Source: Anaerolineae bacterium
Lineage (GTDB): Bacteria; Chloroflexota; Anaerolineae; 4572-78; J111
NCBI GenBank assembly: GCA_023382535.1
Contig: JAHDWA010000029.1
Coordinates: 1-64,000 of the forward strand
DNA length: 64,000 nt
Direction of reading: 5' to 3'
Shown: positions 1-64,000 of the stretch, one piece after another
Layout: each line of letters starts with the position of its first letter
Position numbering within the stretch: the first letter of the stretch is position 1
Program-made: the position numbers and the translations under genes
Notes under the pieces: generated by a model
Database searches by the model: none
What the model was told of the DNA's origin: nothing
What the model saw: only the letters and a program-made list of their open reading frames with translations

Positions 1-2
1 CT

Positions 3-536
3 GTCTCTGAAAAATACGGCTGGTCGCGCTACGTGGCCCATCAGGCCTATTACTCCCTCATCGGGCGGGAGTACGAATGGGAACTGATGCCGCTGGCGCT
101 CGATCAGAAGGTCGGCACGATTGTCTGGAGTCCTCTGGCCGGGGGCTACCTGACCGGGAAAGTTCGCCGCAACCAGCCGCCGCCCGCCGGCAGCCGGCAG
201 CACCTGCTGAAAGGCCAGGAACCCCCTATTGTCGAGGAGGTGCTCTACAATATTGTGGATGCCCTGGAGGAAGTGGCCGGAGAAACCGGCAAGACGCCCG
301 CCCAGATTGCTTTGAACTGGCTGTTGCAGCGGCCTACCGTAGCCAGTGTGATCATCGGCGCCCGCAACGAGGCGCAGCTCCGGCAAAATCTGGGCGCCTT
401 TGGATGGAATCTGACCGGGGAACAGGTAGCGAGACTGGATGCCGCCAGTGAAATGAGGCCGATTTACCCCTATTGGCATCAGCGCGGCTTTGTCGAGCGC
501 AATCCGCTGCCGGTCACTCTTTCTTATTCAATTTGA
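3..536 (+). CDS. Aldo/keto reductase, C-terminal part (5' end outside window)
   Basis: The frame is open from the left edge, so the start lies outside the window. About 177 residues are visible. They match the second half of an aldo/keto reductase barrel: the QxxYSL strand, the WSPLAGGYLTGK segment, and a late VIIGARN stretch that in this family contacts the 2'-phosphate of NADP(H). The conserved APAQIALNWLLQRP-type helix is also recognisable. The catalytic Asp-Tyr-Lys-His residues would lie in the missing part. The family reduces aldehydes and ketones in the cytoplasm; the substrate cannot be inferred. The gene converges on the protease gene and their ends overlap by nine bases. Confidence 0.85.
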   Translation, partial: VSEKYGWSRYVAHQAYYSLIGREYEWELMPLALDQKVGTIVWSPLAGGYLTGKVRRNQPPPAGSRQHLLKGQEPPIVEEVLYNIVDALEEVAGETGKTPAQIALNWLLQRPTVASVIIGARNEAQLRQNLGAFGWNLTGEQVARLDAASEMRPIYPYWHQRGFVERNPLPVTLSYSI

Positions 537-2909
537 CCAGGTCAGCGAAACATCATCTACGTACATAGCCGTAGGCCGGCCTGTCCGGCCCAGGTTGACC
601 ACGCTGAAGTAGATATAAACCGTTCGCCCTTTCAAATCCGGCAGGTCAAAGGAAAGATTCTGCCAGGCGGCGTTGTTGCTCAAACCCTTGGATAAAGTCT
701 TGAGCACCTGGAAGCGATCATCGAGGATCATGATATTCTGGACATCGCCGCTGCCGGGGCCGTCCTGGCTGACCGGGTAGACATTCGCCCGCAGCGTGAC
801 CTGGTTGGCCTGGGCTGGGATGGTCACCCGCTGCCAGACCGAGCTGAAGCTAAAAATATCCCTCCCGGAGATATTGCCCAGCCGAGCCGAGCGCCCACCG
901 CCCAGCTTTACATCCGTATCATAACTGCCGCGAATGGGGGTGTCGCCAAAGATCCAGCCCTCATCGGTTTCAAAGCCGCCGTTCAACAGTAGCTCGCCAG
1001 CGGGCGGCGGTGCGGGAGTAGTGGGAACCGGGGTCGTGGGGACAGGAGCCGGAGTGGTTGGACCGGGGGCCGGAGTCGTCGGAGTTAGGGTCGGGGTGGG
1101 TGTATCGGTTATCGAAGGAGCCGGCGTGGTAGCAGTTGCGGTCGGTGTATCGGTAGGCAAATCCCCGCCGTGTTCATTCGGCATTTCTGTGGTTGGCGAG
1201 GGGGTAGAGGTGGGGGTAGGAGTCAAAGTCGGGGTGGGTGTGTCGGTCACCTGGGCCACAGGAACCGGCGTTGGCGTGAAAGTTGCCGTCACCGGAACCT
1301 GTCCGCCTAGCGCCGCCAGGGCCGCCGCTGCTTGAATCACCCCAGCTCCGTTTTGATCGCTCGGTCCGGCCGGCTTGGCTGTTTGGACCATGATATTTTC
1401 CACCATAGCCGGGGTGAGATTGGCGCTGCGGGCCAGGATGAGCGCAGCCAGGCCCGCCACGTGCGGCGAGGCCATTGAAGTGCCCTCGTAGAAGAGATAG
1501 GTAAAGGTCCCCGGGGTTTTAAAGGTTTGCTGGAGAATGCCATCAGCATAACCATCGTTATTCAAATCTACGCTAATATCGCCGCCCGGAGCCATCAGAT
1601 CAACCTGCGGGCCAAAGTTGCTGTAACTTGGCCGCTGCGAATCGTAGCGCACCGCGCCAACGCCGATCACATACTCATCATAGGCCGCCGGAAATTCAAC
1701 CGCGCCGCCGCTGTTACCGGCAGCAGCGACAACCACTACACCCTTACTGTTGGCATACTGGACGGCGTCTTGTAGCGCCTGAGAGCCGCTCCGCCCGGCC
1801 AGGCTCAGGTTGATGACCTTTGCGCCCTGGTCAACGGCGTAGACAATCCCCTTGATGATATTTTCATACGTGCCCTGGCCATTGGCCCCCAGGACTTTGA
1901 CCGGCAGGATACGGGCATTGTAGGCGACCCCGGCCACACCGATCCCATTGTTAGTGCTCTGGGCAACGGTGCCAGCCACATGCGTGCCGTGACCCTGGTC
2001 GTCCGTGGGGTCTGTATCGCTGTTGACAAAATCATAGCCGGGCAGACGGACCGTACTGGCCAGGTCGGATGCTCTGAAATCAACCCCGGTATCCACTATC
2101 GCCACGATGACTTGCTGGCCGGATGAGGTATCCCAGGCCGCCGGCATTTGGATCGCCTGGAAATTCCACTGAAAACTGTACAACGGGTCATTGGGGGTGA
2201 GGAAAGCACCCCGGCCGGAGTCAAGCGCTGGCGGCAGGTTAACCGGCATTACCGGCTCGGCCGTGATCCCGGCGATGAAATTTGGCTCGGCGTATTCAAC
2301 GGTCGGGTCCTGGGCCAGTTTGGCCGCCACCTCTTGTGGGTTCTGTTCGGCGGAGAAGCTGACGCTGTAGAGTTGTCCCATCTCGACCGCCTGAACCGAG
2401 AGGCTCTCAATACTCTCATCGGGAATAGCATCGGCCACTGGCTCAAGCACCGGCTGCAGGTCGCTGGCCCCGATCTCGCGCAGTCGTTGATCTAAACTGG
2501 GAATATCCGCTTCGACAATACCGTCACCGCCAATTTCGGCTCCACGGGCCTGGATGGAAGCTTGGGGGTTTAACTTGATCAACACGACACCCTGTTCCAC
2601 CGCCTCAGCGGGAGGAGCTACAGCGGCAGGCGGGCCGACTTCAGGCAGTTCTCCCCCTGGCGTGCCGGCGGCAGGTACAGTGGCCGGCACGGTTTCGGTG
2701 GTAGCAGGTGGCTCGCCGGTAACAGCCGGTGGGGTAACAGTGGCCGGTTGGGGTGAGACCACCGCGGCGGGTGTGGTTAAGCCAGATACATCGCCAGCGC
2801 CGCCGCCGGGCCGAGAAATTTCGCAGCCGGTCAGCAGCAACACTACACTCAAGCTCAGCAGAATGACTGGGACGCTACCTCTACGGGTCAATTTTTGGTA
2901 TTGACTCAT
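528..2909 (-). CDS. Secreted subtilisin-like serine protease (S8) lipoprotein with C-terminal beta-sandwich domain
   Basis: This is an S8-family peptidase. A hydrophobic signal ends in a lipobox (LLTGC), so it is probably a lipid-anchored extracellular enzyme. A Pro/Thr-rich segment and a propeptide-like region follow. The catalytic triad is visible: Asp in VAIVDTGVDF near residue 271, His in GHGTHVAG near 308, and Ser in GTSMASPHVAG near 478. A long Thr/Pro linker leads to a C-terminal jelly-roll that begins LLNGGFE and resembles carbohydrate-binding or P-domain-like modules. I start it at 2909 rather than at an in-frame ATG at 2924, because the latter overlaps the GGGAGAA ribosome-binding site. 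Its role is probably degradation of external protein; the substrate is unknown. Confidence 0.9.
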   Translation of the reverse strand: MSQYQKLTRRGSVPVILLSLSVVLLLTGCEISRPGGGAGDVSGLTTPAAVVSPQPATVTPPAVTGEPPATTETVPATVPAAGTPGGELPEVGPPAAVAPPAEAVEQGVVLIKLNPQASIQARGAEIGGDGIVEADIPSLDQRLREIGASDLQPVLEPVADAIPDESIESLSVQAVEMGQLYSVSFSAEQNPQEVAAKLAQDPTVEYAEPNFIAGITAEPVMPVNLPPALDSGRGAFLTPNDPLYSFQWNFQAIQMPAAWDTSSGQQVIVAIVDTGVDFRASDLASTVRLPGYDFVNSDTDPTDDQGHGTHVAGTVAQSTNNGIGVAGVAYNARILPVKVLGANGQGTYENIIKGIVYAVDQGAKVINLSLAGRSGSQALQDAVQYANSKGVVVVAAAGNSGGAVEFPAAYDEYVIGVGAVRYDSQRPSYSNFGPQVDLMAPGGDISVDLNNDGYADGILQQTFKTPGTFTYLFYEGTSMASPHVAGLAALILARSANLTPAMVENIMVQTAKPAGPSDQNGAGVIQAAAALAALGGQVPVTATFTPTPVPVAQVTDTPTPTLTPTPTSTPSPTTEMPNEHGGDLPTDTPTATATTPAPSITDTPTPTLTPTTPAPGPTTPAPVPTTPVPTTPAPPPAGELLLNGGFETDEGWIFGDTPIRGSYDTDVKLGGGRSARLGNISGRDIFSFSSVWQRVTIPAQANQVTLRANVYPVSQDGPGSGDVQNIMILDDRFQVLKTLSKGLSNNAAWQNLSFDLPDLKGRTVYIYFSVVNLGRTGRPTAMYVDDVSLTWSN

Positions 2910-3052
2910 CGTGTCTTCTCCCATTAAGCAGGTTATAACTTTATGTAGTGTTCTGCACTAGAAAAAGTTACAACATTAACACTACTTTAACCATTATGCC
3001 ACACAAAAAGGCAAAGAGCAACAACAAGACATAAAGTCAAGGGGGATGAGCA

Positions 3053-4114
3053 GTGAACGCTATTACAGTAACCAATAACCAGGATTTAACAATGGTTGAC
3101 CTAAGCCAGGCTCTGGCCGACTTCCGCCGACTGAATGTTACCTACGTAAACCCGCATATACGTCAACGAACTATGTCGAATCAGGGGGGCACAATGAACG
3201 CTTTGACGACCGATCACACCTTACAACACAGCATTATCACCTTGATTGAGAACAATCCGAAGTTGGCTCCCAGCACTAAAAAGCAGTACACCAAGGCGAT
3301 TAGTCAATACCTGGATGCAGGATATAGCCTGACTGATGCCGAGGCTCTGGCCCGCTATGCCCAGCGTTTGAGTAAGTCCAGCCGCGCCTTTCTCAAAGCA
3401 GCGGTGCGATTATGGGGGGATGATGTGGCCCTAAAAGCGAAAGGCCAGGCGTCTCCTGAGAATATCGCGGCGGTGCAGGCGACCGTCTACCGGATCGAGG
3501 CGCTCAATGAAGCGATCAAGGTTGAGGTCCCTAAAGAACAAAAGGCACATACCTGGCTGACCCAAAGTGAAGTAAAGAACCTGCTGGATTCGTGCAATAC
3601 CAGGACCATTCAAGGCAAGCGGGATAAAATTGTGTTAGGATTGCTGGTGGGGGCAGGGCTACGCCGAGAGGAGCTGGTTCATCTCACCTTTGCGCAGATT
3701 CTGGTCCAACCGATTGCTAACCGAATCCGCACCGTATTAAACGTCGAAGGAAAAGGGGCCAAGGATCGGGTGGTGCCGATCAACGATAGGTTAGCTGCAG
3801 CGCTAGAGGAATGGCAGGCAATGGTCGGCGGCGGCTACATTGCTCGGGCCATTAGCAAAGGCGGGGCTGTCGGCGAAAGCCTTTCGGCGATTGGCGTCTT
3901 TCAGATTGTCAGGGGGGCGGGTGAGGAGATCGGCAAACCGGAGCTTGCGCCGCACGATTTCCGCCGAACCTATGCCCAACTCGGCTACGAAGCAGGGGTA
4001 GCCATCACTCAAATCAGCAAGTTGTTGGGACACGCCAATGTGGCCACGACCCAACGGTATCTGAATCTGGATTTGGATCTGAAGATTACGGTCAGTGACT
4101 TTATCCCCTTTTAG
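3053..4114 (+). CDS. Tyrosine recombinase / phage-type integrase
   Basis: A 353-residue site-specific recombinase. An N-terminal SAM-like DNA-binding region (about residues 60-120, with STKKQYTKAISQYL) precedes the catalytic domain. The catalytic set is complete: Arg in GAGLRREEL (about 204), Lys in EGKGAKDRVVPI, His-x-x-Arg in HDFRR (about 300), His in GHAN (about 326) and the nucleophile Tyr in TQRYL (about 335). The GTG at 3053 follows a GGGGGA ribosome-binding site. An ATG at 3193 preceded by a G-rich stretch is an alternative that loses only poorly conserved sequence. It is divergent from the protease. No adjacent tRNA or obvious att site was seen, so its target is unknown. Confidence 0.9.
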   Translation: MNAITVTNNQDLTMVDLSQALADFRRLNVTYVNPHIRQRTMSNQGGTMNALTTDHTLQHSIITLIENNPKLAPSTKKQYTKAISQYLDAGYSLTDAEALARYAQRLSKSSRAFLKAAVRLWGDDVALKAKGQASPENIAAVQATVYRIEALNEAIKVEVPKEQKAHTWLTQSEVKNLLDSCNTRTIQGKRDKIVLGLLVGAGLRREELVHLTFAQILVQPIANRIRTVLNVEGKGAKDRVVPINDRLAAALEEWQAMVGGGYIARAISKGGAVGESLSAIGVFQIVRGAGEEIGKPELAPHDFRRTYAQLGYEAGVAITQISKLLGHANVATTQRYLNLDLDLKITVSDFIPF

Positions 4115-4121
4115 CTGCTAC

Positions 4122-4140
4122 TTGGTCCCCAAGGGACCAA
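4122..4140. repeat. Perfect hairpin after the integrase gene
   Basis: An 8-bp stem TTGGTCCC/GGGACCAA with a 3-nt loop starts eight bases after the integrase stop. No T-tract follows, so it is a poor intrinsic terminator. It contains one copy of the dispersed GGTCC-N5-GGACC palindrome described at 55831. Confidence 0.7.
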
Positions 4141-4212
4141 CCTCAGTTCAGCGAATCTTTGGACCGGCGAATCGCATACTCGGACTACTGGCTAACAACT
4201 TGTTCCACACTT

Positions 4213-7200
4213 TCACGGCCAGGCCGGGCATGTTTCCTGGTGGAGATACTGCCGGCACTCTTCCGGCGTCCAGGTGCGGGTCAGACGGGAGCGGGCGAGG
4301 GGGAGTAACTCATCAGTAGGTAGAATATAGATCCGCACTGTGTTCCCTTCGCCGTCTGTGGCCAACAGCCGTCCATCAGGGCTGAAAGCGACAGTATAGC
4401 CTTGGCTGGGTAGAGTCAGTAATTCTTGACCTCGAGTTGTACCCGTCTCAGGCCCATCTGAAATGTCCCATACGATCACTCTCAATCCCAAACTGGCTGC
4501 TGCCAGACGGGTTCCATCCGGACTGAAGGCCACTCCATTGACAGGCTGGTGGTCGCGGGTCAGGGTAAATAATTCCTGGCCAGTCGCTGTCTGCCAAATC
4601 TTCACGCTGCCATCATAACTGGCCGTAGCCAAGCGCGTGCCGTCGGGACTAAAAGCTACATCCGGCAGATCAATAGTCTGGCCGGTCAGAGTAAAGATCT
4701 CCTGTCCGGTGAAGGCATCCCAAATTTTAGCCGTGCCATACCCGTAACCTGTTACTAAACGAGTACCATCGGGAGTGAAAGCCACACTCGCAGCATCAGC
4801 ATCATCTTTATATTCTGGCAGCGTCAGGAGTTCCCGGCCGGTGAGGGTATCCCAAATTTTAGCGGTGCGGTCATAGCTAACCGTCGCCAAGTGGGCGCCA
4901 TCAGGACTGAACGCCAATTTGGTAACCAGATCGGTGTGACCGGCTAGAGTGAACAGTTCTTGGCCGGTGAAGGCATCCCAAATTTTAGCGGTGTGGTCGG
5001 CGCTGGCGGTAGCCAGGCGCTGGCCGTCGGAACTGAAGGTGACATCCTGTACGTAGCCGGTGTGACCGGCCAGGGCTAAAAGTTCCTGGCCGGTGTCAGC
5101 ATCCCAGACTTTGGCGGTCGAATCGAGACTGGCGGTAGCTAACCGTAATCCATCGGGACTGAACTCGACATCCCGGATTTCCTGGTCATTCCGGTGACCG
5201 GCCAGGGTCAGCCACTCTTTAGCCCCGGCCGGGCTGACATCCCATACTCTGGCTGTTTTATCAAAACCGGTACTGAGAAGGCGCGTTCCATCGGAATTGA
5301 AGGCGATTGAAAAAATAACTCCCCCCTGATGACCCTTAAGCCACAGTACCTTGTTGGTGATATCAGCTGCCACAGCTGCATTGAGCGTAGGGGGAACATC
5401 TGCTTGAAGTACCGCCGTCAGATCCCAAACCTTGACCGCAGTATCTTGCCTTGTCGCCAGATGTAAACCATCCGAACTAAACGTAACTTCCCCATCTCCA
5501 CCAGCCACGAAACTAAACCATTCCCGGCCGGTAGCCGTCTCCCAAATCTTGACGCTGGCATCATCGCCGAATGTTGCCAAGTAGCGCCCATCAGGGCTGA
5601 AGGTGACGCTTCTAACATTGTTGGTGTGGCCGGTCAAGGTGAACAACAGCTTGCCGGTGCTGGCCTCCCATATCCTGGCCGTTCCATCGTTACTGGCCGT
5701 GGCCCAGCGGGTACCATTCGGGCTAAAAGCCATATCACGGATCTCATCTGTATGCCCTACCAGCCGGAACAAGGGTTTCGGCTGGGCCGCGTTCGTGGTG
5801 CCATCCCAGACGCCTCCGGTTCCATCCGCGTCCCATACGGTCAGGCGTGCCCAATCCGGAGTTAACCAGTAACTCTTCCCCTCGGTATCAACTTGAACCG
5901 GCGCCGTGTCAATCGCCTGACCATTGGCAACGCTCCAGGTAGTAATTGTAGTGACCTGCCCACTGCTCATAGTAACCAGGCGTTTCCCGCCATCGTCCAA
6001 GCTAAACGTGGCGTCATAGCCCGGAACAGTAAACAACTCCTGGCCGGTGGCCGCGTCCCAAACTTTGGAAACGCCACTTTCGTCGGAGGTGGCCAGGCGC
6101 GTGTCATCCGGGCTGAAGGTGCCCCAGTAAACCCAATCGGTATGACCGGTCAGCGTGAGCCGGACTCGTGAAGCGGGTAGGGCTTGGTGCAGCGCATCGA
6201 GGGCTTCCGGCAAAGCTAGCTGATCCACCACGTACGTAGTGGTCACTGCTTGCAAGGCCAGCAAGATGCTGAGTTCGGGGTCTACCTCTAAATTTTTAAC
6301 GGATGCGGCGGCCAACTCGCGGGAGGTAGCTAGGCGGGCTTGCTTTTCAGCCTCTTTTTGTTGCGTCTCGGCCTGGGCCTGAGTAGTGGCCCGGCTGTGG
6401 GCTTCGGCTTCGGCGGTGGCTCGCTCGGCCAGGGCTTGCTGTTCGTTTTGGCTGGCCTGCCGCCCAAAAATCACGGCTGCAACCGCCAAAAACCCGGCAA
6501 TCACCAACGCCCCGGCCAGGAATATGGCCCGTTGGCGCAAGCGCCGGTTGGCTTGCCCCTGTTCTTCGGCCCGGCGCTGTTCGGCCTCGGCCAATTTCTG
6601 GGCGGCTTCGAGTTCCCGCTGCCGCTGCGCTTCGCGCTCGGCTTCATGCTGGCGAGCCAATTCCTGAGAGGCGGCCAAAAAATCCCGTTCCAGGACATTC
6701 ATCTCCTCGGCGTGACTTTGCGCCCACTCGCTCGCATGGCCCAGCCGCGCCCCACGATACAACTCGCCGGGGTCGCGGTTCAATTTTTCCCAGGCCTGGG
6801 CCGCCTCGGTCAGATGGCGGTGCAGGTACAAGCCTTCCCGGTTCTCGTCCAGCCATTGCCGCAATAACGGCCACTCACGGATGAGAGCTTCGTGGGCTAC
6901 CTCAACCGAATCCTCGCCAGTGGTGATAAGCCGGGCGTCGGCCAGGGTGTGCAATACAGATTCTACGACAGTCGGCGAACCGCCAACCGCTGTGGAGTCT
7001 GACGGTGAGTAACCGGTGAGCCGCGCTAGTTGGTCAACGGTCGTCAAGGCTTCCAGCTCAGCGCGCACCACCCGTCGCCTCGTATCCTGCGTCCCCTCAC
7101 CCAGCTCAGTCAGACGGAGGAAGATGTTGCGGGCGGCAAATTGCTCTTCCGGCTCCAACTTCTTCCAGACCCGGTCGGCTGTTTTGGCGATGGCGCCGCG

Positions 7201-9057
7201 TACTCCTCCGGACTCGCGGTAGCCGCCGAAGGTCAGGGTGCGACTGCGCCGCCGTTGCCAGGTTTCGAGCAGGGCGTGAGAGAGCAGAGGCAGTGCGCCC
7301 GGCTCGTCCCCAACTTCTTCCAGAAGAAAATCTACCAGGCCTGGCTCAAAGGTCCAACCCCCCTGCCGGGCTGGTTCCTCGATGGCCCGACGCAGTTCGG
7401 TGGTGTTCATCGGGCCGATATATTCTTGCTGCCTGGCCAGGGCCTCGCGCAGGTGATCGTATTGGGCGCAGTGGGCGTAAAAGTCGGCCCGGAGGGTGAT
7501 GACGACGAGGGTGGAAGAATGAAGGGTTGGAAGGCTGACTGTGAGTAAGTTATCCACAAAGGCGCGGCGCTCGGCTTCGTCACGGCACAGGGTGAAGAGT
7601 TCCTCGAACTGATCCACGACGAGAAGGAGGCGAGGAGGTAAAGGTAAGTTTTTCTCTACTTTCTTATTCAATAGTCTGCGTACGTAGAGGTGGAGACTGC
7701 GCGGGTCGCGGGCCAGGTCATCCATCAAAGTGGTGATGGCAGTGACCGACTCCGAGTCTTGGGTGAGGCTGGTGGCGAGGTTTTCTAAGGGATGAGCGGT
7801 AGGAGTAATAATGTGGATAGGCCAATGAGCGCTACCTTCCGGTGGCAAGCTACCATCTGCCAATGGCTCGCCGCGCCGCAGGGCGGGAAGCAATCCCGCT
7901 CGTACCAACGAGGATTTACCGCTACCCGATGCACCAACAATGGCAAGGAAATGACCGCCTCCCCCACCTTCCCCCTGCAAGGAGGCGGGAGAAAGCCGTG
8001 CGACTAACTTAGCCGTCAACAATTCCCGGCCAAAGAAAAGATCGGCGTCGGCTTCATCGAAATATTGCAAGCCTTTGAAGGGTGGTTCGCCGGGAGTGGG
8101 ACTTTCATCGGACCACTGCGGCCACCATGAGCCGCGCAGGTGCGTGACTTCTGCCTCCTGGGTGAGAGATGGTACAGCGAGAGCAGACTGAAAGGCCTGG
8201 GTCAATTCGCTGCCGCTTTGATAGCGAGCCGCCGGCTCTTTAGCTATAGCTCTGAGAATTACCGAATCTACCGCTTGGGGTAGGATGGGGTTTAGACTTC
8301 GGGGAGGTGGGGGCAACTCATGTAGCTGTTTTATCATCATGCCCATCGGGGTATCGCTAGTGAAGGGAAGCTGACCGGTCAGCATCTCATACAGCACCAT
8401 GCCCAGTGAGTAGACATCGCTGGTCGGCCCGATTTTATCCACACCACCACTAATCCGTTCGGGTGACATATAGGCCGGCGTGCCTGTTGGCGAGCCGGTT
8501 TGGGTAACATCTCCCGCTCCCGAAATGAGCTTGGCAATGCCAAAATCGCTCAACAACGCTCGCCCATCCGGGGCGAGCATTATATTGGCCGGTTTGATGT
8601 CACGATGGATAATGCCCTGTTGGTGGGCGTAATCCAGAGCAGCGCTGATTTGTTGGAGAATGACCAGGGTCTGTTCTGGCATCAACGCTTGCTCGACCCG
8701 CCTGAGCGAACGCAGCCATTCTTTCAGCGTTCCCCCAGCTACATACTCCATGACCAGGTAGCACAAGCTTGGCTGCCCGCCCCAGAGTGAGTCCCCCACT
8801 TCTGGTTGATAATCTTGTTCGCCAAAATCATAAATGTGAACAATATTGGGATGGTTGAGCCTGGCTAGTAGTTTGGCCTCTTGTTCAAAACGAGGTCGAA
8901 AACCCTCGGCAGCGGCTAGTTCGGGGCGGATAAATTTGAGCGCCACATAGCGTTCCAGGCGAGGTTGATAAGCCTTGTACACGTTGGCCATACCTCCCTC
9001 GCCCAGCTTCTCAACCAAGCTATACGGTCCGACCGTTTGACCGGTGAGATCACTCAT
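4213..9057 (-). CDS. Ser/Thr protein kinase fused to STAND-type NTPase, membrane segment and WD40 propeller(s)
   Basis: This is a 1614-residue multidomain signalling protein. Residues about 10-280 form a Hanks-type kinase with GEGGMANVY, VALKFI (ATP lysine), HRDIKPANI and SDFGIAKL, so the kinase is probably active. From about residue 330 there is an NTPase of the novel-STAND type with P-loop GASGSGKSS (about 375) and Walker B LLLVVDQFEELF. A coiled coil rich in Glu/Ala/Arg follows, then one hydrophobic segment (about 842-862). WD40 repeats fill about 970-1590 with many FSPDGTRLATAS and AKIWD motifs, enough for about two seven-bladed propellers. The family senses or scaffolds signals through WD40 and transmits them by phosphorylation or NTP-driven assembly. 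Nothing nearby identifies the target. Confidence 0.9.
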   Translation of the reverse strand: MSDLTGQTVGPYSLVEKLGEGGMANVYKAYQPRLERYVALKFIRPELAAAEGFRPRFEQEAKLLARLNHPNIVHIYDFGEQDYQPEVGDSLWGGQPSLCYLVMEYVAGGTLKEWLRSLRRVEQALMPEQTLVILQQISAALDYAHQQGIIHRDIKPANIMLAPDGRALLSDFGIAKLISGAGDVTQTGSPTGTPAYMSPERISGGVDKIGPTSDVYSLGMVLYEMLTGQLPFTSDTPMGMMIKQLHELPPPPRSLNPILPQAVDSVILRAIAKEPAARYQSGSELTQAFQSALAVPSLTQEAEVTHLRGSWWPQWSDESPTPGEPPFKGLQYFDEADADLFFGRELLTAKLVARLSPASLQGEGGGGGHFLAIVGASGSGKSSLVRAGLLPALRRGEPLADGSLPPEGSAHWPIHIITPTAHPLENLATSLTQDSESVTAITTLMDDLARDPRSLHLYVRRLLNKKVEKNLPLPPRLLLVVDQFEELFTLCRDEAERRAFVDNLLTVSLPTLHSSTLVVITLRADFYAHCAQYDHLREALARQQEYIGPMNTTELRRAIEEPARQGGWTFEPGLVDFLLEEVGDEPGALPLLSHALLETWQRRRSRTLTFGGYRESGGVRGAIAKTADRVWKKLEPEEQFAARNIFLRLTELGEGTQDTRRRVVRAELEALTTVDQLARLTGYSPSDSTAVGGSPTVVESVLHTLADARLITTGEDSVEVAHEALIREWPLLRQWLDENREGLYLHRHLTEAAQAWEKLNRDPGELYRGARLGHASEWAQSHAEEMNVLERDFLAASQELARQHEAEREAQRQRELEAAQKLAEAEQRRAEEQGQANRRLRQRAIFLAGALVIAGFLAVAAVIFGRQASQNEQQALAERATAEAEAHSRATTQAQAETQQKEAEKQARLATSRELAAASVKNLEVDPELSILLALQAVTTTYVVDQLALPEALDALHQALPASRVRLTLTGHTDWVYWGTFSPDDTRLATSDESGVSKVWDAATGQELFTVPGYDATFSLDDGGKRLVTMSSGQVTTITTWSVANGQAIDTAPVQVDTEGKSYWLTPDWARLTVWDADGTGGVWDGTTNAAQPKPLFRLVGHTDEIRDMAFSPNGTRWATASNDGTARIWEASTGKLLFTLTGHTNNVRSVTFSPDGRYLATFGDDASVKIWETATGREWFSFVAGGDGEVTFSSDGLHLATRQDTAVKVWDLTAVLQADVPPTLNAAVAADITNKVLWLKGHQGGVIFSIAFNSDGTRLLSTGFDKTARVWDVSPAGAKEWLTLAGHRNDQEIRDVEFSPDGLRLATASLDSTAKVWDADTGQELLALAGHTGYVQDVTFSSDGQRLATASADHTAKIWDAFTGQELFTLAGHTDLVTKLAFSPDGAHLATVSYDRTAKIWDTLTGRELLTLPEYKDDADAASVAFTPDGTRLVTGYGYGTAKIWDAFTGQEIFTLTGQTIDLPDVAFSPDGTRLATASYDGSVKIWQTATGQELFTLTRDHQPVNGVAFSPDGTRLAAASLGLRVIVWDISDGPETGTTRGQELLTLPSQGYTVAFSPDGRLLATDGEGNTVRIYILPTDELLPLARSRLTRTWTPEECRQYLHQETCPAWP

Positions 9058-9391
9058 ACCTGTTACCCCCTTGTTCTAGTACCTAGCCCCACCTGCGCAC
9101 TGGAGGAGACATCATTCTCTCCTGGCACAAGTGCCTCATCTTCAGTTGTCAAGTTAGCGCCGAATGACCTATTATACTCGATCTGAGGACATAAGGAAAG
9201 GTGATTCTCCTCATGCCTTCCGGGCATATTTAAAGTGAACAGAATTGGGCAAACTGAATATTGCGCAAAAAATTACTACGTCACAGAAAGTCCATGCATT
9301 GTAACGGGTTGTCCTATAGAGACTGAGGAAATAAGGGACAACTTCCTCTCTGTAATTTGACAGTCCCTCAAAATCCGATAAAATGCGAGCT
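9058..9391. other. Divergent intergenic region between kinase and imu operon
   Basis: No gene is visible. It must carry the promoter of the kinase gene on the left and of the imu operon on the right. An inverted repeat GTTGTCC (9308-9314) / GGACAAC (9336-9342) is present. The string TGTTCTAGTACC occurs twice, near 9072 and 9399; the second copy overlaps the LexA-type box. Confidence 0.5.
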
Positions 9392-9403
9392 GAACATCTG
9401 TTC
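9392..9403 (+). promoter_or_regulatory. LexA/DinR-type SOS box upstream of imu operon
   Basis: GAACATCTGTTC is a perfect GAAC-N4-GTTC palindrome, the consensus core bound by LexA/DinR in Gram-positive bacteria. It lies about 50 bases before the first gene of an imuA-imuB-dnaE2 operon, which is SOS-controlled in other bacteria. The position and operon content make it a convincing damage-inducible operator. Whether this lineage's LexA uses this exact motif is inferred. Confidence 0.75.
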
Positions 9404-9453
9404 TAGTACCTTACCAGAGCGACAGTCTTTGATGCAGGGCGTTGGGAGGCGCA

Positions 9454-10224
9454 GTGTCTTCAAAGAAGCGGAAACGACTCGATTCGGCTGTGTCTGCCAT
9501 CCAGCAGAAGTGGGGCCTGCAGGTCATCCGGCAGGGGGCGAGCCGGGGCCTGACGGCCGAGTTTCCGCACATCCCCACCGGTTTTCAGAATCTGGATCAG
9601 ATTCTGACCGGCATTGGCGGCATCCCCCGTGGCCGCTTAACTGAACTCCTTGGTACCCCAACATCCGGTATGGCCACCCTGGCCCTCAAGATTGTCGCTG
9701 AAGCCCAGGCCGTCAAAGATGTCGCCGCTTACCTCGATCTCGGGGCAACCTTTGACCCCGACTATGCCGCCCGTTGCCACGTTAATCTCTCCAAGCTCTT
9801 GCTGGTCCGGCCCCACAGCGGAGCCGAGGCACTGGAGATTGCTCACTCTCTGATCAACAGTCGCGGGCTGGGTGTCCTGATTTTTGACTCGGTGGCCCAA
9901 CTCCGGGCCGGTCCTTTAGGGACCGAAACGCTCTCGCCCATTTTACGACAACTGCCCCAAGTGTTGGCCCACTCCCCTTGCGCCCCCATCTTCCTGACCC
10001 CGCTCTCAGCTAATCAAGAATTGGTTTACCCCGGCAGTTTTGCCCTGCCCGATTACGCCACCGTCCGGCTGCGGTTGACCAAGGAACGCTGGCTCTATCG
10101 CGGCGATGATGTGCGCGGCTACGAAGCTCAGGTGCAGGTCATCAAAAACAAGCTGGGCGCAGCCAACAAGAGTACCCGGATCGCCATCACCTTCAACGGA
10201 GTGGTTAAAGGGGACAGCACATGA
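9454..10224 (+). CDS. imuA: ImuA-like RecA-fold protein of the mutagenesis cassette
   Basis: The protein of about 256 residues has a RecA/RadA-like core: PTGFQNLDQILTGIGGIPRGRLTELLG resembles the entry to a P-loop, then LGTPTSGMATLAL in place of a canonical GxxxxGK[ST], and a Walker-B-like LGVLIFDSV. The Lys of Walker A is not evident, so ATP hydrolysis may be lost, as in other ImuA/SulA-like proteins. The GTG at 9454 sits a few bases after a GGGAGG ribosome-binding site and is preferred over a TTG at 9442 that overlaps it. The stop overlaps the imuB start (ATGA), which indicates translational coupling. ImuA-type proteins help recruit the translesion machinery. The family assignment rests on fold clues plus operon order. 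Confidence 0.8.
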   Translation: MSSKKRKRLDSAVSAIQQKWGLQVIRQGASRGLTAEFPHIPTGFQNLDQILTGIGGIPRGRLTELLGTPTSGMATLALKIVAEAQAVKDVAAYLDLGATFDPDYAARCHVNLSKLLLVRPHSGAEALEIAHSLINSRGLGVLIFDSVAQLRAGPLGTETLSPILRQLPQVLAHSPCAPIFLTPLSANQELVYPGSFALPDYATVRLRLTKERWLYRGDDVRGYEAQVQVIKNKLGAANKSTRIAITFNGVVKGDST

Positions 10225-11420
10225 TCGCGGCGGTGAATATCCCCTATTTTGCTGCCGGCATCCTCCGGCAAGGGAATCCTCTGCTGGCCACACTTCCCTT
10301 CATCATCGGTGAGCCACCCCAGGCGCCTGAACGAGTCTACGCTGTTTCCCCCGAAGCTGTTGAGATTGGCATCAGACCCGGTATGCCAGTGCGACAAGCC
10401 CAAGTCCTCTGTCCGGGCATACACCTGGTGCCAAACCAGCCTCATCATTACCACAGTGGCTACACTGAACTGCTGGCCGTCCTGGACCAGTTTACCCCGG
10501 TCATTGAACCCGAGCAGATTGGGGCCAGCGCCCGCCTTTATCTCGACCTGGGTACACTGCCCCTCAAAAAACCGGTGGAGTTGGTGAAAGCGCTGGGTCA
10601 GGCCATCCGGGAAAAGAGCGGTCTGGCTCCGGCCGTGGGCTTAGCCAAAGGCAAGTTTCCCGCTCACGTGGCGGCGAGTTCGGTCAAGCCGAATCGTGCC
10701 TCGATTGTCAGCCCCGGCCAGGAAGCGATCTTTTTAGCCCCGCGCGCCGTGACGCTTCTCCCGCTTGATCAGGAATTAGCCTACCGCTTTCACCTGTTGG
10801 GGCTGCGGACGTTAGGCCAACTGGCGGCCCTGCCAGCCGGCGCGATGCTGACCCAGTTTGGAGTGCAGGGACGCTGGCTGCACCAGTTAGCCAGGGGGTA
10901 CGACGACCGGCCGGTTAAACCCCAACCTCTCCCTACCACCGAGCAGATTACCCGCCGCTTTGACGACGCCATTGCGAACCGGCTGATCCTGAACGCTCAG
11001 TGTCAGAATCTGGCCGCCGAGTTAGCCCAGCGGCTGCAGATTCTGCGACAGATCGGCCGGGAACTACGGCTCACTCTGCACCTGGAAAATGAGACGACGT
11101 GGACCCGAGTGCGCTTGCTGCGCCAGGCAACCGGCCAGGCCGAGCGGTTGAGTGAGAGTCTCACCCTGCTGCTGGATCAGGCCAGGATAAGCTGCGGGGT
11201 GGTTGCGATCACTGTCAGCCTGGGTGAACTCAGCCCGGTGAGCGGGGAACAGCTGGAGTTGTTTACCTTTGGGGGTGAGCAGGAGCGCCGTTTGGGTGAG
11301 GTGCTGCCCCACCTGGTGGCCCGGTATGGAGAACATCGCTTTTATCAGGCCCTGGTCACCAGTCCGTTGGCCACCCTGCCGGAAGCACGTTTTCAGCTTC
11401 AGCCGACCCGTAATCTATGA
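10221..11420 (+). CDS. imuB: ImuB, Y-family polymerase homologue lacking catalytic acids
   Basis: This 399-residue DinB-like protein has the palm, fingers and helix-hairpin-helix layout of Y-family polymerases (LGLRTLGQLAALPAG is the HhH region). The first catalytic Asp is replaced (MIAAVNIPYFA instead of a D-x-D-AFFA motif). The usual SxDE motif reads GASARLYLDLG. It is therefore probably a non-catalytic hub, as established for ImuB, which bridges DnaE2, ImuA and the sliding clamp. It overlaps both neighbours by ATGA, and expression should be SOS-induced from the box at 9392. Confidence 0.88.
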   Translation: MIAAVNIPYFAAGILRQGNPLLATLPFIIGEPPQAPERVYAVSPEAVEIGIRPGMPVRQAQVLCPGIHLVPNQPHHYHSGYTELLAVLDQFTPVIEPEQIGASARLYLDLGTLPLKKPVELVKALGQAIREKSGLAPAVGLAKGKFPAHVAASSVKPNRASIVSPGQEAIFLAPRAVTLLPLDQELAYRFHLLGLRTLGQLAALPAGAMLTQFGVQGRWLHQLARGYDDRPVKPQPLPTTEQITRRFDDAIANRLILNAQCQNLAAELAQRLQILRQIGRELRLTLHLENETTWTRVRLLRQATGQAERLSESLTLLLDQARISCGVVAITVSLGELSPVSGEQLELFTFGGEQERRLGEVLPHLVARYGEHRFYQALVTSPLATLPEARFQLQPTRNL

Positions 11421-11671
11421 CCTACCTCTGGCCAAAAGGCGAAGCCATTACCGTAAAGAGCGATGCGCTGGCCACACCCCTGGTTTTTACCTGGCAGGGC
11501 CAGGTGCATCCGGTCCAGGCGATTGCTAAACGCTGGCGGGTGGACCAGGGCTGGTGGCGCAAGCGAGTCTGGCGGGAGTATTTCAAACTGACCACCCAGA
11601 CGGGTATGTTAGTCATCATTTTTCGGGAGGTACAAACCGGGGCCTGGTACCTGCAGCGCCTTTATGATTAG
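11417..11671 (+). CDS. Small conserved protein of imu cassette (DUF6504-like)
   Basis: An 84-residue basic, Trp-rich protein (RWRVDQGWWRKRVWREYFKL, then LVIIFREVQTGAWYLQRLYD). Proteins of this type, annotated DUF6504, often sit between imuB and dnaE2 in actinobacteria and Chloroflexota. Its function is unknown; the context suggests an accessory role in translesion synthesis. It overlaps imuB by four bases, and its stop directly abuts the GTG of dnaE2. Confidence 0.75.
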   Translation: MTYLWPKGEAITVKSDALATPLVFTWQGQVHPVQAIAKRWRVDQGWWRKRVWREYFKLTTQTGMLVIIFREVQTGAWYLQRLYD

Positions 11672-14600
11672 GTGTTGGGGATCGGAGATCGGTTTCCAAT
11701 CCTTGACCCGTGGCCCCCGACCCCAATGGATTACATAGAACTTCACTGCCACTCCAATTTCAGCTTGCTCGACGGAGCCTCCCCTCCCGAAGATTTGATG
11801 AGCCGAGCCGCAGAGTTAGGGATGCCGGCCCTGGCCCTGACCGACCATGATAATGTCTATGGGGCAGTGCGCTTTGCCCAAGCCGCCCAGGCTGTCGGCA
11901 TCAAGCCGATTTTGGGTGCTGAACCGACCCTGGCCGGTGGGCATCATCTCACCGTGCTGGTTGAAAATGAAGCCGGCTGGCGCAACCTGTGCTGGCTGAT
12001 TAGCCAAGCGCAGCATAACGCTCCCAAAGGCCAGGCGGCTCTGCCCCCAACTGCTCTGCCGAATCATACCGAGGGATTGATTGCTTTATCGGGTTGTCGC
12101 CAGGGTGAGATAGCGGTGGCGCTATTACGCCGCGACCGGGAGGCAGCTTTGAACGCCGCCCGGCGTTATCGCGATCTCTTCAGCCCGGCCCGATTCTGGA
12201 TCGAACTACAGCACCATCTCCGACCCGAAGATGGGAATCTAATTAGAGCATCGGTGGAGCTGGCTCGCCATCTGGGAATTGGTTATGTGGCGACCAACAA
12301 CGTCCACTATGCCACCCGTCCTGGCTGCCGCTTGCAGGATGTGCTGGTCTGCATCCGCCACCAGCTCAGCCTGGATGAAGCTGGGCCGATTCTGCGGCCC
12401 AACTCCGAGTTTTATCTCAAATCGGCCCAACAGCTTGCGCCTCTCTTTACAGCCTACCCTGAAGCCCTGACCAACACCGGCCGCATTGCCGAACGCTGTG
12501 ACTTCACCTTGCAGTACGGCTTGCAGGATTTACCCCGCTTCCCGACCCCGCCGAATCTGACTGCGGAGGCATACCTTCACCACCTGTGCGAGGCGGCTCT
12601 GCCCCAACGCTATCCCGATTCAGCAGTCCGAGCAGCCGAACAACTGGCCCACGAACTGGCGATTATTGAGGGAGCCGGGTTGGCCAATTATTTCCTGATT
12701 GTCTGGGACATTGTCCGCTTTGCCCGCGAGCAGGGCATCCGCTGCCAGGGCCGGGGGTCGGCGGCCAACTCGATTGCGGCCTATCTCCTGAATCTTAGCC
12801 CGATTGATCCCCTGGAGCACCACCTGGTCTTTGAACGCTTCCTGTCAGCCGAAAGAGCCATCGCTCCGGATATTGATCTGGACTTCGAGGCGCTGGACCC
12901 CCGGGAAGCGGTCATCCAGTACGTTTACGAGCGGTATGGTCTGGACCACGCGGCCATGGCCTGCACCTTTGTCACCTTTCAAAAGCGTAGCGCCATGCGC
13001 GATATCGCCAAAGTATTGGGATTGGCGGAGGCAGCGGTGAAGCAGGCGGCCGATCAGTTAGCCGATTCGGAAATGACTTCACTTCCTGCTGAGAATGGGC
13101 CGCTGGGGCTGCTACTTGACCTGAGCCGGCAAATCCATAACTACCCGCGCCACCTGGGGATTCATAACGGCGGGATGATCCTCACCGGCCCGCCCTTGAC
13201 CACCCGCCTGCCGACCGAGCCGGCGACGATGGCGAATCGTTTTGTGGTCCAGTGGGACAAGGAGAGCCTGGAAGCAGCCGGGCTGATCAAGATTGATCTT
13301 TTGGGTTTGCGGATGCTCTCGGCCATCTCAGAAACGGTGCAGCTCGTCGAGCGGACCCGTGGGATTGCCCCCGACCTGGAGGAGCGGTCCTTTAAGGACC
13401 CGGCTGTGTACGAGTTGATTGCAGCCGCCGATACCCTGGGGGTATTCCAGGTAGAGTCGCGCGCCCAATCGCAGATGTTACCCTGCTTGCAGCCCCGCTG
13501 TTTCAATGATTTGATTGTGGCGATTTCCCTCATTCGCCCCGGCCCAATCCAGGGCAATATGGTCCATCCTTACCTCCGCCGCCGCACCGGGCTGGAGCCG
13601 GTCACTTACCTGCATCCCCGTTTAGAATCTGCTTTGGCAGAGACGTTAGGGGTTATCTTATTCCAGGAACAGGTCTTGAAAGTGGCCCGCGACCTGGCCG
13701 GTTTCACTGCCGGGCAGGGTGAACAACTGCGCCGGGCTTTGGGAGCCAGGCAAGGGGGTATAAAAATTCAACGTTTTCGGGAGGCATTTCTGAGCGGTGC
13801 TCAGGCGAATGGAGTGTCGTTGGCCGTGGCCGAAGCGGTCTTTGAGCAGCTCCGGGCTTTTGGGGGCTATGCCTTTGCCAAGAGCCACGCAGCGGCATTT
13901 GCCGTACTGGTCTACCAGTCGGCCTGGTTGAAGCGCTATTATCCGGCCGAATTCCTGGCGGCGATTATGAATAACCAGCCAATGGGGTTTTGGAATCCGG
14001 CTGTTTTGGTGGGGGATGCCCAGCGGCGAGGTATCCCTGTCCTGCCGGTGGATATCCAGCGCAGCCGGAATCGGTGTACGGTTGAGCAGGAAGGTATTCG
14101 ACTCGGCTTCAATTACATTGCCGGTTTGGGGGAAGGGGGGATCACCCGGCTGGAAGAGGCTCGTCGGGTCCGTTCCTTTACCAATCTGGCCGACTTCTGC
14201 CGGCGCACGCAACTCCCCCGGCGGATGGTACAGAATCTGATTCTGGTGGGGGCGATGGATGGCTGGGGTATCCCCCGCCGGAAGCTGCTGTGGGAGTTGG
14301 GTCAGTTGCGCTATGCCGAGGCGGAATTGGATTGGGTCTTTCCTGATGAGGGCGTAACTCTGCCCCCCTTTTCAGCTATAGAAGAGATGCTGGCGGAACA
14401 AGAAGTGCTGGGTCTATCTACCGGGGATCACGTTATGAGCCATTTTGGAGCCTGGATTACCAAACACGGTATCCTGAGCAGCCGGGAATTGGCCGGGTGT
14501 TCTTCAGAGCAACAAGTACAGGTGGCCGGGTTGCTAGTTGTCCATCAGAGTCCGCCGACCGCGAAAGGATTTTATTTTCTAACGCTTGAAGACTCGGAAG

Positions 14601-14773
14601 GGCTGGTGGATGTGATTGTCCGCCCACAGGTTTACGCTCGCTATCGGGGTCTGATCCGGACAACTTCTCTGCTAATCGTAGAGGGGCAGGTTCAGCACCA
14701 GGGTGGCGTGACGAATCTATTAGCCGAGCGAATGACTCCTCTACCTACCAATCCAATGCTCCAAGGAGCATAA
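11672..14773 (+). CDS. dnaE2: Error-prone DNA polymerase III alpha subunit DnaE2
   Basis: A 1033-residue C-family polymerase. It has an N-terminal PHP domain (YIELHCHSNFSLLDGAS, LTDHDNVYG), palm acids in APDIDLDFE, and the FQVESRAQSQML signature that separates DnaE2 from the replicative DnaE1. The helix-hairpin-helix and OB domains are at the C-terminus (VAGLLVV...TLEDSEGLVDVIV). It performs damage-tolerant, mutagenic synthesis with ImuA and ImuB. The GTG at 11672 keeps perfect coupling to the upstream stop. The ATG at 11726, directly before the conserved YIELHCHS, is an equally plausible start. Transcription ends at the hairpin at 14879. Confidence 0.93.
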   Translation: MLGIGDRFPILDPWPPTPMDYIELHCHSNFSLLDGASPPEDLMSRAAELGMPALALTDHDNVYGAVRFAQAAQAVGIKPILGAEPTLAGGHHLTVLVENEAGWRNLCWLISQAQHNAPKGQAALPPTALPNHTEGLIALSGCRQGEIAVALLRRDREAALNAARRYRDLFSPARFWIELQHHLRPEDGNLIRASVELARHLGIGYVATNNVHYATRPGCRLQDVLVCIRHQLSLDEAGPILRPNSEFYLKSAQQLAPLFTAYPEALTNTGRIAERCDFTLQYGLQDLPRFPTPPNLTAEAYLHHLCEAALPQRYPDSAVRAAEQLAHELAIIEGAGLANYFLIVWDIVRFAREQGIRCQGRGSAANSIAAYLLNLSPIDPLEHHLVFERFLSAERAIAPDIDLDFEALDPREAVIQYVYERYGLDHAAMACTFVTFQKRSAMRDIAKVLGLAEAAVKQAADQLADSEMTSLPAENGPLGLLLDLSRQIHNYPRHLGIHNGGMILTGPPLTTRLPTEPATMANRFVVQWDKESLEAAGLIKIDLLGLRMLSAISETVQLVERTRGIAPDLEERSFKDPAVYELIAAADTLGVFQVESRAQSQMLPCLQPRCFNDLIVAISLIRPGPIQGNMVHPYLRRRTGLEPVTYLHPRLESALAETLGVILFQEQVLKVARDLAGFTAGQGEQLRRALGARQGGIKIQRFREAFLSGAQANGVSLAVAEAVFEQLRAFGGYAFAKSHAAAFAVLVYQSAWLKRYYPAEFLAAIMNNQPMGFWNPAVLVGDAQRRGIPVLPVDIQRSRNRCTVEQEGIRLGFNYIAGLGEGGITRLEEARRVRSFTNLADFCRRTQLPRRMVQNLILVGAMDGWGIPRRKLLWELGQLRYAEAELDWVFPDEGVTLPPFSAIEEMLAEQEVLGLSTGDHVMSHFGAWITKHGILSSRELAGCSSEQQVQVAGLLVVHQSPPTAKGFYFLTLEDSEGLVDVIVRPQVYARYRGLIRTTSLLIVEGQVQHQGGVTNLLAERMTPLPTNPMLQGA

Positions 14774-14878
14774 AAACCCCCAATTTTTGGGCTGTTATCA
14801 AGATCAATTTTATTGTATTATGGTGATAGTACCTGATGCTGAATTATGTTGATATAGAAATAGATTTATGCTTGGGAG

Positions 14879-14915
14879 CAACCCACCAGTGTTTCGAGGT
14901 GGGTTGTTATTCTTT
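14879..14915 (+). terminator. Intrinsic terminator after dnaE2
   Basis: A 9-bp perfect stem CAACCCACC (14879-14887) / GGTGGGTTG (14898-14906) with a 10-nt loop is followed by a T-rich run (TTATTCTTT). It ends the imu operon and argues against an in-frame ATG at 14868 as the start of the next gene. Confidence 0.85.
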
Positions 14916-14936
14916 AAACCGGAAAGTCAGATAAAA

Positions 14937-15815
14937 ATGGGAGACTTACAACAAGCCATTACTGTCATTAAGGCAGGTGATAAAGCGGGCGGCAAGCAAT
15001 TACTGATCGAGGTCATAAAGGCCAATCCACACAACGAGGTAGCTTGGCTATGGATGGGCCAGGTTGTAAGTGCTGATGAAGAACGGCGAAAATGCTTGCA
15101 AAATGTCTTGAAACTTAATCCTAACAACAAGGTCGCCAAGCGGGGATTGGCTATGATCCAACAGCGACAAGCAAGTGAGCCTATTGACCAGCCAACCAAA
15201 AAAGTGCTTCCTCAACCCATCGAAGAACCGCCATCCAAACAAGAACTAGCCCTGCCGGCTAATAAATTGGAGCCTATTGGCGTATTACCCCTTATAGAGC
15301 GGTTGGAACGAATGACGCCTCCAAGTAATCCCCGGCTCATTCGTCCATTGAAAGCCATTAAACAAGAGACCACTAAGAAATGCCCTTATTGTGCTGAGAC
15401 GATTAAAGTGGAGGCCGTTGTTTGCCGGTTCTGTGGTACGGATTTAAGAACTGGTCCACAATCTAAAGCGATTGTACAACAGCCTCAAACTCCCATCGTA
15501 ATACAAGCACCGCCGCAGCGTTTATGGAGTCCAGGCGTTGCTGCGATTCTCAGTTTCTTTATTCCAGGCGTTGGCCAAATGTATAAAGGGCAAGTAGGCG
15601 GTGGTATACTGTGGTTAATTTTCGTTCTGGTTGGCTATGGCTTCTTCATTATTCCAGGCTTAATTTTACATTTTATATGCATTTTTGATGCTGCCGGCGG
15701 CGATCCCTATAAACAAATTAGAGGCGGTGGTGGTGGGCTGCTCGGAATACTTGGCGTTATTGCTTTGCTGTTTCTATTCCTTTGTGTATGTGGAGCATTA
15801 GTCGGGGGGTCATAG
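14937..15815 (+). CDS. TPR - zinc ribbon - TM2-like membrane protein
   Basis: About 292 residues. The N-terminus (GDLQQAITVIKAGDKAGGKQ, then NEVAWLWMGQV) is the tetratricopeptide pair that is very common in Chloroflexota proteins of varied function. A double-CxxC zinc ribbon follows (CPYCAETI, CRFCGTDL). The C-terminus has two hydrophobic segments with PGVGQMYKGQ between them, typical of the TM2 domain, and then a Gly-rich hydrophobic tail. It is probably a membrane protein; no precise role can be assigned. The start at 14937 is chosen because the upstream in-frame codons form the terminator hairpin. Confidence 0.8.
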   Translation: MGDLQQAITVIKAGDKAGGKQLLIEVIKANPHNEVAWLWMGQVVSADEERRKCLQNVLKLNPNNKVAKRGLAMIQQRQASEPIDQPTKKVLPQPIEEPPSKQELALPANKLEPIGVLPLIERLERMTPPSNPRLIRPLKAIKQETTKKCPYCAETIKVEAVVCRFCGTDLRTGPQSKAIVQQPQTPIVIQAPPQRLWSPGVAAILSFFIPGVGQMYKGQVGGGILWLIFVLVGYGFFIIPGLILHFICIFDAAGGDPYKQIRGGGGGLLGILGVIALLFLFLCVCGALVGGS

Positions 15816-15915
15816 CATAAAGTCAAACAAATAACTGGTTTGTATTTTATTAGGCTGGCGTTTTTACTTGGGGATTGTAGTAAGACGCGAGTCATGATAA
15901 AATAAACGAAAAGCA

Positions 15916-15957
15916 AAAGACCCCTCGGCTGCCAAACCTATAGGGGTCTTTATCTAT
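15916..15957 (+). terminator. Intrinsic terminator
   Basis: A 10-bp stem AAAGACCCCT (15916-15925) / AGGGGTCTTT (15942-15951) is followed by a T-rich stretch. It closes the TM2-protein transcript and separates it from the defence island. Confidence 0.8.
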
Positions 15958-16077
15958 TTCCTGTGACCAGGTAAAGCGGCCTGGCCGTGTGTTGTTGAGC
16001 ATATCTTAGCACAGAGGCGCGGTCCGGTCAAGGGCAGCGCTTTTTTGTTTTACCATCTCTTAACTGGGGCACCCGAT

Positions 16078-19000
16078 ATGGTCAAACTCGAAGACCTGAA
16101 ACCCGGCGTTAAGGTCAAAGGGATTGTTCCCGGACAAACCGTCTCCATTGTAGATGCCAAGTGGCACGGCTCCACGGCCGTGGAGCTGTTCTACAAACGG
16201 GTCGATGGTCAGCCGGGGACCCAACTGCTCTACCGCACAGATGAAGCCGGCCTGGAAGTGGGGCAGCCCCAACGAACCTGGCAGTTCAGCGCCGACGGCG
16301 AATTATTCCGGCTGGTCGCCGAAGCTTATCGCATCCACCTGGCCCATCTCTTCGACCCGGTGTTAGCTGTGCATACCTCGGTCATTGAACCGCTGCCCCA
16401 CCAGATTACCGGCGTTTACGGCGAGATGCTCACCCGCCAGCCGCTGCGCTTCTTGCTGGCCGACGATCCCGGCGCGGGCAAGACCATTATGGCCGGCCTG
16501 CTCATCAAAGAGGTGATCGTCAGAGGCGATGTGCGGCGCTGCCTGATCTGCGTCCCTGGGGGATTAGCTGCCCAATGGCAGGATGAACTGTGGTTTAAGT
16601 TCCAGCTTCGCTTCGACATTATGAGCCGCGAGACCATTGAAACCTCGGTTAGCGGCAACCCGTTTCAGGACAAAGATTTGCTCATTATTCGCTTGGACCA
16701 GGTGGCCCGCGACGACGAGTTGCAGGAAAAACTACGCCGGACCGAGTGGGACCTGGCTATCATTGACGAAGCCCACAAGATGTCGGCCCACTTTTGGGTG
16801 GGGGAACTGGAAGAGACCAAGCGCTACAAGCTGGGTAAGCTCTTAAGTTCCATCGCCCGCCACTTTATGCTGATGACAGCGACTCCCCATAACGGCAAAG
16901 AAGAAGATTTCCAGTTGTTTCTGGCTTTGCTCGATCCCGACCGCTTTGAAGGTCGTTTCCGTGAAGGGACTCACCAGGTGGACATCTCCGACATCATGCG
17001 CCGGATGATCAAGGAAGACCTGCGCCGTTTTGATGGCCGGCCCCTCTTCCCGGAGCGAATCGCTTACACCGCCAGTTATGCTCTCTCGCCGGGCGAAATC
17101 CAACTTTACAACGTCGTCACCGATTACGTGCGCGAGGAGTTCAACCGGGCCGACCAACTGGGCGATGACAAGCGCAAGGGCACGGTCGGCTTTGCCCTGA
17201 CCATTCTCCAGCGCCGCCTGGCCTCATCGCCCGAGGCCATTTACCAATCCCTAAAACGACGCCACCAGCGGCTGGACAAACGGCTGCAAGAAGTCAAAGG
17301 AGGCCAACAGGCTGCTGCAACCGATGATACCCGCTACTATGACCAGGGCTACCTGGAGGATTTGGACGACGCTCCGGCCGATGAGGTCGAAGCGATTGAG
17401 GAACAGGTCAGCGACAGCGCCACCGCCGCGCTGACCATCGCCGAACTGCAGGCTGAGATCGAAACGCTCAAAAAGCTGGAGACAATGGCCTACCGGGTCC
17501 GGCACAGCGGTACGGACCGCAAATGGGAAGAGTTAACCTCGATTCTCCAGGATGAGCAGCGCATGCTTGACGGCAACGGGCAACGCCGCAAGTTGGTCAT
17601 CTTTACCGAGCACCGCGATACACTGACCTATCTGTGGGAGCGCATTAGCATCCTCTTTGGCCGCGAGGATATTCTGGTCAGCATTGACGGCAGCGTACCG
17701 CGCGAGCAGCGCCGGGCTACCGAGGACCGCTTTCGCAATGACCCCGAGGTCTACATTTTGCTGGCGACCGATGCTGCCGGCGAGGGTATCAACCTGCAGC
17801 GCGCTCACCTGATGATCAACTATGATTTGCCCTGGAATCCTAACCGGCTGGAGCAGCGTTTTGGCCGCATCCACCGCATCGGCCAGACCGAGGTCTGCCA
17901 CCTCTGGAACCTGGTGGCCGGAGAGACACGGGAAGGCCAGGTCTACGCCCGGCTGCTCCACAAGCTGGAAACAGAGAGCAAAGCCTTGCAGGGCAAGGTC
18001 TTTGATGTCTTGGGCGCGTTATTCGAGCAGACCCCGCTGAGCAAGCTGCTAGTTGAGGCGATCCGCTACGGCGATCAGCCCGAGGTGCGGGCCAAATTGG
18101 AACAGAAGGTGGATAATGCCGTGGACCAGGAACGGGTGCGGGAGTTACTGGAGACTCGCTCCCTGGTCACCGAACGGATGGATACCAGCCAGATCATGCG
18201 CATCCGCGAGGAGATGGAACGTTACGCCGCCCGGCGCTTGCAGCCCCACTACATCAAGTCCTTCTTTCTGCAAGCCTTCGAGCGGCTGGGCGGTTCGCTG
18301 CGGGAACGGGAGCCTGGGCGCTACCGCATCAGCCACGTTCCGGCCCGAATCCGCCACCAGGCCAAAGAGTTGGGCACGACCGTGCCGGTATGGGAAAAGT
18401 ATGACCGGGTTTGCTTTGACAAGGAGCAGTTGACCCACGCCGGGCAGGTGCAGGCCGACTTTGTTTGTCCGGGCCATCCTTTGCTGGATACTGTCATCAG
18501 CCTCACCCTGGACAAATACCGCGAGACACTGCGCTCCGGGGCGGTGCTGGTGGATGAAACCGATCCTGGCCGCGAGCCGCGCGTCTTATTTTTCCTGGAG
18601 CAGAATATCCAGGATGCGGGGACCTCCTCAAGCGGGGCCAAGCGAGTGATTTCCCGTGAGGTTCACTTTGTCGAAATTGACGCCGGGGGACAGATTCGGG
18701 CGGGCGGCTATGCGCCCTACCTGGATTACCGGCCGGCTACAACTGAGGAGTTAGCCCAGCTCGAATCGGCTCTAACGGCTGATTGGCTCGCCGGAGAAGC
18801 ACTGGAAAGCCAGGTAATGGCCTACGCCATCGAAAAGCTGGTGCCGCGCCATCTCCAGCAGGTCCGGCAGCGGCGCGAGGCCCAGGTGGATAAAACCCTG
18901 GCCGCCGTCCACGAGCGGCTGACCAAGGAGATCAACTATTGGGACAAGCGGGCGGCCGAACTGCGCCAGCAGGAAAAATCGGGTAAGGCCAATAACCGGC

Positions 19001-19557
19001 TCAATGCCGCCAAGGCCCAGCAGCGGGCCGACGAACTGGCCGCCCGGCTGGAACGGCGCAAAGAGGAACTGGCCCTGGAGCGGCAAATCTCGGCAACCCC
19101 ACCCATCATCATCGGTGGGGCGGTGATTATCCCGCTGGGGCTGCTGTTGGGAGATAAGACGCCACCCGAATTGATGGACCGGCGCATTACCGAAGCCATC
19201 GCTATGCAGGCAGTCCTCCAAACTGAGGCGGGGCTGGGTTATCACCCTCGCGACGTGCACAAAGAGAACCTGGGCTACGACATCGAGAGCCTGGACCCCC
19301 GCACCGGCCGGCTGCGCTTCATCGAAGCCAAGGGCCGCCGGGCCGGCGCGGAGACCGTGACCGTGACCCGTAATGAGATTTTGACTGCCATCAATTCGCC
19401 GGAGCAGTATATCCTGGCCATCGTCGAGGTGGAAAACGGGCAGGCCAAAGCGCCGCGCTATGTCCGCCAGCCCTTCAGCCGTGAGCCGGATTTTGGGGTG
19501 ACCAGCAGTAATTATGATTTGGCTGAATTACTGGCGCGGAGTGATACAGCCTCCTAG
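16078..19557 (+). CDS. SNF2-family helicase with C-terminal DUF3883 domain
   Basis: About 1159 residues. A helicase core spans about residues 100-650, with Walker A DDPGAGKT (about 130), a DEAH box IIDEAHK (about 230), motif III LMTATPHN, motif V ATDAAGEGINLQ and motif VI QRFGRIHRIGQ. A long charged coiled-coil region follows. The end (about 1055-1135; ENLGYDIESLD, LRFIEAKGR) matches DUF3883, which has E-x-K residues suggestive of a nuclease-like fold. Such SNF2/DUF3883 proteins occur in restriction-like defence islands, where they probably translocate on invading DNA. The ATG at 16078 is preferred over an upstream TTG. With the downstream DUF1156 methylase and DUF499 ATPase it forms the core of the island. 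Confidence 0.85.
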   Translation: MVKLEDLKPGVKVKGIVPGQTVSIVDAKWHGSTAVELFYKRVDGQPGTQLLYRTDEAGLEVGQPQRTWQFSADGELFRLVAEAYRIHLAHLFDPVLAVHTSVIEPLPHQITGVYGEMLTRQPLRFLLADDPGAGKTIMAGLLIKEVIVRGDVRRCLICVPGGLAAQWQDELWFKFQLRFDIMSRETIETSVSGNPFQDKDLLIIRLDQVARDDELQEKLRRTEWDLAIIDEAHKMSAHFWVGELEETKRYKLGKLLSSIARHFMLMTATPHNGKEEDFQLFLALLDPDRFEGRFREGTHQVDISDIMRRMIKEDLRRFDGRPLFPERIAYTASYALSPGEIQLYNVVTDYVREEFNRADQLGDDKRKGTVGFALTILQRRLASSPEAIYQSLKRRHQRLDKRLQEVKGGQQAAATDDTRYYDQGYLEDLDDAPADEVEAIEEQVSDSATAALTIAELQAEIETLKKLETMAYRVRHSGTDRKWEELTSILQDEQRMLDGNGQRRKLVIFTEHRDTLTYLWERISILFGREDILVSIDGSVPREQRRATEDRFRNDPEVYILLATDAAGEGINLQRAHLMINYDLPWNPNRLEQRFGRIHRIGQTEVCHLWNLVAGETREGQVYARLLHKLETESKALQGKVFDVLGALFEQTPLSKLLVEAIRYGDQPEVRAKLEQKVDNAVDQERVRELLETRSLVTERMDTSQIMRIREEMERYAARRLQPHYIKSFFLQAFERLGGSLREREPGRYRISHVPARIRHQAKELGTTVPVWEKYDRVCFDKEQLTHAGQVQADFVCPGHPLLDTVISLTLDKYRETLRSGAVLVDETDPGREPRVLFFLEQNIQDAGTSSSGAKRVISREVHFVEIDAGGQIRAGGYAPYLDYRPATTEELAQLESALTADWLAGEALESQVMAYAIEKLVPRHLQQVRQRREAQVDKTLAAVHERLTKEINYWDKRAAELRQQEKSGKANNRLNAAKAQQRADELAARLERRKEELALERQISATPPIIIGGAVIIPLGLLLGDKTPPELMDRRITEAIAMQAVLQTEAGLGYHPRDVHKENLGYDIESLDPRTGRLRFIEAKGRRAGAETVTVTRNEILTAINSPEQYILAIVEVENGQAKAPRYVRQPFSREPDFGVTSSNYDLAELLARSDTAS

Positions 19558-19610
19558 CCGAACTCTTTTCGTCAAATTAAATCTTTGTCATTTATTATTC
19601 CGGAAAAGTG

Positions 19611-20201
19611 ATGGAAAGACGAATAATATTTTTCATAATTCTGGCTATAGCGGTTATGGTTATTCTCATCCTGTATTTAGGGGTCTATCTTGTTCCTGAG
19701 GCTGTTAATAGTGAGATAAAAGAGCTAAAAGAAAATATTGGTACCCTTCAGAATGAAGTAACGCAGGTAGCCGAGCGGACTGGCGTTACAGCCACTTCGA
19801 TGACAAACGACTATACGTCACTCGCAAATAGGACCGCTGTTATCTCTAAAGAAGCAACAGCAATGGCTGATAGCTTTAACTCTTTGGCCGCTACAGCAAC
19901 GATTATGGCGGCTACTACAACCGCACAAGCGCCTGTAACACGTAAGGTAAAGGAAGGCGAGTCGGTTGATTTATTCGATCAGGAGTTGAGTGTTACCCTG
20001 GAGGGATACAGTTGTCCTGTTGTTTGTTCAAGTGTTACGTTTTCTGTCAGGAGCTTAAAATCAGCCCGTCAAACGTTTGAGGGGATTTACCTTGATGAAG
20101 CAGTCTTCTATAAAGGTAAGAACAGGTACACGATTCTCGTGAGCGATATATCAGAGGATGAGGGCACATTGGTCGTTGAGTTTGTAGTTTCAATTTCATA
20201 G
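19611..20201 (+). CDS. Membrane-anchored coiled-coil protein, unknown
   Basis: About 196 residues. One N-terminal hydrophobic helix (residues about 4-27) is followed by a heptad-like stretch (EIKELKENIGTLQNEVTQV) and a Thr/Ala/Ser-rich segment. A C-terminal beta-rich domain of about 80 residues carries two cysteines (SCPVVCSS). Topology suggests a single-pass protein with the beta domain outside or in the envelope. I do not recognise a family. It is noticeably AT-richer than the flanking helicase, as is the next gene, which suggests later insertion into the island. Confidence 0.65.
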   Translation: MERRIIFFIILAIAVMVILILYLGVYLVPEAVNSEIKELKENIGTLQNEVTQVAERTGVTATSMTNDYTSLANRTAVISKEATAMADSFNSLAATATIMAATTTAQAPVTRKVKEGESVDLFDQELSVTLEGYSCPVVCSSVTFSVRSLKSARQTFEGIYLDEAVFYKGKNRYTILVSDISEDEGTLVVEFVVSIS

Positions 20202-20271
20202 GCAGACAAAAATTTATCTGTCTTCATGATAATCGTTATGCTGCGTAACTCCGTGGAAAGGAAAACTTACT

Positions 20272-21495
20272 ATGTCTGAGTCACTTTTAGGCTTAACCAT
20301 TACAAGAGCTATTCCTCCAGAAGTTCTAATGGGGCTTATGACTGGGCAGTATAAACTATATGGTGGAGTCATTCGCTGGGCAAACGGCACAGAGTATGCG
20401 GGGCAAATAGTGCGCCATCTTGTGCCTGTAGCTGGATCAACCCTGGGTGCATCTTTATTCGCCCCTGTTCCTGGGGTATTAGAAGCAGTCAATACCTATC
20501 AATTGCATAAATTAACAGGACAGGTAAATGCCCTTTCTGCAACCACCCAGCAAGTTCTACAAATAGCAACTGGCACAATGATTTTGTCTGGTTTAAATCT
20601 AGCGGTAAGCGCTGTTGGTTTTGCAGTCCTTAATGATAAACTCAAAATCTTGGATGGTAAACTAAACGAGCTCCAAAAAGAAGTTAAGGCAATCCGTGCT
20701 CTACTGGAGCTTGAAGAACGGGCGAGACTAGGAGCGGCTTTACGTGACTTGCTCAATATTGTTAATGTCAAAAATCCAGATAATCGTCATACGATGCTGT
20801 TTAACTCAAAAAATGTACTGGCCCCGATTAGTCTCAAATATAAGGAGTTATTAGCTAGAGCAGAAACCATAGAAACAGCAATGGCTTACGAAGAATACTT
20901 TTGCCTGACCTCCCTGGCCCATGCGCGTTGCTTGGCTGAATTAGGAATGCTGGAGATGGCCCATCGGGATTTGGACGAAGCAAATAATTTTTGGAAAGAG
21001 CAGGCACGACGCATAGCCAATGAGTTTTTGTTAGGCAAATATCCGGAGCGATTTTTGTTTAGTGATTTTGCTCAGGATGTGCCCGTTTCTATATTGGTTG
21101 AATGGCTAGACTTCATCCGAAGCGAAGAAAAGGGATATGCCTGGATTGATGAATTAAGAAGCAAGACTAGCCCTTGGTACGCTGACGATGATTACAATGA
21201 GGTTAGTAAAGGAGCGGCCAAGGTTACCTCTTCGCTGTGGGGGGTCGTTTCCAGATACAGTGGTAGCGCTAAAACTAGAGATTTGGACAGAGAAAGAGAA
21301 ATGATTATTCCTTCATTTCAAAAACTTGTCGCCCGAAACAAAGTTTTAGAAGGATATATCACCCAATACAAGTTGTTGGAGGAGCATAACGTAACACCTT
21401 CCGAGTTTGAAGGTAAGATGGCTTTACTTGCACCAGAAGTAGCCGTGGATGGATATATTATCTTACAGCCTGCCCAAAGCGAGGTAAATGGCTAA
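20272..21495 (+). CDS. Hypothetical protein with hydrophobic core and coiled coil
   Basis: 407 residues, not recognised. Residues about 60-125 include two glycine/alanine-rich hydrophobic stretches (LVPVAGSTLGASLFAPVPG; MILSGLNLAVSAVGFAVL). A coiled coil follows (KLKILDGKLNELQKEVKAI), then a long helical domain. The layout of a hydrophobic hairpin followed by a helical bundle recalls pore-forming or membrane-inserting effectors, but that is a guess from pattern only. It is AT-rich like the gene before it. A GGAAAGG ribosome-binding site precedes the ATG. Confidence 0.65.
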   Translation: MSESLLGLTITRAIPPEVLMGLMTGQYKLYGGVIRWANGTEYAGQIVRHLVPVAGSTLGASLFAPVPGVLEAVNTYQLHKLTGQVNALSATTQQVLQIATGTMILSGLNLAVSAVGFAVLNDKLKILDGKLNELQKEVKAIRALLELEERARLGAALRDLLNIVNVKNPDNRHTMLFNSKNVLAPISLKYKELLARAETIETAMAYEEYFCLTSLAHARCLAELGMLEMAHRDLDEANNFWKEQARRIANEFLLGKYPERFLFSDFAQDVPVSILVEWLDFIRSEEKGYAWIDELRSKTSPWYADDDYNEVSKGAAKVTSSLWGVVSRYSGSAKTRDLDREREMIIPSFQKLVARNKVLEGYITQYKLLEEHNVTPSEFEGKMALLAPEVAVDGYIILQPAQSEVNG

Positions 21496-21515
21496 GCGTT
21501 GAAAAGACAAGGGTA

Positions 21516-22166
21516 ATGAGCCAACACTACACCTGTATTGACTGCGGTCGGGGCTTCACCCTGAGCCATGAAGAACAGCGTTGGTACCAGGAGAAAGGCT
21601 GGCCGCTACCCAAACGCTGCGAGGATTGCCGCAGCCAGCGCCGGCGCGAACGCGACTCCGGCAATATGGGTTTTTCGGGATCACCCTCTCGGCCAGAGAC
21701 CAGCTCCCGCCGCTGGCCAGCCGACTTTTCCGACCAGAGTACGGCCCACAAGTCGAGCCAGCCGCGATCCGGATCAAAGCGCTCGCTCAACTGGTGGACC
21801 AATCCCTATGCCCGGTTTGGCCTGATCAGTCTGGCCGTTGTCCTATTGGCCGGAGCGGCGGCGCTGTGGACCGGTCTGCCCTGGTGGTTGGTGTTAATTG
21901 TCGTTGTCGTGGCCGTCAACGGGATTACCCTGGCCCTGTACCGCTATGATAAAGCCATTGCCGGCGGTGAATCCATCCGCGTGCCTGAAACGATTCTGCT
22001 GGCATTGGCCTTTTTTGGCGGCAGCCCGGCGGCCTATTTTGCCCTTTACCACTTCCGGGAACGCCACAAGGTTCAAAAAATGTCCTTTATCCTGCCTTTT
22101 TGGCTGATTGTGACCGGACAGATTTTGACTCTGTGCATCCTGCCCTTCTGGCTTGGTTGGGTTTAG
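21516..22166 (+). CDS. Zinc-ribbon plus DUF1294 membrane protein
   Basis: 216 residues. The N-terminus has a treble-clef-like zinc motif (CIDCGRGF ... CEDCRSQRRRERD). After a Ser/Arg-rich linker there are four hydrophobic helices with the DUF1294 signature: LYRYDKAIA, RVPE, the FFGG-SPAAYFAL stretch and a HK near the fourth helix. DUF1294 proteins are small membrane proteins of unknown function, occasionally fused to nucleic-acid-binding domains. It sits between the unknown gene and a nuclease-like gene in the defence island. Confidence 0.8.
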   Translation: MSQHYTCIDCGRGFTLSHEEQRWYQEKGWPLPKRCEDCRSQRRRERDSGNMGFSGSPSRPETSSRRWPADFSDQSTAHKSSQPRSGSKRSLNWWTNPYARFGLISLAVVLLAGAAALWTGLPWWLVLIVVVVAVNGITLALYRYDKAIAGGESIRVPETILLALAFFGGSPAAYFALYHFRERHKVQKMSFILPFWLIVTGQILTLCILPFWLGWV

Positions 22167-22199
22167 AATTTCTCTCATCAAGGAAAGGATAATTTTTCA

Positions 22200-22916
22200 A
22201 TGAAATGGAAAACTGTGCGCAATGCAGGTTATATCGCCAGTGAGGCTACTTTACCTCGAAACCGGCCTAATGCGGCAGCGGCTGAATTCCTGGAGGGAGT
22301 CGTCGAGGAATTTGCTCGCGCTTCGCGCCGGTATTTTGAATTGGCCAACGAACTCCCCTTCATCTACCGTGAACGCCAGACCCATTCAGTGCTGCTACCG
22401 GCTGTTGCCAAGGTCGCTGATGCAGTTTTGGTTGAAACACCGGTTACTCGGAGAGTCAACCGTCAGGATAGCTACGGCTGGGTTGACTACTGGGCCTGTT
22501 TTCAAGATGTTGATTTCTTTATTGAAGTTAAACATCGCTGGCATGCAGTCAGGGCTAATAAAGTCAACACGGACACCCACAATGGCTGGCAGGACCTGAC
22601 CGACCAGCTCGATTCGTTGCCCCCTGGAGCAAAAGAATACACGTTATCAAAACATCCGTTGACGATAGCTTTGCTAATTGTCCCTTGTTTCCAGAGTTCT
22701 CAAGATGAGGCTAAACTCCAACCCCACGACCGGCTCACAACGACTGAGATCTACGACTTGATCCGGGGCGAACTTGACGGGCCCAAGCCAAATTGGAGCA
22801 GTATTTGGCATCTCCATCAGGACCTTCAGATACCCTATTCCTACGATGACTGGTCCGAATTATATCCCTGCGTAGTGTTCATGGCCTGTGTTTCGACGCT
22901 GAAGCAAGAGGAATAA
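22200..22916 (+). CDS. Putative PD-(D/E)xK-like nuclease, unknown family
   Basis: 238 residues. The segment around residues 90-118 (WVDYWACFQDVDFFIEVKHRW) has the acidic-x(n)-E-x-K arrangement of PD-(D/E)xK nucleases, with a hydrophobic strand before E-V-K. No other domain is recognised. Placed 49 bases before the DUF1156 methylase, it could be the restriction subunit of a modification system or a DNA-processing partner. That is inference from motif and neighbourhood. Confidence 0.55.
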   Translation: MKWKTVRNAGYIASEATLPRNRPNAAAAEFLEGVVEEFARASRRYFELANELPFIYRERQTHSVLLPAVAKVADAVLVETPVTRRVNRQDSYGWVDYWACFQDVDFFIEVKHRWHAVRANKVNTDTHNGWQDLTDQLDSLPPGAKEYTLSKHPLTIALLIVPCFQSSQDEAKLQPHDRLTTTEIYDLIRGELDGPKPNWSSIWHLHQDLQIPYSYDDWSELYPCVVFMACVSTLKQEE

Positions 22917-22965
22917 TCAGGCCCCAGTCGTAAATCCAAAATCTAAAATCGTAAATGGAACTTTT

Positions 22966-25779
22966 ATGACCTATCGCAAAAAACTCATCGAAGTCGCCCT
23001 GCCGCTGGAAGCTATCAACGAAGCCAGCGCCCGCGAGAAATCCATCCGGCACGGCCACCCCAGCACCCTGCACCTGTGGTGGGCGCGGCGACCCCTGGCC
23101 GCCTGCCGAGCCGTCATCTTCGCTTCGCTGGTGGACGACCCCGACGACCCCGCCGCGCCGCCCGACTTCGTAGCCGCCTGCCGCAAGCTGCCCAAGGGCA
23201 AAAACGCGATTGCCAACGACACCCCCCGCCAGCGCCTCTTCGACTTCATCGAGCTGCTGGTGCAGTGGGAAAGCACCACCGACGAAAAGGTGCTGACCAC
23301 CGCCCGCGATCTGATCCGCCTGGCGACCAATGGCAATCCCCCGCCGCTGCTCGACCCCTTTGCCGGGGGCGGCTCGATTCCCCTGGAAGCGCAGCGACTC
23401 GGCTTAGAGGCCCACGCCAGCGACCTCAACCCCGTAGCGGTGATAATCAACAAAGCCTTGATTGAAATCCCACCCAAATTTGCTAACCAGTCACCGGTAA
23501 ACCCCCGCGACCGGCGGGGTACCGCCGGTACGGGCGGCTGGAAGGGAGCCGCTGGCCTGGCTGCCGATGTACGCTACTATGGCGAGTGGATGCGCGAGTG
23601 GGCATGGGAACGGATTGGTAACCTGTATCCAGACTATAATGGTGAGACCGTGATCGCCTGGCTGTGGGCGCGGACGGTCAAGTGCCCGAATCCAGCTTGT
23701 GGGACTCATATACCTTTAGTTCGTGATTTTCACTTAAGTAAGAAAGTAGGACGAAAAACTTGGGTAGAACTAAAAGTGAATCCCCACAACCGATCAATGT
23801 CATTTGTAATTCGAAAAGAAGAGGGTACAGCCCCAGAAGGAACTGTAAATCGCCAAGGAATAATTTGTCCAGCCTGTCAAACACCCGTTCCATTTGATTA
23901 CGTACGTGCAGAAGGTAAAGCTGGTCAAATGGGTAATCAATTATTGGCTATTGCAACAGAAGGCCGTGATTACCGTAAATACTATACCTCTAATCCAGAA
24001 CACGAATTAGCCGCTAAGGTAGAGATTCCAGAGAATACACCCAAAACAGAATTGCCCGAACAGGCCTTGGGATTTAGGGTTCAGCTTTATGGTATGAATA
24101 GGCATCAGGATCTGTTTTCTCCGCGTCAACTAGTTGCACTTACAACTTTTGTTGATTTAGTAAAAGAAGTACGAAAGAGAATACAAGCCGATGCGATAGA
24201 GGCAGGCTTACTAAATGACAATAGTGCTGTGGCTGATGTAGAAAAGTCAGCAAAGGCGTATGCAGAAGCAGTAAGTGTGTATCTTTCATGTGCCGTTGAT
24301 CGAAGCTCAATGTTTTGGGGATCTCTATCCTTTTGGAGTAGTCATCCAAAAGATGAACTGGTGAAAATGGTATTTGCGAGACAAGCTCTAGCAATGGTAT
24401 GGGACTTTGCAGAAGCGAATCCATTCAGTAATTCAGGGGGAAATTGGTTAGGAAATATAGATTTTATTGCCAAGGCAATTGAATTTATTCAGCCAACTCA
24501 AATTCGAGGAATCGCTAAGCAGACTGACGCTGCCAATATACAAGAGACAACTCCGCATATAATTTCTACAGATCCTCCCTATTACGATAATATTGGTTAT
24601 GCAGATCTCTCCGATTATTTTTATATTTGGATGCGTTTAAGTTTGCGAGAAGTTTATCCTGAGATATTTGGTACCCTTTTAGTTCCGAAAACCCAAGAGT
24701 TGATAGCAACTCCTTTCCGTTTTAATGGGGATAAAAATGCAGCAAATCGTCACTTTGAAGAAGGATTAGAAAAAGTCTTTACAAATGTGTCACGTTTAGC
24801 GGCATTAGGTTATCCTGTTACTGTTTTCTACGCTTTCAAACAAGCTGAAGAAAATAACGAAAAAAGAAATGGAAATGCACAAGTAATCAGCAGTACTGGC
24901 TGGGAAACTATGCTGCAAGGCCTGATAAAATCAGGGTTTACTATCAACGGTACTTGGCCTGTTCGGACTGAGTCCACCGCAAATATAAAGAAAAGTGTAA
25001 ACGCCCTTGCCTCCTCCATTGTCCTCGTCTGCCGCCCCCGTCCCGAAAACGCACCCGTCACCTCGCGGCGAGACTTTGTCAACTCCCTGCGGCGCGAACT
25101 CCCCGCTGCCCTGCGCGAGATGCAGTCGGGTAACATTGCCCCGGTGGACCTGGCCCAGGCCAGCATCGGGCCGGGCATGGCCGTTTACAGCCGATACAGC
25201 AAAGTGTTGGAGCCGGACGGCCAGCGCTTGAGCGTGCGCACTGCCTTGCAGCTTATCAACCACGAACTGGATAATTACCTGGCCGAGCAGGAAGGCGAGA
25301 TGGATCAGGACTCCCGCTTTGCTGTGGCTTGGTTTGAGCAGTTCGGTTTCAAGGCCGGCGGTTTCGGCCAGGCGGATGTGCTGGCCCGGGCCAAAAACAC
25401 CAGCGTGGATGGCCTGGCCAACGCCGGGCTGCTGGAATCGGGTGCGGGTAAGGTCCGCCTCTACCACTGGTCGGAGCTGGAGCCGGGCTGGGACCCGGCC
25501 ACGGATCGCCGCCTGACCGCCTGGGAAGCCGCCCACCACCTGATCGAGCGGCTCAACACCTACGGTGAAGAAGGCGCGGCCCGGCTGCTGGCTAAGTTGT
25601 CGCCGGATATGGCGGCCGAGGCCCGCCAGTTGGCCTATCGCCTCTACAGCATCTGCGAGCGCAAAGGCTGGGCCGATCACGCCCGCGATTACAACGCCCT
25701 GGTCATCTCCTGGGGGGCCAGCCAGGAGCAGGCTGCCCAGTTTAGGGAGCAGTATCAGCAAGGGCGGTTATTCGGCTAA
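22966..25779 (+). CDS. DUF1156-family adenine-specific DNA methylase (COG1743 type)
   Basis: 937 residues. The N-terminal DUF1156 block (KKLIEVALPLEAINEAS, LHLWWARRPLAACRAVIFASL) is characteristic. SAM-binding motif I is LLDPFAGGGSIPLEAQRLG (about 129). The catalytic motif is TDPPYYDNIGY (about 535). Zinc-ribbon cysteines occur at CPNPAC (about 240) and CPAC. These proteins are predicted N6-adenine methylases and recur next to DUF499 ATPases and SNF2 helicases. Striking here: codons from about 23690 to 25000 are AT-rich, while both ends are strongly GC-rich, so the centre seems to have been replaced by recombination although the frame is intact. Confidence 0.88.
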   Translation: MTYRKKLIEVALPLEAINEASAREKSIRHGHPSTLHLWWARRPLAACRAVIFASLVDDPDDPAAPPDFVAACRKLPKGKNAIANDTPRQRLFDFIELLVQWESTTDEKVLTTARDLIRLATNGNPPPLLDPFAGGGSIPLEAQRLGLEAHASDLNPVAVIINKALIEIPPKFANQSPVNPRDRRGTAGTGGWKGAAGLAADVRYYGEWMREWAWERIGNLYPDYNGETVIAWLWARTVKCPNPACGTHIPLVRDFHLSKKVGRKTWVELKVNPHNRSMSFVIRKEEGTAPEGTVNRQGIICPACQTPVPFDYVRAEGKAGQMGNQLLAIATEGRDYRKYYTSNPEHELAAKVEIPENTPKTELPEQALGFRVQLYGMNRHQDLFSPRQLVALTTFVDLVKEVRKRIQADAIEAGLLNDNSAVADVEKSAKAYAEAVSVYLSCAVDRSSMFWGSLSFWSSHPKDELVKMVFARQALAMVWDFAEANPFSNSGGNWLGNIDFIAKAIEFIQPTQIRGIAKQTDAANIQETTPHIISTDPPYYDNIGYADLSDYFYIWMRLSLREVYPEIFGTLLVPKTQELIATPFRFNGDKNAANRHFEEGLEKVFTNVSRLAALGYPVTVFYAFKQAEENNEKRNGNAQVISSTGWETMLQGLIKSGFTINGTWPVRTESTANIKKSVNALASSIVLVCRPRPENAPVTSRRDFVNSLRRELPAALREMQSGNIAPVDLAQASIGPGMAVYSRYSKVLEPDGQRLSVRTALQLINHELDNYLAEQEGEMDQDSRFAVAWFEQFGFKAGGFGQADVLARAKNTSVDGLANAGLLESGAGKVRLYHWSELEPGWDPATDRRLTAWEAAHHLIERLNTYGEEGAARLLAKLSPDMAAEARQLAYRLYSICERKGWADHARDYNALVISWGASQEQAAQFREQYQQGRLFG

Positions 25780-25780
25780 T

Positions 25781-25866
25781 GTCATTGCGAGGGAGCGCAG
25801 CGACCGAAGCAATCCCCGGCTACGGATACGGAGATTGCTTCGCCCCTAAGGGCGGCTCGCAATGAC
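25781..25866. repeat. Palindromic interspersed repeat, copy 1 of 6
   Basis: The 86-bp unit runs from GTCATTGCGAG to the inverted CTCGCAATGAC and has a second inner inverted pair, GAAGCAATC / GATTGCTTC. It can fold as one long hairpin. Copies lie at 25781, 25875, 25969, 26063, 26461 and 26547. Confidence 0.9.
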
Positions 25867-25874
25867 AGTGGCAT

Positions 25875-25960
25875 GTCACTGCGAGGGAGCACAGCGACCG
25901 AAGCAATCCCCAGCTACGGATACGGAGACTGCTTCGCCCCTAAGGGCGGCTCGCAATGAC
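25875..25960. repeat. Palindromic interspersed repeat, copy 2
   Basis: 86 bp, almost identical to copy 3. Its left arm reads GTCACTGCGAG, so the terminal pairing has one mismatch. An 8-bp linker separates it from copy 1. Confidence 0.9.
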
Positions 25961-25968
25961 AGTGGCAT

Positions 25969-26054
25969 GTCACTGCGAGGGAGCACAGCGACCGAAGCAA
26001 TCCCCAGCTACGGATACGGAGACTGCTTCGCCCCTAAGGGCGGCTCGCAATGAC
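25969..26054. repeat. Palindromic interspersed repeat, copy 3
   Basis: 86 bp, separated from copy 2 by the same 8-bp linker, so copies 1 to 3 are a tandem array with a 94-bp period. Confidence 0.9.
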
Positions 26055-26062
26055 AGTGGCAT

Positions 26063-26138
26063 GTCACTGCGAGGGCACAGCCCGAAGCAATCCCCGGCTA
26101 CGGACGCGGAGACTGCTTCGCCTATGGCTCGCAGTGAC
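26063..26138. repeat. Palindromic interspersed repeat, copy 4 (shorter)
   Basis: A 76-bp variant in which the AGCGCAGCGACC arm is shortened. It is followed by an orphan right half (GGCTCGCAATGAC) ending at 26155, just before the GIY-YIG gene. Confidence 0.85.
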
Positions 26139-26168
26139 GCTTGGCTCGCAATGACAAGGATAGCACTC

Positions 26169-26456
26169 GTGAGCAAACAATACTACGTCTACATCATGAC
26201 CAACAAATACCACACCGTCCTCTACACGGGTGTAACCAACGATCTAAAACGACGAGCTTACGAACATAAAACCGGGTCAGGGGGCGGCTTCACCAGCCGA
26301 TACAATGTCACCAAGTTGGTTTATTATGAAGTGGGCCAGGATGTGAACTCAGCTATTGCTAGAGAGAAGCAAATCAAAGCAGGTTCAAGGCAGAAGAAGA
26401 TTGACTTGATTAACGGAATGAATGGTGAGTGGAAAGATTTGTATGAAACGCTGTGA
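26169..26456 (+). CDS. Small GIY-YIG family endonuclease
   Basis: 95 residues forming a complete single-domain GIY-YIG nuclease of the UvrC-N-like small type. KQYYVYIMTN and VLYTGVTNDLKRRAYEHK supply the two Tyr motifs and the conserved Arg; EKQIKAGSRQKKIDLIN carries the late Glu/Lys region. I start at the GTG at 26169, which gives the usual short leader; an in-frame ATG at 26151 lies in the repeat remnant. The gene is bracketed by palindromic repeats on both sides, which suggests it travels with them. Such proteins nick DNA; the target is unknown. Confidence 0.85.
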   Translation: MSKQYYVYIMTNKYHTVLYTGVTNDLKRRAYEHKTGSGGGFTSRYNVTKLVYYEVGQDVNSAIAREKQIKAGSRQKKIDLINGMNGEWKDLYETL

Positions 26457-26460
26457 ATCT

Positions 26461-26536
26461 GTCATTGCGAGGGCGTAGCCCGAAGCAATCCCTCAGGCCG
26501 GACGTGGGGATTGCTTCGCCTGCGGCTCGCAATGAC
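26461..26536. repeat. Palindromic interspersed repeat, copy 5
   Basis: A 76-bp copy beginning five bases after the GIY-YIG stop, with perfect terminal arms GTCATTGCGAG / CTCGCAATGAC. Confidence 0.88.
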
Positions 26537-26546
26537 CCCAACACAT

Positions 26547-26623
26547 GTCACTGCGAGGGCGTAGCCCGAAGCAGTCCCTGGTTACGGAGGAGGGAGATTG
26601 CTTCGCCTGCGGCTCGCAATGAC
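26547..26623. repeat. Palindromic interspersed repeat, copy 6
   Basis: A 77-bp copy ending 21 bases before the start of the DUF499 ATPase gene, immediately upstream of its ribosome-binding site. Confidence 0.88.
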
Positions 26624-26644
26624 GTATGGAATCAGGAGATAGAC

Positions 26645-29600
26645 ATGGCACTGAGTAACACCGAACGAGTCGGACGAGTTCTGGAAGCCTTGAAGGAGGG
26701 CCTGGGGCCGTTCATCCTGCGCGAATATCGCCAGGTCTACAAAAACCGCTATGTAGACATCATAGACACCACCCTGGGCACCGCCAGCCATCCGGAATTG
26801 CCTCTCGATGCCCGCTCCAATGATACTGCGCTCTTAAAGGCACTGGATACCCAGGGCTGCCTGAACCTGATGATCCGGCGCTGGAACGACGTCTTTCAGG
26901 ACAAATTGGGCCACACCGGCCGCTCCTACACCAGTGAGATGCTCGAAGCCCGCAACGCCTGGGCGCACCAGAGCGCCTTCGGCAACGACGAAGCCTACCG
27001 CATCGCTGACACCGCCGCCCGCCTGCTGAAAATGGTCAGTGCGGCCAAAGAAGCAGCAGTTGTCGAGGAAACTGGTAAGGAGCTGCTGCGGCTGCGTTTC
27101 GAGGCCGAGGCCAAGAAGGCGAAGAAAGATACCGGGCCGCTGGCCTTGACCCAAGTCACCACCCTGGCCGGCCTCAAACCCTGGCGCGAAGTGGTCCAGC
27201 CCCACCCCGACGTGGCCACTGGCCGCTACATCCAAGCCGAGTTTGCCGCCGACCTGTCACAGGTCGTGGCCGGAACCGCCGAGCCGGAATACCAGGACCC
27301 CGTAGAATTTTTCCGCCGCACCTATCTAACCGAAGGGCTGCTGAGCCTGTTGGTCACGGGCGTCAAGCGCCTGACTGCCCAGGGCGGCGACCCGGTTGTG
27401 CAGCTCCAAACCACTTTTGGCGGCGGTAAAACCCACAGCATGCTGGCCCTGTACCACCTGGCTGGCGGCAAAATTAAGCTAGCCGACTTCCCCGGCGGCG
27501 AGCGCATCGCCGCGGAGATCAATCACGCTGATCTGCCCGAAGCCAACATCGCTGTCCTGGTCGGCACCGCCCTCGATCCTGCCCGGCCGCGCCCATACCC
27601 GGAGGTCACCGTCCACACTCTGTGGGGCGAACTGGCCTACCAATTGGGAAAACTGCCCGGCTACAAACTGGTCGAGCAGGCCGACCGGAGCGGGGTCAGC
27701 CCCGGCTCCAACACCCTCAAAGAGCTGCTTTTCCAGTTTGGACCATGTTTGATCATCATTGACGAATTCGTGGCCTACGCCCGCAACCTGTACGGCGTGG
27801 AGCGGCTGCCGGCAGGCACCTTTGAGGCGATTATGACCTTTATGCAGTCGCTGACCGAGGCCGTCAAAGGCTCGCCGGAGGCGATGCTGCTCATCTCGCT
27901 GCCGGAGTCTGATATTGAGGTGGGTGGCCAGGCGGGCCGGGCCGCTCTGGAAACGCTGTCGCACATCGTCGGGCGGATTGAGTCCATCTGGAAGCCGGTC
28001 ACCGCCACCGAGAGCTTTGAAATTGTACGGCGGCGGCTCTTTGCCAGCGATATTGATTACGCCAGCCGCGATGTCGTGGTCAACGCCTTTGGCGACATGT
28101 ACCGCAACACCTCCGGCGAGTTCCCGGCTGGGGTGGCCGAGCGCGACTACCTGGAGCGGATGCGGGCCGCCTATCCCATCCATCCTGAGCTGTTTGATCG
28201 GCTCTACCAGGATTGGTCCACCCTGGAACGTTTCCAGCGCACCCGTGGCGTGCTGCGGCTGATGGCCGCCGTCATCCATCAACTCTGGACACGCGGCGAC
28301 CAATCGCTGCTGATCATGCCGGGTACGTTGCCCCTCGATACCACGCCGGTGCGCAACGAACTCCTGCGTTACCTGCCCGATACCTGGGCCGCTGTGTACG
28401 AAACGGACATAGATGGGTCTGACTCACGTCCCCTGGCGCTTGACGGCCAGGTGCCGGCTTTGGGCCGGTACAGCGCCGCCCGGCGGGTCGCCCGGACTAT
28501 CTTCGTCGGCAGCGCGCCTTCGGTGGCCGAGCAGCGGGTGCGAGGGCTGGAAGAAGTGCGGATTCGCTTTGGCTGCGCCCAGCCCGGCGAACCGGCGGCC
28601 GTCTTTGGCGACGCCCTACGCCGCTTGAGCGGGCAGCTCACCTACCTCTACACCGATGGCAGCCGCTACTGGTACGACTCCCGCCCTACGGTCAACAAGC
28701 TGGCCCGCGACCGCGCCCAGAGCTTTAGCGAGGACGAGCTTGACGCCCAGCTCGTCGAGCGGCTGCGCAAAGTCCCCAAGAACCGCGATTTCGCCGCCTT
28801 CCACGTCGCCCCACCCGAAACCTCGGATGTGCTGGACGAAGCCCGGGCCAGGGTGGTTGTGCTCCATCCCCGCGCCGTCCACAAGCGCAGCAACGGTGAG
28901 TCCAGCGCCGGCAAGGAGGCCCAGCGCTTCCTAGAGAGCCGGGGCAACGGCCAGCGCCTCTACAAAAATATGCTGCTCTTCATCGCTGCCGACGAAAATG
29001 ACGCCGAGGCGCTCCGGCTGGCCGTGCGCGACTTTCTGGCCTGGCGCTCCATTCACGAGGAGCGGGAAGAACTGAACCTGGATGCCCAGCAGCGCCGCCA
29101 GGTCGCCACCAGCCTGCAAAAAGCGGATGAGACGGTTGACTTGCGCTTGCGCTCGGCCTATAACTGGCTGCTGGTTCCGGTGCAGCCCGATCCCCTGGGC
29201 AAAATCGAGTTTCAGGCGAGCAAAATCAGCGGCGACGATAACTTTTACGACCGGGCTGCCCGGAAGCTGCGTAATGATGGTTTACTTATCTACGACTGGT
29301 CCCCCGACATCCTGCGGATGGAACTGGATCGCTACATCTGGAGCGCCGAGCGCGGCTGGGAAGTGCGGTTGAAGCAGCTTTGGGAATACCTGGCCCAATA
29401 CTGCTACCTGCCCCGCTTGTTCGACCAGGAGGTGCTGATTAAGGCAGTCAGAGATGGAGTGAGCCGCCTGGACGCTCCCTTTGCCTACGCCACCGGCAAA
29501 AACGAGCAAGGCTACCATACCGGGCTGGTTCTACGGCAATTGGGGCAGATCTACTTCGATGACAAAAGTCTCCTGGTCCATCCTGATCATGTGGCTGAGC

Positions 29601-29935
29601 CGCCCGTATCCAAACCTGAGGTAATCATCCGCAACGGTGGCGAGGATTATGTTGTCGGCGGCAAGAAACCGGGTGAAAAGACCGAACAGGCCAAAAAAGT
29701 ACTGTCACGCTATTATGGCCGGGTCGGGCTTGACGCCCGGCGGGTCAATAAAGATGTCGGTTTAATTGTGGAAGAAATCATCGAGCGATTGACCAGCCAA
29801 ATCGGCTGTGAGGTTGAGATCACGGTCGAGATCAGCGCCAGGCGGCCGGAGGGCTTTGACGAGAGCACTGTTCGCACCATCAATGAGAACAGCCGCACCC
29901 TGAAGTTCGAGCATTATGGGTTTGAAGAGGGATAA
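26645..29935 (+). CDS. Swt1-type HEPN / DUF499 ATPase of defence island
   Basis: About 1096 residues. The N-terminal 130 residues resemble the Swt1-HEPN domain (NTERVGRVLEALKEGL, ARNAWAHQ near residue 100). The HEPN R-x(4-6)-H catalytic pattern is present as RNAWAH. The DUF499 ATPase follows, with Walker A TFGGGKTHS (about 258) and Walker B LIIIDEFVAYA (about 369). The long C-terminal half is helical with a small beta end. DUF499 (COG1483) proteins regularly accompany DUF1156 methylases and helicases. The ATG at 26645 has an AGGAG site and excludes 64 upstream codons that translate the repeats. HEPN suggests an RNA-cleaving abortive arm; this is inferred. Confidence 0.85.
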   Translation: MALSNTERVGRVLEALKEGLGPFILREYRQVYKNRYVDIIDTTLGTASHPELPLDARSNDTALLKALDTQGCLNLMIRRWNDVFQDKLGHTGRSYTSEMLEARNAWAHQSAFGNDEAYRIADTAARLLKMVSAAKEAAVVEETGKELLRLRFEAEAKKAKKDTGPLALTQVTTLAGLKPWREVVQPHPDVATGRYIQAEFAADLSQVVAGTAEPEYQDPVEFFRRTYLTEGLLSLLVTGVKRLTAQGGDPVVQLQTTFGGGKTHSMLALYHLAGGKIKLADFPGGERIAAEINHADLPEANIAVLVGTALDPARPRPYPEVTVHTLWGELAYQLGKLPGYKLVEQADRSGVSPGSNTLKELLFQFGPCLIIIDEFVAYARNLYGVERLPAGTFEAIMTFMQSLTEAVKGSPEAMLLISLPESDIEVGGQAGRAALETLSHIVGRIESIWKPVTATESFEIVRRRLFASDIDYASRDVVVNAFGDMYRNTSGEFPAGVAERDYLERMRAAYPIHPELFDRLYQDWSTLERFQRTRGVLRLMAAVIHQLWTRGDQSLLIMPGTLPLDTTPVRNELLRYLPDTWAAVYETDIDGSDSRPLALDGQVPALGRYSAARRVARTIFVGSAPSVAEQRVRGLEEVRIRFGCAQPGEPAAVFGDALRRLSGQLTYLYTDGSRYWYDSRPTVNKLARDRAQSFSEDELDAQLVERLRKVPKNRDFAAFHVAPPETSDVLDEARARVVVLHPRAVHKRSNGESSAGKEAQRFLESRGNGQRLYKNMLLFIAADENDAEALRLAVRDFLAWRSIHEEREELNLDAQQRRQVATSLQKADETVDLRLRSAYNWLLVPVQPDPLGKIEFQASKISGDDNFYDRAARKLRNDGLLIYDWSPDILRMELDRYIWSAERGWEVRLKQLWEYLAQYCYLPRLFDQEVLIKAVRDGVSRLDAPFAYATGKNEQGYHTGLVLRQLGQIYFDDKSLLVHPDHVAEPPVSKPEVIIRNGGEDYVVGGKKPGEKTEQAKKVLSRYYGRVGLDARRVNKDVGLIVEEIIERLTSQIGCEVEITVEISARRPEGFDESTVRTINENSRTLKFEHYGFEEG

Positions 29936-29998
29936 GACTTCTTGCCAGTCTCCATCCATCACGTTTTACTCGTTCACCTACAGGAGAATCCACCTAAA

Positions 29999-30763
29999 AT
30001 GTCTGCTGCTAAAAAACAAGGTTGTCTGGGAGCTATCTTACAGCTTTTTAAGGCACCGTCCAGTACCGGACCCGTCAAAGAAGAAATATTCCCCTACCGG
30101 CTGCGTGATGATTTTCTCTCCTATGCCGAACTGAGTTTCTATCATGTCCTCCAGCAGGCTGTAAGCGATTGGGCCGTAGTCTGCCCCAAGATTTCCCTGG
30201 ATGATCTATTCTATGCCAAGAGTGGTCAGCGGGGCAGCAACCAGGCTTATACCAATAAGATTGACCGCAAGCACGTGGACTTCCTGTTGTGTCACCCTCG
30301 GACAATGCGCCCGCTGCTCGGAATCGAGTTAGATGATGCCAGTCATCAGAAGTCTTCTCGGCAGGAACGGGATCGCTTTGTCGAGAAAGTCTTTGCTGCA
30401 GCCGGGCTCCCCTTGTTCAGACAATCAGTTCGCTCCACTTATAATGTTGGGGAACTGGCTGTTGTCTTAAAACAACTGACCGATAGCAATGAAGCGGAGA
30501 CCGGCAGGCGGACGACACCCGAAACTCCACAAGCGAAAATGCCAGTTGTAGAGGCTGCGGCCCCAACTCGAAGCAGTCAAAAATTTGAGAGTAGTGTTGC
30601 CGCCCTCTCTCTGACGGAAAATGGAACACCTCGTTGTCCTCAGTGTGGTGAATTAATGGTACTCAGGACAGTCCAAAAGGAAGGCCCGCACAAGGGTAAC
30701 AAATTCTGGGGCTGCAAGGATTATCCCCGCTGCCGAGGAATGCGACCGTTTACGGAGAGCTAA
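29999..30763 (+). CDS. DUF2726-like nuclease-fold protein with topoisomerase-type zinc ribbon
   Basis: About 254 residues. The first part matches DUF2726 (LSYAELSFYHVLQQAV, KIDRKHVDFLLCHP, LLGIELDDASH). It has the D-x(n)-E-x-D/H arrangement of PD-(D/E)xK-like folds. The C-terminus is a topoisomerase-I-type zinc ribbon (CPQCGELMVLR ... GNKFWGCKDYPRCRG). Such fusions bind and probably cleave DNA. The ATG at 29999 follows CAGGAG. It lies 63 bases after the DUF499 gene and is likely co-transcribed with the island. Confidence 0.8.
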   Translation: MSAAKKQGCLGAILQLFKAPSSTGPVKEEIFPYRLRDDFLSYAELSFYHVLQQAVSDWAVVCPKISLDDLFYAKSGQRGSNQAYTNKIDRKHVDFLLCHPRTMRPLLGIELDDASHQKSSRQERDRFVEKVFAAAGLPLFRQSVRSTYNVGELAVVLKQLTDSNEAETGRRTTPETPQAKMPVVEAAAPTRSSQKFESSVAALSLTENGTPRCPQCGELMVLRTVQKEGPHKGNKFWGCKDYPRCRGMRPFTES

Positions 30764-30991
30764 ATGGCCGATCTATTACCCCTGTCTCAAGAAGAATACT
30801 TTGATAAGGTGAGCCATCAGGGGAAGACAATCAAAGTTGGCGACAAGGTGGTTGTCCGCGAGGCCGGAGAAGAAAAGACCGTTGAAGTGACTAGTATTAT
30901 CAAAAAGCAGGGTCACTTTTGGGTGGGGTATGAGGCCAATCAGCACTCTTATCCCTGGCCCTTAGTTCGTCTAGCTCTAAAAGAGGAGTAA
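30764..30991 (+). CDS. Small hypothetical protein
   Basis: 75 residues, charged and beta-rich (KTIKVGDKVVVREAGEEKTVEVTSI...), resembling a small SH3-like or KOW-like barrel. No family is recognised. The ATG directly follows the stop of the DUF2726 gene, so the two are probably translated together. Confidence 0.65.
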   Translation: MADLLPLSQEEYFDKVSHQGKTIKVGDKVVVREAGEEKTVEVTSIIKKQGHFWVGYEANQHSYPWPLVRLALKEE

Positions 30992-31034
30992 CTGCCCTGC
31001 CGGAGATTTCCTTGAGGAAGGTTGGAAGGCAAAC

Positions 31035-31478
31035 TTATTGGGGCTTTTGGGTGGAAGCGGCCAGGGTCCTTTTGATCGTGTCGTCAAGCCGTTTCAAATC
31101 CAGGGGTTTTACAAAAAACTCATCAGCCCCGACTAATCGAGCCTTATCTCGCTCTTTTCGACTACTCCAGGCTGAAACCACAAAAATAGGAATATGATGG
31201 GTCTGAGGATTGAATCGTATTTCGTGCATGGCTTGAAAGCCATCCATGACCGGCATGCGTAGATCCATCAGCACCAGGTCAGGTCTCAACTGTAAGGTCA
31301 TTTCGACCCCTTCTTTACCGTTTTTAGCATAGGCCATTTCGTAACCATAAATTTCTAACAACTGTCCAATCGTATCACGCATCACTTCAGTATCTTCAAC
31401 ATAAAGGATATGGATAGGCTTACGAGTCTGGTCTCTGGGTTGCAACTTTTTTAATTTCTGGGAGTCTTGTTCTATCAT
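31035..31478 (-). CDS. Stand-alone response regulator receiver protein
   Basis: 147 residues. A single CheY-like receiver domain with the acidic pair in ILYVEDTEVM, phospho-acceptor Asp in LVLMDLRMPVMDG, the Thr/Ser position in VVSAWSS, and Lys in FFVKPLDLKRL. It has no output domain. A 20-residue charged leader precedes it. It is convergent with the preceding operon. No histidine kinase is adjacent, so its partner is encoded elsewhere. Confidence 0.9.
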   Translation of the reverse strand: MIEQDSQKLKKLQPRDQTRKPIHILYVEDTEVMRDTIGQLLEIYGYEMAYAKNGKEGVEMTLQLRPDLVLMDLRMPVMDGFQAMHEIRFNPQTHHIPIFVVSAWSSRKERDKARLVGADEFFVKPLDLKRLDDTIKRTLAASTQKPQ

Positions 31479-31897
31479 GGGTAAACCTTTGTCCTGGTAG
31501 AATTACCCGCAGGTTCGTCATCGGAAGAGCGGAGCGTTGAATAATCTTATTTTATCCCAATTCTTACTGGAGGTGAAGACCAAAAATTGGGGGTTTTCAC
31601 TGACTGAGAGAATTAAAAACAAAAAAGCCAGCCCAATGATCAAGTGTGGTCATTTGCTTTTGTTTGGAATAACGAGGGAGATAAGGCAGAGCTACGGGAC
31701 AATCAAGGGACTTTACGCGACTCACTTTGCCACTTTAGCGGTTGGTTGCCCATGAGTAGCCTTCCACTCGACCTACAACAATTTGCTCCTTTCCTGGATC
31801 CTCGGCATAGCTAACTATTGAGGTGGTCATCGGTGAAACCCGGGCAGAAGCTAAAGATGTCCCTGGAGAAGAGACTTAAGGAATTGGAACTGAGGCA
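31479..31897. other. Intergenic region before the conflict locus
   Basis: 419 bases without a convincing gene. It probably contains the promoter for the membrane NACHT gene. A short frame from a GTG at 31833 to 31901 encodes 22 charged residues (KMSLEKRLKELELRQ) and overlaps the NACHT start by ATGA; it may be a leader peptide or the remnant of a coiled-coil gene. Confidence 0.4.
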
Positions 31898-34357
31898 ATG
31901 ACCGATTATAAAGCCTTTTTGATCAAGCTTCAACAAAATCTAAATACTCTCCGTGAGCGTGAGGCCAAATATGGGGGCAATGTCCCATTAGAACTGGTCA
32001 ACCAGATTGAGGACCACCAAAAGGCTATGGTCTTAACCGAGCAAGCCTTAAACGGAGAACTGGGTGAAACTGAGTGGGAAGAGGCATTGAAACCCCTTCT
32101 CCTGGCCGTCAATAACGGACAAGTAATTAACTTGCAAGCAGAGACTTTCATTGCTGGCGATATTAGAGGTGATCTTGTTAAGGGCGATCAAGTTTTTGGC
32201 GACAAGATCATCACCCAGATTTACGAAGCTCCACCGCCCCCTCTTCCCCCGGCCGAAGCGAAAGAACGGCGTGATTTGGGGATTTTGCTGGGTAAGGTCA
32301 AGCAGTTCTGGATTGAAGGCGTGCTGGAAAAATCAGTCCACACGATCTTCTTGATAGACCTGGGCAAAGAGACCCAACTTGAAGCGGTAGCTCACGCCTG
32401 GGAACAGGTGTTGGAACTGCCTGATCAGAACCGCCAAACCTTACCGCCCGATAAGAAGATCAGCCAGATTTTTGACGAGATGAATCGGGCCTTGCTCATC
32501 CTGGGCGCACCCGGTTCGGGCAAGACGATTACCTTACTGCAACTGGCCCTCGACCTGATACATCAGACTGAACAGGACGAGAGCTTCAGCCAACCGGTGC
32601 CGGTCGTCTTTAACCTGTCCACCTGGACGAAGGGACAAGTATTAATTAACTGGTTGGCAGCGGAGCTATCCGCCAAGTATCAAATCCCGCAGCGGATTGG
32701 CCGGCCCTGGTTAGAGAATAACCGCTTATTACCCCTTCTGGACGGGCTGGATGAGGTCAGGCTCGCCGACCGTGATGACTGTGTGAAGGCAATCAATCAG
32801 TTTGGAATGGAGTTTGGTCTGTCGGGGTTGGTGGTTTGCAGCCGGCTGGAGGAATACATCAGCCTGCCGGTGCGGCTCAAGCTGAATGGGGCAATTCGCC
32901 TGCAACCGCTGACCCTGGAGCAGGTGTACGACTACCTTGAGGCGGCAGGGGCCAAGTTGAATGTGTTGCGCACTGCCCTGCAAGTGGATACTGACTTGCA
33001 GACCTTAGCCCAATCCCCCCTCACGTTGGGGATTATGATCGTGGCCTATCAGGATATACCCGTTGAAAAGTTGATCGGTCAGGCACACCCGACCCTTGAA
33101 GCCAGCCGCAAACAGTTGCTAGATACCTATGTCGAGCGGATGTTTAGGCGCAAGGGGCAAAGCCGCCCATACCCGGACGAACAGACCAAAGTCTGGCTGT
33201 CGTGGTTGGCACTAGAGATGATGCGGCATAGTCAAGGTATTTTTTTGATCGAGCAGTTGCAACCGAGCTGGCTGGTGAATACAAGCTGGCAATGGGTATA
33301 TGTACTTGGATCTCGATCAATTAGCGGATTAATTATGGGGCTAGTTATTGAATTTATAGTTAGACTGACCAGTGATTTTGTTTTATGGCGGATCGGTGGA
33401 TTAGGACTTGGATTAAATTATGGATTGATTGGTGGTTTTGGTGGAACAATCAGTGGTTTGTGCATCGGTCTCATTGATAGAATTTGGTTCAGGCGAAGTA
33501 TTAACAATGAGAACCTTAAAATCAAAAAGTTTCCTACATTCTGGAGCTTAGTCATTAAATCCTTAATTGATGGATTGATCTTTGGGATGATCTTCTGGAT
33601 GACTGGAGCTGTACTTAATAAACTGATTGTAGGAGCAACACCTTGGCTCAATATTAAGTTAGCATTTTTATCTCTGGGGGGATTTATTGGGGGACTGATT
33701 CTTGGGTTAAGAAGTAATCGTCAGAGTCTAAATGAAGATATTCAGACTGTGGAGGCCTTGAGTTGGTCTTGGCAGAAAGCTCTAAGAACTGGAAGTTTCT
33801 GGTTAGTTTTTGGAATCATTGCGGGGCTAATATTCTGGTTATTCGCTGGGACAATTGCTAAGATACCTAACCTAATAGTTGATGCCTCAATTTTTGGACT
33901 TATTATTGGCTTAATTTTGGGGATAGTTGGGGTAATGTTTGGGGGATTAAATAGCAGCATTTTAGATACAAAGACTGCTCCCAATCAAGGTATACATCTA
34001 TCGATAATAAATGCTGTTATAATTGGTCTGTTTTTTGGGTTGCCTTTTGGATTAACTATCAGTCCAGGTCTAGGATTAGGCATTGGAGTGATAGCTACTC
34101 TGTGGTACGGTGGTCTCAATGTCATCCAACACTACACCCTGCGCCTCATTCTGTGGTTTAACGGCCACACTCCCCGCCTCTACGCCCACTTTCTCGACTA
34201 CGCCGCCGGGCGCATCTTCCTGCAAAAAGTGGGCGGAGGCTACATCTTTATCCATCGGCTGCTGTTGGAGCATTTTGCCTCCCTGGAGCTGGAACAGGAA
34301 TCAAAGATAGCTGAGGCTGACCATGGGGCCGGAACAGCAACTAATGGAAGAAGATGA
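31898..34357 (+). CDS. NACHT ATPase with N-terminal adaptor domain and polytopic membrane domain
   Basis: 819 residues. Residues 1-70 are an effector-associated adaptor domain (LREREAKYGGN, LELVNQIEDHQKA) almost identical to that of the receptor at 35419. A short Gly/Asp-rich beta module follows (AGDIRGDLVKGDQVFGDKI). The NACHT has Walker A GAPGSGKTITLL (about 205) and Walker B LLPLLDGLDEV (about 284). From about 465 to 745 there are many glycine-rich hydrophobic helices, so the C-terminus is embedded in membrane, unlike its FGE-bearing relatives. That stretch is AT-rich between GC-rich ends. A plausible role is NTP-triggered membrane disruption downstream of shared adaptor contacts; this is inference. 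Confidence 0.85.
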   Translation: MTDYKAFLIKLQQNLNTLREREAKYGGNVPLELVNQIEDHQKAMVLTEQALNGELGETEWEEALKPLLLAVNNGQVINLQAETFIAGDIRGDLVKGDQVFGDKIITQIYEAPPPPLPPAEAKERRDLGILLGKVKQFWIEGVLEKSVHTIFLIDLGKETQLEAVAHAWEQVLELPDQNRQTLPPDKKISQIFDEMNRALLILGAPGSGKTITLLQLALDLIHQTEQDESFSQPVPVVFNLSTWTKGQVLINWLAAELSAKYQIPQRIGRPWLENNRLLPLLDGLDEVRLADRDDCVKAINQFGMEFGLSGLVVCSRLEEYISLPVRLKLNGAIRLQPLTLEQVYDYLEAAGAKLNVLRTALQVDTDLQTLAQSPLTLGIMIVAYQDIPVEKLIGQAHPTLEASRKQLLDTYVERMFRRKGQSRPYPDEQTKVWLSWLALEMMRHSQGIFLIEQLQPSWLVNTSWQWVYVLGSRSISGLIMGLVIEFIVRLTSDFVLWRIGGLGLGLNYGLIGGFGGTISGLCIGLIDRIWFRRSINNENLKIKKFPTFWSLVIKSLIDGLIFGMIFWMTGAVLNKLIVGATPWLNIKLAFLSLGGFIGGLILGLRSNRQSLNEDIQTVEALSWSWQKALRTGSFWLVFGIIAGLIFWLFAGTIAKIPNLIVDASIFGLIIGLILGIVGVMFGGLNSSILDTKTAPNQGIHLSIINAVIIGLFFGLPFGLTISPGLGLGIGVIATLWYGGLNVIQHYTLRLILWFNGHTPRLYAHFLDYAAGRIFLQKVGGGYIFIHRLLLEHFASLELEQESKIAEADHGAGTATNGRR

Positions 34358-34508
34358 TGCGCCGCGAAATCGTAAGCCTGGCCTGGTAACAGTGCTGATT
34401 ACGCTGCTACTGATCCTGGCGATTCTATCTACCCTGCTTTGGCCGCTCCTGCAATATCGGCCTCATCCCTTGCCTACAACGACGCCTGGGATCTTGCAGG
34501 AAGCGTGA
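34323..34508 (+). CDS. Small single-pass membrane protein
   Basis: 61 residues with one strong transmembrane helix (VTVLITLLLILAILSTLLW) between a charged N-terminus and a Pro/Thr tail. It overlaps the end of the NACHT gene by 35 bases, so coupling is likely. No family is recognised; it may be a partner of the membrane NACHT protein. Confidence 0.55.
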   Translation: MGPEQQLMEEDDAPRNRKPGLVTVLITLLLILAILSTLLWPLLQYRPHPLPTTTPGILQEA

Positions 34509-34540
34509 ATAGAGATTAGTGATAACCCAAGGAGACTCTA

Positions 34541-34957
34541 ATGATTGATCTAACCACACCCTTCGGCCAGCGCGTGGCTCGGCGTCTGGCCGAGGAACGC
34601 ATCATCTGGCTGACTACTGTCAGCCCCAAGGGAGTACCCCACCCTCGGCCGGTCTGGTTCCTCTGGGATGGCGAGACTTTTCTGATTTACAGCCAACCGG
34701 GCACTTTCAAGCTGGAGCATATCGCCGCCAGTCCTCATGTTGCCCTCAACCTGGATGGCGACGGGTTGGGTGGCAACATCGTCGTATTTACCGGTCAGAT
34801 TCGGCTTGATCCCACCGCACCGCCAGCCCATCAAGTGCCGGAGTACGTTACCAAGTACCAACCCGGTTTTGAGCGCATTGGAATGACGGCCGAAGCCTTT
34901 GCCGCCGCCTACTCGGTGGTGCTGCAGGTGACGCCGACCTCGCTGCGCGGCCATTGA
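34541..34957 (+). CDS. PPOX-class F420-dependent oxidoreductase (TIGR03667-like)
   Basis: 138 residues, a full-length split-barrel flavin-fold protein. LTTVSPKGVPHPRPVWFLWDG and FKLEHIAASPHVALNLDGDG are typical of TIGR03667 proteins, which bind F420 or flavin and reduce small substrates. A CAAGGAG ribosome-binding site precedes the ATG. It forms a pair with the next gene and seems unrelated to the surrounding conflict genes. Confidence 0.85.
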   Translation: MIDLTTPFGQRVARRLAEERIIWLTTVSPKGVPHPRPVWFLWDGETFLIYSQPGTFKLEHIAASPHVALNLDGDGLGGNIVVFTGQIRLDPTAPPAHQVPEYVTKYQPGFERIGMTAEAFAAAYSVVLQVTPTSLRGH

Positions 34958-34964
34958 GAGAGGT

Positions 34965-35369
34965 ATGATCTGGCTTTTTTACGCCGCTAACCTGCTGGCT
35001 CTGTTGGTGTGGGCCTTGCTCATTTTTGCGCCAAAGGCCCACCTTACCCGGCGGACCGCTTCGGCCGTGTGGCCGTTCGTCATTCTAACCATCTATTACC
35101 TGGTCAACCTGGTTTACACGCTGGCAACGCAGCCGGCGTCGGCTCTGTCGCTGGAAACGTTCTTTGCTCTCCCCAGCGGCCTGTACGCCGGGTGGACCCA
35201 CTACCTGGTAGTTGATCTGTTTGTAGGACAGCACATTTATCGCAGCACCTCGCACTATAACGGCAGGTATCGGCTCAATCAGGTCTTAACCCTACTAGTC
35301 GCGCCGCTGGGCGTGATGATGTATTTGTACAGGCAAAAGCTTGAAGTGCCTGTCTCTTCCAAGACGTAA
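34965..35369 (+). CDS. ABA4-like (DUF4281) membrane protein
   Basis: 134 residues with four hydrophobic helices. It matches the ABA4-like/DUF4281 family (IWLFYAANLLALLVWALL at the start, GLYAGWTHYLVVDLFVGQHI in the third helix, LLVAPLGVMMYL near the end). In plants ABA4 acts in neoxanthin formation; the bacterial role is not known. It follows the PPOX gene by seven bases. Confidence 0.8.
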   Translation: MIWLFYAANLLALLVWALLIFAPKAHLTRRTASAVWPFVILTIYYLVNLVYTLATQPASALSLETFFALPSGLYAGWTHYLVVDLFVGQHIYRSTSHYNGRYRLNQVLTLLVAPLGVMMYLYRQKLEVPVSSKT

Positions 35370-35418
35370 CTTTCGCTAAACTTGTCGGCATAATCCTGCC
35401 AATGGGAGACCTGCCCTA

Positions 35419-38400
35419 ATGACCAATTTCAAACAGACTCTTATCAAGCTCCACCAAAATCTCAACACTCTCCGCGAACGCGAGGCTAAATACGGCGGCA
35501 ACACGCCCCTCGAACTGGTCAACCAGATCACCGACCACCGGGAAGCTATCGCCCTGACCGAACAGGCCCTTGCCGGCGAACTCACCGAATCGGAGTGGCG
35601 TGAGGCCCTTCAGCCTCTCCTGATTGCCATTCAAGCCCGGACCGGCGAAGCTGCCAGCGGTGTCACTCTCGGCGATATCGGCGGCTCGTTTCAGGACAGT
35701 CTCATTGCCGGCCGGGATGTCAATCAGATCACTGTCAGTATTGTCAACCTGTTAGGCCAAGTCGTTCCCGATTCGGGCGATGAGCCGGAACCTTTCATTC
35801 GGTCCCTAAAGGACCTGGTGCTAAAGCAGGTGAGCGCGATTGACCCGCGCACCGCCCAGCGGTACCCGCAGAATCCTATGGGTTACGCCGACCCTCTGCG
35901 TGATGCTTTGAAAGAGTTGCTGGAGGTGGATCGAGGGCTGGCCACCCGGCTGGATGCGCTGCTGACCCGGTACGAACAGATTCTGAGATCCCGCTCCGAT
36001 TCGTCCATCACCTTGAGTGGGACCGGCAACATTGTCCAGGGTAAAGACAACATCGCCGTGACCGCCACTGAAGGCAGCACCGCCATTGGCCGGGTGGAGG
36101 GGAATGTCTACTTCGGGCCGAAGCCGCAGAATCTGGAGCAGGCACTGGCCATTTATCGGCGGGTAGTGGGCCAAAGCTGCGCCTTTTTGCCGATGCGGGG
36201 TATTGACGTTGGCGCCAGCGACCCAACTGCGGCTCAAAGCAGCCTCGGCCTGGCCAATGTCTACGTGGAGCTGGACACAACCAGCCAGGTCCCGCTGACC
36301 GAGGCCGAAAAAGCAGCCCACCGCAAGCAAACGGAGCGAGGCCAGGAAACCCGGCCGTTGAGTGCGCTGGAAGTCGTTGTCGGCTACCGGCGGCTCGTGC
36401 TGCTGGGCGATCCGGGCGGGGGTAAATCCACCTTTGTCAACCACCTGGCCCACTGCCTGGCCGTTCATCCTCTGGACCCCGCGGCCGGCTGGCTGGACCA
36501 CCTGCCGGGCTGGCCAGCGGGAGAAGCCGACCTCCTGCCGGTGCTGGTCATCTTGCGCGACTTTGCCCAGAGCCTGCCCGATCCTTTGCCCCGGCAGGCC
36601 GAGCCGCACCACCTGTGGGACTTCGTCGCCGCCCGTCTGGCCGACCAGAATCTGACCTTTGCGGCTGAGCCACTCCAAGAGCGGCTGGAACAAGGCCGGG
36701 CGCTGGTGCTGCTGGATGGCCTGGACGAAGTGCCCTCCTTGCCTCTTCGGGTTTTTGTGCGCGATGCGGTCAACAAATTTATGAACCGCTACCCGACCAA
36801 CCGTTATCTCATTACCTGCCGCACCCTGTCTTACCAGCCCCCGGCTTCGGCTAAAGTACCGGATTTGCGCCTGCCTTCTGCCGTGACCAGCTTTGAACTG
36901 GCCCGCTTTGACGAGGCTAAAATAGATCGCTTCATCACCGCCTGGCACGCCGAACTGGCCCGCCTGGGGACCGTCCGCAGCGAGGACCAGGCTGGGCTGA
37001 CCCGACAGTTGCAGCAGGTGGTGCGACGACCTAGCCTGAGAGGGCTGGCCGCTAATCCCCTCCTGCTGACGGTGATGGCCCTGGTCCACACCCACAAAGG
37101 GCGCTTGCCCGACGCTCGGGCGCTTTTGTACGAAGAAACGGTGGACATTCTGCTGTGGCGCTGGGAACAGGTCAAGGCCGGCGGCCAGGTCCAGACCCCC
37201 CGCCTGCGCCAGCTCCTCCAGCAAGCCGAGCGCTCCGATATGGACCTCAAGAAGGTGCTGTGGGAGCTGGCCTTTGAAGCTCACGCCCAGGGCAGCGCCG
37301 GCGATGAACCCGATCGGCTGGCCGACATTGGTGAACTGCGTTTGCAAAAGGCCCTGGCCGCCTTGAAAGAGAATGACCTCAACTGGGCGCGGCAGGTGAT
37401 CGAGACGATCAAGCTGCGAGCCGGCCTGCTGCTGGAACGCGCCCCGGAAGTGTTTAATTTCCCCCACCGGACCTTTCAGGAATTCCTGGCCGGGGCCTGG
37501 CTGGCCAGCCAGGGGGAATTTGCCCGCCAGGCCTGCTTGCGAGCTGAAGCAGGGGCCTTGTGGCGCGAGGTCATTCTTTTGGCCGTAGGCCGGCTGGTTT
37601 ACCTGTCCGGCGACACCGATAAACCGTTGGCCCTGGTCGGCGAATTATGTCCCAACCAGATGGGGCAGGATGAAATTGCCTGGGGCAAAGTCTGGCTGGC
37701 CGGCGAGGTGCTGCTGGAGATTGGCCTCAAGCGGGTGCAGGACAGCGCCCTGGGCCGCGATTTACTGGAACGGGTGTGTGAGCGGCTAGTTGACCTCATC
37801 AAGGGAGGCTATCTAACCCCCCGTGAACGGGCCGAAGCTGGGGATGTGCTGGCCAGGCTGGGCGATCCTCGCCCCGAAGTGATGACGGTCGAGCAGATGG
37901 CTTTCTGCTATATTCCGGCTGGCCCATTCTGGCTTGGCAGCCCGGATGAGGACAATATGGCCGAAGGTGACGAAAAGCCCACGCAACGGGTTGATCTGGA
38001 TTACGACTACTGGCTGGCCCGGTACCCAGTTACCGTAGCCCAGTTTCAAGCCTTTGTTACAGCTACCGGCTATCAAGTAGCCAACGAGAACACTCTGCGC
38101 GACCTACCCAACCACCCGGTGCGCTTTTTTACCTGGTGCGAGGCTATCGCCTTTTGTGAGTGGCTGACCGAAAAGTGGCAGGTTGAAGCAATCATACCCT
38201 CCGACTGGGCAGTGCGCCTGCCCAGCGAGATCGAGTGGGAAAAGGCCGCTCGGGGTGGGTTACAGGTAAAACTCCTCGTCACTACCAGCCGCCAGGGTTT
38301 TCGTTTACCGGAAAAGGTGTCATTGGTGCAAAATAAGCTGCCTCAGCGCCGGTATCCGTGGGGAGATGAGGCCGACTTAAGTCGGGCCAATTATGATGCT

Positions 38401-38700
38401 ACCGGAATCGGTGATATCTGTGCCGTCGGCTGCTTTCCCAGGGGTCAAAGCCTCTATGGCTGCGACGATTTGAGCGGCAATGTCTGGGAATGGACGCGGA
38501 GTCACTATAAAGGCTATCCGTATGATCCTGGTGATGGCCGGGAGAATCTAAAGGGGGGTGATAATGTGAGTCGGGTGTTGCGGGGTGGGGCGTTCTCCTT
38601 TAAGGTCCGAGTCGCCCGCTGCGCGGCTCGCAGCGTGCTCCTTCCGAACCTCACGCGCAGCGACCTTGGATTTCGGGTGGTGGTGTCCCCATTTTCTTAA
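35419..38700 (+). CDS. NACHT receptor with adaptor domain and FGE/CLec sensor (receptor 1, VR1-like end)
   Basis: 1093 residues. Adaptor domain 1-70 as in the membrane NACHT protein. Two Gly/Asp-rich beta modules (GVTLGDIGGSFQDSLIAGRD near 78; SGTGNIVQGKDN near 197). The NACHT has P-loop LGDPGGGKSTF (about 330) and LVLLDGLDEVPS (about 433). The FGE-sulfatase/C-type-lectin domain occupies about 829-1093 (IPAGPFWLGS, WEKAARG, YPWGDEA, SGNVWEWT). The last 42 residues have the DGR-target layout LRGGAF-x6-x2RCAAR-x12-GFRV, but the DNA differs from the local template at many non-adenine bases. Role: ligand-sensing STAND ATPase whose sensor was once diversified. Confidence 0.88.
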   Translation: MTNFKQTLIKLHQNLNTLREREAKYGGNTPLELVNQITDHREAIALTEQALAGELTESEWREALQPLLIAIQARTGEAASGVTLGDIGGSFQDSLIAGRDVNQITVSIVNLLGQVVPDSGDEPEPFIRSLKDLVLKQVSAIDPRTAQRYPQNPMGYADPLRDALKELLEVDRGLATRLDALLTRYEQILRSRSDSSITLSGTGNIVQGKDNIAVTATEGSTAIGRVEGNVYFGPKPQNLEQALAIYRRVVGQSCAFLPMRGIDVGASDPTAAQSSLGLANVYVELDTTSQVPLTEAEKAAHRKQTERGQETRPLSALEVVVGYRRLVLLGDPGGGKSTFVNHLAHCLAVHPLDPAAGWLDHLPGWPAGEADLLPVLVILRDFAQSLPDPLPRQAEPHHLWDFVAARLADQNLTFAAEPLQERLEQGRALVLLDGLDEVPSLPLRVFVRDAVNKFMNRYPTNRYLITCRTLSYQPPASAKVPDLRLPSAVTSFELARFDEAKIDRFITAWHAELARLGTVRSEDQAGLTRQLQQVVRRPSLRGLAANPLLLTVMALVHTHKGRLPDARALLYEETVDILLWRWEQVKAGGQVQTPRLRQLLQQAERSDMDLKKVLWELAFEAHAQGSAGDEPDRLADIGELRLQKALAALKENDLNWARQVIETIKLRAGLLLERAPEVFNFPHRTFQEFLAGAWLASQGEFARQACLRAEAGALWREVILLAVGRLVYLSGDTDKPLALVGELCPNQMGQDEIAWGKVWLAGEVLLEIGLKRVQDSALGRDLLERVCERLVDLIKGGYLTPRERAEAGDVLARLGDPRPEVMTVEQMAFCYIPAGPFWLGSPDEDNMAEGDEKPTQRVDLDYDYWLARYPVTVAQFQAFVTATGYQVANENTLRDLPNHPVRFFTWCEAIAFCEWLTEKWQVEAIIPSDWAVRLPSEIEWEKAARGGLQVKLLVTTSRQGFRLPEKVSLVQNKLPQRRYPWGDEADLSRANYDATGIGDICAVGCFPRGQSLYGCDDLSGNVWEWTRSHYKGYPYDPGDGRENLKGGDNVSRVLRGGAFSFKVRVARCAARSVLLPNLTRSDLGFRVVVSPFS
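38569..38689 (+). repeat. VR1: decayed or foreign DGR variable repeat
   Basis: It keeps the codon spacing of the variable block (6, 4 and 7 codons between conserved islands). Relative to the TR it has many changes at G, C and T, and it lacks part of the downstream initiation-of-homing segment. It is probably no longer written by this RT. Confidence 0.6.
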
Positions 38701-39313
38701 CTCTGGCCCCTGAAACTCTGAATCTGGGAGTAAGGAGGCACGAGTAGGGCAAAGATCGGCGGCGGTAGGGTTCGCCGGAATCCCGCATAAGCGCGTCGGT
38801 TTAAAAATTTGGGGGATAGGTCCTTTCGGGACCAGAGCTAAGTTGCTCAACGGGCCGAATTCGAGGCTCTTACCGGTGATTTGATAGCGCGACAGTTGCA
38901 ACAAGTCTTAACGGATTGTGACGAAATACGGATTTTGGCGGCAAAAACACGTTCATTTTGAGATTTGAACCATTTTTAGGGTTGGAATTGCCTTAGTCAC
39001 ACTCGAAAGTCCGGATTTGGGGACAGGGCTGTAGGTGGCAAGCACACACGTTGCGACTCTGCTACTCTGCTAATACGTCGCATAATCAGATGATCAACAA
39101 TTTTTTGCCAATGTGAAGGCCACAAGTGCCTGTACAGAGACCACTATGCTTAACTCCACTTTCTCCTAACCATTAGGACATTTCGCGTGAAATTGAGGGA
39201 AAATGGAGTGAAGTGAGGTAATATTGGCCGAGGGAGATTTTTATGGTTGAGAAAACAGTTTGGCCGACAGATCGTCGCATTAAAGAGCAGCGGTCCCTAA
39301 AGGACTCCAACCG
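38701..39313. other. Intergenic region between receptors 1 and 2
   Basis: 613 bases. The first 120 hold a degenerate version of the hairpin module that follows the other VRs (partial GCCGG/CGG pairs before TTTAAAAATTT near 38800) and a GGTCC-N5-GGACC palindrome at 38819. The rest probably holds the receptor 2 promoter. A 24-codon frame, 39243-39317 (ATG after GAGGGAG), ends in an ATGA overlap with the receptor 2 start and could be a leader peptide. Confidence 0.5.
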
Positions 39314-42154
39314 ATGACCGATTCCGAATTGCCAGCCAAAATAGTCCAATTGCAGCAAAGTATTGCCAATCTGGAGAGTTTATCCCCCAGCCCGGCGATT
39401 GAAACCGCCCTCCAATCCCTGCGGGGGGAGCTGGCCGCTCTCCAGGCCCAACTTGGCCAGGGAGTTATCACCCAGGCGAGCCAACTGACCACTGGCGAGC
39501 GCGGCGTTCCCGGCAGCAGCGCCGGGCGCGACATCATCACCGGCGACAACAACCGCCAGATCACGACCATCATCAATCTTTATCGCCAGGGCCAGCCGGC
39601 CGAGCAGAATGAGGCCACCCTGCGCCGCCAGATTGCCGATTATCTGCGCGGGCTGGTCAACCGTTACAGCCGCCTGGAACTGCGCGGGATCAAGCGCGAG
39701 GGCGAGCAGGTTATCCAACTGGAGCTGGACCAGGTTTATGTTCCGCTGGCCGCCAAAACACGGGGCCAGGGAACCGCCATCAAGCTGGATCGGGTCTTGC
39801 AGCAGGGCCGCCACGTGGTCATCACCGGCGGGCCTGGCTGCGGCAAAACGACGGTGCTGCTGCACCTGGCCTCGACCCTGGCCCTGGCCCTGGGCAGCGA
39901 TAACCCGGCCCTGGCCGCCGAAAGAGTGGGCCTGTCCCTGCCTAAAAAGAAGAAAGAGGATCAAGAAGAGACGGGCCTGCCCCTGCCTGTCTTTATCCCT
40001 CTCAGCAGTTACGCCCGCTACCGGCGCCGCCTGCCCCCGGGCAGCCTTGCCGCCGATTACACCCTGGCTGCCTTTATCTCCTCCTACCTCATCCGCCGCC
40101 AGCAGGGCAGCTTTGATCTGCCGCCCGACTTTTTCCAGCAGTTGCTGCGCACCGGCCGGCAGGTGATGGTTCTGCTGGATGGCCTGGACGAGGTGCCCGA
40201 CGAGAATGAGCGGGTCGAGGTCCGCGAGGCCATCGAAGGGCTGCTGGACGGCCGGCCCGATTTGCAGCTTGTGGTGACCTGCCGCACCGCCGCCTACGGC
40301 GGCCGGGCCGTACTGGGCCGCGATTTCCGCGAGGTGGTGGTCCTGCCCCTGGCCGAGGAACACATCGCCCGGCTGGTGCGGCAGGCTTACGCCGTGCCCG
40401 GCCTCTTTGGCGACGACCCGGCCGCCGCCGGCCTCAAGGCCGAGGAGCTGTTACAGGCCATTGCCAACCTGGAAGCACAGCGCCGCCGGATTTACGGCCA
40501 GGAGACCGAGCGGCTAATCACCAGCCCGCTGCTGGTGCGTATGCTGATCATCGTCCACGTCAGCGACCGCCGCCTGCCCGACCAGCGGGCCGAGCTGTAC
40601 AAAAAAGCGACCGACAACCTGCTGCTGCCGGAATTCCACCCCGACCAGGAAGTGGCCAACGAAATCGGCGGGCTGGTCGGCGGCAGCCAGAGCATCCACC
40701 GCGAGCTGGCCCAACACCTGGCCTTTGAAATGCACCAACGGGGCGCTAAACAGGGCCGGGAGTTGGAAGAGTTCGAGCTGCGAACCATCCTCAAAAAGCA
40801 TCCCACCTATCCCCATCTGGCCGCCGCTTTCATTAACCTGGCCCGCAGCCGCAACACCCTGCTGGAAGAACGGGGCGGTCAGTACCGCTTTATCCACCTG
40901 GCCTTCCAGGAGTTCCTGGCGGCCAGCTATCTGGCGGACGTGCGGGGCGGCGAGGGCGGATACAACGCCATTGCCGCCTTTCTGGAGAGCGGCCCGCTGC
41001 TCGATAGCTGGTGGCGCGAGCCAATCCTGCTGATTGCCGGCTACTACAGCATTGACAAGCCGACCGCCGCCCAGAAGTTTCTGCGCCGCCTGGCCCGGCT
41101 GGACGGTCCGGCAGCAATCCTGCTGTCCGGGGTAGCCCTGGCTGCGGCGGAACTGGCCGGGGCGGCCGCTTTGGAGTGGCCGGCCATCCCTGCCGCCTTG
41201 CAGCAGGAGCTGGCTGGGCCGCTGGCCGGCTTTTTCACCAGCCCAGCCCGGTTGGACGAAACGAGGCCAACCCTCCGGGCCGCCGCCGGCGATACCCTGG
41301 CCCGCCTGGGCGACCCCCGGCTGGGGGTGGTAGGCGTGGATGATATGCAATTTTGCTGTGTTCCTCCCGGCTCGTTTCTGCGGGGCAGCCCGGACGAGGA
41401 TGATCTGGCGTATGACAACGAAAAACCTTTGCGTAAGGTCAACCTGCGCTACGGCTACTGGCTGGGGCGCTACCCGGTCACGGTGGCCCAATTCCGGGCT
41501 TTTGTCGAGGCCAGCGGCTATAAACCAAAGGACAAAGATAGCCTGGCCGGCCTGCCCACCCATCCGGTAACCTCTGTGACCTGGCATGAAGCGCTGGAAT
41601 TCTGCCGCTGGCTGACCCGGCGCTGGCGGGGGAAATTGCCGCCGGGCTGGCAGGTGACCCTGCCCAGCGAAATGGAGTGGGAAAAAGCCGCTCGCGGCGG
41701 GTTGGAGATACCGGTGCAGCCGATGATCGCTACGGTCGGGGGGATGGGCCAATTGCTCCAACCTGCTCTGCAGCCCAATTCCCACCCGCGTCGCCGTTAC
41801 CCCTGGGGCGATGATGCCGACCCTAACCGGGCCAATTACGGGGCCAGCGGCATCGGTACAACCAGCGCCGTCGGCTGCTTCCCGCAGGGGGCCAGTGTCT
41901 ACGGGGTGGAGGAGCTGAGCGGGAACGTCTGGGAGTGGTGCCGGACGAAGTGGCAGGAGAATTACGAAAACTACCGGGATGACAACGATCTTAAGAGGAA
42001 TTCCCCGCGGGTGTTGCGGGGCGGGGCGTTCGGCAGTAGTGGTAGGGTCGTCCGCTGCGCCGCGCGCAACTACGTCGACCCTCCGAACTACTGGGACAGG
42101 CACTTCAGTTTTCGGGTTTGTGTAGTTGGGGTGCCCCCATCCTCTTCACTCTGA
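39314..42154 (+). CDS. NACHT receptor with coiled-coil N-terminus and FGE/CLec sensor (receptor 2, carries VR2)
   Basis: 946 residues. A short coiled coil (5-45) and a beta module (GVPGSSAGRDIITGDNNRQ) precede the NACHT: Walker A GGPGCGKTTVLL (about 175), Walker B VMVLLDGLDEVPD (about 290), and a sensor-like VVTCRTAAY. The FGE/CLec domain begins near 676 (VPPGSFLRGSPDEDD, YPWGDDA, SGNVWEWC). Residues about 897-941 are the DGR-variable end. STAND ATPases of this kind oligomerise after ligand binding and activate effectors; here the caspase and hydrolase genes lie directly downstream. The N-terminus differs from receptors 1, 3 and 4 while the C-terminus is nearly the same, which shows modular exchange. 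Confidence 0.9.
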   Translation: MTDSELPAKIVQLQQSIANLESLSPSPAIETALQSLRGELAALQAQLGQGVITQASQLTTGERGVPGSSAGRDIITGDNNRQITTIINLYRQGQPAEQNEATLRRQIADYLRGLVNRYSRLELRGIKREGEQVIQLELDQVYVPLAAKTRGQGTAIKLDRVLQQGRHVVITGGPGCGKTTVLLHLASTLALALGSDNPALAAERVGLSLPKKKKEDQEETGLPLPVFIPLSSYARYRRRLPPGSLAADYTLAAFISSYLIRRQQGSFDLPPDFFQQLLRTGRQVMVLLDGLDEVPDENERVEVREAIEGLLDGRPDLQLVVTCRTAAYGGRAVLGRDFREVVVLPLAEEHIARLVRQAYAVPGLFGDDPAAAGLKAEELLQAIANLEAQRRRIYGQETERLITSPLLVRMLIIVHVSDRRLPDQRAELYKKATDNLLLPEFHPDQEVANEIGGLVGGSQSIHRELAQHLAFEMHQRGAKQGRELEEFELRTILKKHPTYPHLAAAFINLARSRNTLLEERGGQYRFIHLAFQEFLAASYLADVRGGEGGYNAIAAFLESGPLLDSWWREPILLIAGYYSIDKPTAAQKFLRRLARLDGPAAILLSGVALAAAELAGAAALEWPAIPAALQQELAGPLAGFFTSPARLDETRPTLRAAAGDTLARLGDPRLGVVGVDDMQFCCVPPGSFLRGSPDEDDLAYDNEKPLRKVNLRYGYWLGRYPVTVAQFRAFVEASGYKPKDKDSLAGLPTHPVTSVTWHEALEFCRWLTRRWRGKLPPGWQVTLPSEMEWEKAARGGLEIPVQPMIATVGGMGQLLQPALQPNSHPRRRYPWGDDADPNRANYGASGIGTTSAVGCFPQGASVYGVEELSGNVWEWCRTKWQENYENYRDDNDLKRNSPRVLRGGAFGSSGRVVRCAARNYVDPPNYWDRHFSFRVCVVGVPPSSSL
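42003..42136 (+). repeat. VR2: variable repeat with one extra codon
   Basis: 134 nt against 131 in the TR. In the 17 variable codons I count changes at 17 of 30 template adenines and one T-to-C. Outside them there is an inserted CCT codon and about six point changes, including G-to-A at the first base after the last variable codon. It was probably written from a sister template, or has drifted since the last homing event. Confidence 0.8.
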
Positions 42155-42189
42155 ACCCCTTCGATTGCGCTCAGGACAGGCCCTGAATC

Positions 42190-42266
42190 GGGGGCTGGGG
42201 GTCAGGGGCTAGGGGTTGGAAAGAAGGGTAGTGGTAAGGATTTCCCGAATCCCGGCGGTAGCCGGG
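42190..42266 (+). other. Post-VR2 module: G-rich tract and hairpin
   Basis: A tract with several runs of four or five G (42190-42218) can form a G-quadruplex. The hairpin CCCGGC-GGTA-GCCGGG (42251-42266) follows, then TTTAAAATTT. The stem starts 115 nt after the VR end. It may act as terminator or as a cis element for retrohoming. Confidence 0.65.
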
Positions 42267-42305
42267 CCGATTTAAAATTTTAGCCAATCCAAGCAGGAGG
42301 GAGTT

Positions 42306-43799
42306 ATGACTGTCAGTACAGACTATTATCTGGGTCTCAAAAATGGGGTGTTTGACACCACCAGCCGGGCTAATCTGGACCGGCTCTTCCAGAGCTGTAC
42401 CGGCTGCGACCGATTGGTGGTCCATTTTCACGGCGGGTTGGTTTCCAGCCAATCGGCTATGACCACCATTGAAAAGACTCTCCTGGCAGCCTACCAGGTC
42501 GCGGGAGCGTACCCGGTCTTTTTTGTCTGGGAATCTGGGGCGAAGGAGGTCATTACCCATAACCTGGCCGAAATCTGGCAGGAAAAAATCTTTCAGCGTT
42601 TGCGGACCAGAGTGATGCAGTTTGTCGAGGCCAAGCTCCGGCAGAGTGAGCAGGAACGGGGTGGCCTGCTGGAACTCAAAGACCCCGCAGAAATCGAAGC
42701 CGAGCTGGACCGGCCAGAAGGAAGCGGTGAACCTTTTACCGAGTTGGACCCGCTCCAGTTGCCTGACGATGAAACGCTCCGTCCAATTGAAGCCGATCAG
42801 ATTAAGAAGCTTCTAGAGCGAGACCCCATTTTGAAAAGAGAGGCCGAGGCGATTGCTAACGGTCTGCGCTCGCCGGAGGAGATTGAACAGCAGCGCTCTG
42901 CTCGGGGCGGCACGGTGCAGGCTTCCCGTCACACGCTGATGTCCCCCGAAGTGCTGGAAGAGATCCGGCGTGAAGCGCCCAGCCCGGAGGAGCGCGGCCT
43001 GTTTTCTACGGCTGCCATTGTGAAAGGCACGATCGCCACGCTGGCCCGTGTCATTCAACGCCTGGCCAAAAAGCGCGATCATGGGGTTTACTGCACCGTG
43101 GTTGAAGAGATTCTGCGCGAATTCTACCTGGCCAATGCCGGCAAGCTGGTCTGGGACTGGATGAAGGGCGACACCGCGGACGCCTTTAAGCCCGACGCCC
43201 AGCGCTACGGCGGTACGGCCTTTCTGGAGTGCCTGCGGCAGCAGCAGTGGACTGGCGGCCAGCAGCCCCGCCTGATTCTGGTCGGCCACAGTACCGGCGC
43301 GGTCTATATCTGCCATCTCCTCAAGCACGCCGCGGCGGTGCTGCCGCCGGAAGCGCAGTTTGAAATCATCTTTCTGGCTCCGGCCTGCGATTTCCGGCTG
43401 CTGGCCGATACCCTGACCCTCTACGGCGATAGGGTCAAAGCCTTCCGGCTGTTCGGGATGCAGGACAGCCTGGAAGCGAGAGATAACCTGGTGCCGCCGC
43501 TGCCCATCTACCCGCGCTCGCTGCTCTACTTTGTTTCCGGCGTGTTGGAAGCCGAGGCCGACAAGCCCATTGTGGGCATGCAGCGTTTCTACTCCGGCCA
43601 GCCGCCTTTTGACGAGACCGCTTACCCGGAGATCGAAATTGTCCGCCGTTTTCTCGAGGCGACGCCAGGACGCACCGTCTGGTCTGAAGCTAATAACGGC
43701 CCCGGCTTAGCTTCCAAAGCCAGCAGCCACGGCAAATTTGACGATGAAGATGCCGACACACTGACCAGCCTTCAATATATCATTCAGGAGGGTTTCTGA
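42306..43799 (+). CDS. Alpha/beta-hydrolase-fold protein, putative lipase-like effector
   Basis: 497 residues. HFHGGLVSS near residue 40 resembles an oxyanion-hole loop, and GHSTG with Ser329 is the nucleophile elbow of serine esterases and lipases. A His/Asp partner is likely in the C-terminal part (YGDRVKAFRLFGMQD, then a late acidic-His stretch). The middle third is a charged helical insertion. It is preceded by a GGAGGG site and followed one base later by the caspase gene, so the two are one transcript. In NACHT conflict loci such hydrolases are proposed to attack membranes or signals; the substrate here is unknown. Confidence 0.75.
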   Translation: MTVSTDYYLGLKNGVFDTTSRANLDRLFQSCTGCDRLVVHFHGGLVSSQSAMTTIEKTLLAAYQVAGAYPVFFVWESGAKEVITHNLAEIWQEKIFQRLRTRVMQFVEAKLRQSEQERGGLLELKDPAEIEAELDRPEGSGEPFTELDPLQLPDDETLRPIEADQIKKLLERDPILKREAEAIANGLRSPEEIEQQRSARGGTVQASRHTLMSPEVLEEIRREAPSPEERGLFSTAAIVKGTIATLARVIQRLAKKRDHGVYCTVVEEILREFYLANAGKLVWDWMKGDTADAFKPDAQRYGGTAFLECLRQQQWTGGQQPRLILVGHSTGAVYICHLLKHAAAVLPPEAQFEIIFLAPACDFRLLADTLTLYGDRVKAFRLFGMQDSLEARDNLVPPLPIYPRSLLYFVSGVLEAEADKPIVGMQRFYSGQPPFDETAYPEIEIVRRFLEATPGRTVWSEANNGPGLASKASSHGKFDDEDADTLTSLQYIIQEGF

Positions 43800-43800
43800 G

Positions 43801-44847
43801 ATGGCCGCTGACGATTATGCCGTTGTCGTGGGTATCACCAAGTACCCCGAAATTGGGGACCTGCAAGGGCCGGAGAACGACGCCCAGGCTTTTTACGACT
43901 GGCTGCGCTCGCCTCAAGGCGGTAATGTCAAAGAATCGCACATCACCTTGATTGTCTCCAGTAAATATGATAACTCTGCTGCCGGCGCGCTCCTGACCCA
44001 ACCTCTGCGCGATCAGGTTGAAGCCGCTTTCGTCGAGCTGATTAATCAGGCCGGAGATAGCGGAACTTTGGGGCGGCGGCTTTATATCTTTCTGGCCGGG
44101 CATGGGATTGGGGTGGATATTGAAGAAGTGGCTTTACTGATGGCTAACGCCGGCGTTAGGAGCAAGTATCACCTTCCCGGTCGCAGCGTGGCTACTTTGT
44201 TACGAACCTCTGCTCTCTTCAAAGAAATTGTCCTGTTTATGGACTGCTGCCGTGATGATTATCCCTACATCCCCAAATATCTCCCCCTCTGGGAGTTAGA
44301 GTCTCGACCCGCCGCCGCTGATGTGCGCTACTTCTATGGGTTCGCCACCAAATGGTCGCGCAAAGCCCGGGAGAAAGAGGTTACACCCGGCGGTCCGGTG
44401 CGGGGTTTGTTCACCCGCGCCCTGTTAGCCGCCCTGGAAAAAGCGCCGCCCGACGAGCAGGGCCGTGTTACCGGTACTATTGTGGCCGGCTACGTTTTTA
44501 ACGAACTCAAACGGCTGGTGGCGGAGAATGAATATCAAGAGCCTCGTTTTGAGTATGAGCCGCAGCGCGACATTATCCTGGTTGAGCCCCGGCCAATAAA
44601 CGCCCTGGATGCCGTCTCCTCTCCTGCGACGATCCCTGTCCATTTACAGCCGGCCCCGGCGATTGTCGGACAGCGGGTTGAGATTCTAAACCACCGTTTT
44701 GAACCTGTGGCCGAAACCGAAGCTGTGGCCGATAATTGGACGGTGAATCTGGAGGCGGGAATCTACCAGGCCCGCGTACCCGGCACCGCTCACGAAAAGG
44801 TGTTTGATGTCATTGGCGAGGAGGCAATCAATGTCAACCTGGACTGA
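43801..44847 (+). CDS. Caspase-like protease (peptidase C14 / metacaspase type)
   Basis: 348 residues. The p20-like core begins YAVVVGITKYPE with GPENDAQAFYDWL. The catalytic dyad is visible: His101 in FLAGHG and Cys149 in FMDCCRDD. RGLFTRALLAALE corresponds to the conserved GxFTxALL helix before the p10 part. A C-terminal beta domain of about 90 residues follows, with PVHLQPAPAIVG. Caspase-like proteases are established effectors next to STAND ATPases in bacterial conflict systems, where cleavage leads to cell death. A GAGGG site lies at the end of the hydrolase gene. Confidence 0.9.
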   Translation: MAADDYAVVVGITKYPEIGDLQGPENDAQAFYDWLRSPQGGNVKESHITLIVSSKYDNSAAGALLTQPLRDQVEAAFVELINQAGDSGTLGRRLYIFLAGHGIGVDIEEVALLMANAGVRSKYHLPGRSVATLLRTSALFKEIVLFMDCCRDDYPYIPKYLPLWELESRPAAADVRYFYGFATKWSRKAREKEVTPGGPVRGLFTRALLAALEKAPPDEQGRVTGTIVAGYVFNELKRLVAENEYQEPRFEYEPQRDIILVEPRPINALDAVSSPATIPVHLQPAPAIVGQRVEILNHRFEPVAETEAVADNWTVNLEAGIYQARVPGTAHEKVFDVIGEEAINVNLD

Positions 44848-46804
44848 GGCCGACAAGGTCAGTGTGACGATCAAGGCCGGCAACCCGGCCACCGAGATTT
44901 CTATTATAGACGGCAATTTTGGGCTGGTTGAGCAGGGTTTGGACCACCTGGAAACCCGACTGTCGCCCGGTCTCTACAAAATCAAATTCAAAAGCGGCTC
45001 GACAATTAAAGAGCAGCACCAGGTTGTTACGCCGGGCAGCAGTCCGATCCGAGTGACTGGGCCGGAAATATCTTTTCCCACCTCGGCTCCACTCAGTCAA
45101 ACGAGCACCAGCCACGAATTTCACCAGGGACCGGCTGTCCAGCTCAGCCGGGAAGTCCACCGCCGGTTAGGGCACGGCAGCCAGTTCTTCTTCTTCGGAC
45201 GTGATCTGGAGCCACAGCAAGCGCCCAAAAATGTGGCGACGGGCCTGAGCCTGTGCAGCCTGGCCGGCGAAACCCTGGTTGACCTCGCCCGGCAAAGTGT
45301 TCACAACGCCGAGCAGAGTTGGGCCGGCTGCACCGTCGAGGTTGATCCCGGGATCTACCGCCTGCGGCTGCAAGCAGGCGAAGATATGACCCTGGAGCAG
45401 ATTCTGGTTGCCAGCCTGAACTGGCAGACCCAGGTGTTCTGGCTGCGGCGTGACTACGGGCCGGGCCGGCCGGTGCGCCGGGTAGATCTGGCCGACGCCT
45501 CGCTTTTGATGGCCCGCATCGGGTTAGGGTTTGACCCGAATCGGGATGATCTGCGGACCACAGACCTGGCGCGCCAGGGCCTGGTCAACCGCCGGGCGGT
45601 GGTCTCCGCGGCCGAATTAAACCAGTTGCTTTGGGGGAAATTTCAGAATCCGATGTTCGGTATCTTTGGGGCGCACTTGCTGCTGCTGGGGGCTGAACCG
45701 GACCTGGCAGTGCTGGGCACCGTCGTGACCAACCTGCGCCATCTCGTCGGCGAGCATCCCGATGTGGAGGCCCTGGCCCTGCGCCTGGGTGAAACGGTTT
45801 CCGGCTTTGCATCCCCGCCCATGCTGCGCAGCAGTTGGCGGCAGATCGTCCAGGCCAGCGCCGCCAGCCCGGAATTAGTGCCCGCCGGCAGCCTGGCCGC
45901 GCAAGTGGCCGACCGGCTTTGGGGCGAAGGGGCCTGGCTGGTCTGGGAGCGGCCGCCTACCGGTGAGGCTGCGGGGGTTAAGGAGGGCACGACGAGAGGC
46001 GCGTTAAGCGTGAGCCAAACTCTGAGCCAGGTGGTGGACACTGTGGCCGGGCCAGAAAATTTAGAGGCTTTTCTGACCAAAGGGGAGCTGACCGACCTGG
46101 AAGAAAGTCTGCTGCGCTATGCCCTCAAAACCAACCCGGCGCAGGCAAAGTCAGCTTCGTTGGAGTCCCTAAGGGACCAACCCGGCACAGAGGCCGACCT
46201 GATTCGTACCCTGGGATTGCCCTATGCGGCCATCCAGCAGAGTCTAGCCGGGCTGAGCCAGAAAGTAGAGCAACTGGCTGCCAGCCGGGGGGTGTCCATC
46301 GGCGATGTTAGGGGGGACATTCGCAGCAGCATCATTGCCGGGGGGGATGTGGTTGGCTCTACCACTGACATTTCAGGCAGCGGCAATGTCCTCATCCAGG
46401 GCAGTCACATTACTGCCGGATCCCACAGTGTCATTGGCGCGACCGCTCGCGGCGACATCAACACCGGGGACGTGACCACCGGTAGGTCTGGAGACCCGTG
46501 GGCCGGCTTATTTGGCCCGCTTTATCGCCAGATTGAAGCAAACAGCCGCCTGTCTGCTGACGATAAAGCCGACTTGAAGGCAGACGTTGAGGAGATTGAA
46601 AAGGAAGCAAAAGCGAAGGCAAAAGCCGGGGCTGAACCGGACGACTCGTTGGTACGCCGGCGGCTGCGCAGCATCGAGCAGATGGCTCCCGACCTGATTG
46701 AGGCCATCGCCGCCACAACAGTTAGCCCCGCGAGTGATGTCGAGCCGGTGTGGGTCAAGATTGTGGCCCAAGCCGGCGAGATCATAGCCGCCCGGAAATC
46801 ATAA
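44831..46804 (+). CDS. Multidomain conflict-locus protein with beta module and shared C-terminal helical domain
   Basis: About 657 residues. The N-terminus is a beta-sandwich-like segment (SVTIKAGNPATEISI ... GLYKIKFKSG) with a second similar unit near 110-190. A helical central region follows. Residues about 480-560 hold the longest copy of the Gly/Asp-rich beta module (VSIGDVRGDIRSSIIAGGDV, SGSGNVLIQGSHITAG). The last 90 residues (ADLFGPLYRQI-type helix, DDSLVRRRLRSIEQMAPDLI) are shared with the next gene. The ATG at 44831 has a GAGGAGG site and overlaps the caspase gene by 17 bases. It is probably a scaffold linking effectors and receptors; no enzyme motif was seen. Confidence 0.7.
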   Translation: MSTWTEADKVSVTIKAGNPATEISIIDGNFGLVEQGLDHLETRLSPGLYKIKFKSGSTIKEQHQVVTPGSSPIRVTGPEISFPTSAPLSQTSTSHEFHQGPAVQLSREVHRRLGHGSQFFFFGRDLEPQQAPKNVATGLSLCSLAGETLVDLARQSVHNAEQSWAGCTVEVDPGIYRLRLQAGEDMTLEQILVASLNWQTQVFWLRRDYGPGRPVRRVDLADASLLMARIGLGFDPNRDDLRTTDLARQGLVNRRAVVSAAELNQLLWGKFQNPMFGIFGAHLLLLGAEPDLAVLGTVVTNLRHLVGEHPDVEALALRLGETVSGFASPPMLRSSWRQIVQASAASPELVPAGSLAAQVADRLWGEGAWLVWERPPTGEAAGVKEGTTRGALSVSQTLSQVVDTVAGPENLEAFLTKGELTDLEESLLRYALKTNPAQAKSASLESLRDQPGTEADLIRTLGLPYAAIQQSLAGLSQKVEQLAASRGVSIGDVRGDIRSSIIAGGDVVGSTTDISGSGNVLIQGSHITAGSHSVIGATARGDINTGDVTTGRSGDPWAGLFGPLYRQIEANSRLSADDKADLKADVEEIEKEAKAKAKAGAEPDDSLVRRRLRSIEQMAPDLIEAIAATTVSPASDVEPVWVKIVAQAGEIIAARKS

Positions 46805-46839
46805 CCTTCTCACTGTAAACAAAAAACTGGAGGCAATTC

Positions 46840-47565
46840 ATGACAGACCCAAATAACCTGCAAAAATTGATCAGGGAACATACCCGCCGTTTGGATCAGC
46901 TCAAGCTGCGCCAGGCCCGCCAGGGGTCCAATACCGACCCCCATATCACCCTTGAAATTGAAGACATCGAGGCTGAAGTGGCTCGACTGCAGGCCCAACT
47001 GACCGGCGATCCAACTGCTGCCACGCCTTCATCGCCGCCGGCCAGCAGCGGGGTATCTATCGGTAACGTCAGCGGCGGCATCCACAACAGCACTATTGCC
47101 GGGCGAGATGTGGTTGGCCCGACCACGACTCTATCCGGCAGCGGCAATGTCTTCATTCAGGGCAGCACCATTTATGCGGGCGAGCGCAGTGTGATCGGCG
47201 CGGCGGCTGGTGGTAGTATCAACACCGGGGACACGGCTAGCGGACTCGAAGGAAGCACGCTGGCCGACCTGTTTGCCCCGCTTTATAAGCGGATTCAGGC
47301 GAACACTGCCTTGCCCGATTCTGATAAGGCGGATGTGACCGCAGAAGTCAAAGAACTTGAGCAAGACGCCACAGCGAAGGCTGAAGCCGGAGCGGAGCCG
47401 GACGAGTCCTTTCTGCGCCGGCGGCTGCGCAGCATTGAGCAGATGGCCCCGGACATTATTGATACCATTGCCACCACGGCGGCCAACCCGGTGGCCGGCA
47501 TCAAGGGCGTGTGGGATAAGATTGTAGCTAAAGCCCGCGAGATCAAAGCCGCCCGAAAATCGTAA
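46840..47565 (+). CDS. Small adaptor: coiled coil, beta module, shared C-terminal domain
   Basis: 241 residues. The helical N-terminus (LIREHTRRLDQLKLRQARQG, LEIEDIEAEVARL) is related in style to the adaptor domains of the NACHT proteins. The middle is the beta module (GVSIGNVSGGIHNSTIAGRD, SGSGNVFIQGSTIYAG). The C-terminal 100 residues closely match the end of the preceding protein (PDESFLRRRLRSIEQMAPDI). It looks like a stripped-down version of that protein with a different front, as expected for an adaptor pair. The TAA is followed by 59 bases to receptor 3. Confidence 0.75.
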   Translation: MTDPNNLQKLIREHTRRLDQLKLRQARQGSNTDPHITLEIEDIEAEVARLQAQLTGDPTAATPSSPPASSGVSIGNVSGGIHNSTIAGRDVVGPTTTLSGSGNVFIQGSTIYAGERSVIGAAAGGSINTGDTASGLEGSTLADLFAPLYKRIQANTALPDSDKADVTAEVKELEQDATAKAEAGAEPDESFLRRRLRSIEQMAPDIIDTIATTAANPVAGIKGVWDKIVAKAREIKAARKS

Positions 47566-47624
47566 CTTTCTGAAGCGGTGCAGGCGCTGGCTCCCTAAAA
47601 ATTCAAAGACCAGGAGGCAAGCCC

Positions 47625-50480
47625 ATGAGCGATGACCTGAACAAAACCGTCAATCGGCTGAAAGAGCTGTTGCAACGGGGTGATATTGACGAGACAATGT
47701 TCCGTATGCTGCTTACCGGCCAGGGTCTCACCCCTGCCCAGATTGAAGCGGCGCTGACCGGCTTCGGCAATATCGCGATCCAGGACAGCTTGATTGAGGC
47801 CGGTGAGCGCGGCGTTGTCGGCAGCAGCGCCGGGCGAGACATTGTCACGGGCGACCTGATCCAAAATCAAACAATTCTCCAGGCCGCCGACCCGGCAGAG
47901 TCCCGTCAGGCCAACTTGCGGCAGCAGTGCCTGCGGCGGCTGGCCCATCGCTGCAATATTCTGCCCCTGGCCGCGCTGGGCGGTGAGGAGAGCGCCAAAG
48001 CCGAAGTCAGCCTGGCCGATGTTTACGTGAATCTGGATACCAAAACACGGGTGCCGCTGACGAAGGCCGAGAAAAAGGAGCGCCCCGCTGGCCAGGACGA
48101 CCGCCCCTTGACAGTGCTTGAAGCAGCCACCCAACAGCCCCGCCTGGTTCTACTGGGCGAGCCTGGCAGCGGCAAGAGCACCTTTGTGCAGCAGTTGGCC
48201 GCGCACCTGGCTCTGGCTCGCCTGGGCGAGGTGGACCCACTGCCCGGCTGGCCGGCCCGGGCCTGGCCGATGCTGACCCTGCTGCGCGACCTGTCGCCGC
48301 GTCTGGCCGCCATTGCCCTGGCCGACCCGCTGACCGAATCGCAGGAAGAGGCCCTGGTCGCGGCCATGCTGGCCCAATGGCAGGCCGACCTGGCCCAACT
48401 CGACGCGGCCGGTCTGGCCGCCGATCTGCCTAATTTGTTGACCAACGAACCGGTTGTGCTCATCTTTGATGGATTGGACGAAGTGCCCGAAGCCGCCCGC
48501 CGCCACGTGCGCCTGGCCGTGCAGTCCGCTCTGCGCGCCTACCCGGCCATCCAACAGGTTATCATCACCTGCCGCATCCGTTCCTACACCGGCCCGGCCC
48601 TGCTGCCCGATTTTACGAGCCACACCCTGGCTCCGTTTACCACTGACCAAATCCGCACCTTTGTCAAAGCCTGGTACAACACCCAAGCCCGGCTTCACCG
48701 GCTCACGGCCGCTCAGGCCGCCGAGCGCACGGACGATTTGCAAGGTGCAGCCGTGTCCTCTCACCTGCGCGAACTGGCTCAAAACCCGATGCTGCTGACC
48801 ACGATGGCCCTGATTCACCAGCGCGAGGTGGGCCTGCCGCGCGAGCGAGTGCGGCTGTACGAGGAGGCGGTCAAGGTGCTGCTGACCCGCTGGCAAAAGC
48901 GCAAAGAAATTGCTGTTTCCGAACGGCTGCAAGACGTTTTGAATGACCAGCTCAAGCTGCGCCAGATTATGGAACGGCTGGCCTACGAAGTGCACCGGCG
49001 GCAGAGCCAGAGCCAGGCTGTTAACACCACCGGCCAGGGCGACCTGCCCCGGCTGGAGGCGCTGGGGCTGCTGGAAGACAGCCGCTACCTGGGCGACATC
49101 GGCCTGGCTCACGAGTTTCTGGATTACGCCGACCAGCGGGCCGGGCTGCTGCAAGGGCGCGGCGGTGAAGAGGGCCGCCAGGCGACGGCCTATACTTTTC
49201 CCCACCGTACCTTTCAAGAATACTTGGCCGGCTGTTATATGGTCACCGGCCGCCAGCGGCAGGTGGTCCAGGAATACTGGCAGCGGCTGGCCGAGGGCGA
49301 CTTCTGGTACCTGGCCGGGCAGTTGGGGGCGGAAGAGCTGCTCTACAACCGGCGCGACCCGGAAGAGATGCTGGATCTGGCCTATGCTCTCTGCCCTTCC
49401 GACGAACCGGCTACACCGGCCGAGTGGCGGGCGGTGGTCTGGTCGGGCCAGATGGCGGTAACGCGCGGGCAGGCCGAGATTGCCGCCGATACCGGGGGCC
49501 GCGAAGGCGGGGCCAGGTATCTGCGCCGCCTAATCGAACGGCTCAAAGGGGCGCTGCGGCAGGCCGGCCTGAAAGCCATCGAACGGGCCGAGGCCGGAAA
49601 CGCTCTGGCGGTTTTAGGGGACGACCGGCCCGGCATAGGCTTACGCCCGGATGGTCTGCCTGATATTGCCTGGTGCGACGTGCCAGCCGGGCCGTTTGTG
49701 CGGGGGAGTAACAAAAAGGCGGACCCTATGGCTTATGACGATGAATTACCGCAACAAACAATTAACGTGTCAGCCTTCAAAATCAGCCGTTATCCCATTA
49801 CCAATGCCCAATACACTGCTTTTGTGGAAGCCGGTGGTTACAAGTTAAAATCATACTGGCGGGAGGCCCACCAGGCTGGCTACTGGCAGGAAGGCCAATT
49901 CAAGGGTCTTCTTGATAAGGAAGCGCGTAGCCAACCTTATGATTTTGGCACGCCTTTCAACCTGCCGAACCATCCGGCAGTGGGGGTAAGTTGGTACGAA
50001 GCCGTAGCCTTCTGCCACTGGCTGACTCAACAATTGCGATCAGTGGGTGAGCTTGACTCCGATGAAGCCGTAACCTTGCCGACCGAAAACCACTGGGAAA
50101 AAGCAGCCCGGGGACCGGATGGGCCGATCTATCCCTGGGGGAACGAGGCTGACCCGGAGCGGGCCAACTATGCCGCTGCCGGTATTGAGGCGACCAGCGC
50201 GGTGGGCTGCTTTCCGGGCGGCGCCAGCGTCTATGGGGTGGAGGAAATGAGTGGGAACGTCTGGGAGTGGTGCCGGACGAAGTGGCAGGCGAATTACAAA
50301 AATTACCAGGATGATAATGATCTTGAAGGGGGTTCCCCGCGGGTGGTGCGGGGCGGGGCGTTCTACAGTGATGGTGGGTTCGTCCGCTGCGCCGCGCGCG
50401 TCAGCACCGATCCGTTCAGCAGGGACGGGGGCTACGGTTTTCGGGTATGTGTAGTCGGGGTGTCCCCATCCTCACTCTGA
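47625..50480 (+). CDS. NACHT receptor with FGE/CLec sensor (receptor 3, carries VR3)
   Basis: 951 residues. A helical N-terminus (DLNKTVNRLKELLQRGDIDE) and beta module (GVVGSSAGRDIVTGDLIQN) precede a conserved pre-NACHT strand (DVYVNLDTKTRVPLT). The NACHT has P-loop LGEPGSGKSTF (about 181) and Walker B VLIFDGLDEVPE (about 283). The FGE/CLec domain starts near 676 (CDVPAGPFVRGSNKK, YPWGNEA, SGNVWEWC). The variable end lies at about 904-947. An AGGAGG site precedes the ATG. As the receptor next to avd and the TR it is a prime DGR target. The variable residues are Tyr, Ser, Asp, Gly and Phe, typical of diversified lectin-fold binding surfaces. Confidence 0.92.
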   Translation: MSDDLNKTVNRLKELLQRGDIDETMFRMLLTGQGLTPAQIEAALTGFGNIAIQDSLIEAGERGVVGSSAGRDIVTGDLIQNQTILQAADPAESRQANLRQQCLRRLAHRCNILPLAALGGEESAKAEVSLADVYVNLDTKTRVPLTKAEKKERPAGQDDRPLTVLEAATQQPRLVLLGEPGSGKSTFVQQLAAHLALARLGEVDPLPGWPARAWPMLTLLRDLSPRLAAIALADPLTESQEEALVAAMLAQWQADLAQLDAAGLAADLPNLLTNEPVVLIFDGLDEVPEAARRHVRLAVQSALRAYPAIQQVIITCRIRSYTGPALLPDFTSHTLAPFTTDQIRTFVKAWYNTQARLHRLTAAQAAERTDDLQGAAVSSHLRELAQNPMLLTTMALIHQREVGLPRERVRLYEEAVKVLLTRWQKRKEIAVSERLQDVLNDQLKLRQIMERLAYEVHRRQSQSQAVNTTGQGDLPRLEALGLLEDSRYLGDIGLAHEFLDYADQRAGLLQGRGGEEGRQATAYTFPHRTFQEYLAGCYMVTGRQRQVVQEYWQRLAEGDFWYLAGQLGAEELLYNRRDPEEMLDLAYALCPSDEPATPAEWRAVVWSGQMAVTRGQAEIAADTGGREGGARYLRRLIERLKGALRQAGLKAIERAEAGNALAVLGDDRPGIGLRPDGLPDIAWCDVPAGPFVRGSNKKADPMAYDDELPQQTINVSAFKISRYPITNAQYTAFVEAGGYKLKSYWREAHQAGYWQEGQFKGLLDKEARSQPYDFGTPFNLPNHPAVGVSWYEAVAFCHWLTQQLRSVGELDSDEAVTLPTENHWEKAARGPDGPIYPWGNEADPERANYAAAGIEATSAVGCFPGGASVYGVEEMSGNVWEWCRTKWQANYKNYQDDNDLEGGSPRVVRGGAFYSDGGFVRCAARVSTDPFSRDGGYGFRVCVVGVSPSSL
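50335..50465 (+). repeat. VR3: DGR variable repeat, adenine-only differences
   Basis: 131 nt, the same length as the TR. Twenty of the thirty adenines in the variable codons are changed (mostly to G or T, one to C), and no other position differs. The two adenines in the downstream homing segment are unchanged. This is the classic signature of DGR mutagenesis. Confidence 0.96.
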
Positions 50481-50520
50481 ACTCTGAATCCTCTGAACTC
50501 TGACCCTCTGAATCTGAATC

Positions 50521-50597
50521 GGGGGACGGGGGTTAGGGGTTGGGGGTTGGGAAAAGCGGCGACCATCAGACTCACCGGAATCCCGGCGGTAGCCGGG
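50521..50597 (+). other. Post-VR3 module: G-quadruplex-capable tract and hairpin
   Basis: Five G-runs of three to five bases within 31 nt (50521-50551), then CCCGGC-GGTA-GCCGGG at 50582-50597 followed by an A/T run. The stem starts 117 nt after the VR end. The arrangement matches the modules after VR2 and VR4. Confidence 0.7.
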
Positions 50598-50628
50598 CCG
50601 ATTTAAAATTTTTAAAAGGAGTATCGCC

Positions 50629-50985
50629 TTGTCCGGTCAAGAAATGCCGATTTTTACGCGGACCTTTGATTTTCTCACCTGGCTGCTGCCCGCTACTAAT
50701 CATTTTCCGCGCGTCCATCGCCACAGCTTCACCCAACGGCTGCTGGACGCCGCCTTTGACCTGCGGGAGCGGCTGGAGGAAGCCAACCTGCGGCAGGGAC
50801 CGGCCCGGCTGGAGCGTCTGGGCCAGGCCGACGAGGCCCTGGCCAAAGTGCGGCTCTACCTGCGGCTGGCGGCTCGCTGGGGCTGGCTGTCGGACGGGCA
50901 GTACGAACACGTGGTCCAAATGGTGGCCGAGATTGGACGCTTGCTGGGCGGCTGGCGGAAAGTAACGGATAAGGTGGCCAATTAG
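50629..50985 (+). CDS. avd: DGR accessory variability determinant (Avd-like four-helix protein)
   Basis: 118 residues, all helical. LLDAAFDLRERLEEANLRQG, RLERLGQADEALAKVRLYLRLAARWGWLS and YEHVVQMVAEIGRLLGGW fit the four-helix-bundle Avd family. Avd forms a pentameric, positively charged barrel that binds the RT and the template RNA and is needed for mutagenic retrohoming. The start is a TTG eight bases after AAAAGGA; an ATG at 50644 would remove only five residues. It lies between VR3 and the TR, the usual DGR order. Confidence 0.9.
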   Translation: MSGQEMPIFTRTFDFLTWLLPATNHFPRVHRHSFTQRLLDAAFDLRERLEEANLRQGPARLERLGQADEALAKVRLYLRLAARWGWLSDGQYEHVVQMVAEIGRLLGGWRKVTDKVAN

Positions 50986-51079
50986 CAGCCTGAGTAGTGC
51001 GTATCGAAGGCTGCAATCGTCTTAAACCGGCAGCTTGCGGTTCTCACGAATCGCTGTTGCGGGGGCAGGCTCATAACCA

Positions 51080-51210
51080 CCCCGCGGGTGGTGCGGGGCG
51101 GGGCGTTCAACAATAATGATAGGAACGTCCGCTGCGCCGCGCGCAACAACAACAATCCGAACAACAGGAACAGGAACAACGGTTTTCGGGTATGTGTAGT
51201 CGGGGTGTCC
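51080..51210 (+). repeat. DGR template repeat (TR)
   Basis: 131 nt. Three adenine-rich codon blocks (51109-51126, 51145-51156, 51160-51180) hold AAC, AAT, AGG and GAT codons separated by adenine-free islands. Randomising A in these codons gives NNC, NNT, NGG or GNT, so no stop codon can arise. The left flank has no adenine. The right 30 nt is the invariant homing segment shared with VR3 and VR4. The TR is transcribed on the plus strand toward the RT gene. Confidence 0.96.
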
Positions 51211-51589
51211 ACGTTTTTTATCAGAGATGTCGTTTTCTGCCGGAAATGCCCGGCGGGGCTAACCCCCTTCCGGGCCGAGGCATCTAAAAAATGGCGGAGC
51301 CTGTTCCTGGCCGTGCCCGCCGGTCCCTAAGGGACCTAATCCGGGCCGGGCATATAACAACCGTCCCGCCCCCTCGGCGCGTCGCGTGTCCCTGGGGCGG
51401 GACAACGGCTTATCTCCCTCCCCCTCTTAGGGGGAGGGTCGGGGAGGGGGTCGAATCTACCAGCAACTCTGTTCCTGGGACAACTTACTGCTGGCTTACC
51501 GCCGGGCCAGCCGGGGCAAGCGCGGCCAGGCCAATGTCGCCGTCTTTGAGCACGGCCTGGAGGATAACCTGCTCCAATTACAGGCCGAG
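51211..51589 (+). other. TR-RT spacer with strong secondary structure
   Basis: It contains nested hairpins: CCGGAA (51240) / TTCCGG (51268) enclosing GGGG-CTAA-CCCC; a GGTCC-CTAAG-GGACC palindrome at 51322; a 10-bp stem GTCCCGCCCC (51363) / GGGGCGGGAC (51394); and a 10-bp stem CCCTCCCCCT / AGGGGGAGGG ending near 51438. In studied DGRs the RNA downstream of the TR is needed for RT priming, so structure here is meaningful. The RT frame is already open from 51431. Confidence 0.6.
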
Positions 51590-52522
51590 TTGCTGGCTCA
51601 GAGCTACCGGCCCGGCCCTTACGCCAGCTTTTACATTCACGAACCCAAACGCCGGCTGATCTCGGCTGCGCCTTTCCGCGACCGGGTGGTGCACCATGCC
51701 CTGTGCAACCTAATCGAGCCGATCTTTGAGCGCAGCTTTATCGCCGACAGCTACGCCAACCGCCTGGGTAAAGGCACCCATCGCGCCCTGGCTCAGTGCC
51801 AGGCGTTGGCCCGGCGCTATCGCTACGTGTTACAGTGCGACGTAGAGCAATTCTTTCCGGCGGTGGATCATGCCATTTTAGGTGACATCCTGGCCCGTAA
51901 AATCAACGACGAGCGGGTGTTGTGGCTGGTTGACCGGATTCTGGCCAGCGGGGTCGGGGTGCTGGCCGAGGTGTACGAAATGAGATGGTTTCCCGGCGAC
52001 GACCTGTGCGCCGCCCTGCGTCCCCGCGGCCTGCCGATAGGCAACCTGACCAGCCAGTTCTGGGCCAACTGTTACCTCAACTCATTGGATCATTTTGTCA
52101 AGCGCGAGCTGCGCTGCTCAGGTTATGTGCGTTACGTTGACGATCTGGCCCTTTTCGGCGATGATAAGGCAGAGTTGTGGCGCTGGCGTGAAGCCGTGGT
52201 GGCGCGGCTGGCCCAACTGCGGCTGACCCTGCACCCGTCGGCTCAGCCCCGGCCTGTCAGCGAAGGTGTGTCATTTCTGGGCTTTGTCATCTTTCCTGAG
52301 CGGCGACGGCTTAAACAGCGCAAGGGGCTGCACTACCGGCGCAAGCTGGCCCGGCTGCTGGCCGCTTATGAAGCCGGGGAAATTCCGCTGGATGCGGTCA
52401 CAGCCAGCGTGCAGGGCTGGGTGAACCACGTCCGTTATGGCAACACAATCGGGCTGCGCAAGGCGGTGTTGAGTAAAATGATCCTGAAAGCACCTCTACT
52501 TGACCGGGAGGATGAACGATGA
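51590..52522 (+). CDS. DGR reverse transcriptase
   Basis: 310 residues from the TTG at 51590. RT motifs are in order: RLISAAPFRDRVVHHAL, QCDVEQFFPAVDH (first catalytic Asp), GLPIGNLTSQFWANCYLNSL (the DGR-type motif 4 in place of QGxxxSP), RYVDDLALFGDD (catalytic YVDD) and GVSFLGFVIFPERR. It copies TR RNA with errors at adenines. The frame extends upstream to 51431 and translates to conserved DGR-RT N-terminal residues (IYQQLCSWDNLLLAYRRASR), but contains no ATG or GTG there and abuts a palindromic repeat, so the true start is unclear or damaged. Its stop overlaps receptor 4 by ATGA. Confidence 0.93.
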   Translation: MLAQSYRPGPYASFYIHEPKRRLISAAPFRDRVVHHALCNLIEPIFERSFIADSYANRLGKGTHRALAQCQALARRYRYVLQCDVEQFFPAVDHAILGDILARKINDERVLWLVDRILASGVGVLAEVYEMRWFPGDDLCAALRPRGLPIGNLTSQFWANCYLNSLDHFVKRELRCSGYVRYVDDLALFGDDKAELWRWREAVVARLAQLRLTLHPSAQPRPVSEGVSFLGFVIFPERRRLKQRKGLHYRRKLARLLAAYEAGEIPLDAVTASVQGWVNHVRYGNTIGLRKAVLSKMILKAPLLDREDER

Positions 52523-55500
52523 GTTTCAATCTGCAAATCTGGAAAGAGAAAACTCAGGCCCTGCTGCCCCAGGTAGGGCGAGATCTGGCCCACCTGAAAC
52601 AGCAAGATACGCCCCTGCTGCTGTACGGCTACCTGAGTGGCTTTGCCTTGCTGCCGCCGGCCCTGGCGGCCAAAAGCGGCGATCTGATGCAGGTGGCCGT
52701 AACCATTGGCGGCGTGTTTGGCGGCCTCGGCGGCAGTTTGCTGGCCAATAAAGTGCAAGAGTGGGCCAATCAGGCCGCAGTATTAACCGAAAGTACGCTG
52801 ACCGAAAAGGTAATGGCTGAAATCCCGCAACAGCCGGAGCTACGGCAAGAGCTTGACCAGGTATTGGAAGCTCTGGCGGTCATCCCACAGACGGCGCAAA
52901 GTTTAGGTGAAACGGACCGGGCCTGGTTTGTGGCGACTCTGGCCCGCGAGTTAGCAGAGCTGGGCGCGCTGCGTGCGGACAACGCCCGGCTGGTAGGCCC
53001 AGGCTTGATTATCCAGGGCAGCCGATTACAGGGCGGCGACCGCAGCGTGCTGGCCAGCCAGGCCCAGGTCATCATCACCGGCGATGGCAACCAGGTCACA
53101 TTAATTCTGGGCAGCGATCCAGCAGCGGAGGCTGCGACCAGCGCCGATTTGCGCCGGTCTTACCTGAACCGTCTGTTTGAGCAGTGCAGCTACTTGCCCC
53201 TGGCCGGGGTTGATCGGGCCGTGGCTGGTAAGCTGGAAACGGAACTGAATCTCAGCACCATCTATACCGCCCTGCTGACCATTGGCAGCGAGGAGCCGGG
53301 ACGCCGGGCTGTGGCGGCCGAGCCGAAGCGCCTGTCGGCCCTGGCCCAACTGGACCGTCAGCCCTACCTGGTGCTGTTGGGCGATCCGGGCAGCGGCAAA
53401 AGTACCTTTGTTAATTTTGTGATTATGTGCCTGGCCGGAGAAGAACTGGAGCGGGAGGAGGCCAACCTGGTTCGCCTCACTGCGCCCCTGCCGGATGATA
53501 AGGGTCAAGATCAGGCCGAACGCCAGCCCTGGCAGCATGGGGCGCTACTGCCGGTGCGGATCATCCTGCGTGATTTTGCCGCGCAGGGGCTGCCGCCGGT
53601 AGGCCAGCCCGCTACCGCTCACCATCTGTGGGAATTTATCAGCGCCGATTTACAGGCGGCTCAATTGGGTGAATTTCTCAAACCCCTTGAAAAAATATTG
53701 CGCCAGAAAGGAGGCTTGCTGCTGCTGGACGGGTTAGACGAGGTACCCGAAGCCGGGCAGTGCCGGGAGCAGCTCAAACAGGCCGTGGAAGATTTCAAAA
53801 GCGCCTTTCCGCGCTGCCGCTTGCTGGTGACCAGCCGGACCTACGCTTATCAGGAGCAGAACTGGCGCTTGAAAGGTTTCCGCGAGACGGTGTTAGCTCC
53901 GTTTAGCCAGGGGCAGATTCGTCGTTTTGTGGACGGCTGGTATCGCCATATGGCCTACCTGCAGCGCTTCACTTCGGATACCGCCCACGCCCAGGCCGAG
54001 CGGCTCAAGCAGGCCATCCTGGGCAACGCCCGACTGAGCCAATTGGCCGAGCGACCGCTGCTGCTGACCTTGATGGCCAGCCTGCACGCCTGGCGCAGCG
54101 GCAGCCTGCCGGAGCGCCGGGAAGAACTGTATGACCAGGCCGTGGATTTACTGTTGTACTGGTGGGAGCGGCCCAAGGTCCGGCGCGGCCAGCCGGGACG
54201 GCCAGCGGTAGCTGCCGAGCCGGGATTGGTGGAGTGGCTGGAGGTGGATCGGGAAAGGGTGCGTCGCTTCCTGAACGAACTGGCCTATGACGCTCATGCT
54301 GGACAGTCTGATCTGCTTGGCACTGCCGATATTGCCGAAGACCGACTGGCCGGCGGCCTGCTCCGGCTGAGTGACAAAGCCGGACTGAATCCGCTTGAAT
54401 TGCGGCGCTACCTGAGCCAGCGGGCCGGGCTGCTGCTGCCACGGGGAGTAGAAGTTTACACCTTCCCGCACCGGACTTTCCAGGAGTACCTGGCCGCCTG
54501 CCACCTGACCGATTATAAATATCCCGGCGAGATAGCCCGGCTGGCCCGGACCGACCCGGATCGCTGGCGGGAAGTGCTCTTGCTGGCCGGGGCCAAGGCC
54601 GCCCGCGGGTCCCAATCGGCCATCTGGAGCCTGGCCCGCAAATTATGCTGGGCCGAGCCGCCCCGGGCCGGGGCCGCCCCAGAGCAGGTCTGGGGGGCGC
54701 ACCTGGCCGGCCAGGCCCTGGTCGAAACGGCCAACCTGGCCGACGTGGACGAGGATGACCGGCAAACCCTGGCGCGGATCAAGGCCTGGCTGAACTATAT
54801 CCTGGCCCAGGCCGCCTTGCCTGCCCGCGAGCGCGCCCTGGCCGGACAGACTCTGGCCGTGTTGGGCGATGACCGGCCCGGCCAGGGGCTTCGGGCTGAC
54901 GGTCTACCGGACATTGCCTGGTGTGACATTCCTGCCGGGCCGTTTGTACGGGGGAGTGTGGATGATAGATTGTCATTCGTTGGTAAAGAAACGCCCCAGC
55001 AAACCATTACCCTCCCGACTTTCAGAATCGGCCGCTACCCCATCACCAACATTCAGTACACGGTTTTTGTGGAGGATGGCGGTTATACTGACAAATGGCG
55101 GCGCTGCTGGACCAAGGCCGGCTGGCGGTGGAAAGAGAAGAGGACCGGACCGGACAAGTTCGGAGGTGTTTTTGACCTGGCCAACCATCCGGTCGTGATG
55201 GTGAGTTGGTATGAAGCCGTGGCATTTTGCCACTGGCTGACGGAGCGGCTGCGAGCAGCAGGGAAATTGGGGGAAGGTAAAGAAGTGAGCCTGCCCAGTG
55301 AAAGCCAGTGGGAGAAGGCCGCGCGCGGCCCGAATGGGCGCGTTTATCCCTGGGGCAATGAGGCTGACCCGGAGCGGGCTAATTACGGCGAGACCGGCAT
55401 CGGCGCAACCAGTGTGGTAGGCTGCTTTCCGGGCGGCGCCAGCGTCTATGGGGTGGAGGAAATGAGTGGGAACATCTGGGAGTGGTGCCGGACCAAATTT

Positions 55501-55692
55501 GAGAAGAGTTATGAAAATTACCGGGATGACAATGCCCTTGAGGGGGATGCCCCGCGGGTGGTGCGGGGCGGGGCGTTCTTCAGTTATGCTAGGCTCGTCC
55601 GCTGTGCCGCGCGCAGCGGCAGCGATCCGTTCTACAGGAGCAGGGACTACGGTTTTCGGGTATGTGTAGTCGGGGTGTCCCCATCCTCTTGA
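52519..55692 (+). CDS. NACHT receptor with membrane N-terminus and FGE/CLec sensor (receptor 4, carries VR4)
   Basis: 1057 residues. The N-terminus has hydrophobic segments (LLLYGYLSGFALLPPALAA; VAVTIGGVFGGLGGSLLA, about 33-75), so it may be membrane-associated. A beta module follows (GPGLIIQGSRLQGGDRSVLA). The NACHT has P-loop LGDPGSGKSTF (about 291) and LLLLDGLDEVPE (about 405). The FGE/CLec domain begins near 796 (CDIPAGPFVRGSVDD, YPWGNEA, SGNIWEWC). The variable end is at about 1010-1054. Its start overlaps the RT stop, so sensor and mutator are translated together. A different N-terminal output with the same sensor end supports combinatorial design. Confidence 0.92.
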   Translation: MSFNLQIWKEKTQALLPQVGRDLAHLKQQDTPLLLYGYLSGFALLPPALAAKSGDLMQVAVTIGGVFGGLGGSLLANKVQEWANQAAVLTESTLTEKVMAEIPQQPELRQELDQVLEALAVIPQTAQSLGETDRAWFVATLARELAELGALRADNARLVGPGLIIQGSRLQGGDRSVLASQAQVIITGDGNQVTLILGSDPAAEAATSADLRRSYLNRLFEQCSYLPLAGVDRAVAGKLETELNLSTIYTALLTIGSEEPGRRAVAAEPKRLSALAQLDRQPYLVLLGDPGSGKSTFVNFVIMCLAGEELEREEANLVRLTAPLPDDKGQDQAERQPWQHGALLPVRIILRDFAAQGLPPVGQPATAHHLWEFISADLQAAQLGEFLKPLEKILRQKGGLLLLDGLDEVPEAGQCREQLKQAVEDFKSAFPRCRLLVTSRTYAYQEQNWRLKGFRETVLAPFSQGQIRRFVDGWYRHMAYLQRFTSDTAHAQAERLKQAILGNARLSQLAERPLLLTLMASLHAWRSGSLPERREELYDQAVDLLLYWWERPKVRRGQPGRPAVAAEPGLVEWLEVDRERVRRFLNELAYDAHAGQSDLLGTADIAEDRLAGGLLRLSDKAGLNPLELRRYLSQRAGLLLPRGVEVYTFPHRTFQEYLAACHLTDYKYPGEIARLARTDPDRWREVLLLAGAKAARGSQSAIWSLARKLCWAEPPRAGAAPEQVWGAHLAGQALVETANLADVDEDDRQTLARIKAWLNYILAQAALPARERALAGQTLAVLGDDRPGQGLRADGLPDIAWCDIPAGPFVRGSVDDRLSFVGKETPQQTITLPTFRIGRYPITNIQYTVFVEDGGYTDKWRRCWTKAGWRWKEKRTGPDKFGGVFDLANHPVVMVSWYEAVAFCHWLTERLRAAGKLGEGKEVSLPSESQWEKAARGPNGRVYPWGNEADPERANYGETGIGATSVVGCFPGGASVYGVEEMSGNIWEWCRTKFEKSYENYRDDNALEGDAPRVVRGGAFFSYARLVRCAARSGSDPFYRSRDYGFRVCVVGVSPSS
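55550..55680 (+). repeat. VR4: DGR variable repeat
   Basis: 131 nt. Eighteen of thirty template adenines in the variable codons are changed. The only other difference from the TR is one C-to-T at 55605, a silent change in a Cys codon. The variable amino acids differ from VR3 at most positions, so the two receptors were diversified independently. Confidence 0.96.
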
Positions 55693-55732
55693 CTCTGATC
55701 TCTGAACCCTCTGACCTCTGACCCTCTGAATC

Positions 55733-55808
55733 GGGGGCTGGGGGTTAGAGGTTGGGGGTTGGGAAAAGCGGTGACTATCAGACCCCCTGAATCCCGGCGG
55801 TAGCCGGG
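55733..55808 (+). other. Post-VR4 module: G-rich tract and hairpin
   Basis: The G-runs span 55733-55763 and CCCGGC-GGTA-GCCGGG spans 55793-55808. The stem starts 113 nt after the VR end. A T-rich run (AAAATTTTTAG) follows, so it may also terminate the DGR transcript. Confidence 0.7.
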
Positions 55809-55830
55809 CCGCCGAAAATTTTTAGAGAGA

Positions 55831-55853
55831 GGCCGGTCCCTAAAGGACCGGCC
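55831..55853. repeat. Long copy of dispersed GGTCC-N5-GGACC palindrome
   Basis: Here the stem extends to 9 bp, GGCCGGTCC-CTAAA-GGACCGGCC. Perfect GGTCC-N5-GGACC copies start at 4124, 9910, 13386, 35801, 38819, 51322, 55835, 56752, 60221 and 63849. Imperfect ones are near 39292, 46164 and 57815. They occur in genes and between genes, usually with CTAAA, CTAAG, TTTAG or TTTAA in the loop. Confidence 0.8.
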
Positions 55854-55866
55854 TACACTTGTGAGG

Positions 55867-56244
55867 CTATTTCCCGGCCTGGTCAGGGGTTGTCGCTTCC
55901 CAGGCCAGCAGATTCTGAATGGTCATCTCGCTGGGCCAGTCGTCGTTATCCCAGACGAAGCGCCGCCAATCGGAGGGAATCAGCCTGGCTTTCAGGGCCG
56001 CGCCGATGAGGCCGCGATGGCGCGGGTCGGTTCGCAAAGCGTGGCAACTCCGGCAGAGGACGCGCAGATTGCTGAGGGCATTGCCGGCCCCTTTGCCGGA
56101 TTGTATATGATCAATCTGGCAGCGATTTAGAGGGAGAGGCGGTTTGCCCTGGCAGTAGGGACCCTGGCAGTACCCGCCATCCCGCAGCCAGACCTGCCGG
56201 CGCAGGGCCAGCCAAACTTCTCGCGGCGGCCGATGTCTGGGCAT
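55867..56244 (-). CDS. HNH endonuclease
   Basis: About 125 residues. The HNH fold is visible: QVWLRDGGYCQGPYC (first zinc or structural Cys pair), CQIDHIQSGKGAG (the DH of the active site), and SNLRVLCRSCHALR (Asn and final His with the second Cys pair). I start at the ATG at 56244; an ATG at 56259 adds five residues. Such nucleases are common in phage and mobile-element genomes near the packaging genes. It faces the DGR operon. Confidence 0.85.
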   Translation of the reverse strand: MPRHRPPREVWLALRRQVWLRDGGYCQGPYCQGKPPLPLNRCQIDHIQSGKGAGNALSNLRVLCRSCHALRTDPRHRGLIGAALKARLIPSDWRRFVWDNDDWPSEMTIQNLLAWEATTPDQAGK

Positions 56245-56332
56245 TTTTGTCTCTTTCATAAATTGCCCTCACTCCAACTCTCCTCCCATTAGGGAAGGAG
56301 AGCCGCGCTCGCGGCGGGGAGAGGGATTTTAT

Positions 56333-56448
56333 CCGTGCCGTGCCAGACCCGACCAGACCTAACCACACCGAGCCACACCCGACCAGACCATACCAACGCC
56401 ATACCCAGCCTTACCACGCCAAGCGTAGCCGGGCCGGGCCAAGCCGTG
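56333..56448. repeat. Degenerate CCNNN pentamer repeat
   Basis: About 23 units of five bases, each starting CC on the plus strand (CCGTG, CCAGA, CCCGA, CCTAA, CCACA, and so on), run for 116 bp. One extra base occurs near 56398 and one unit reads CGTAG. The period is strict although the other three bases vary. It lies just after the RAMP-like gene in that gene's direction. Confidence 0.8.
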
Positions 56449-56458
56449 TAAAAGCCGC

Positions 56459-57052
56459 TCAGCTTTCGCCGGAAAGCGTGAACGCCTCGACGGCGAAACG
56501 TCCAAAGCCCACCGTCCGGCCATCCCCCAAGCCGCAGAATTGGCCGGCGTCGTTGGCAATCGCCTGCATCTCCGGCCGGGAAATGAGGGTCTTATCCCAT
56601 TCGATGTTGAAACTCAAGCGCCAGCCGGGGGAAGCCGCGATCCGGTAGCGCACATTCCTGGCCCGGGTCGCCGGATTCTTAACACTGCGGATGTCAAGAT
56701 AGACCGGCTGCGCCGGGTCGGATGACAGTTGGTCGTCAGGTGGCAGGAAGCGGTCCATCAGGGACCGCTCGTCCAAAACCTGGAGGGTCGCCACCAGCTT
56801 CGGCTGGAGCGAGCCGCGTCCCTTTTTGGTGTATTTCGCCCCATCGCGCAGACAGCCGAAGATGTAGGTCGGCTCGATGTAGAGCTGGCGCTCCTGGGTC
56901 ATCAGGACCGACTTGCGCCACTCGTCGGGGTCGTTGCCGGCCACGCCGGATTTCTCCTGCTTGGCCAGAGGGATCGCCTCTGGCGTAAAGGCGTTCCAGA
57001 GAAAGGCGCGAGTGCCTCTAATGGTGATAGAGGCTTTGATGATGTTGCTCAT
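56459..57052 (-). CDS. RAMP-like protein of mobile module, unknown function
   Basis: 197 residues. The C-terminal GLGDGRTVGFGRFAVEAF is a glycine-rich loop like those of the RAMP fold (Cas5/6/7 relatives). Other conserved-looking parts are GTRAFLWNAFTPEAIP and YIFGCLRDGAKYTKKGRG. No CRISPR array or cas1/cas2 is present, so a CRISPR role is not supported. Similar proteins occur in phages and integrative elements with no known function. It reads away from the regulator at 57235 across a region with several operator-like palindromes and is probably repressed by that regulator. Confidence 0.65.
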   Translation of the reverse strand: MSNIIKASITIRGTRAFLWNAFTPEAIPLAKQEKSGVAGNDPDEWRKSVLMTQERQLYIEPTYIFGCLRDGAKYTKKGRGSLQPKLVATLQVLDERSLMDRFLPPDDQLSSDPAQPVYLDIRSVKNPATRARNVRYRIAASPGWRLSFNIEWDKTLISRPEMQAIANDAGQFCGLGDGRTVGFGRFAVEAFTLSGES

Positions 57053-57077
57053 TGTTTCATCTCCTTACTCTAGTTTA

Positions 57078-57149
57078 AGATAGTATTATAGCTTATATAA
57101 GCATTGTACGTCAACTATCTGGTTGACATTTCAGCAGTAATACTGCTGA
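57078..57149. promoter_or_regulatory. Cluster of operator-like palindromes between divergent genes
   Basis: Four inverted repeats: AGATAGT (57078) paired with ACTATCT (57114); GCTTATATAAGC (57091-57102); GTCAAC-N6-GTTGAC (57110-57127); and the 19-bp TCAGCAGTAATACTGCTGA (57131-57149). They occupy the divergent promoter of the RAMP-like and XRE genes, as in lambda-type switches. Confidence 0.7.
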
Positions 57150-57234
57150 TGCGTTGACTTTGACTCCTCACGATGATAGTATGTTAAAAATGTGACTAAA
57201 ACAGCACAACCCCCTGATTGAGGAGAAAGCAAAG

Positions 57235-57474
57235 ATGACGGTAAAAGTGACCCTTAAGCAATTCATTCGAGAATATGAAGCAGCTCACCAGTGTGATCTC
57301 ACTTGGGCTGACATTAAACGAGCAACCGGGATTGCCGATGGGACGCTGGACCGCCTCCTGAATGGCAAATCACAAAGAGTAGACTTGGAGGTATTGGATA
57401 AGCTCTGTAAGTTTCTGGATGTCAAGAGCGGGCCGATTCCGTTTATTATCTACCAGGAAGATGGCCCGGCTTGA
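57235..57474 (+). CDS. Small XRE/Cro-type HTH regulator
   Basis: 79 residues. A Cro/C1-type helix-turn-helix: TWADIKRATGIADGTLDRLLNGK covers the turn and recognition helix, and DLEVLDKLCKFLDV is helix 4-5. This matches the short YozG-like regulators of mobile elements. A GAGGAG site precedes the ATG. It probably binds the palindromes directly upstream and controls itself and the divergent gene. Confidence 0.88.
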   Translation: MTVKVTLKQFIREYEAAHQCDLTWADIKRATGIADGTLDRLLNGKSQRVDLEVLDKLCKFLDVKSGPIPFIIYQEDGPA

Positions 57475-57893
57475 GGTATCGGCGCCGGTGGAGCAGGCCA
57501 GGTAATTACGGGGACCGGTGGTATTCATGTCGGAGCAGCCAACCGGTGGACCGGCTATGGGGAGGCCTCCTGGGGGAGGGAGAGGGGGTGCCTGTTTTTT
57601 AAAAAGTCATCTCCCTAGTTCCATATAGATAGATGTCATACATAATGACATCCACTGCCGCACACCCAAGAGATTTTGGGTGATGTTACATTTTGTTACG
57701 TAGCTTTTTACCAAATTTAACCTCGAGCGGCAAAAACCTTGACTCGCGTTTGGTTCGTAGGATAAGATGGGATGGATAGAACAGGGGTATCGTTGATTGG
57801 GCCGGGTGGCGATGGGTCTTTAGGGACAGAAAACGCAGTCTTCAAAGTTGCCTGGTCACGACTGAGGCGGAATTAAGTTAAGGAGGTAGTCTA
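57475..57893. other. Intergenic region with inverted repeat and promoter
   Basis: 419 bases without a gene. An 8-bp inverted repeat GATGTCAT-ACATA-ATGACATC lies at 57632-57652. A sigma-70-like promoter, TTGACT (57739) with 18 bases to TAAGAT (57763), points at the next gene. Confidence 0.55.
57739..57768 (+). promoter_or_regulatory. Sigma-70-like promoter
   Basis: TTGACT and TAAGAT are separated by 18 bases, about 125 bases before the HTH gene at 57894. Both hexamers differ from the consensus by one or two bases. Confidence 0.5.
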
Positions 57894-58124
57894 ATGACGA
57901 GTGATACAAATATCTTGGGTCAAAATTTGAGTCCACTACAGATCCGCGCGCTACGGGCATTGCTGCGTGAACGCACTTTCAATGATGCGGCTGCTGCAAC
58001 TGGTGTCAGTCGGGTTACACTATGGAGGTGGCGGAAACTGCCAATGTTTCGGCAGGCATTTACAGATGGTAAGAGGGTCGAGATTGACACACTGTACGCC
58101 GATGTGATGACGGGGCGGTTATAG
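57894..58124 (+). CDS. Small HTH protein, terminase-small-subunit-like
   Basis: 76 residues. NDAAAATGVSRVTLWRWRKLPMFRQAF is a helix-turn-helix with the WRWRK signature of phBC6A51/terminase-small-subunit-like and transposase-associated HTH domains. It lacks further domains, so it is either a small DNA-binding regulator or a trimmed terminase subunit. An AAGGAGG site lies before the ATG. Confidence 0.75.
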   Translation: MTSDTNILGQNLSPLQIRALRALLRERTFNDAAAATGVSRVTLWRWRKLPMFRQAFTDGKRVEIDTLYADVMTGRL

Positions 58125-58188
58125 TGGGAGATGTGGCAAGACCAACTTTTCTGTAAGAATACACTCCGAGTTATAGTAAAAACAAAAA

Positions 58189-58217
58189 TTGCCCGCGCTG
58201 CTGGATCAGCCGGGCAA
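58189..58217 (+). terminator. Possible terminator hairpin
   Basis: A 7-bp stem TTGCCCG (58189) / CGGGCAA (58211) with a 15-nt loop. It is preceded by an A-run but not followed by a T-run, so it may work in the reverse direction. Confidence 0.4.
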
Positions 58218-58272
58218 GCGATCAACCCAGTTGTGGGGCGACGGGCTGACAATTTTAGCGTACACCGGCCCG

Positions 58273-58300
58273 CCGCCTTTGTCAAGAGAGGCGGTTCTTT
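58273..58300 (+). promoter_or_regulatory. Hairpin hiding the ribosome-binding site of the next gene
   Basis: CCGCCT (58273-58278) / AGGCGG (58289-58294) is followed by TTCTTT, and then directly by the ATG at 58301. The purine-rich site GAGAGGCGG is in the stem, so the structure could act as an attenuator or translational switch, or the real start may be the ATG at 58325. Confidence 0.45.
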
Positions 58301-59140
58301 ATGGACTTAGTATGTAAGGCGACGATGCCGGGCAATTTAGATACTTTTTCGACGCATGTAACTGGACTTCAGAGTGATGGCGACATTAGTGCTCTCATGG
58401 AGCAATATGAAGAATTTGTCTGCTTCAGAGGACCAACCTATGTTGGCAACTTCATTCGATATGTAATTCTTATCACTCCGTGGGACATCTACTGTCGGTG
58501 GCAAAGTTTGGTAGATTCAGTTGTTGTCCAAAGTGCAGCGGCGAAAAAGGCGAAGTTGAGTCCGGAAAATCGAGAGAGAATGCTAAGACCGTTTTGGACA
58601 GCGCGTAACGAGTTTAAGCCTAAGTTAAAGGCGGCCACGTTGGAAATCGGCGTCGAGGCATCCGAGAGGGCGCCGGGTGTGCTCACCGTCTGCTTCCGAG
58701 ATAATCAATGGCCGGAAGGAAGACTCACGCCAGACGAGCCGGAAACGTTAGAAATCAAGGAACTTCGGCCAATCGTATTCGCGTTGATTGAGGCTATCGC
58801 TCCGACCTCTAGTGACTCAGCTTCGGCGAAGGGTAACGATAAGGCGCAACTGACAAAACCAGAGTTACCCCCGGCCCTGGCTGATTTATATCCTAATACG
58901 ACCCGTCTAATGCCCTTTGCCCGCCCAGGATTTATAGAGGGCTGGCTCGGTCAAGGCGACAAACGAAAAGAGGACCTAGAAAAGATTTTGACCATGATTA
59001 AAGCAGGATGTAACCAGTACGAGATTGAAAATGAATTAACGTTAGAGAAGTCAACTGTCAGTAAGTGGCTATCTGGCAAAGATAGAGTATCAATTGGGCT
59101 AACCATGGAGCAAGTTAGATACCATCTCTCCTCGTCGTAA
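58301..59140 (+). CDS. Hypothetical mobile-element protein with C-terminal HTH
   Basis: 279 residues, family not recognised. The first 160 residues are mixed alpha/beta (GPTYVGNFIRYVILITPWDIYCRW). After a Ser/Lys-rich linker, the last 90 residues include MIKAGCNQYEIENELTLEKSTVSKWLSGK, a helix-turn-helix with a resolvase/HTH_23-like recognition helix. It may be a DNA-binding replication or partition protein of the element, but nothing proves this. Confidence 0.65.
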   Translation: MDLVCKATMPGNLDTFSTHVTGLQSDGDISALMEQYEEFVCFRGPTYVGNFIRYVILITPWDIYCRWQSLVDSVVVQSAAAKKAKLSPENRERMLRPFWTARNEFKPKLKAATLEIGVEASERAPGVLTVCFRDNQWPEGRLTPDEPETLEIKELRPIVFALIEAIAPTSSDSASAKGNDKAQLTKPELPPALADLYPNTTRLMPFARPGFIEGWLGQGDKRKEDLEKILTMIKAGCNQYEIENELTLEKSTVSKWLSGKDRVSIGLTMEQVRYHLSSS

Positions 59141-59238
59141 TTTGTCAAGTTTCGTCTGACTCACGTCAAGCCAAAATCGCTTACATTGATTTTATGAAAT
59201 GTAGGCGATTTTTGATTCTGGGAAAAATGGAGGTTACG

Positions 59239-59451
59239 ATGCACAGAATCTATGTTCGGCTTAGATTAGATGAGCGTAATGCGCTTGTCAAATATTCTAA
59301 GAGAGAAAAACGTGATCCTCGCCAACAGGCTGCACTTTTGATTCGACAGGGGCTTGAACGGCTGGGGCTTCTGCCATCCTCTCTAACTGGTGAACTTCAC
59401 CCGACTAACATACGCACAGAGGAGGAGTCCTTTAATGTCAACAACCAGTAG
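59239..59451 (+). CDS. Small ribbon-helix-helix-like protein
   Basis: About 70 residues. A short strand (HRIYVRLRLDERNAL) followed by helices (RDPRQQAALLIRQGLERLG) fits a CopG/MetJ-type ribbon-helix-helix DNA-binding protein. The ATG at 59239 with a GGAGG site is preferred over the upstream ATG at 59194. It overlaps the next gene by 17 bases. Confidence 0.6.
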   Translation: MHRIYVRLRLDERNALVKYSKREKRDPRQQAALLIRQGLERLGLLPSSLTGELHPTNIRTEEESFNVNNQ

Positions 59452-59674
59452 CCGCCTTTTTTTAGCTTACAAGCTTTTGTTGACTCTGGCCGACGAAGCC
59501 GAGGATACTGATTGCGCCGATCAACAACACGTTTCCAAGCAAGGGGCGGAGAAAAAAGCCACTGTGCCAGAGACGACGGAAAACACAGATCCGGTAACTG
59601 AGTTACCCTCCCACTCGCAGGATAAAAACCAGACTTATGCTAGACCAAAAGATAGGAAGCGCAGGTCAAAATGA
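59435..59674 (+). CDS. Small acidic hypothetical protein
   Basis: 79 residues. The N-terminus is helical (SRLFLAYKLLLTLADEAED); the rest is charged and disordered, ending KDRKRRSK. It has a good GAGGAG site before ATG 59435. Its stop overlaps the start of the primase gene by ATGA, so it belongs to the replication operon. No family is recognised. Confidence 0.55.
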   Translation: MSTTSSRLFLAYKLLLTLADEAEDTDCADQQHVSKQGAEKKATVPETTENTDPVTELPSHSQDKNQTYARPKDRKRRSK

Positions 59675-59934
59675 CCGCCACTTTAGATGAGGCCAGGTGC
59701 TACGTTCAATCCGGATTTTCAGTCATCCCACTATGGCAGGTTCCTGGTGATACTAAACGATCCAAACAGCCAGCGATCTCCAGTTGGAAAGAGTACCAGA
59801 ATCGACTACCAATCCCCGAGGAGTTGGATGGCTGGTTTGGCAACGACAACAGACCACGCAACCTGGCCCTTATCACTGGCTACGTCTCTGGCAACGTTGT
59901 TGCTTTAGATTTTGACGTACCCGGAAGCTATTGA
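59671..59934 (+). pseudogene. Prim-pol primase-helicase, N-terminal fragment (frame 1)
   Basis: 87 residues, the start of a bifunctional primase/polymerase domain: GFSVIPLW, a Lys/Pro-rich KQPAISSWKEYQ, NLALITGYVSGNVVALDFD. The final DFD carries the first catalytic acids. The frame then runs into a stop. The sequence continues in the +1 frame as YPEAIERWTTFYP, so one extra base near 59917 breaks the gene, or a +1 frameshift is used. Confidence 0.8.
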
Positions 59935-61609
59935 ACGGTGGACCACCTTCTATCCCAAGATTGCCGAATTCACAGCCACTGCCAAGACCAATAAAGGCTA
60001 CCATGTCCTGCTACGGTTGAAGTCACCCCCACCTGGCAATTATGCGCCCGCTTATTTTCAAAATGAGCCGCTAGGGGAGACACGAGGCCAAGGAGGATAT
60101 ATCGTAGTGCCCCCGTCTATTCATGGGAGTGGACACCACTATGAGTGGATTCGTCCTCCCTGCGATGGCATTGCGGAGGTGGAATCGTTGGAAGCTGTCG
60201 GAATCACCAAAAAGGGTAGTGGTCCTCAAAGGACCGGTAACTCCATCCCACTGCTTTCGATTCACACTAACGGCAACCATAGTGCTTATGCTAAAGCTGC
60301 TTTCAAGGATGAGATCGAAATCTTGGCACACACCAATGAAAGGAATCGTAATAGTCAGTTAAATAAATCCGCCTTCGCTTTAGGTCAATTAATTGGAGCC
60401 GACCATCTTACTCGCTCAGAGGTTGAATGGGAACTTGAACGGACGGCTCTTGCTATTGGCTTGGATGAGCAAGAAACTCGCCGGACAATCCGCAGCGGAA
60501 TTGAAGCCGGGCTGAAGAAACCCCGTCACATACCAGCATATAGTAGTAGTTACGAGTCTGGACGACATTTTACCCAAAAGGATCGGGAAGCCGAGCTAGA
60601 TGAACCCAGTAATAACTTTAAAAATTTTGAAACCCTCATGGCCAAACTTACAGACTTGAAAACTTCTAACACTGAGATTATCCAAGAGTGGGTCTGGACG
60701 ATTGTTGACGATGCCGCTCAACTTGCTAGGGCAGATTATGGTCGCTTTAAAGATGCTCTACATGCGGTTGGCTTGACAAGAACATGGTTAAAGACCTGGA
60801 ACGGTACAGTGTGGCAGCGTACTGAAGAATTGCGCCAACAGCAGAAACGCGAGAATGCTACAAAAGCTGCTTCTTTTTCTACTCACTCCGGGTCCGGTTT
60901 TCCTTGTATAGTTTGTAATGGGCGTCATCTACGAGAGATTGTCGCAGATTCGATGAGTGCATTATGGGCCAAGAACAATGTTGATCCTTTCATTTTTCAG
61001 CGCGGCAACCTGCTTACCCGCATCAGAGTTGACGAAAAGGAACGGGCTACTACTGAACCGCTGACCGACTACTCGTTGCGAGGTATCCTGGCAAGATGCG
61101 CCGATTTTGTCAATGTCAAGATGCAGGGTGATGAGTTAGTGCAAATCCCAATGCCCCCGCCGATGGATATAATAAACGACATCTTGAATCTGAGTGAGTG
61201 GGAGTCCATCCCTCCCTTGGAGGGTATAGCCGCTGCACCAGTCGTCACCAAAGCGGGAACACTTGATTTACAGCCCGGCTATCAGTCCAAATCTAGGCTT
61301 TGTTACCTCCCGCAAAAAGACCTGGTAATCGGAGACATCACTCCTACTGACAGAAACATTGAGGCCGCCAAGAATTTATTGCTGGATGATATTTTAGGCG
61401 ATTTTCCGTTCGTGGACGAGGCTGCCAAGGCCAATGCCTTGGCTCTGATGCTGCTGCCGTTTGTCCGGCCCTATATTGATGGCCCTACGCCTAACCACAT
61501 TATTGAAGCACCCACTGAGGGGACGGGTAAGACTTTGTTAGCAATGACCGTGACGTACCCCTATGCTGGCACCGACTCAATCCCCCCTAATGACGGAGTG
61601 TCGCGATGA
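59912..61609 (+). pseudogene. Prim-pol primase-helicase, central fragment (frame 2)
   Basis: 565 residues in the frame, beginning in practice at YPEAIERW. It completes the prim-pol domain (KTNKGYHVLLRLKSPP; GGYIVVPPSIHGSGHHYEW). A helical linker follows, with CIVCNGRH zinc-like cysteines absent from most relatives. The helicase domain then reaches Walker A IIEAPTEGTGKTLLA. It ends prematurely after a run of six C at about 61570; the sequence continues in the next frame. The original protein would have primed and unwound DNA for an element or phage. Confidence 0.8.
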
Positions 61610-62432
61610 TGAAGAATGGCGTAAGAGGATTACGGCCAAATTACTATCATCTCCCAGTCATATCTTAATTGACAATGTCAACCGGCAAATTGATTCGGGA
61701 GTTCTGGCTAATGCTTTAACCAGCTCTCTCTGGGATGACCGGATTTTAGGGATGAGTAAAAATGTGGCTCTGCCAATCCAAAATTTGTGGATAACTACCG
61801 GTAATAATATTTTGGTGAACAGTGAACATGCTCGTCGAGCTGTACTGATTCGGATTGACGCACAGGTAGAAAAGCCCGCAGACCGGGAAGGATTCAAACA
61901 CGAAGATCTGCTTGACTGGATGAAGATGAATCGTAGTCAGATTGTGACTGCAATTCTGACCCTACTTAGCGGTTGGATAAACGAAGGTCGTCCTTCAGGT
62001 GATGCCCGAATGGGCAGTTATATGAGCTATGCCAGAGTGATGAGTGGGATTTTAAAAACTTTTGAAATAGCCGGTTTCTTAGCCAATCGGTATAAATTAC
62101 AGGAGCGGGCCGACACTGAGCGAGCCAACTGGTTACCCTTCGTACAAGCCTGGTTCAAGACTTACGAATTTGCACCTGTTAGCAGCAAGCAACTCTTTCC
62201 GCTGGCAAGTTACTATGATGATCCAAGCAAGGCTGGGGCGGGTCAAAACCTATTGGGTGAACTTATTCAAGGAGGCAGTGACCAATCCCGTCAGACCAAA
62301 TTGGGGATGTTACTGAGGAAGAAGTGTGACAAGGTTTTTGGCGGTTATCGCATCATCCAGCACGAAACGTTATCTAGCGATACCGGCAAACCACAGTATC
62401 AGCTTGCCAGTATCGAGGAGATAGATTTTTAG
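61563..62432 (+). pseudogene. Prim-pol primase-helicase, C-terminal fragment (frame 3)
   Basis: 289 residues; the genuine part starts at about LMTECRDDEEWRKRI. It holds the rest of the helicase ATPase: SHILIDNVNRQIDS (Walker B region), NLWITTGNNI (sensor 1) and HARRAVLIRIDAQVE (arginine-finger region), then a helical end. Joining frames 2 and 3 by skipping one C gives a continuous protein of about 920 residues together with fragment 1. No ribosome-binding site precedes this part, so it is not a separate gene. Confidence 0.8.
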
Positions 62433-62585
62433 TTCAAAAACTTCTGCTTACTTCCCCTTTTCTATACGCGCGCTAAGAAAATACCCCTCTCCATATATAC
62501 ATATAGGGAGGAGATGTAGAAAGTTCCATTGGGATGCAAAAAGGGGAAGTAGGGGGAAGTAAGAACTTGCGTAAGGAAGGAAAGG

Positions 62586-63035
62586 ATGATGCAACTTTAC
62601 TTTGACGGCCTGTGTGAACCCAAGAATCCTGGCGGTATCGCCTGCTATGGTTGGCTCATTACCCGTGATGGCACGGTCCTGATCAAGGGCCAAGGTGTAG
62701 CCGCTTCCGGCCCTGGAGCCACCAACAATCTGGCCGAGTATTCGGCTCTGATCGCTGGCCTTGAGGCATTGACGCAACGGAAAATCAGCGGCCCGGTTAC
62801 CGTCAAAGGGGACAGCCAGCTGGTAATCAACCAGGTGAATGGGGAATGGGCCGTCCGAAGTCCCAATATCATCCCACTTTACCAAAGGGCTACTACCCTG
62901 ATCGAGGGATTAGTTGAGATGGGGTGTGAACTACACTTTTTTTGGATGCCGCGCGAACAAAATACGGCTGCCGATTCGCTCAGCCGGCTCGCGTACCGGG
63001 AGGCGAGAAAGAGGATAGCTGCAAAATCCTCTTGA
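62586..63035 (+). CDS. Ribonuclease HI-like protein
   Basis: 149 residues. The RNase H acids are all visible: Asp in LYFDGL, Glu in NNLAEYSAL, Asp in VKGDSQLV, and the final Asp in NTAADSLS. The basic protrusion of some bacterial RNase HI enzymes is absent, as in the shorter archaeal-like type. It should cut RNA in RNA/DNA hybrids, for example primers made by the element's primase. AAGGAAAGG precedes the start; a second ATG lies one codon later. Confidence 0.9.
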   Translation: MMQLYFDGLCEPKNPGGIACYGWLITRDGTVLIKGQGVAASGPGATNNLAEYSALIAGLEALTQRKISGPVTVKGDSQLVINQVNGEWAVRSPNIIPLYQRATTLIEGLVEMGCELHFFWMPREQNTAADSLSRLAYREARKRIAAKSS

Positions 63036-63063
63036 CCATCGCTGTCGCTCCGGAAGAAGCCGC

Positions 63064-63408
63064 TCACTTTTCATCCTCACTTTGATACAAAAAGCGAACG
63101 TAACGTAGCACTTCCCGTCGCTTAGCTGGGGGTAGATTCCTTATAAGGTCTTGAAGCTCTGTTAGAGTAGGATCTTCTTCCGGGGTTGGGGATGAAGGGA
63201 GAATTCCGGCCAATCTTAATATCTTTTCTGGAGGTTCTCCCAGAACCGCAGCGATTTTGTGGCAAAAATTAATACTGGCGTTTCTCTCACCTGAGAGTAT
63301 GCGCGATACCATTGCTTGCGAGAGCCCGGCTTGTCTCGCTAATTCGGTATGTGACCATTTTCTCCGCTCTAACTCTTGAGAGAGCCAAGCCTTTAACTCA
63401 TCGCTCAT
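63064..63408 (-). CDS. XRE-family HTH regulator
   Basis: 114 residues. A clear Cro/C1 domain (WSHTELARQAGLSQAMVSRILSGERNASINFCHKIAAVLGE) is followed by a C-terminal helical tail with RNLPPAKRREVLRYVRFL, as in regulators paired with small antitoxin-like or mobile-element genes. It is divergent from the small RHH gene at 63542. The promoter and the 14-bp inverted repeat between them are its likely targets. Confidence 0.9.
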   Translation of the reverse strand: MSDELKAWLSQELERRKWSHTELARQAGLSQAMVSRILSGERNASINFCHKIAAVLGEPPEKILRLAGILPSSPTPEEDPTLTELQDLIRNLPPAKRREVLRYVRFLYQSEDEK

Positions 63409-63459
63409 AAGCCCATTTTACCCTAAAAGTACAGGGGGGCGAAAGTTCAATATTCGCTA

Positions 63460-63488
63460 TTGACAATCAATATATTTTGCGATAGAAT
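63460..63488 (+). promoter_or_regulatory. Strong sigma-70-type promoter
   Basis: TTGACA (63460-63465), a 17-base spacer and TAGAAT (63483-63488). It drives the small RHH gene, and the operator palindrome begins four bases downstream. Confidence 0.75.
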
Positions 63489-63491
63489 AAT

Positions 63492-63526
63492 TGACAATTA
63501 GTCATTATAATTATGACTAATTGTCA
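63492..63526. promoter_or_regulatory. Operator: 14-bp perfect inverted repeat
   Basis: TGACAATTAGTCAT (63492-63505) and ATGACTAATTGTCA (63513-63526) are exact inverse copies separated by seven A/T bases. The site overlaps the transcription start predicted from the adjacent promoter, so a bound dimer would block initiation. Confidence 0.8.
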
Positions 63527-63541
63527 CAAAAGGAGCTGCTA

Positions 63542-63727
63542 ATGTCAGAACCAACGACTATATCTTTTGTGGGGACTACCGAATTAAAAGCGATGCTTGA
63601 ACAATGGGCCAAAGCGGATGATCGGAGTGTGTCTTATGTGATGCGTCAAATCCTTACCAAGGAAGCCGAACGCCGTAGGCAGGTCGAACCCACAGAAGCA
63701 AAGCCGGTTACTCAACCAATCTATTAA
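63542..63727 (+). CDS. Small ribbon-helix-helix protein
   Basis: 61 residues. The first strand TTISFVGTTELKAMLEQWAKADDRSVSYVMRQIL fits a CopG/Arc-type ribbon-helix-helix; the tail is Glu/Arg/Pro-rich. The ATG at 63542 has an AAAGGAG site; the upstream TTG at 63521 lies inside the operator. It is a possible autorepressor or copy-control protein. Confidence 0.75.
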   Translation: MSEPTTISFVGTTELKAMLEQWAKADDRSVSYVMRQILTKEAERRRQVEPTEAKPVTQPIY

Positions 63728-63799
63728 AAACGAGACGCGCTGCCGTCGTAACCGGCAACGCGCCTCTAACCATAAATACAGTAAAAGGAGCTTACTGCA

Positions 63800-63952
63800 A
63801 TGGCTAACAAAATTTTAACCCACCCCCGACAATTCGACAATCTGCCCCGGTCCCTAAAGGACCAGCCCCGCCCGATTCTACAGAATCGGCTGCCGTTTTC
63901 TGTGGGTCTTTTTATCCAATACCCTGATAATCCAATAGGGAAGCCACAATGA
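63800..63952 (+). CDS. Small hypothetical protein, 50 residues
   Basis: The frame starts at an ATG with an AAAAGGAG site seven to eight bases upstream and encodes a Pro/Arg-rich peptide (MANKILTHPRQFDNLPRSLK). It contains the 63849 copy of the dispersed palindrome in its coding sequence. The stop overlaps the next ATG as ATGA, which supports real translation. Confidence 0.5.
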   Translation: MANKILTHPRQFDNLPRSLKDQPRPILQNRLPFSVGLFIQYPDNPIGKPQ

Positions 63953-64000
63953 GCGCCATCACCTGGACTACCCGCCTTGCTGTCGTGACCGCCGCTCTGG
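63949..64000 (+). CDS. Start of a gene truncated by the window edge
   Basis: Only 17 codons are visible (MSAITWTTRLAVVTAAL). It is hydrophobic after a short polar start, so it may be a membrane or secreted protein. It is coupled to the preceding small gene by ATGA. Function cannot be judged. Confidence 0.45.
   Translation, partial: MSAITWTTRLAVVTAAL

Follow-up and report, generated by a model that had tools for sequence, protein, structure and literature searches.

A diversity-generating retroelement acting on the ends of NACHT-FGE proteins in an Anaerolineae bacterium, and the structured RNA behind its template repeat

The window, i.e. the whole 64,000-nt stretch of Anaerolineae contig JAHDWA010000029.1 that was analysed, almost certainly contains a diversity-generating retroelement (DGR) acting on the ends of NACHT-FGE genes, and the rewriting of the C-terminal FGE domain of these NACHT proteins by the DGR is well supported. 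The reading as a whole, a cellular DGR serving a small NACHT-FGE receptor family, with an RNA behind the template repeat (TR), lectin-fold binding loops and neighbouring effectors, is likely.

Template and variable repeats

The repeats and the receptor genes, which are named by their first positions, are the following.

35419..38700, forward strand: NACHT-FGE paralogue whose end is not VR-like (Pfam; TR alignment)
39314..42154, forward strand: NACHT-FGE receptor with variable repeat (VR) 2 (Pfam)
42003..42136, forward strand: VR2, end of gene 39314, older-looking, with a 3-nt insertion and four non-A changes
47625..50480, forward strand: NACHT-FGE receptor, target of VR3 (Pfam NACHT 35.4, FGE 173.5 bits)
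50335..50465, forward strand: VR3, 3′ end of NACHT-FGE gene 47625-50480
51080..51210, forward strand: TR, 131 nt, 32 A, with adenine-only mismatches to VR3 and VR4, besides one C-to-T in VR4
52519..55692, forward strand: NACHT-FGE receptor, target of VR4 (Pfam NACHT 45.4, FGE 180.9 bits; FGE domain model)
55550..55680, forward strand: VR4, 3′ end of NACHT-FGE gene 52519-55692

NACHT (PF05729) and FGE lie above the Pfam cut-offs in all four genes, and the diversified protein has a C-type lectin fold. An ungapped TR scan of both strands of the window gave 109 and 110 matches of 131 at the VR3 and VR4 sites; next in rank were 78/131 at 38570, the end of gene 35419, and 77/131 at 42006, which is VR2 when gapped. 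Aligned with the TR, the end of gene 35419 shows many differences at letters other than adenine. Neither the TR scan nor the covariance model R1 (see below) found a second TR or a second tail RNA within the window.

All 20 mismatches between VR3 and the TR fall on TR adenines (hypergeometric P 1.1e-15), as do 18 of the 19 in VR4 (P 1.3e-12), the remaining one being a C-to-T change. For VR2, aligned with a 3-nt gap, the fraction is 18/22 (P 3.5e-10). The preliminary description had proposed that a DGR rewrites the ends of NACHT proteins, from a TR and two VRs of the same length at the 3′ ends of two NACHT-FGE genes, with 20 differences in VR3, all at template adenines, and 18 adenines plus one C-to-T in VR4. 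The 131-nt TR, VR3 and VR4 were recovered with the same counts, and the adenine pattern, the reverse transcriptase (RT), Avd and the NACHT and FGE matches bear the proposal out. At non-A TR positions, VR3 and VR4 carry the TR letter in 99/99 and 98/99 cases, and they are identical to each other at 98/99 of these positions vs 229/300 positions upstream (Fisher P 5e-9), so that homogenisation has a sharp edge at the VR boundary.

Among 80 relatives, the best of 110 RT loci, 55 show the adenine-mismatch pattern as well. Plain gene duplicates that drifted apart with no retroelement involved would fit paralogous receptor genes with similar 3′ ends, but they are a highly improbable source of the repeats, because the mismatches are restricted to adenines of the template (P 1e-12 to 1e-15), the homogenisation ends sharply at the VR and the pattern recurs in these relatives. 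Chance or duplication as the origin of the TR-VR pattern was thus rejected on the adenine-confined mismatches and the homogenisation edge.

Translated in the target frame, the TR reads PRVVRGGAFNNNDRNVRCAARNNNNPNNRNRNNGFRVCVVGVS; 17 codons are variable, and a stop codon is unreachable by variation. A residue constraint at particular VR positions was not found in 16 columns (lowest P 0.037; 39 TR-VR pairs). Of 71 pairs, 44 remained after 18 had been set aside for the motif, 8 for gaps and 1 as spurious; later steps used 43 and 39 of them. The target alignment held 52 of the 53 targets of at least 400 aa, drawn from 71 VR-bearing frames; L064 is absent from it, and L033, one of the 52, is an RT frame.

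Avd and the reverse transcriptase

50644..50985, forward strand: Avd, ATG start, in-frame TTG at 50629 (NF033474 and PF22296 above cut-offs)
51455..52522, forward strand: DGR-type RT, read from ATC (PF00078)

DGR-type RTs carry SQ in motif 4 and YxDD. The translation of the RT contains IGNLTSQ and YVDD, in line with the DGR-type motif 4 and the YVDD named in the preliminary description; the best solved relative of the RT is 8ub7 (E 1.3e-53). The Avd-like gene of that description is indeed Avd: it scores 87.7 bits with NCBIfam NF033474 (cut-off 80) and has a solved relative in 4dwl (Bbp7; E 0.0028). RTs of this kind occur in 78 of 396 genomes of one Chloroflexota class, with up to five per genome. 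The nearest one in the genome collections is 74% identical, and no strain close enough for a comparison of VRs was found there; a protein with 84% identity is encoded on P0002, a metagenome contig of 9.3 kb.

Conserved coding begins at 51455, where relatives start and the window has ATC; the frame lacks ATG, GTG and TTG from the upstream stop to 51590. It is open from the ATC to the stop, with intact catalytic motifs, the purine run GGGGAGGGGG precedes the ATC, and the RT stop is overlapped over 4 nt by the ATG of gene 52519. A GC palindrome (51416-51438) lies just upstream of the RT, with a near copy behind the VR of locus L062; it occurs once in the window.

We lean only slightly towards an RT that is active in this very strain, a claim that is weakened because ATC stands at its start position. 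Rather unlikely is a DGR that stalled recently, in which VR3 and VR4 were diversified in the past, the RT is now poorly translated, and the receptors either are fixed or rely on a different RT of the genome acting in trans. The ATC with no alternative start nearby, the upstream palindrome with its near copy in L062 and the decayed VR2 would fit such a stall, and so would the up to five such RTs per genome in the class; excerpts of PMC10907252 describe degenerate and trans-served DGR loci. Against it stand the open frame with its catalytic motifs kept, the match of the non-adenine VR letters to the TR (99/99 and 98/99), and the single occurrence of the palindrome; moreover, ATC is listed as a start codon in table 11 and follows the purine run, or may be an assembly error. 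From the VR footprint, evolution of the receptor repertoire in situ would be plausible, with the ATC of the RT as a point against it.

RNA elements behind the TR and the VRs

51226..51413, forward strand: tail RNA of the TR (covariation; covariance model R1)
51238-51241/51279-51282, forward strand: helix P1 of the tail RNA
51248-51253/51270-51275, forward strand: helix P2
51308-51313/51347-51352, forward strand: helix P3
51363-51372/51394-51403, forward strand: helix P4
42251..42266, forward strand: hairpin CCCGGC-GGTA-GCCGGG, 114 nt after VR2
50582..50597, forward strand: the same hairpin, 116 nt after VR3
55793..55808, forward strand: the same hairpin, 112 nt after VR4

The tail RNA is common to many relatives. 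R1 scores 144.5 bits on that of the window, which belongs to its training set, and among 56 records with a mismatch-known TR it lacks a match, at the level used, in seven (L042, L063, L069, L074, L078, L079, L080). It did not match the DGRs of BPP-1, of three cyanobacteria, of one Chlorobi member and of one Ideonella plasmid, or three viral contigs. At the gathering score, Rfam had no match in the window, and in 20 relatives its single match was a group II intron; below the cut-offs, the matches near the TR are all weak.

The lowest-energy fold of the window's tail stretch has a z of -3.8, with none of 200 shuffles as stable; it contains P4, but the P1-P2 region is paired differently from the consensus, a result that speaks against the tail RNA. 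Of the pair-counter controls, the shuffle control (a) does not yield a probability for related sequences, and the slid control (b) is preferable. The sequences of set A6 were found with a model built from A3, so that they are different sequences, yet no blind sample, and they were aligned with MAFFT without use of the structure. In the P4 search control, the mean was 10.1 pairs vs 6.4 in shuffles, and 4.4% of the shuffles attained their own observed value.

The tail RNA is very probably a working part of the DGR. We are inclined, by a narrower measure, to regard the RNA of about 190 nt as an undescribed structured family that forms the common RNA core of a receptor-diversifying DGR lineage, perhaps not confined to Chloroflexota. 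The family would likewise mark TR cassettes that lack an RT and would need one in trans. No published covariation-supported tail RNA of this lineage was found in an open-access library, including excerpts of PMC8867640, PMC7517822 and PMC4372165. R1 has 38 matches more than 3 kb from a listed RT, and 17 of 20 examined (from the 21 best-scoring) had a TR-like stretch. Seven of the 17 are near a contig end, so that the RT may be off the contig; for 10 TRs found via the tail RNA, the flanks of 3.5 kb or more on both sides contain either an RT remnant or no RT at all.

The GGTA loop of the three hairpins fits the GRNA pattern, and the 6-bp stem and the 112-116 nt distance lie outside the range of phage DGR hairpins, for which stems of 7-10 bp at 4-34 bp from the VR have been described. 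In the hairpin count of the relatives, the window's own targets were scored as misses (stem under 8). G-quadruplex motifs were found behind the VRs of 7/66 targets vs 2/302 control gene ends, i.e. they are few, and several overlap hairpins.

Neighbouring genes, published systems and possible function

42306..43799, forward strand: alpha/beta-hydrolase-like protein, candidate effector (PF12697 24.4 bits, cut-off 26.3)
43801..44847, forward strand: caspase-like protein, candidate effector (PF00656 32.3 bits, cut-off 21.4)
44804..46804, forward strand: 666-aa protein with the shared motif, no Pfam match above cut-off
46840..47565, forward strand: TCAD2 protein with the shared motif (PF19971 35.4 bits, cut-off 27)

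The preliminary description had named a caspase and a hydrolase next to the receptors; the former is backed by its Pfam score, the latter stays below its cut-off. Protein 46840 and the N-terminus of receptor 47625 share a motif (20/34 identical, E 6e-10), and the C-terminal part of protein 44804 resembles that of 46840 (62% identity over 174 aa). The motif does not match the named EAD adaptors in Pfam, and its model matched a single protein in the 80 relatives chosen from the 110 RT loci. Hma defence genes are found nearby.

The class of DGR-linked NACHT systems is already published. DGR-linked NTPase conflict systems, which the preliminary description had mentioned, are indeed described in excerpts of PMC10907252 and PMC8195603. 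The former (Dore et al. 2024) reports clade 5D DGRs with STAND-NTPase targets, e.g. DGR 3 and DGR 6 of Thiohalocapsa PB-PSB1. According to these excerpts, clade 5D and the window share two targets, each with NACHT or nSTAND1 in the middle and a single lectin-fold VR domain at the C-terminus, and an RT, a TR, an accessory gene and peptidase genes nearby; in the window, genes 47625 and 52519 are the two targets that combine a STAND NTPase with such a VR, as used by Dore et al. The window additionally has a third, older-looking VR, the TCAD2 pair and the tail RNA family. The STAND NTPase-FGS systems with DGR of Kaur et al. 2021 (excerpts of PMC8195603) likewise unite NACHT and FGS (FGE) in one protein, with caspase and adaptor proteins near and an adjoining DGR, whereas the shared N-terminal motif of the window matches no named EAD in Pfam.

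The DGR of Bordetella phage BPP-1 resembles the window in its TR, its VR at the 3′ end of a gene, Avd (Bbp7), the RT, a spacer RNA between TR and RT and, as regards the GRNA loop, the hairpin behind the VR. In contrast, the RTs (window RT vs BPP-1 brt) are 36.8% identical, the BPP-1 target is a tail protein, and R1 does not match BPP-1. TvpA of Treponema denticola differs in being an outer-membrane lipoprotein, not a NACHT protein (excerpts of PMC10907252). The central NACHT domain of the window's receptors, which may have an antiphage role, recurs in antiphage proteins of the bacterial NACHT type (e.g. bNACHT25), for which the excerpts of PMC12169576 mention no DGR or FGE domain.

By what is established of DGR biochemistry, the tail RNA would be bound by RT and Avd, and copying of the TR would be error-prone at adenines; the cDNA would then replace the VR, aided by the hairpin behind it. 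The fold and published proposals suggest that the FGE domain, a C-type lectin, may bind invader or stress ligands with its varied loops and that the NACHT domain may oligomerise. The effectors could be the caspase-like, hydrolase-like or TCAD2 proteins next to the receptors; two of these neighbours have a motif in common with the receptors. "Sensor end", "immune receptor" and "effectors" are labels that follow from architecture and published proposals. We moderately favour an immune use of the NACHT-FGE receptors; the NACHT proteins themselves, the caspase-like neighbour and the nearby Hma genes suit defence, and antigen sensing is favoured by the published authors (excerpts of PMC10907252 and PMC8195603). 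Less probable is a role outside immunity, in which the proteins would respond to other cues and modulate signalling, kin recognition or programmed death; it is compatible with the reading of cyanobacterial DGR targets as signal-transduction proteins, which excerpts of PMC10907252 mention.

The locus shows in clear form how receptor hypermutation is coupled to NACHT proteins, and its arrangement is common within one class of Chloroflexota. To our knowledge, the understanding of the DGR mechanism rests mostly on one phage; the tail RNA defines an RNA for the biochemistry of a cellular DGR and can serve to locate template repeats, even those without an RT. If the proposed family is real, orphan TRs could be traced with it, and RT-Avd docking and cDNA priming might take place at its P4 helix and at its conserved internal loop, GGAAAUG/CGA, as candidate sites.

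Variable repeats of the receptor genes

The elements considered here have the following coordinates.

35419-38700, fourth NACHT-FGE gene
42003-42136, VR2, end of receptor gene 39314
50335-50465, VR3, end of receptor gene 47625
51080-51210, template repeat (TR)
51226-51413, tail RNA, helices P1-P4
51416-51438, GC palindrome
51455-52522, reverse transcriptase (RT)
55550-55680, VR4, end of receptor gene 52519

The TR aligns without gaps with VR3 and VR4, and the preliminary description of these repeats proved accurate. Template adenines (32 in total) account for all 20 differences of VR3 and 18 of the 19 of VR4; the remaining one is C-to-T, so that 99/99 and 98/99 non-adenine letters are kept, respectively. 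At these letters VR3 and VR4 agree with one another at 98/99 positions, but identity between their two paralogous genes falls to 229/300 in the 300 nt immediately upstream (Fisher P 5e-9). Repeated retrohoming leaves such a sharp identity edge at the VR and plain duplication leaves none. For VR2, 18 of 22 differences are at adenines, with four others and one extra codon, and we interpret it as a target that is older or no longer in use. The fourth gene matches the TR at 78/131 positions, with no adenine preference visible by eye.

For 43 TR-VR pairs from the window and its relatives, the first and second VR bases were coupled at the 481 AAC/AAT template codons. A second-base G occurred with a first-base purine in 88 codons vs. 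6, and a second-base T with a pyrimidine in 96 vs. 26, reflecting either a bias of the RT or selection. D, Y, L, S, F, and G are favoured at these codons, while C, R, I, and V are scarce. The profile reported for BPP-1 in PMC12875486 is a different one.

The hairpin CCCGGC-GGTA-GCCGGG follows each of the three VR genes at a distance of 112-116 nt, and no other copy was found in the window with one mismatch allowed. A hairpin behind the VR is required in BPP-1, for which a GRNA loop is shown, and the phage DGRs compared have stems of 7-10 bp located 4-34 bp behind the VR (PMC3240598). The stem in the window is shorter (6 bp) and its distance from the VR is larger, so that a terminator is also possible. 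Stems of at least 8 bp were present within 150 nt of the stop in 33/66 targets of relatives vs. 30/302 other gene ends. Similar G-rich stretches (family D10) also lie behind the three VR genes (42183-42229, 50514-50560, and 55726-55772), and two of them fit a four-run G-quadruplex pattern.

A structured RNA behind the template repeat

Aligned across relatives, the stretch behind the TR contains conserved blocks and compensating changes. In a set of 19 sequences (A3), 95.9% of the cells pair in a structure of 25 pairs and four helices, and both partners vary in 19 of the pairs; compensated cells number 83, while shuffled controls gave 25.6 (sd 3.6) and slid partners no more than 13. A further 26 sequences (A6), found with the model but aligned without it, gave 97.0% paired cells, changes on both sides for 20/24 pairs, and 116 compensated cells, with 27.7 for shuffled controls and no more than 24 for slid partners. 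For the tail RNA of the window itself, the fold of lowest energy contains P4, and P1-P2 are not in consensus form.

The covariance model R1, trained on a set including the window, matched in 67/84 sources at E < 0.005, 48 of them outside its building set. The TR is known from TR-VR mismatches for 49 of the 67 (30 outside the training set), and in 49/49 the RNA, on the same strand as the TR, starts at a point from 6 nt ahead of the TR end to 76 nt beyond it, even when the TR follows the RT or runs opposite to it. R1 found no match in seven other records whose TR is known, nor in BPP-1 and the three cyanobacterial, one Chlorobi, one Ideonella, and three viral DGRs tried. Rfam 15 yielded no match at gathering score, and the open-access literature searched yielded no description of the family. 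RNA behind the TR of BPP-1 works with the RT and Avd, so that by analogy the tail RNA most likely has the same function; a review describes the conserved structure of the BPP-1 RNA as predicted.

Among 396 whole genomes of the class of G002 (the genome of relative L005, titled Anaerolineae), an RT of this kind is present in 78, with up to five each, and R1 matches in 64, of which 50 are among the 78 (odds ratio 39). For 47/85 matches a listed RT is found no more than 3 kb away. Of the 38 more distant ones, 20 of the 21 best-scoring (L122-L141) were examined, and 17/20 directly follow a TR-like stretch (six or more AAC/AAT codons in a single frame, as in 2.6% of random windows). Seven of these 17 are close to a contig end, three with an RT running off the contig. 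The other ten, with at least 3.5 kb on each side, have no RT match or a remnant alone; the latter two (L123, L124) have kept Avd and target, with the RT reduced to short pieces. The remaining three comprise one at a contig edge and two, L127 4730-4898 and L137 3549-3722, that are located directly behind an FGE gene end, not a TR.

The start codon of the reverse transcriptase

At the codon where relatives start the RT, the window has ATC. ATG is found exactly there in 33/72 comparable loci (three of the 72 are viral contigs), and the other 39 have ATG, GTG, or TTG at this position or from 29 codons upstream to one codon downstream. The window has no such codon before TTG 51590, and a start there would remove 45 conserved residues. 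The purine run GGGGAGGGGG lies immediately 5′ of the ATC. The GC palindrome upstream occurs once in the window, and a near copy was found behind the VR of one relative (L062). Judged from the sequence, the ATC may be used as a start, or it may represent a stalling of the cassette or an assembly error. Because it is unmatched among the 72 loci, our expectation of RT activity in the window's own strain is lowered, to slightly better than even.

Relatives, neighbours, and known systems

Among the relatives, a TR-VR pair was recovered by the mismatch test in 55 of the best 80 of 110 RT loci. For the 52 target proteins scanned, FGE matched in 51 and NACHT in 43. Most RT relatives are from bins titled Chloroflexota or Anaerolineae, and further ones from bins titled Myxococcales, KSB1, Nitrospirales, Halieaceae, or Rhodobacteraceae, titles that may be wrong. 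One genome (G001) has six RTs of this kind, and the closest RT in the collections searched is 74% identical to that of the window.

Of the caspase and hydrolase neighbours proposed as effectors, the caspase-like protein matches PF00656 and the hydrolase gave a weak match. A glycine-rich stretch (family D6) is common to receptors 39314, 47625, and 52519 and proteins 44804 and 46840 (20/34 residues identical between 46840 and 47625, E 6e-10). It matched no named adaptor in Pfam, and its model matched one protein only in the short flanks of the best 80 of 110 relatives. An adaptor common to sensor and effector is the rule put forward by Kaur et al. (PMC8195603).

Elsewhere in the window, Hma defence genes occupy 16045-29935 (HmaA, 16045; HmaB, 22966; HmaC, 26453; 1071 to 1655 bits), and within this stretch 20272-21495 encodes a protein with a JukB-like N-terminal part (E 2.6e-23). 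A NACHT-like protein at 31898-34357 scored 25.9 bits, just under the cut-off of 26.7, and its C-terminal half appears hydrophobic by eye. A tyrosine-recombinase integrase (3053-4114) and a Prim-Pol protein (59912-61609) lie towards the window ends, possibly indicating a mobile island.

The central observation of the preliminary description, a DGR acting on NACHT-FGE receptors, was correct and is of a kind already published. STAND-FGS receptors with DGRs were described, and an analogy to vertebrate receptor hypermutation suggested, by Kaur et al. 2021 (PMC8195603). Dore et al. 2024 (PMC10907252) report that two targets carrying a STAND NTPase plus one lectin-fold domain are common in clade 5D DGRs, that DGR targets are naturally variable in one species, and that the function of such systems is still to be tested. 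The window fits this kind by the features tested, including two targets (47625 and 52519) that combine a NACHT domain with a VR in the C-terminal FGE domain. To this the window and its relatives add a tail RNA, a hairpin that recurs behind the VR genes, and an ATC at the RT start. The proximity of seven of the 17 distant TRs to contig ends lowers our confidence, and we lean only modestly towards the view that the tail RNA is an undescribed family, which would form a common core of a receptor-diversifying DGR lineage and would also mark TR cassettes without an RT.
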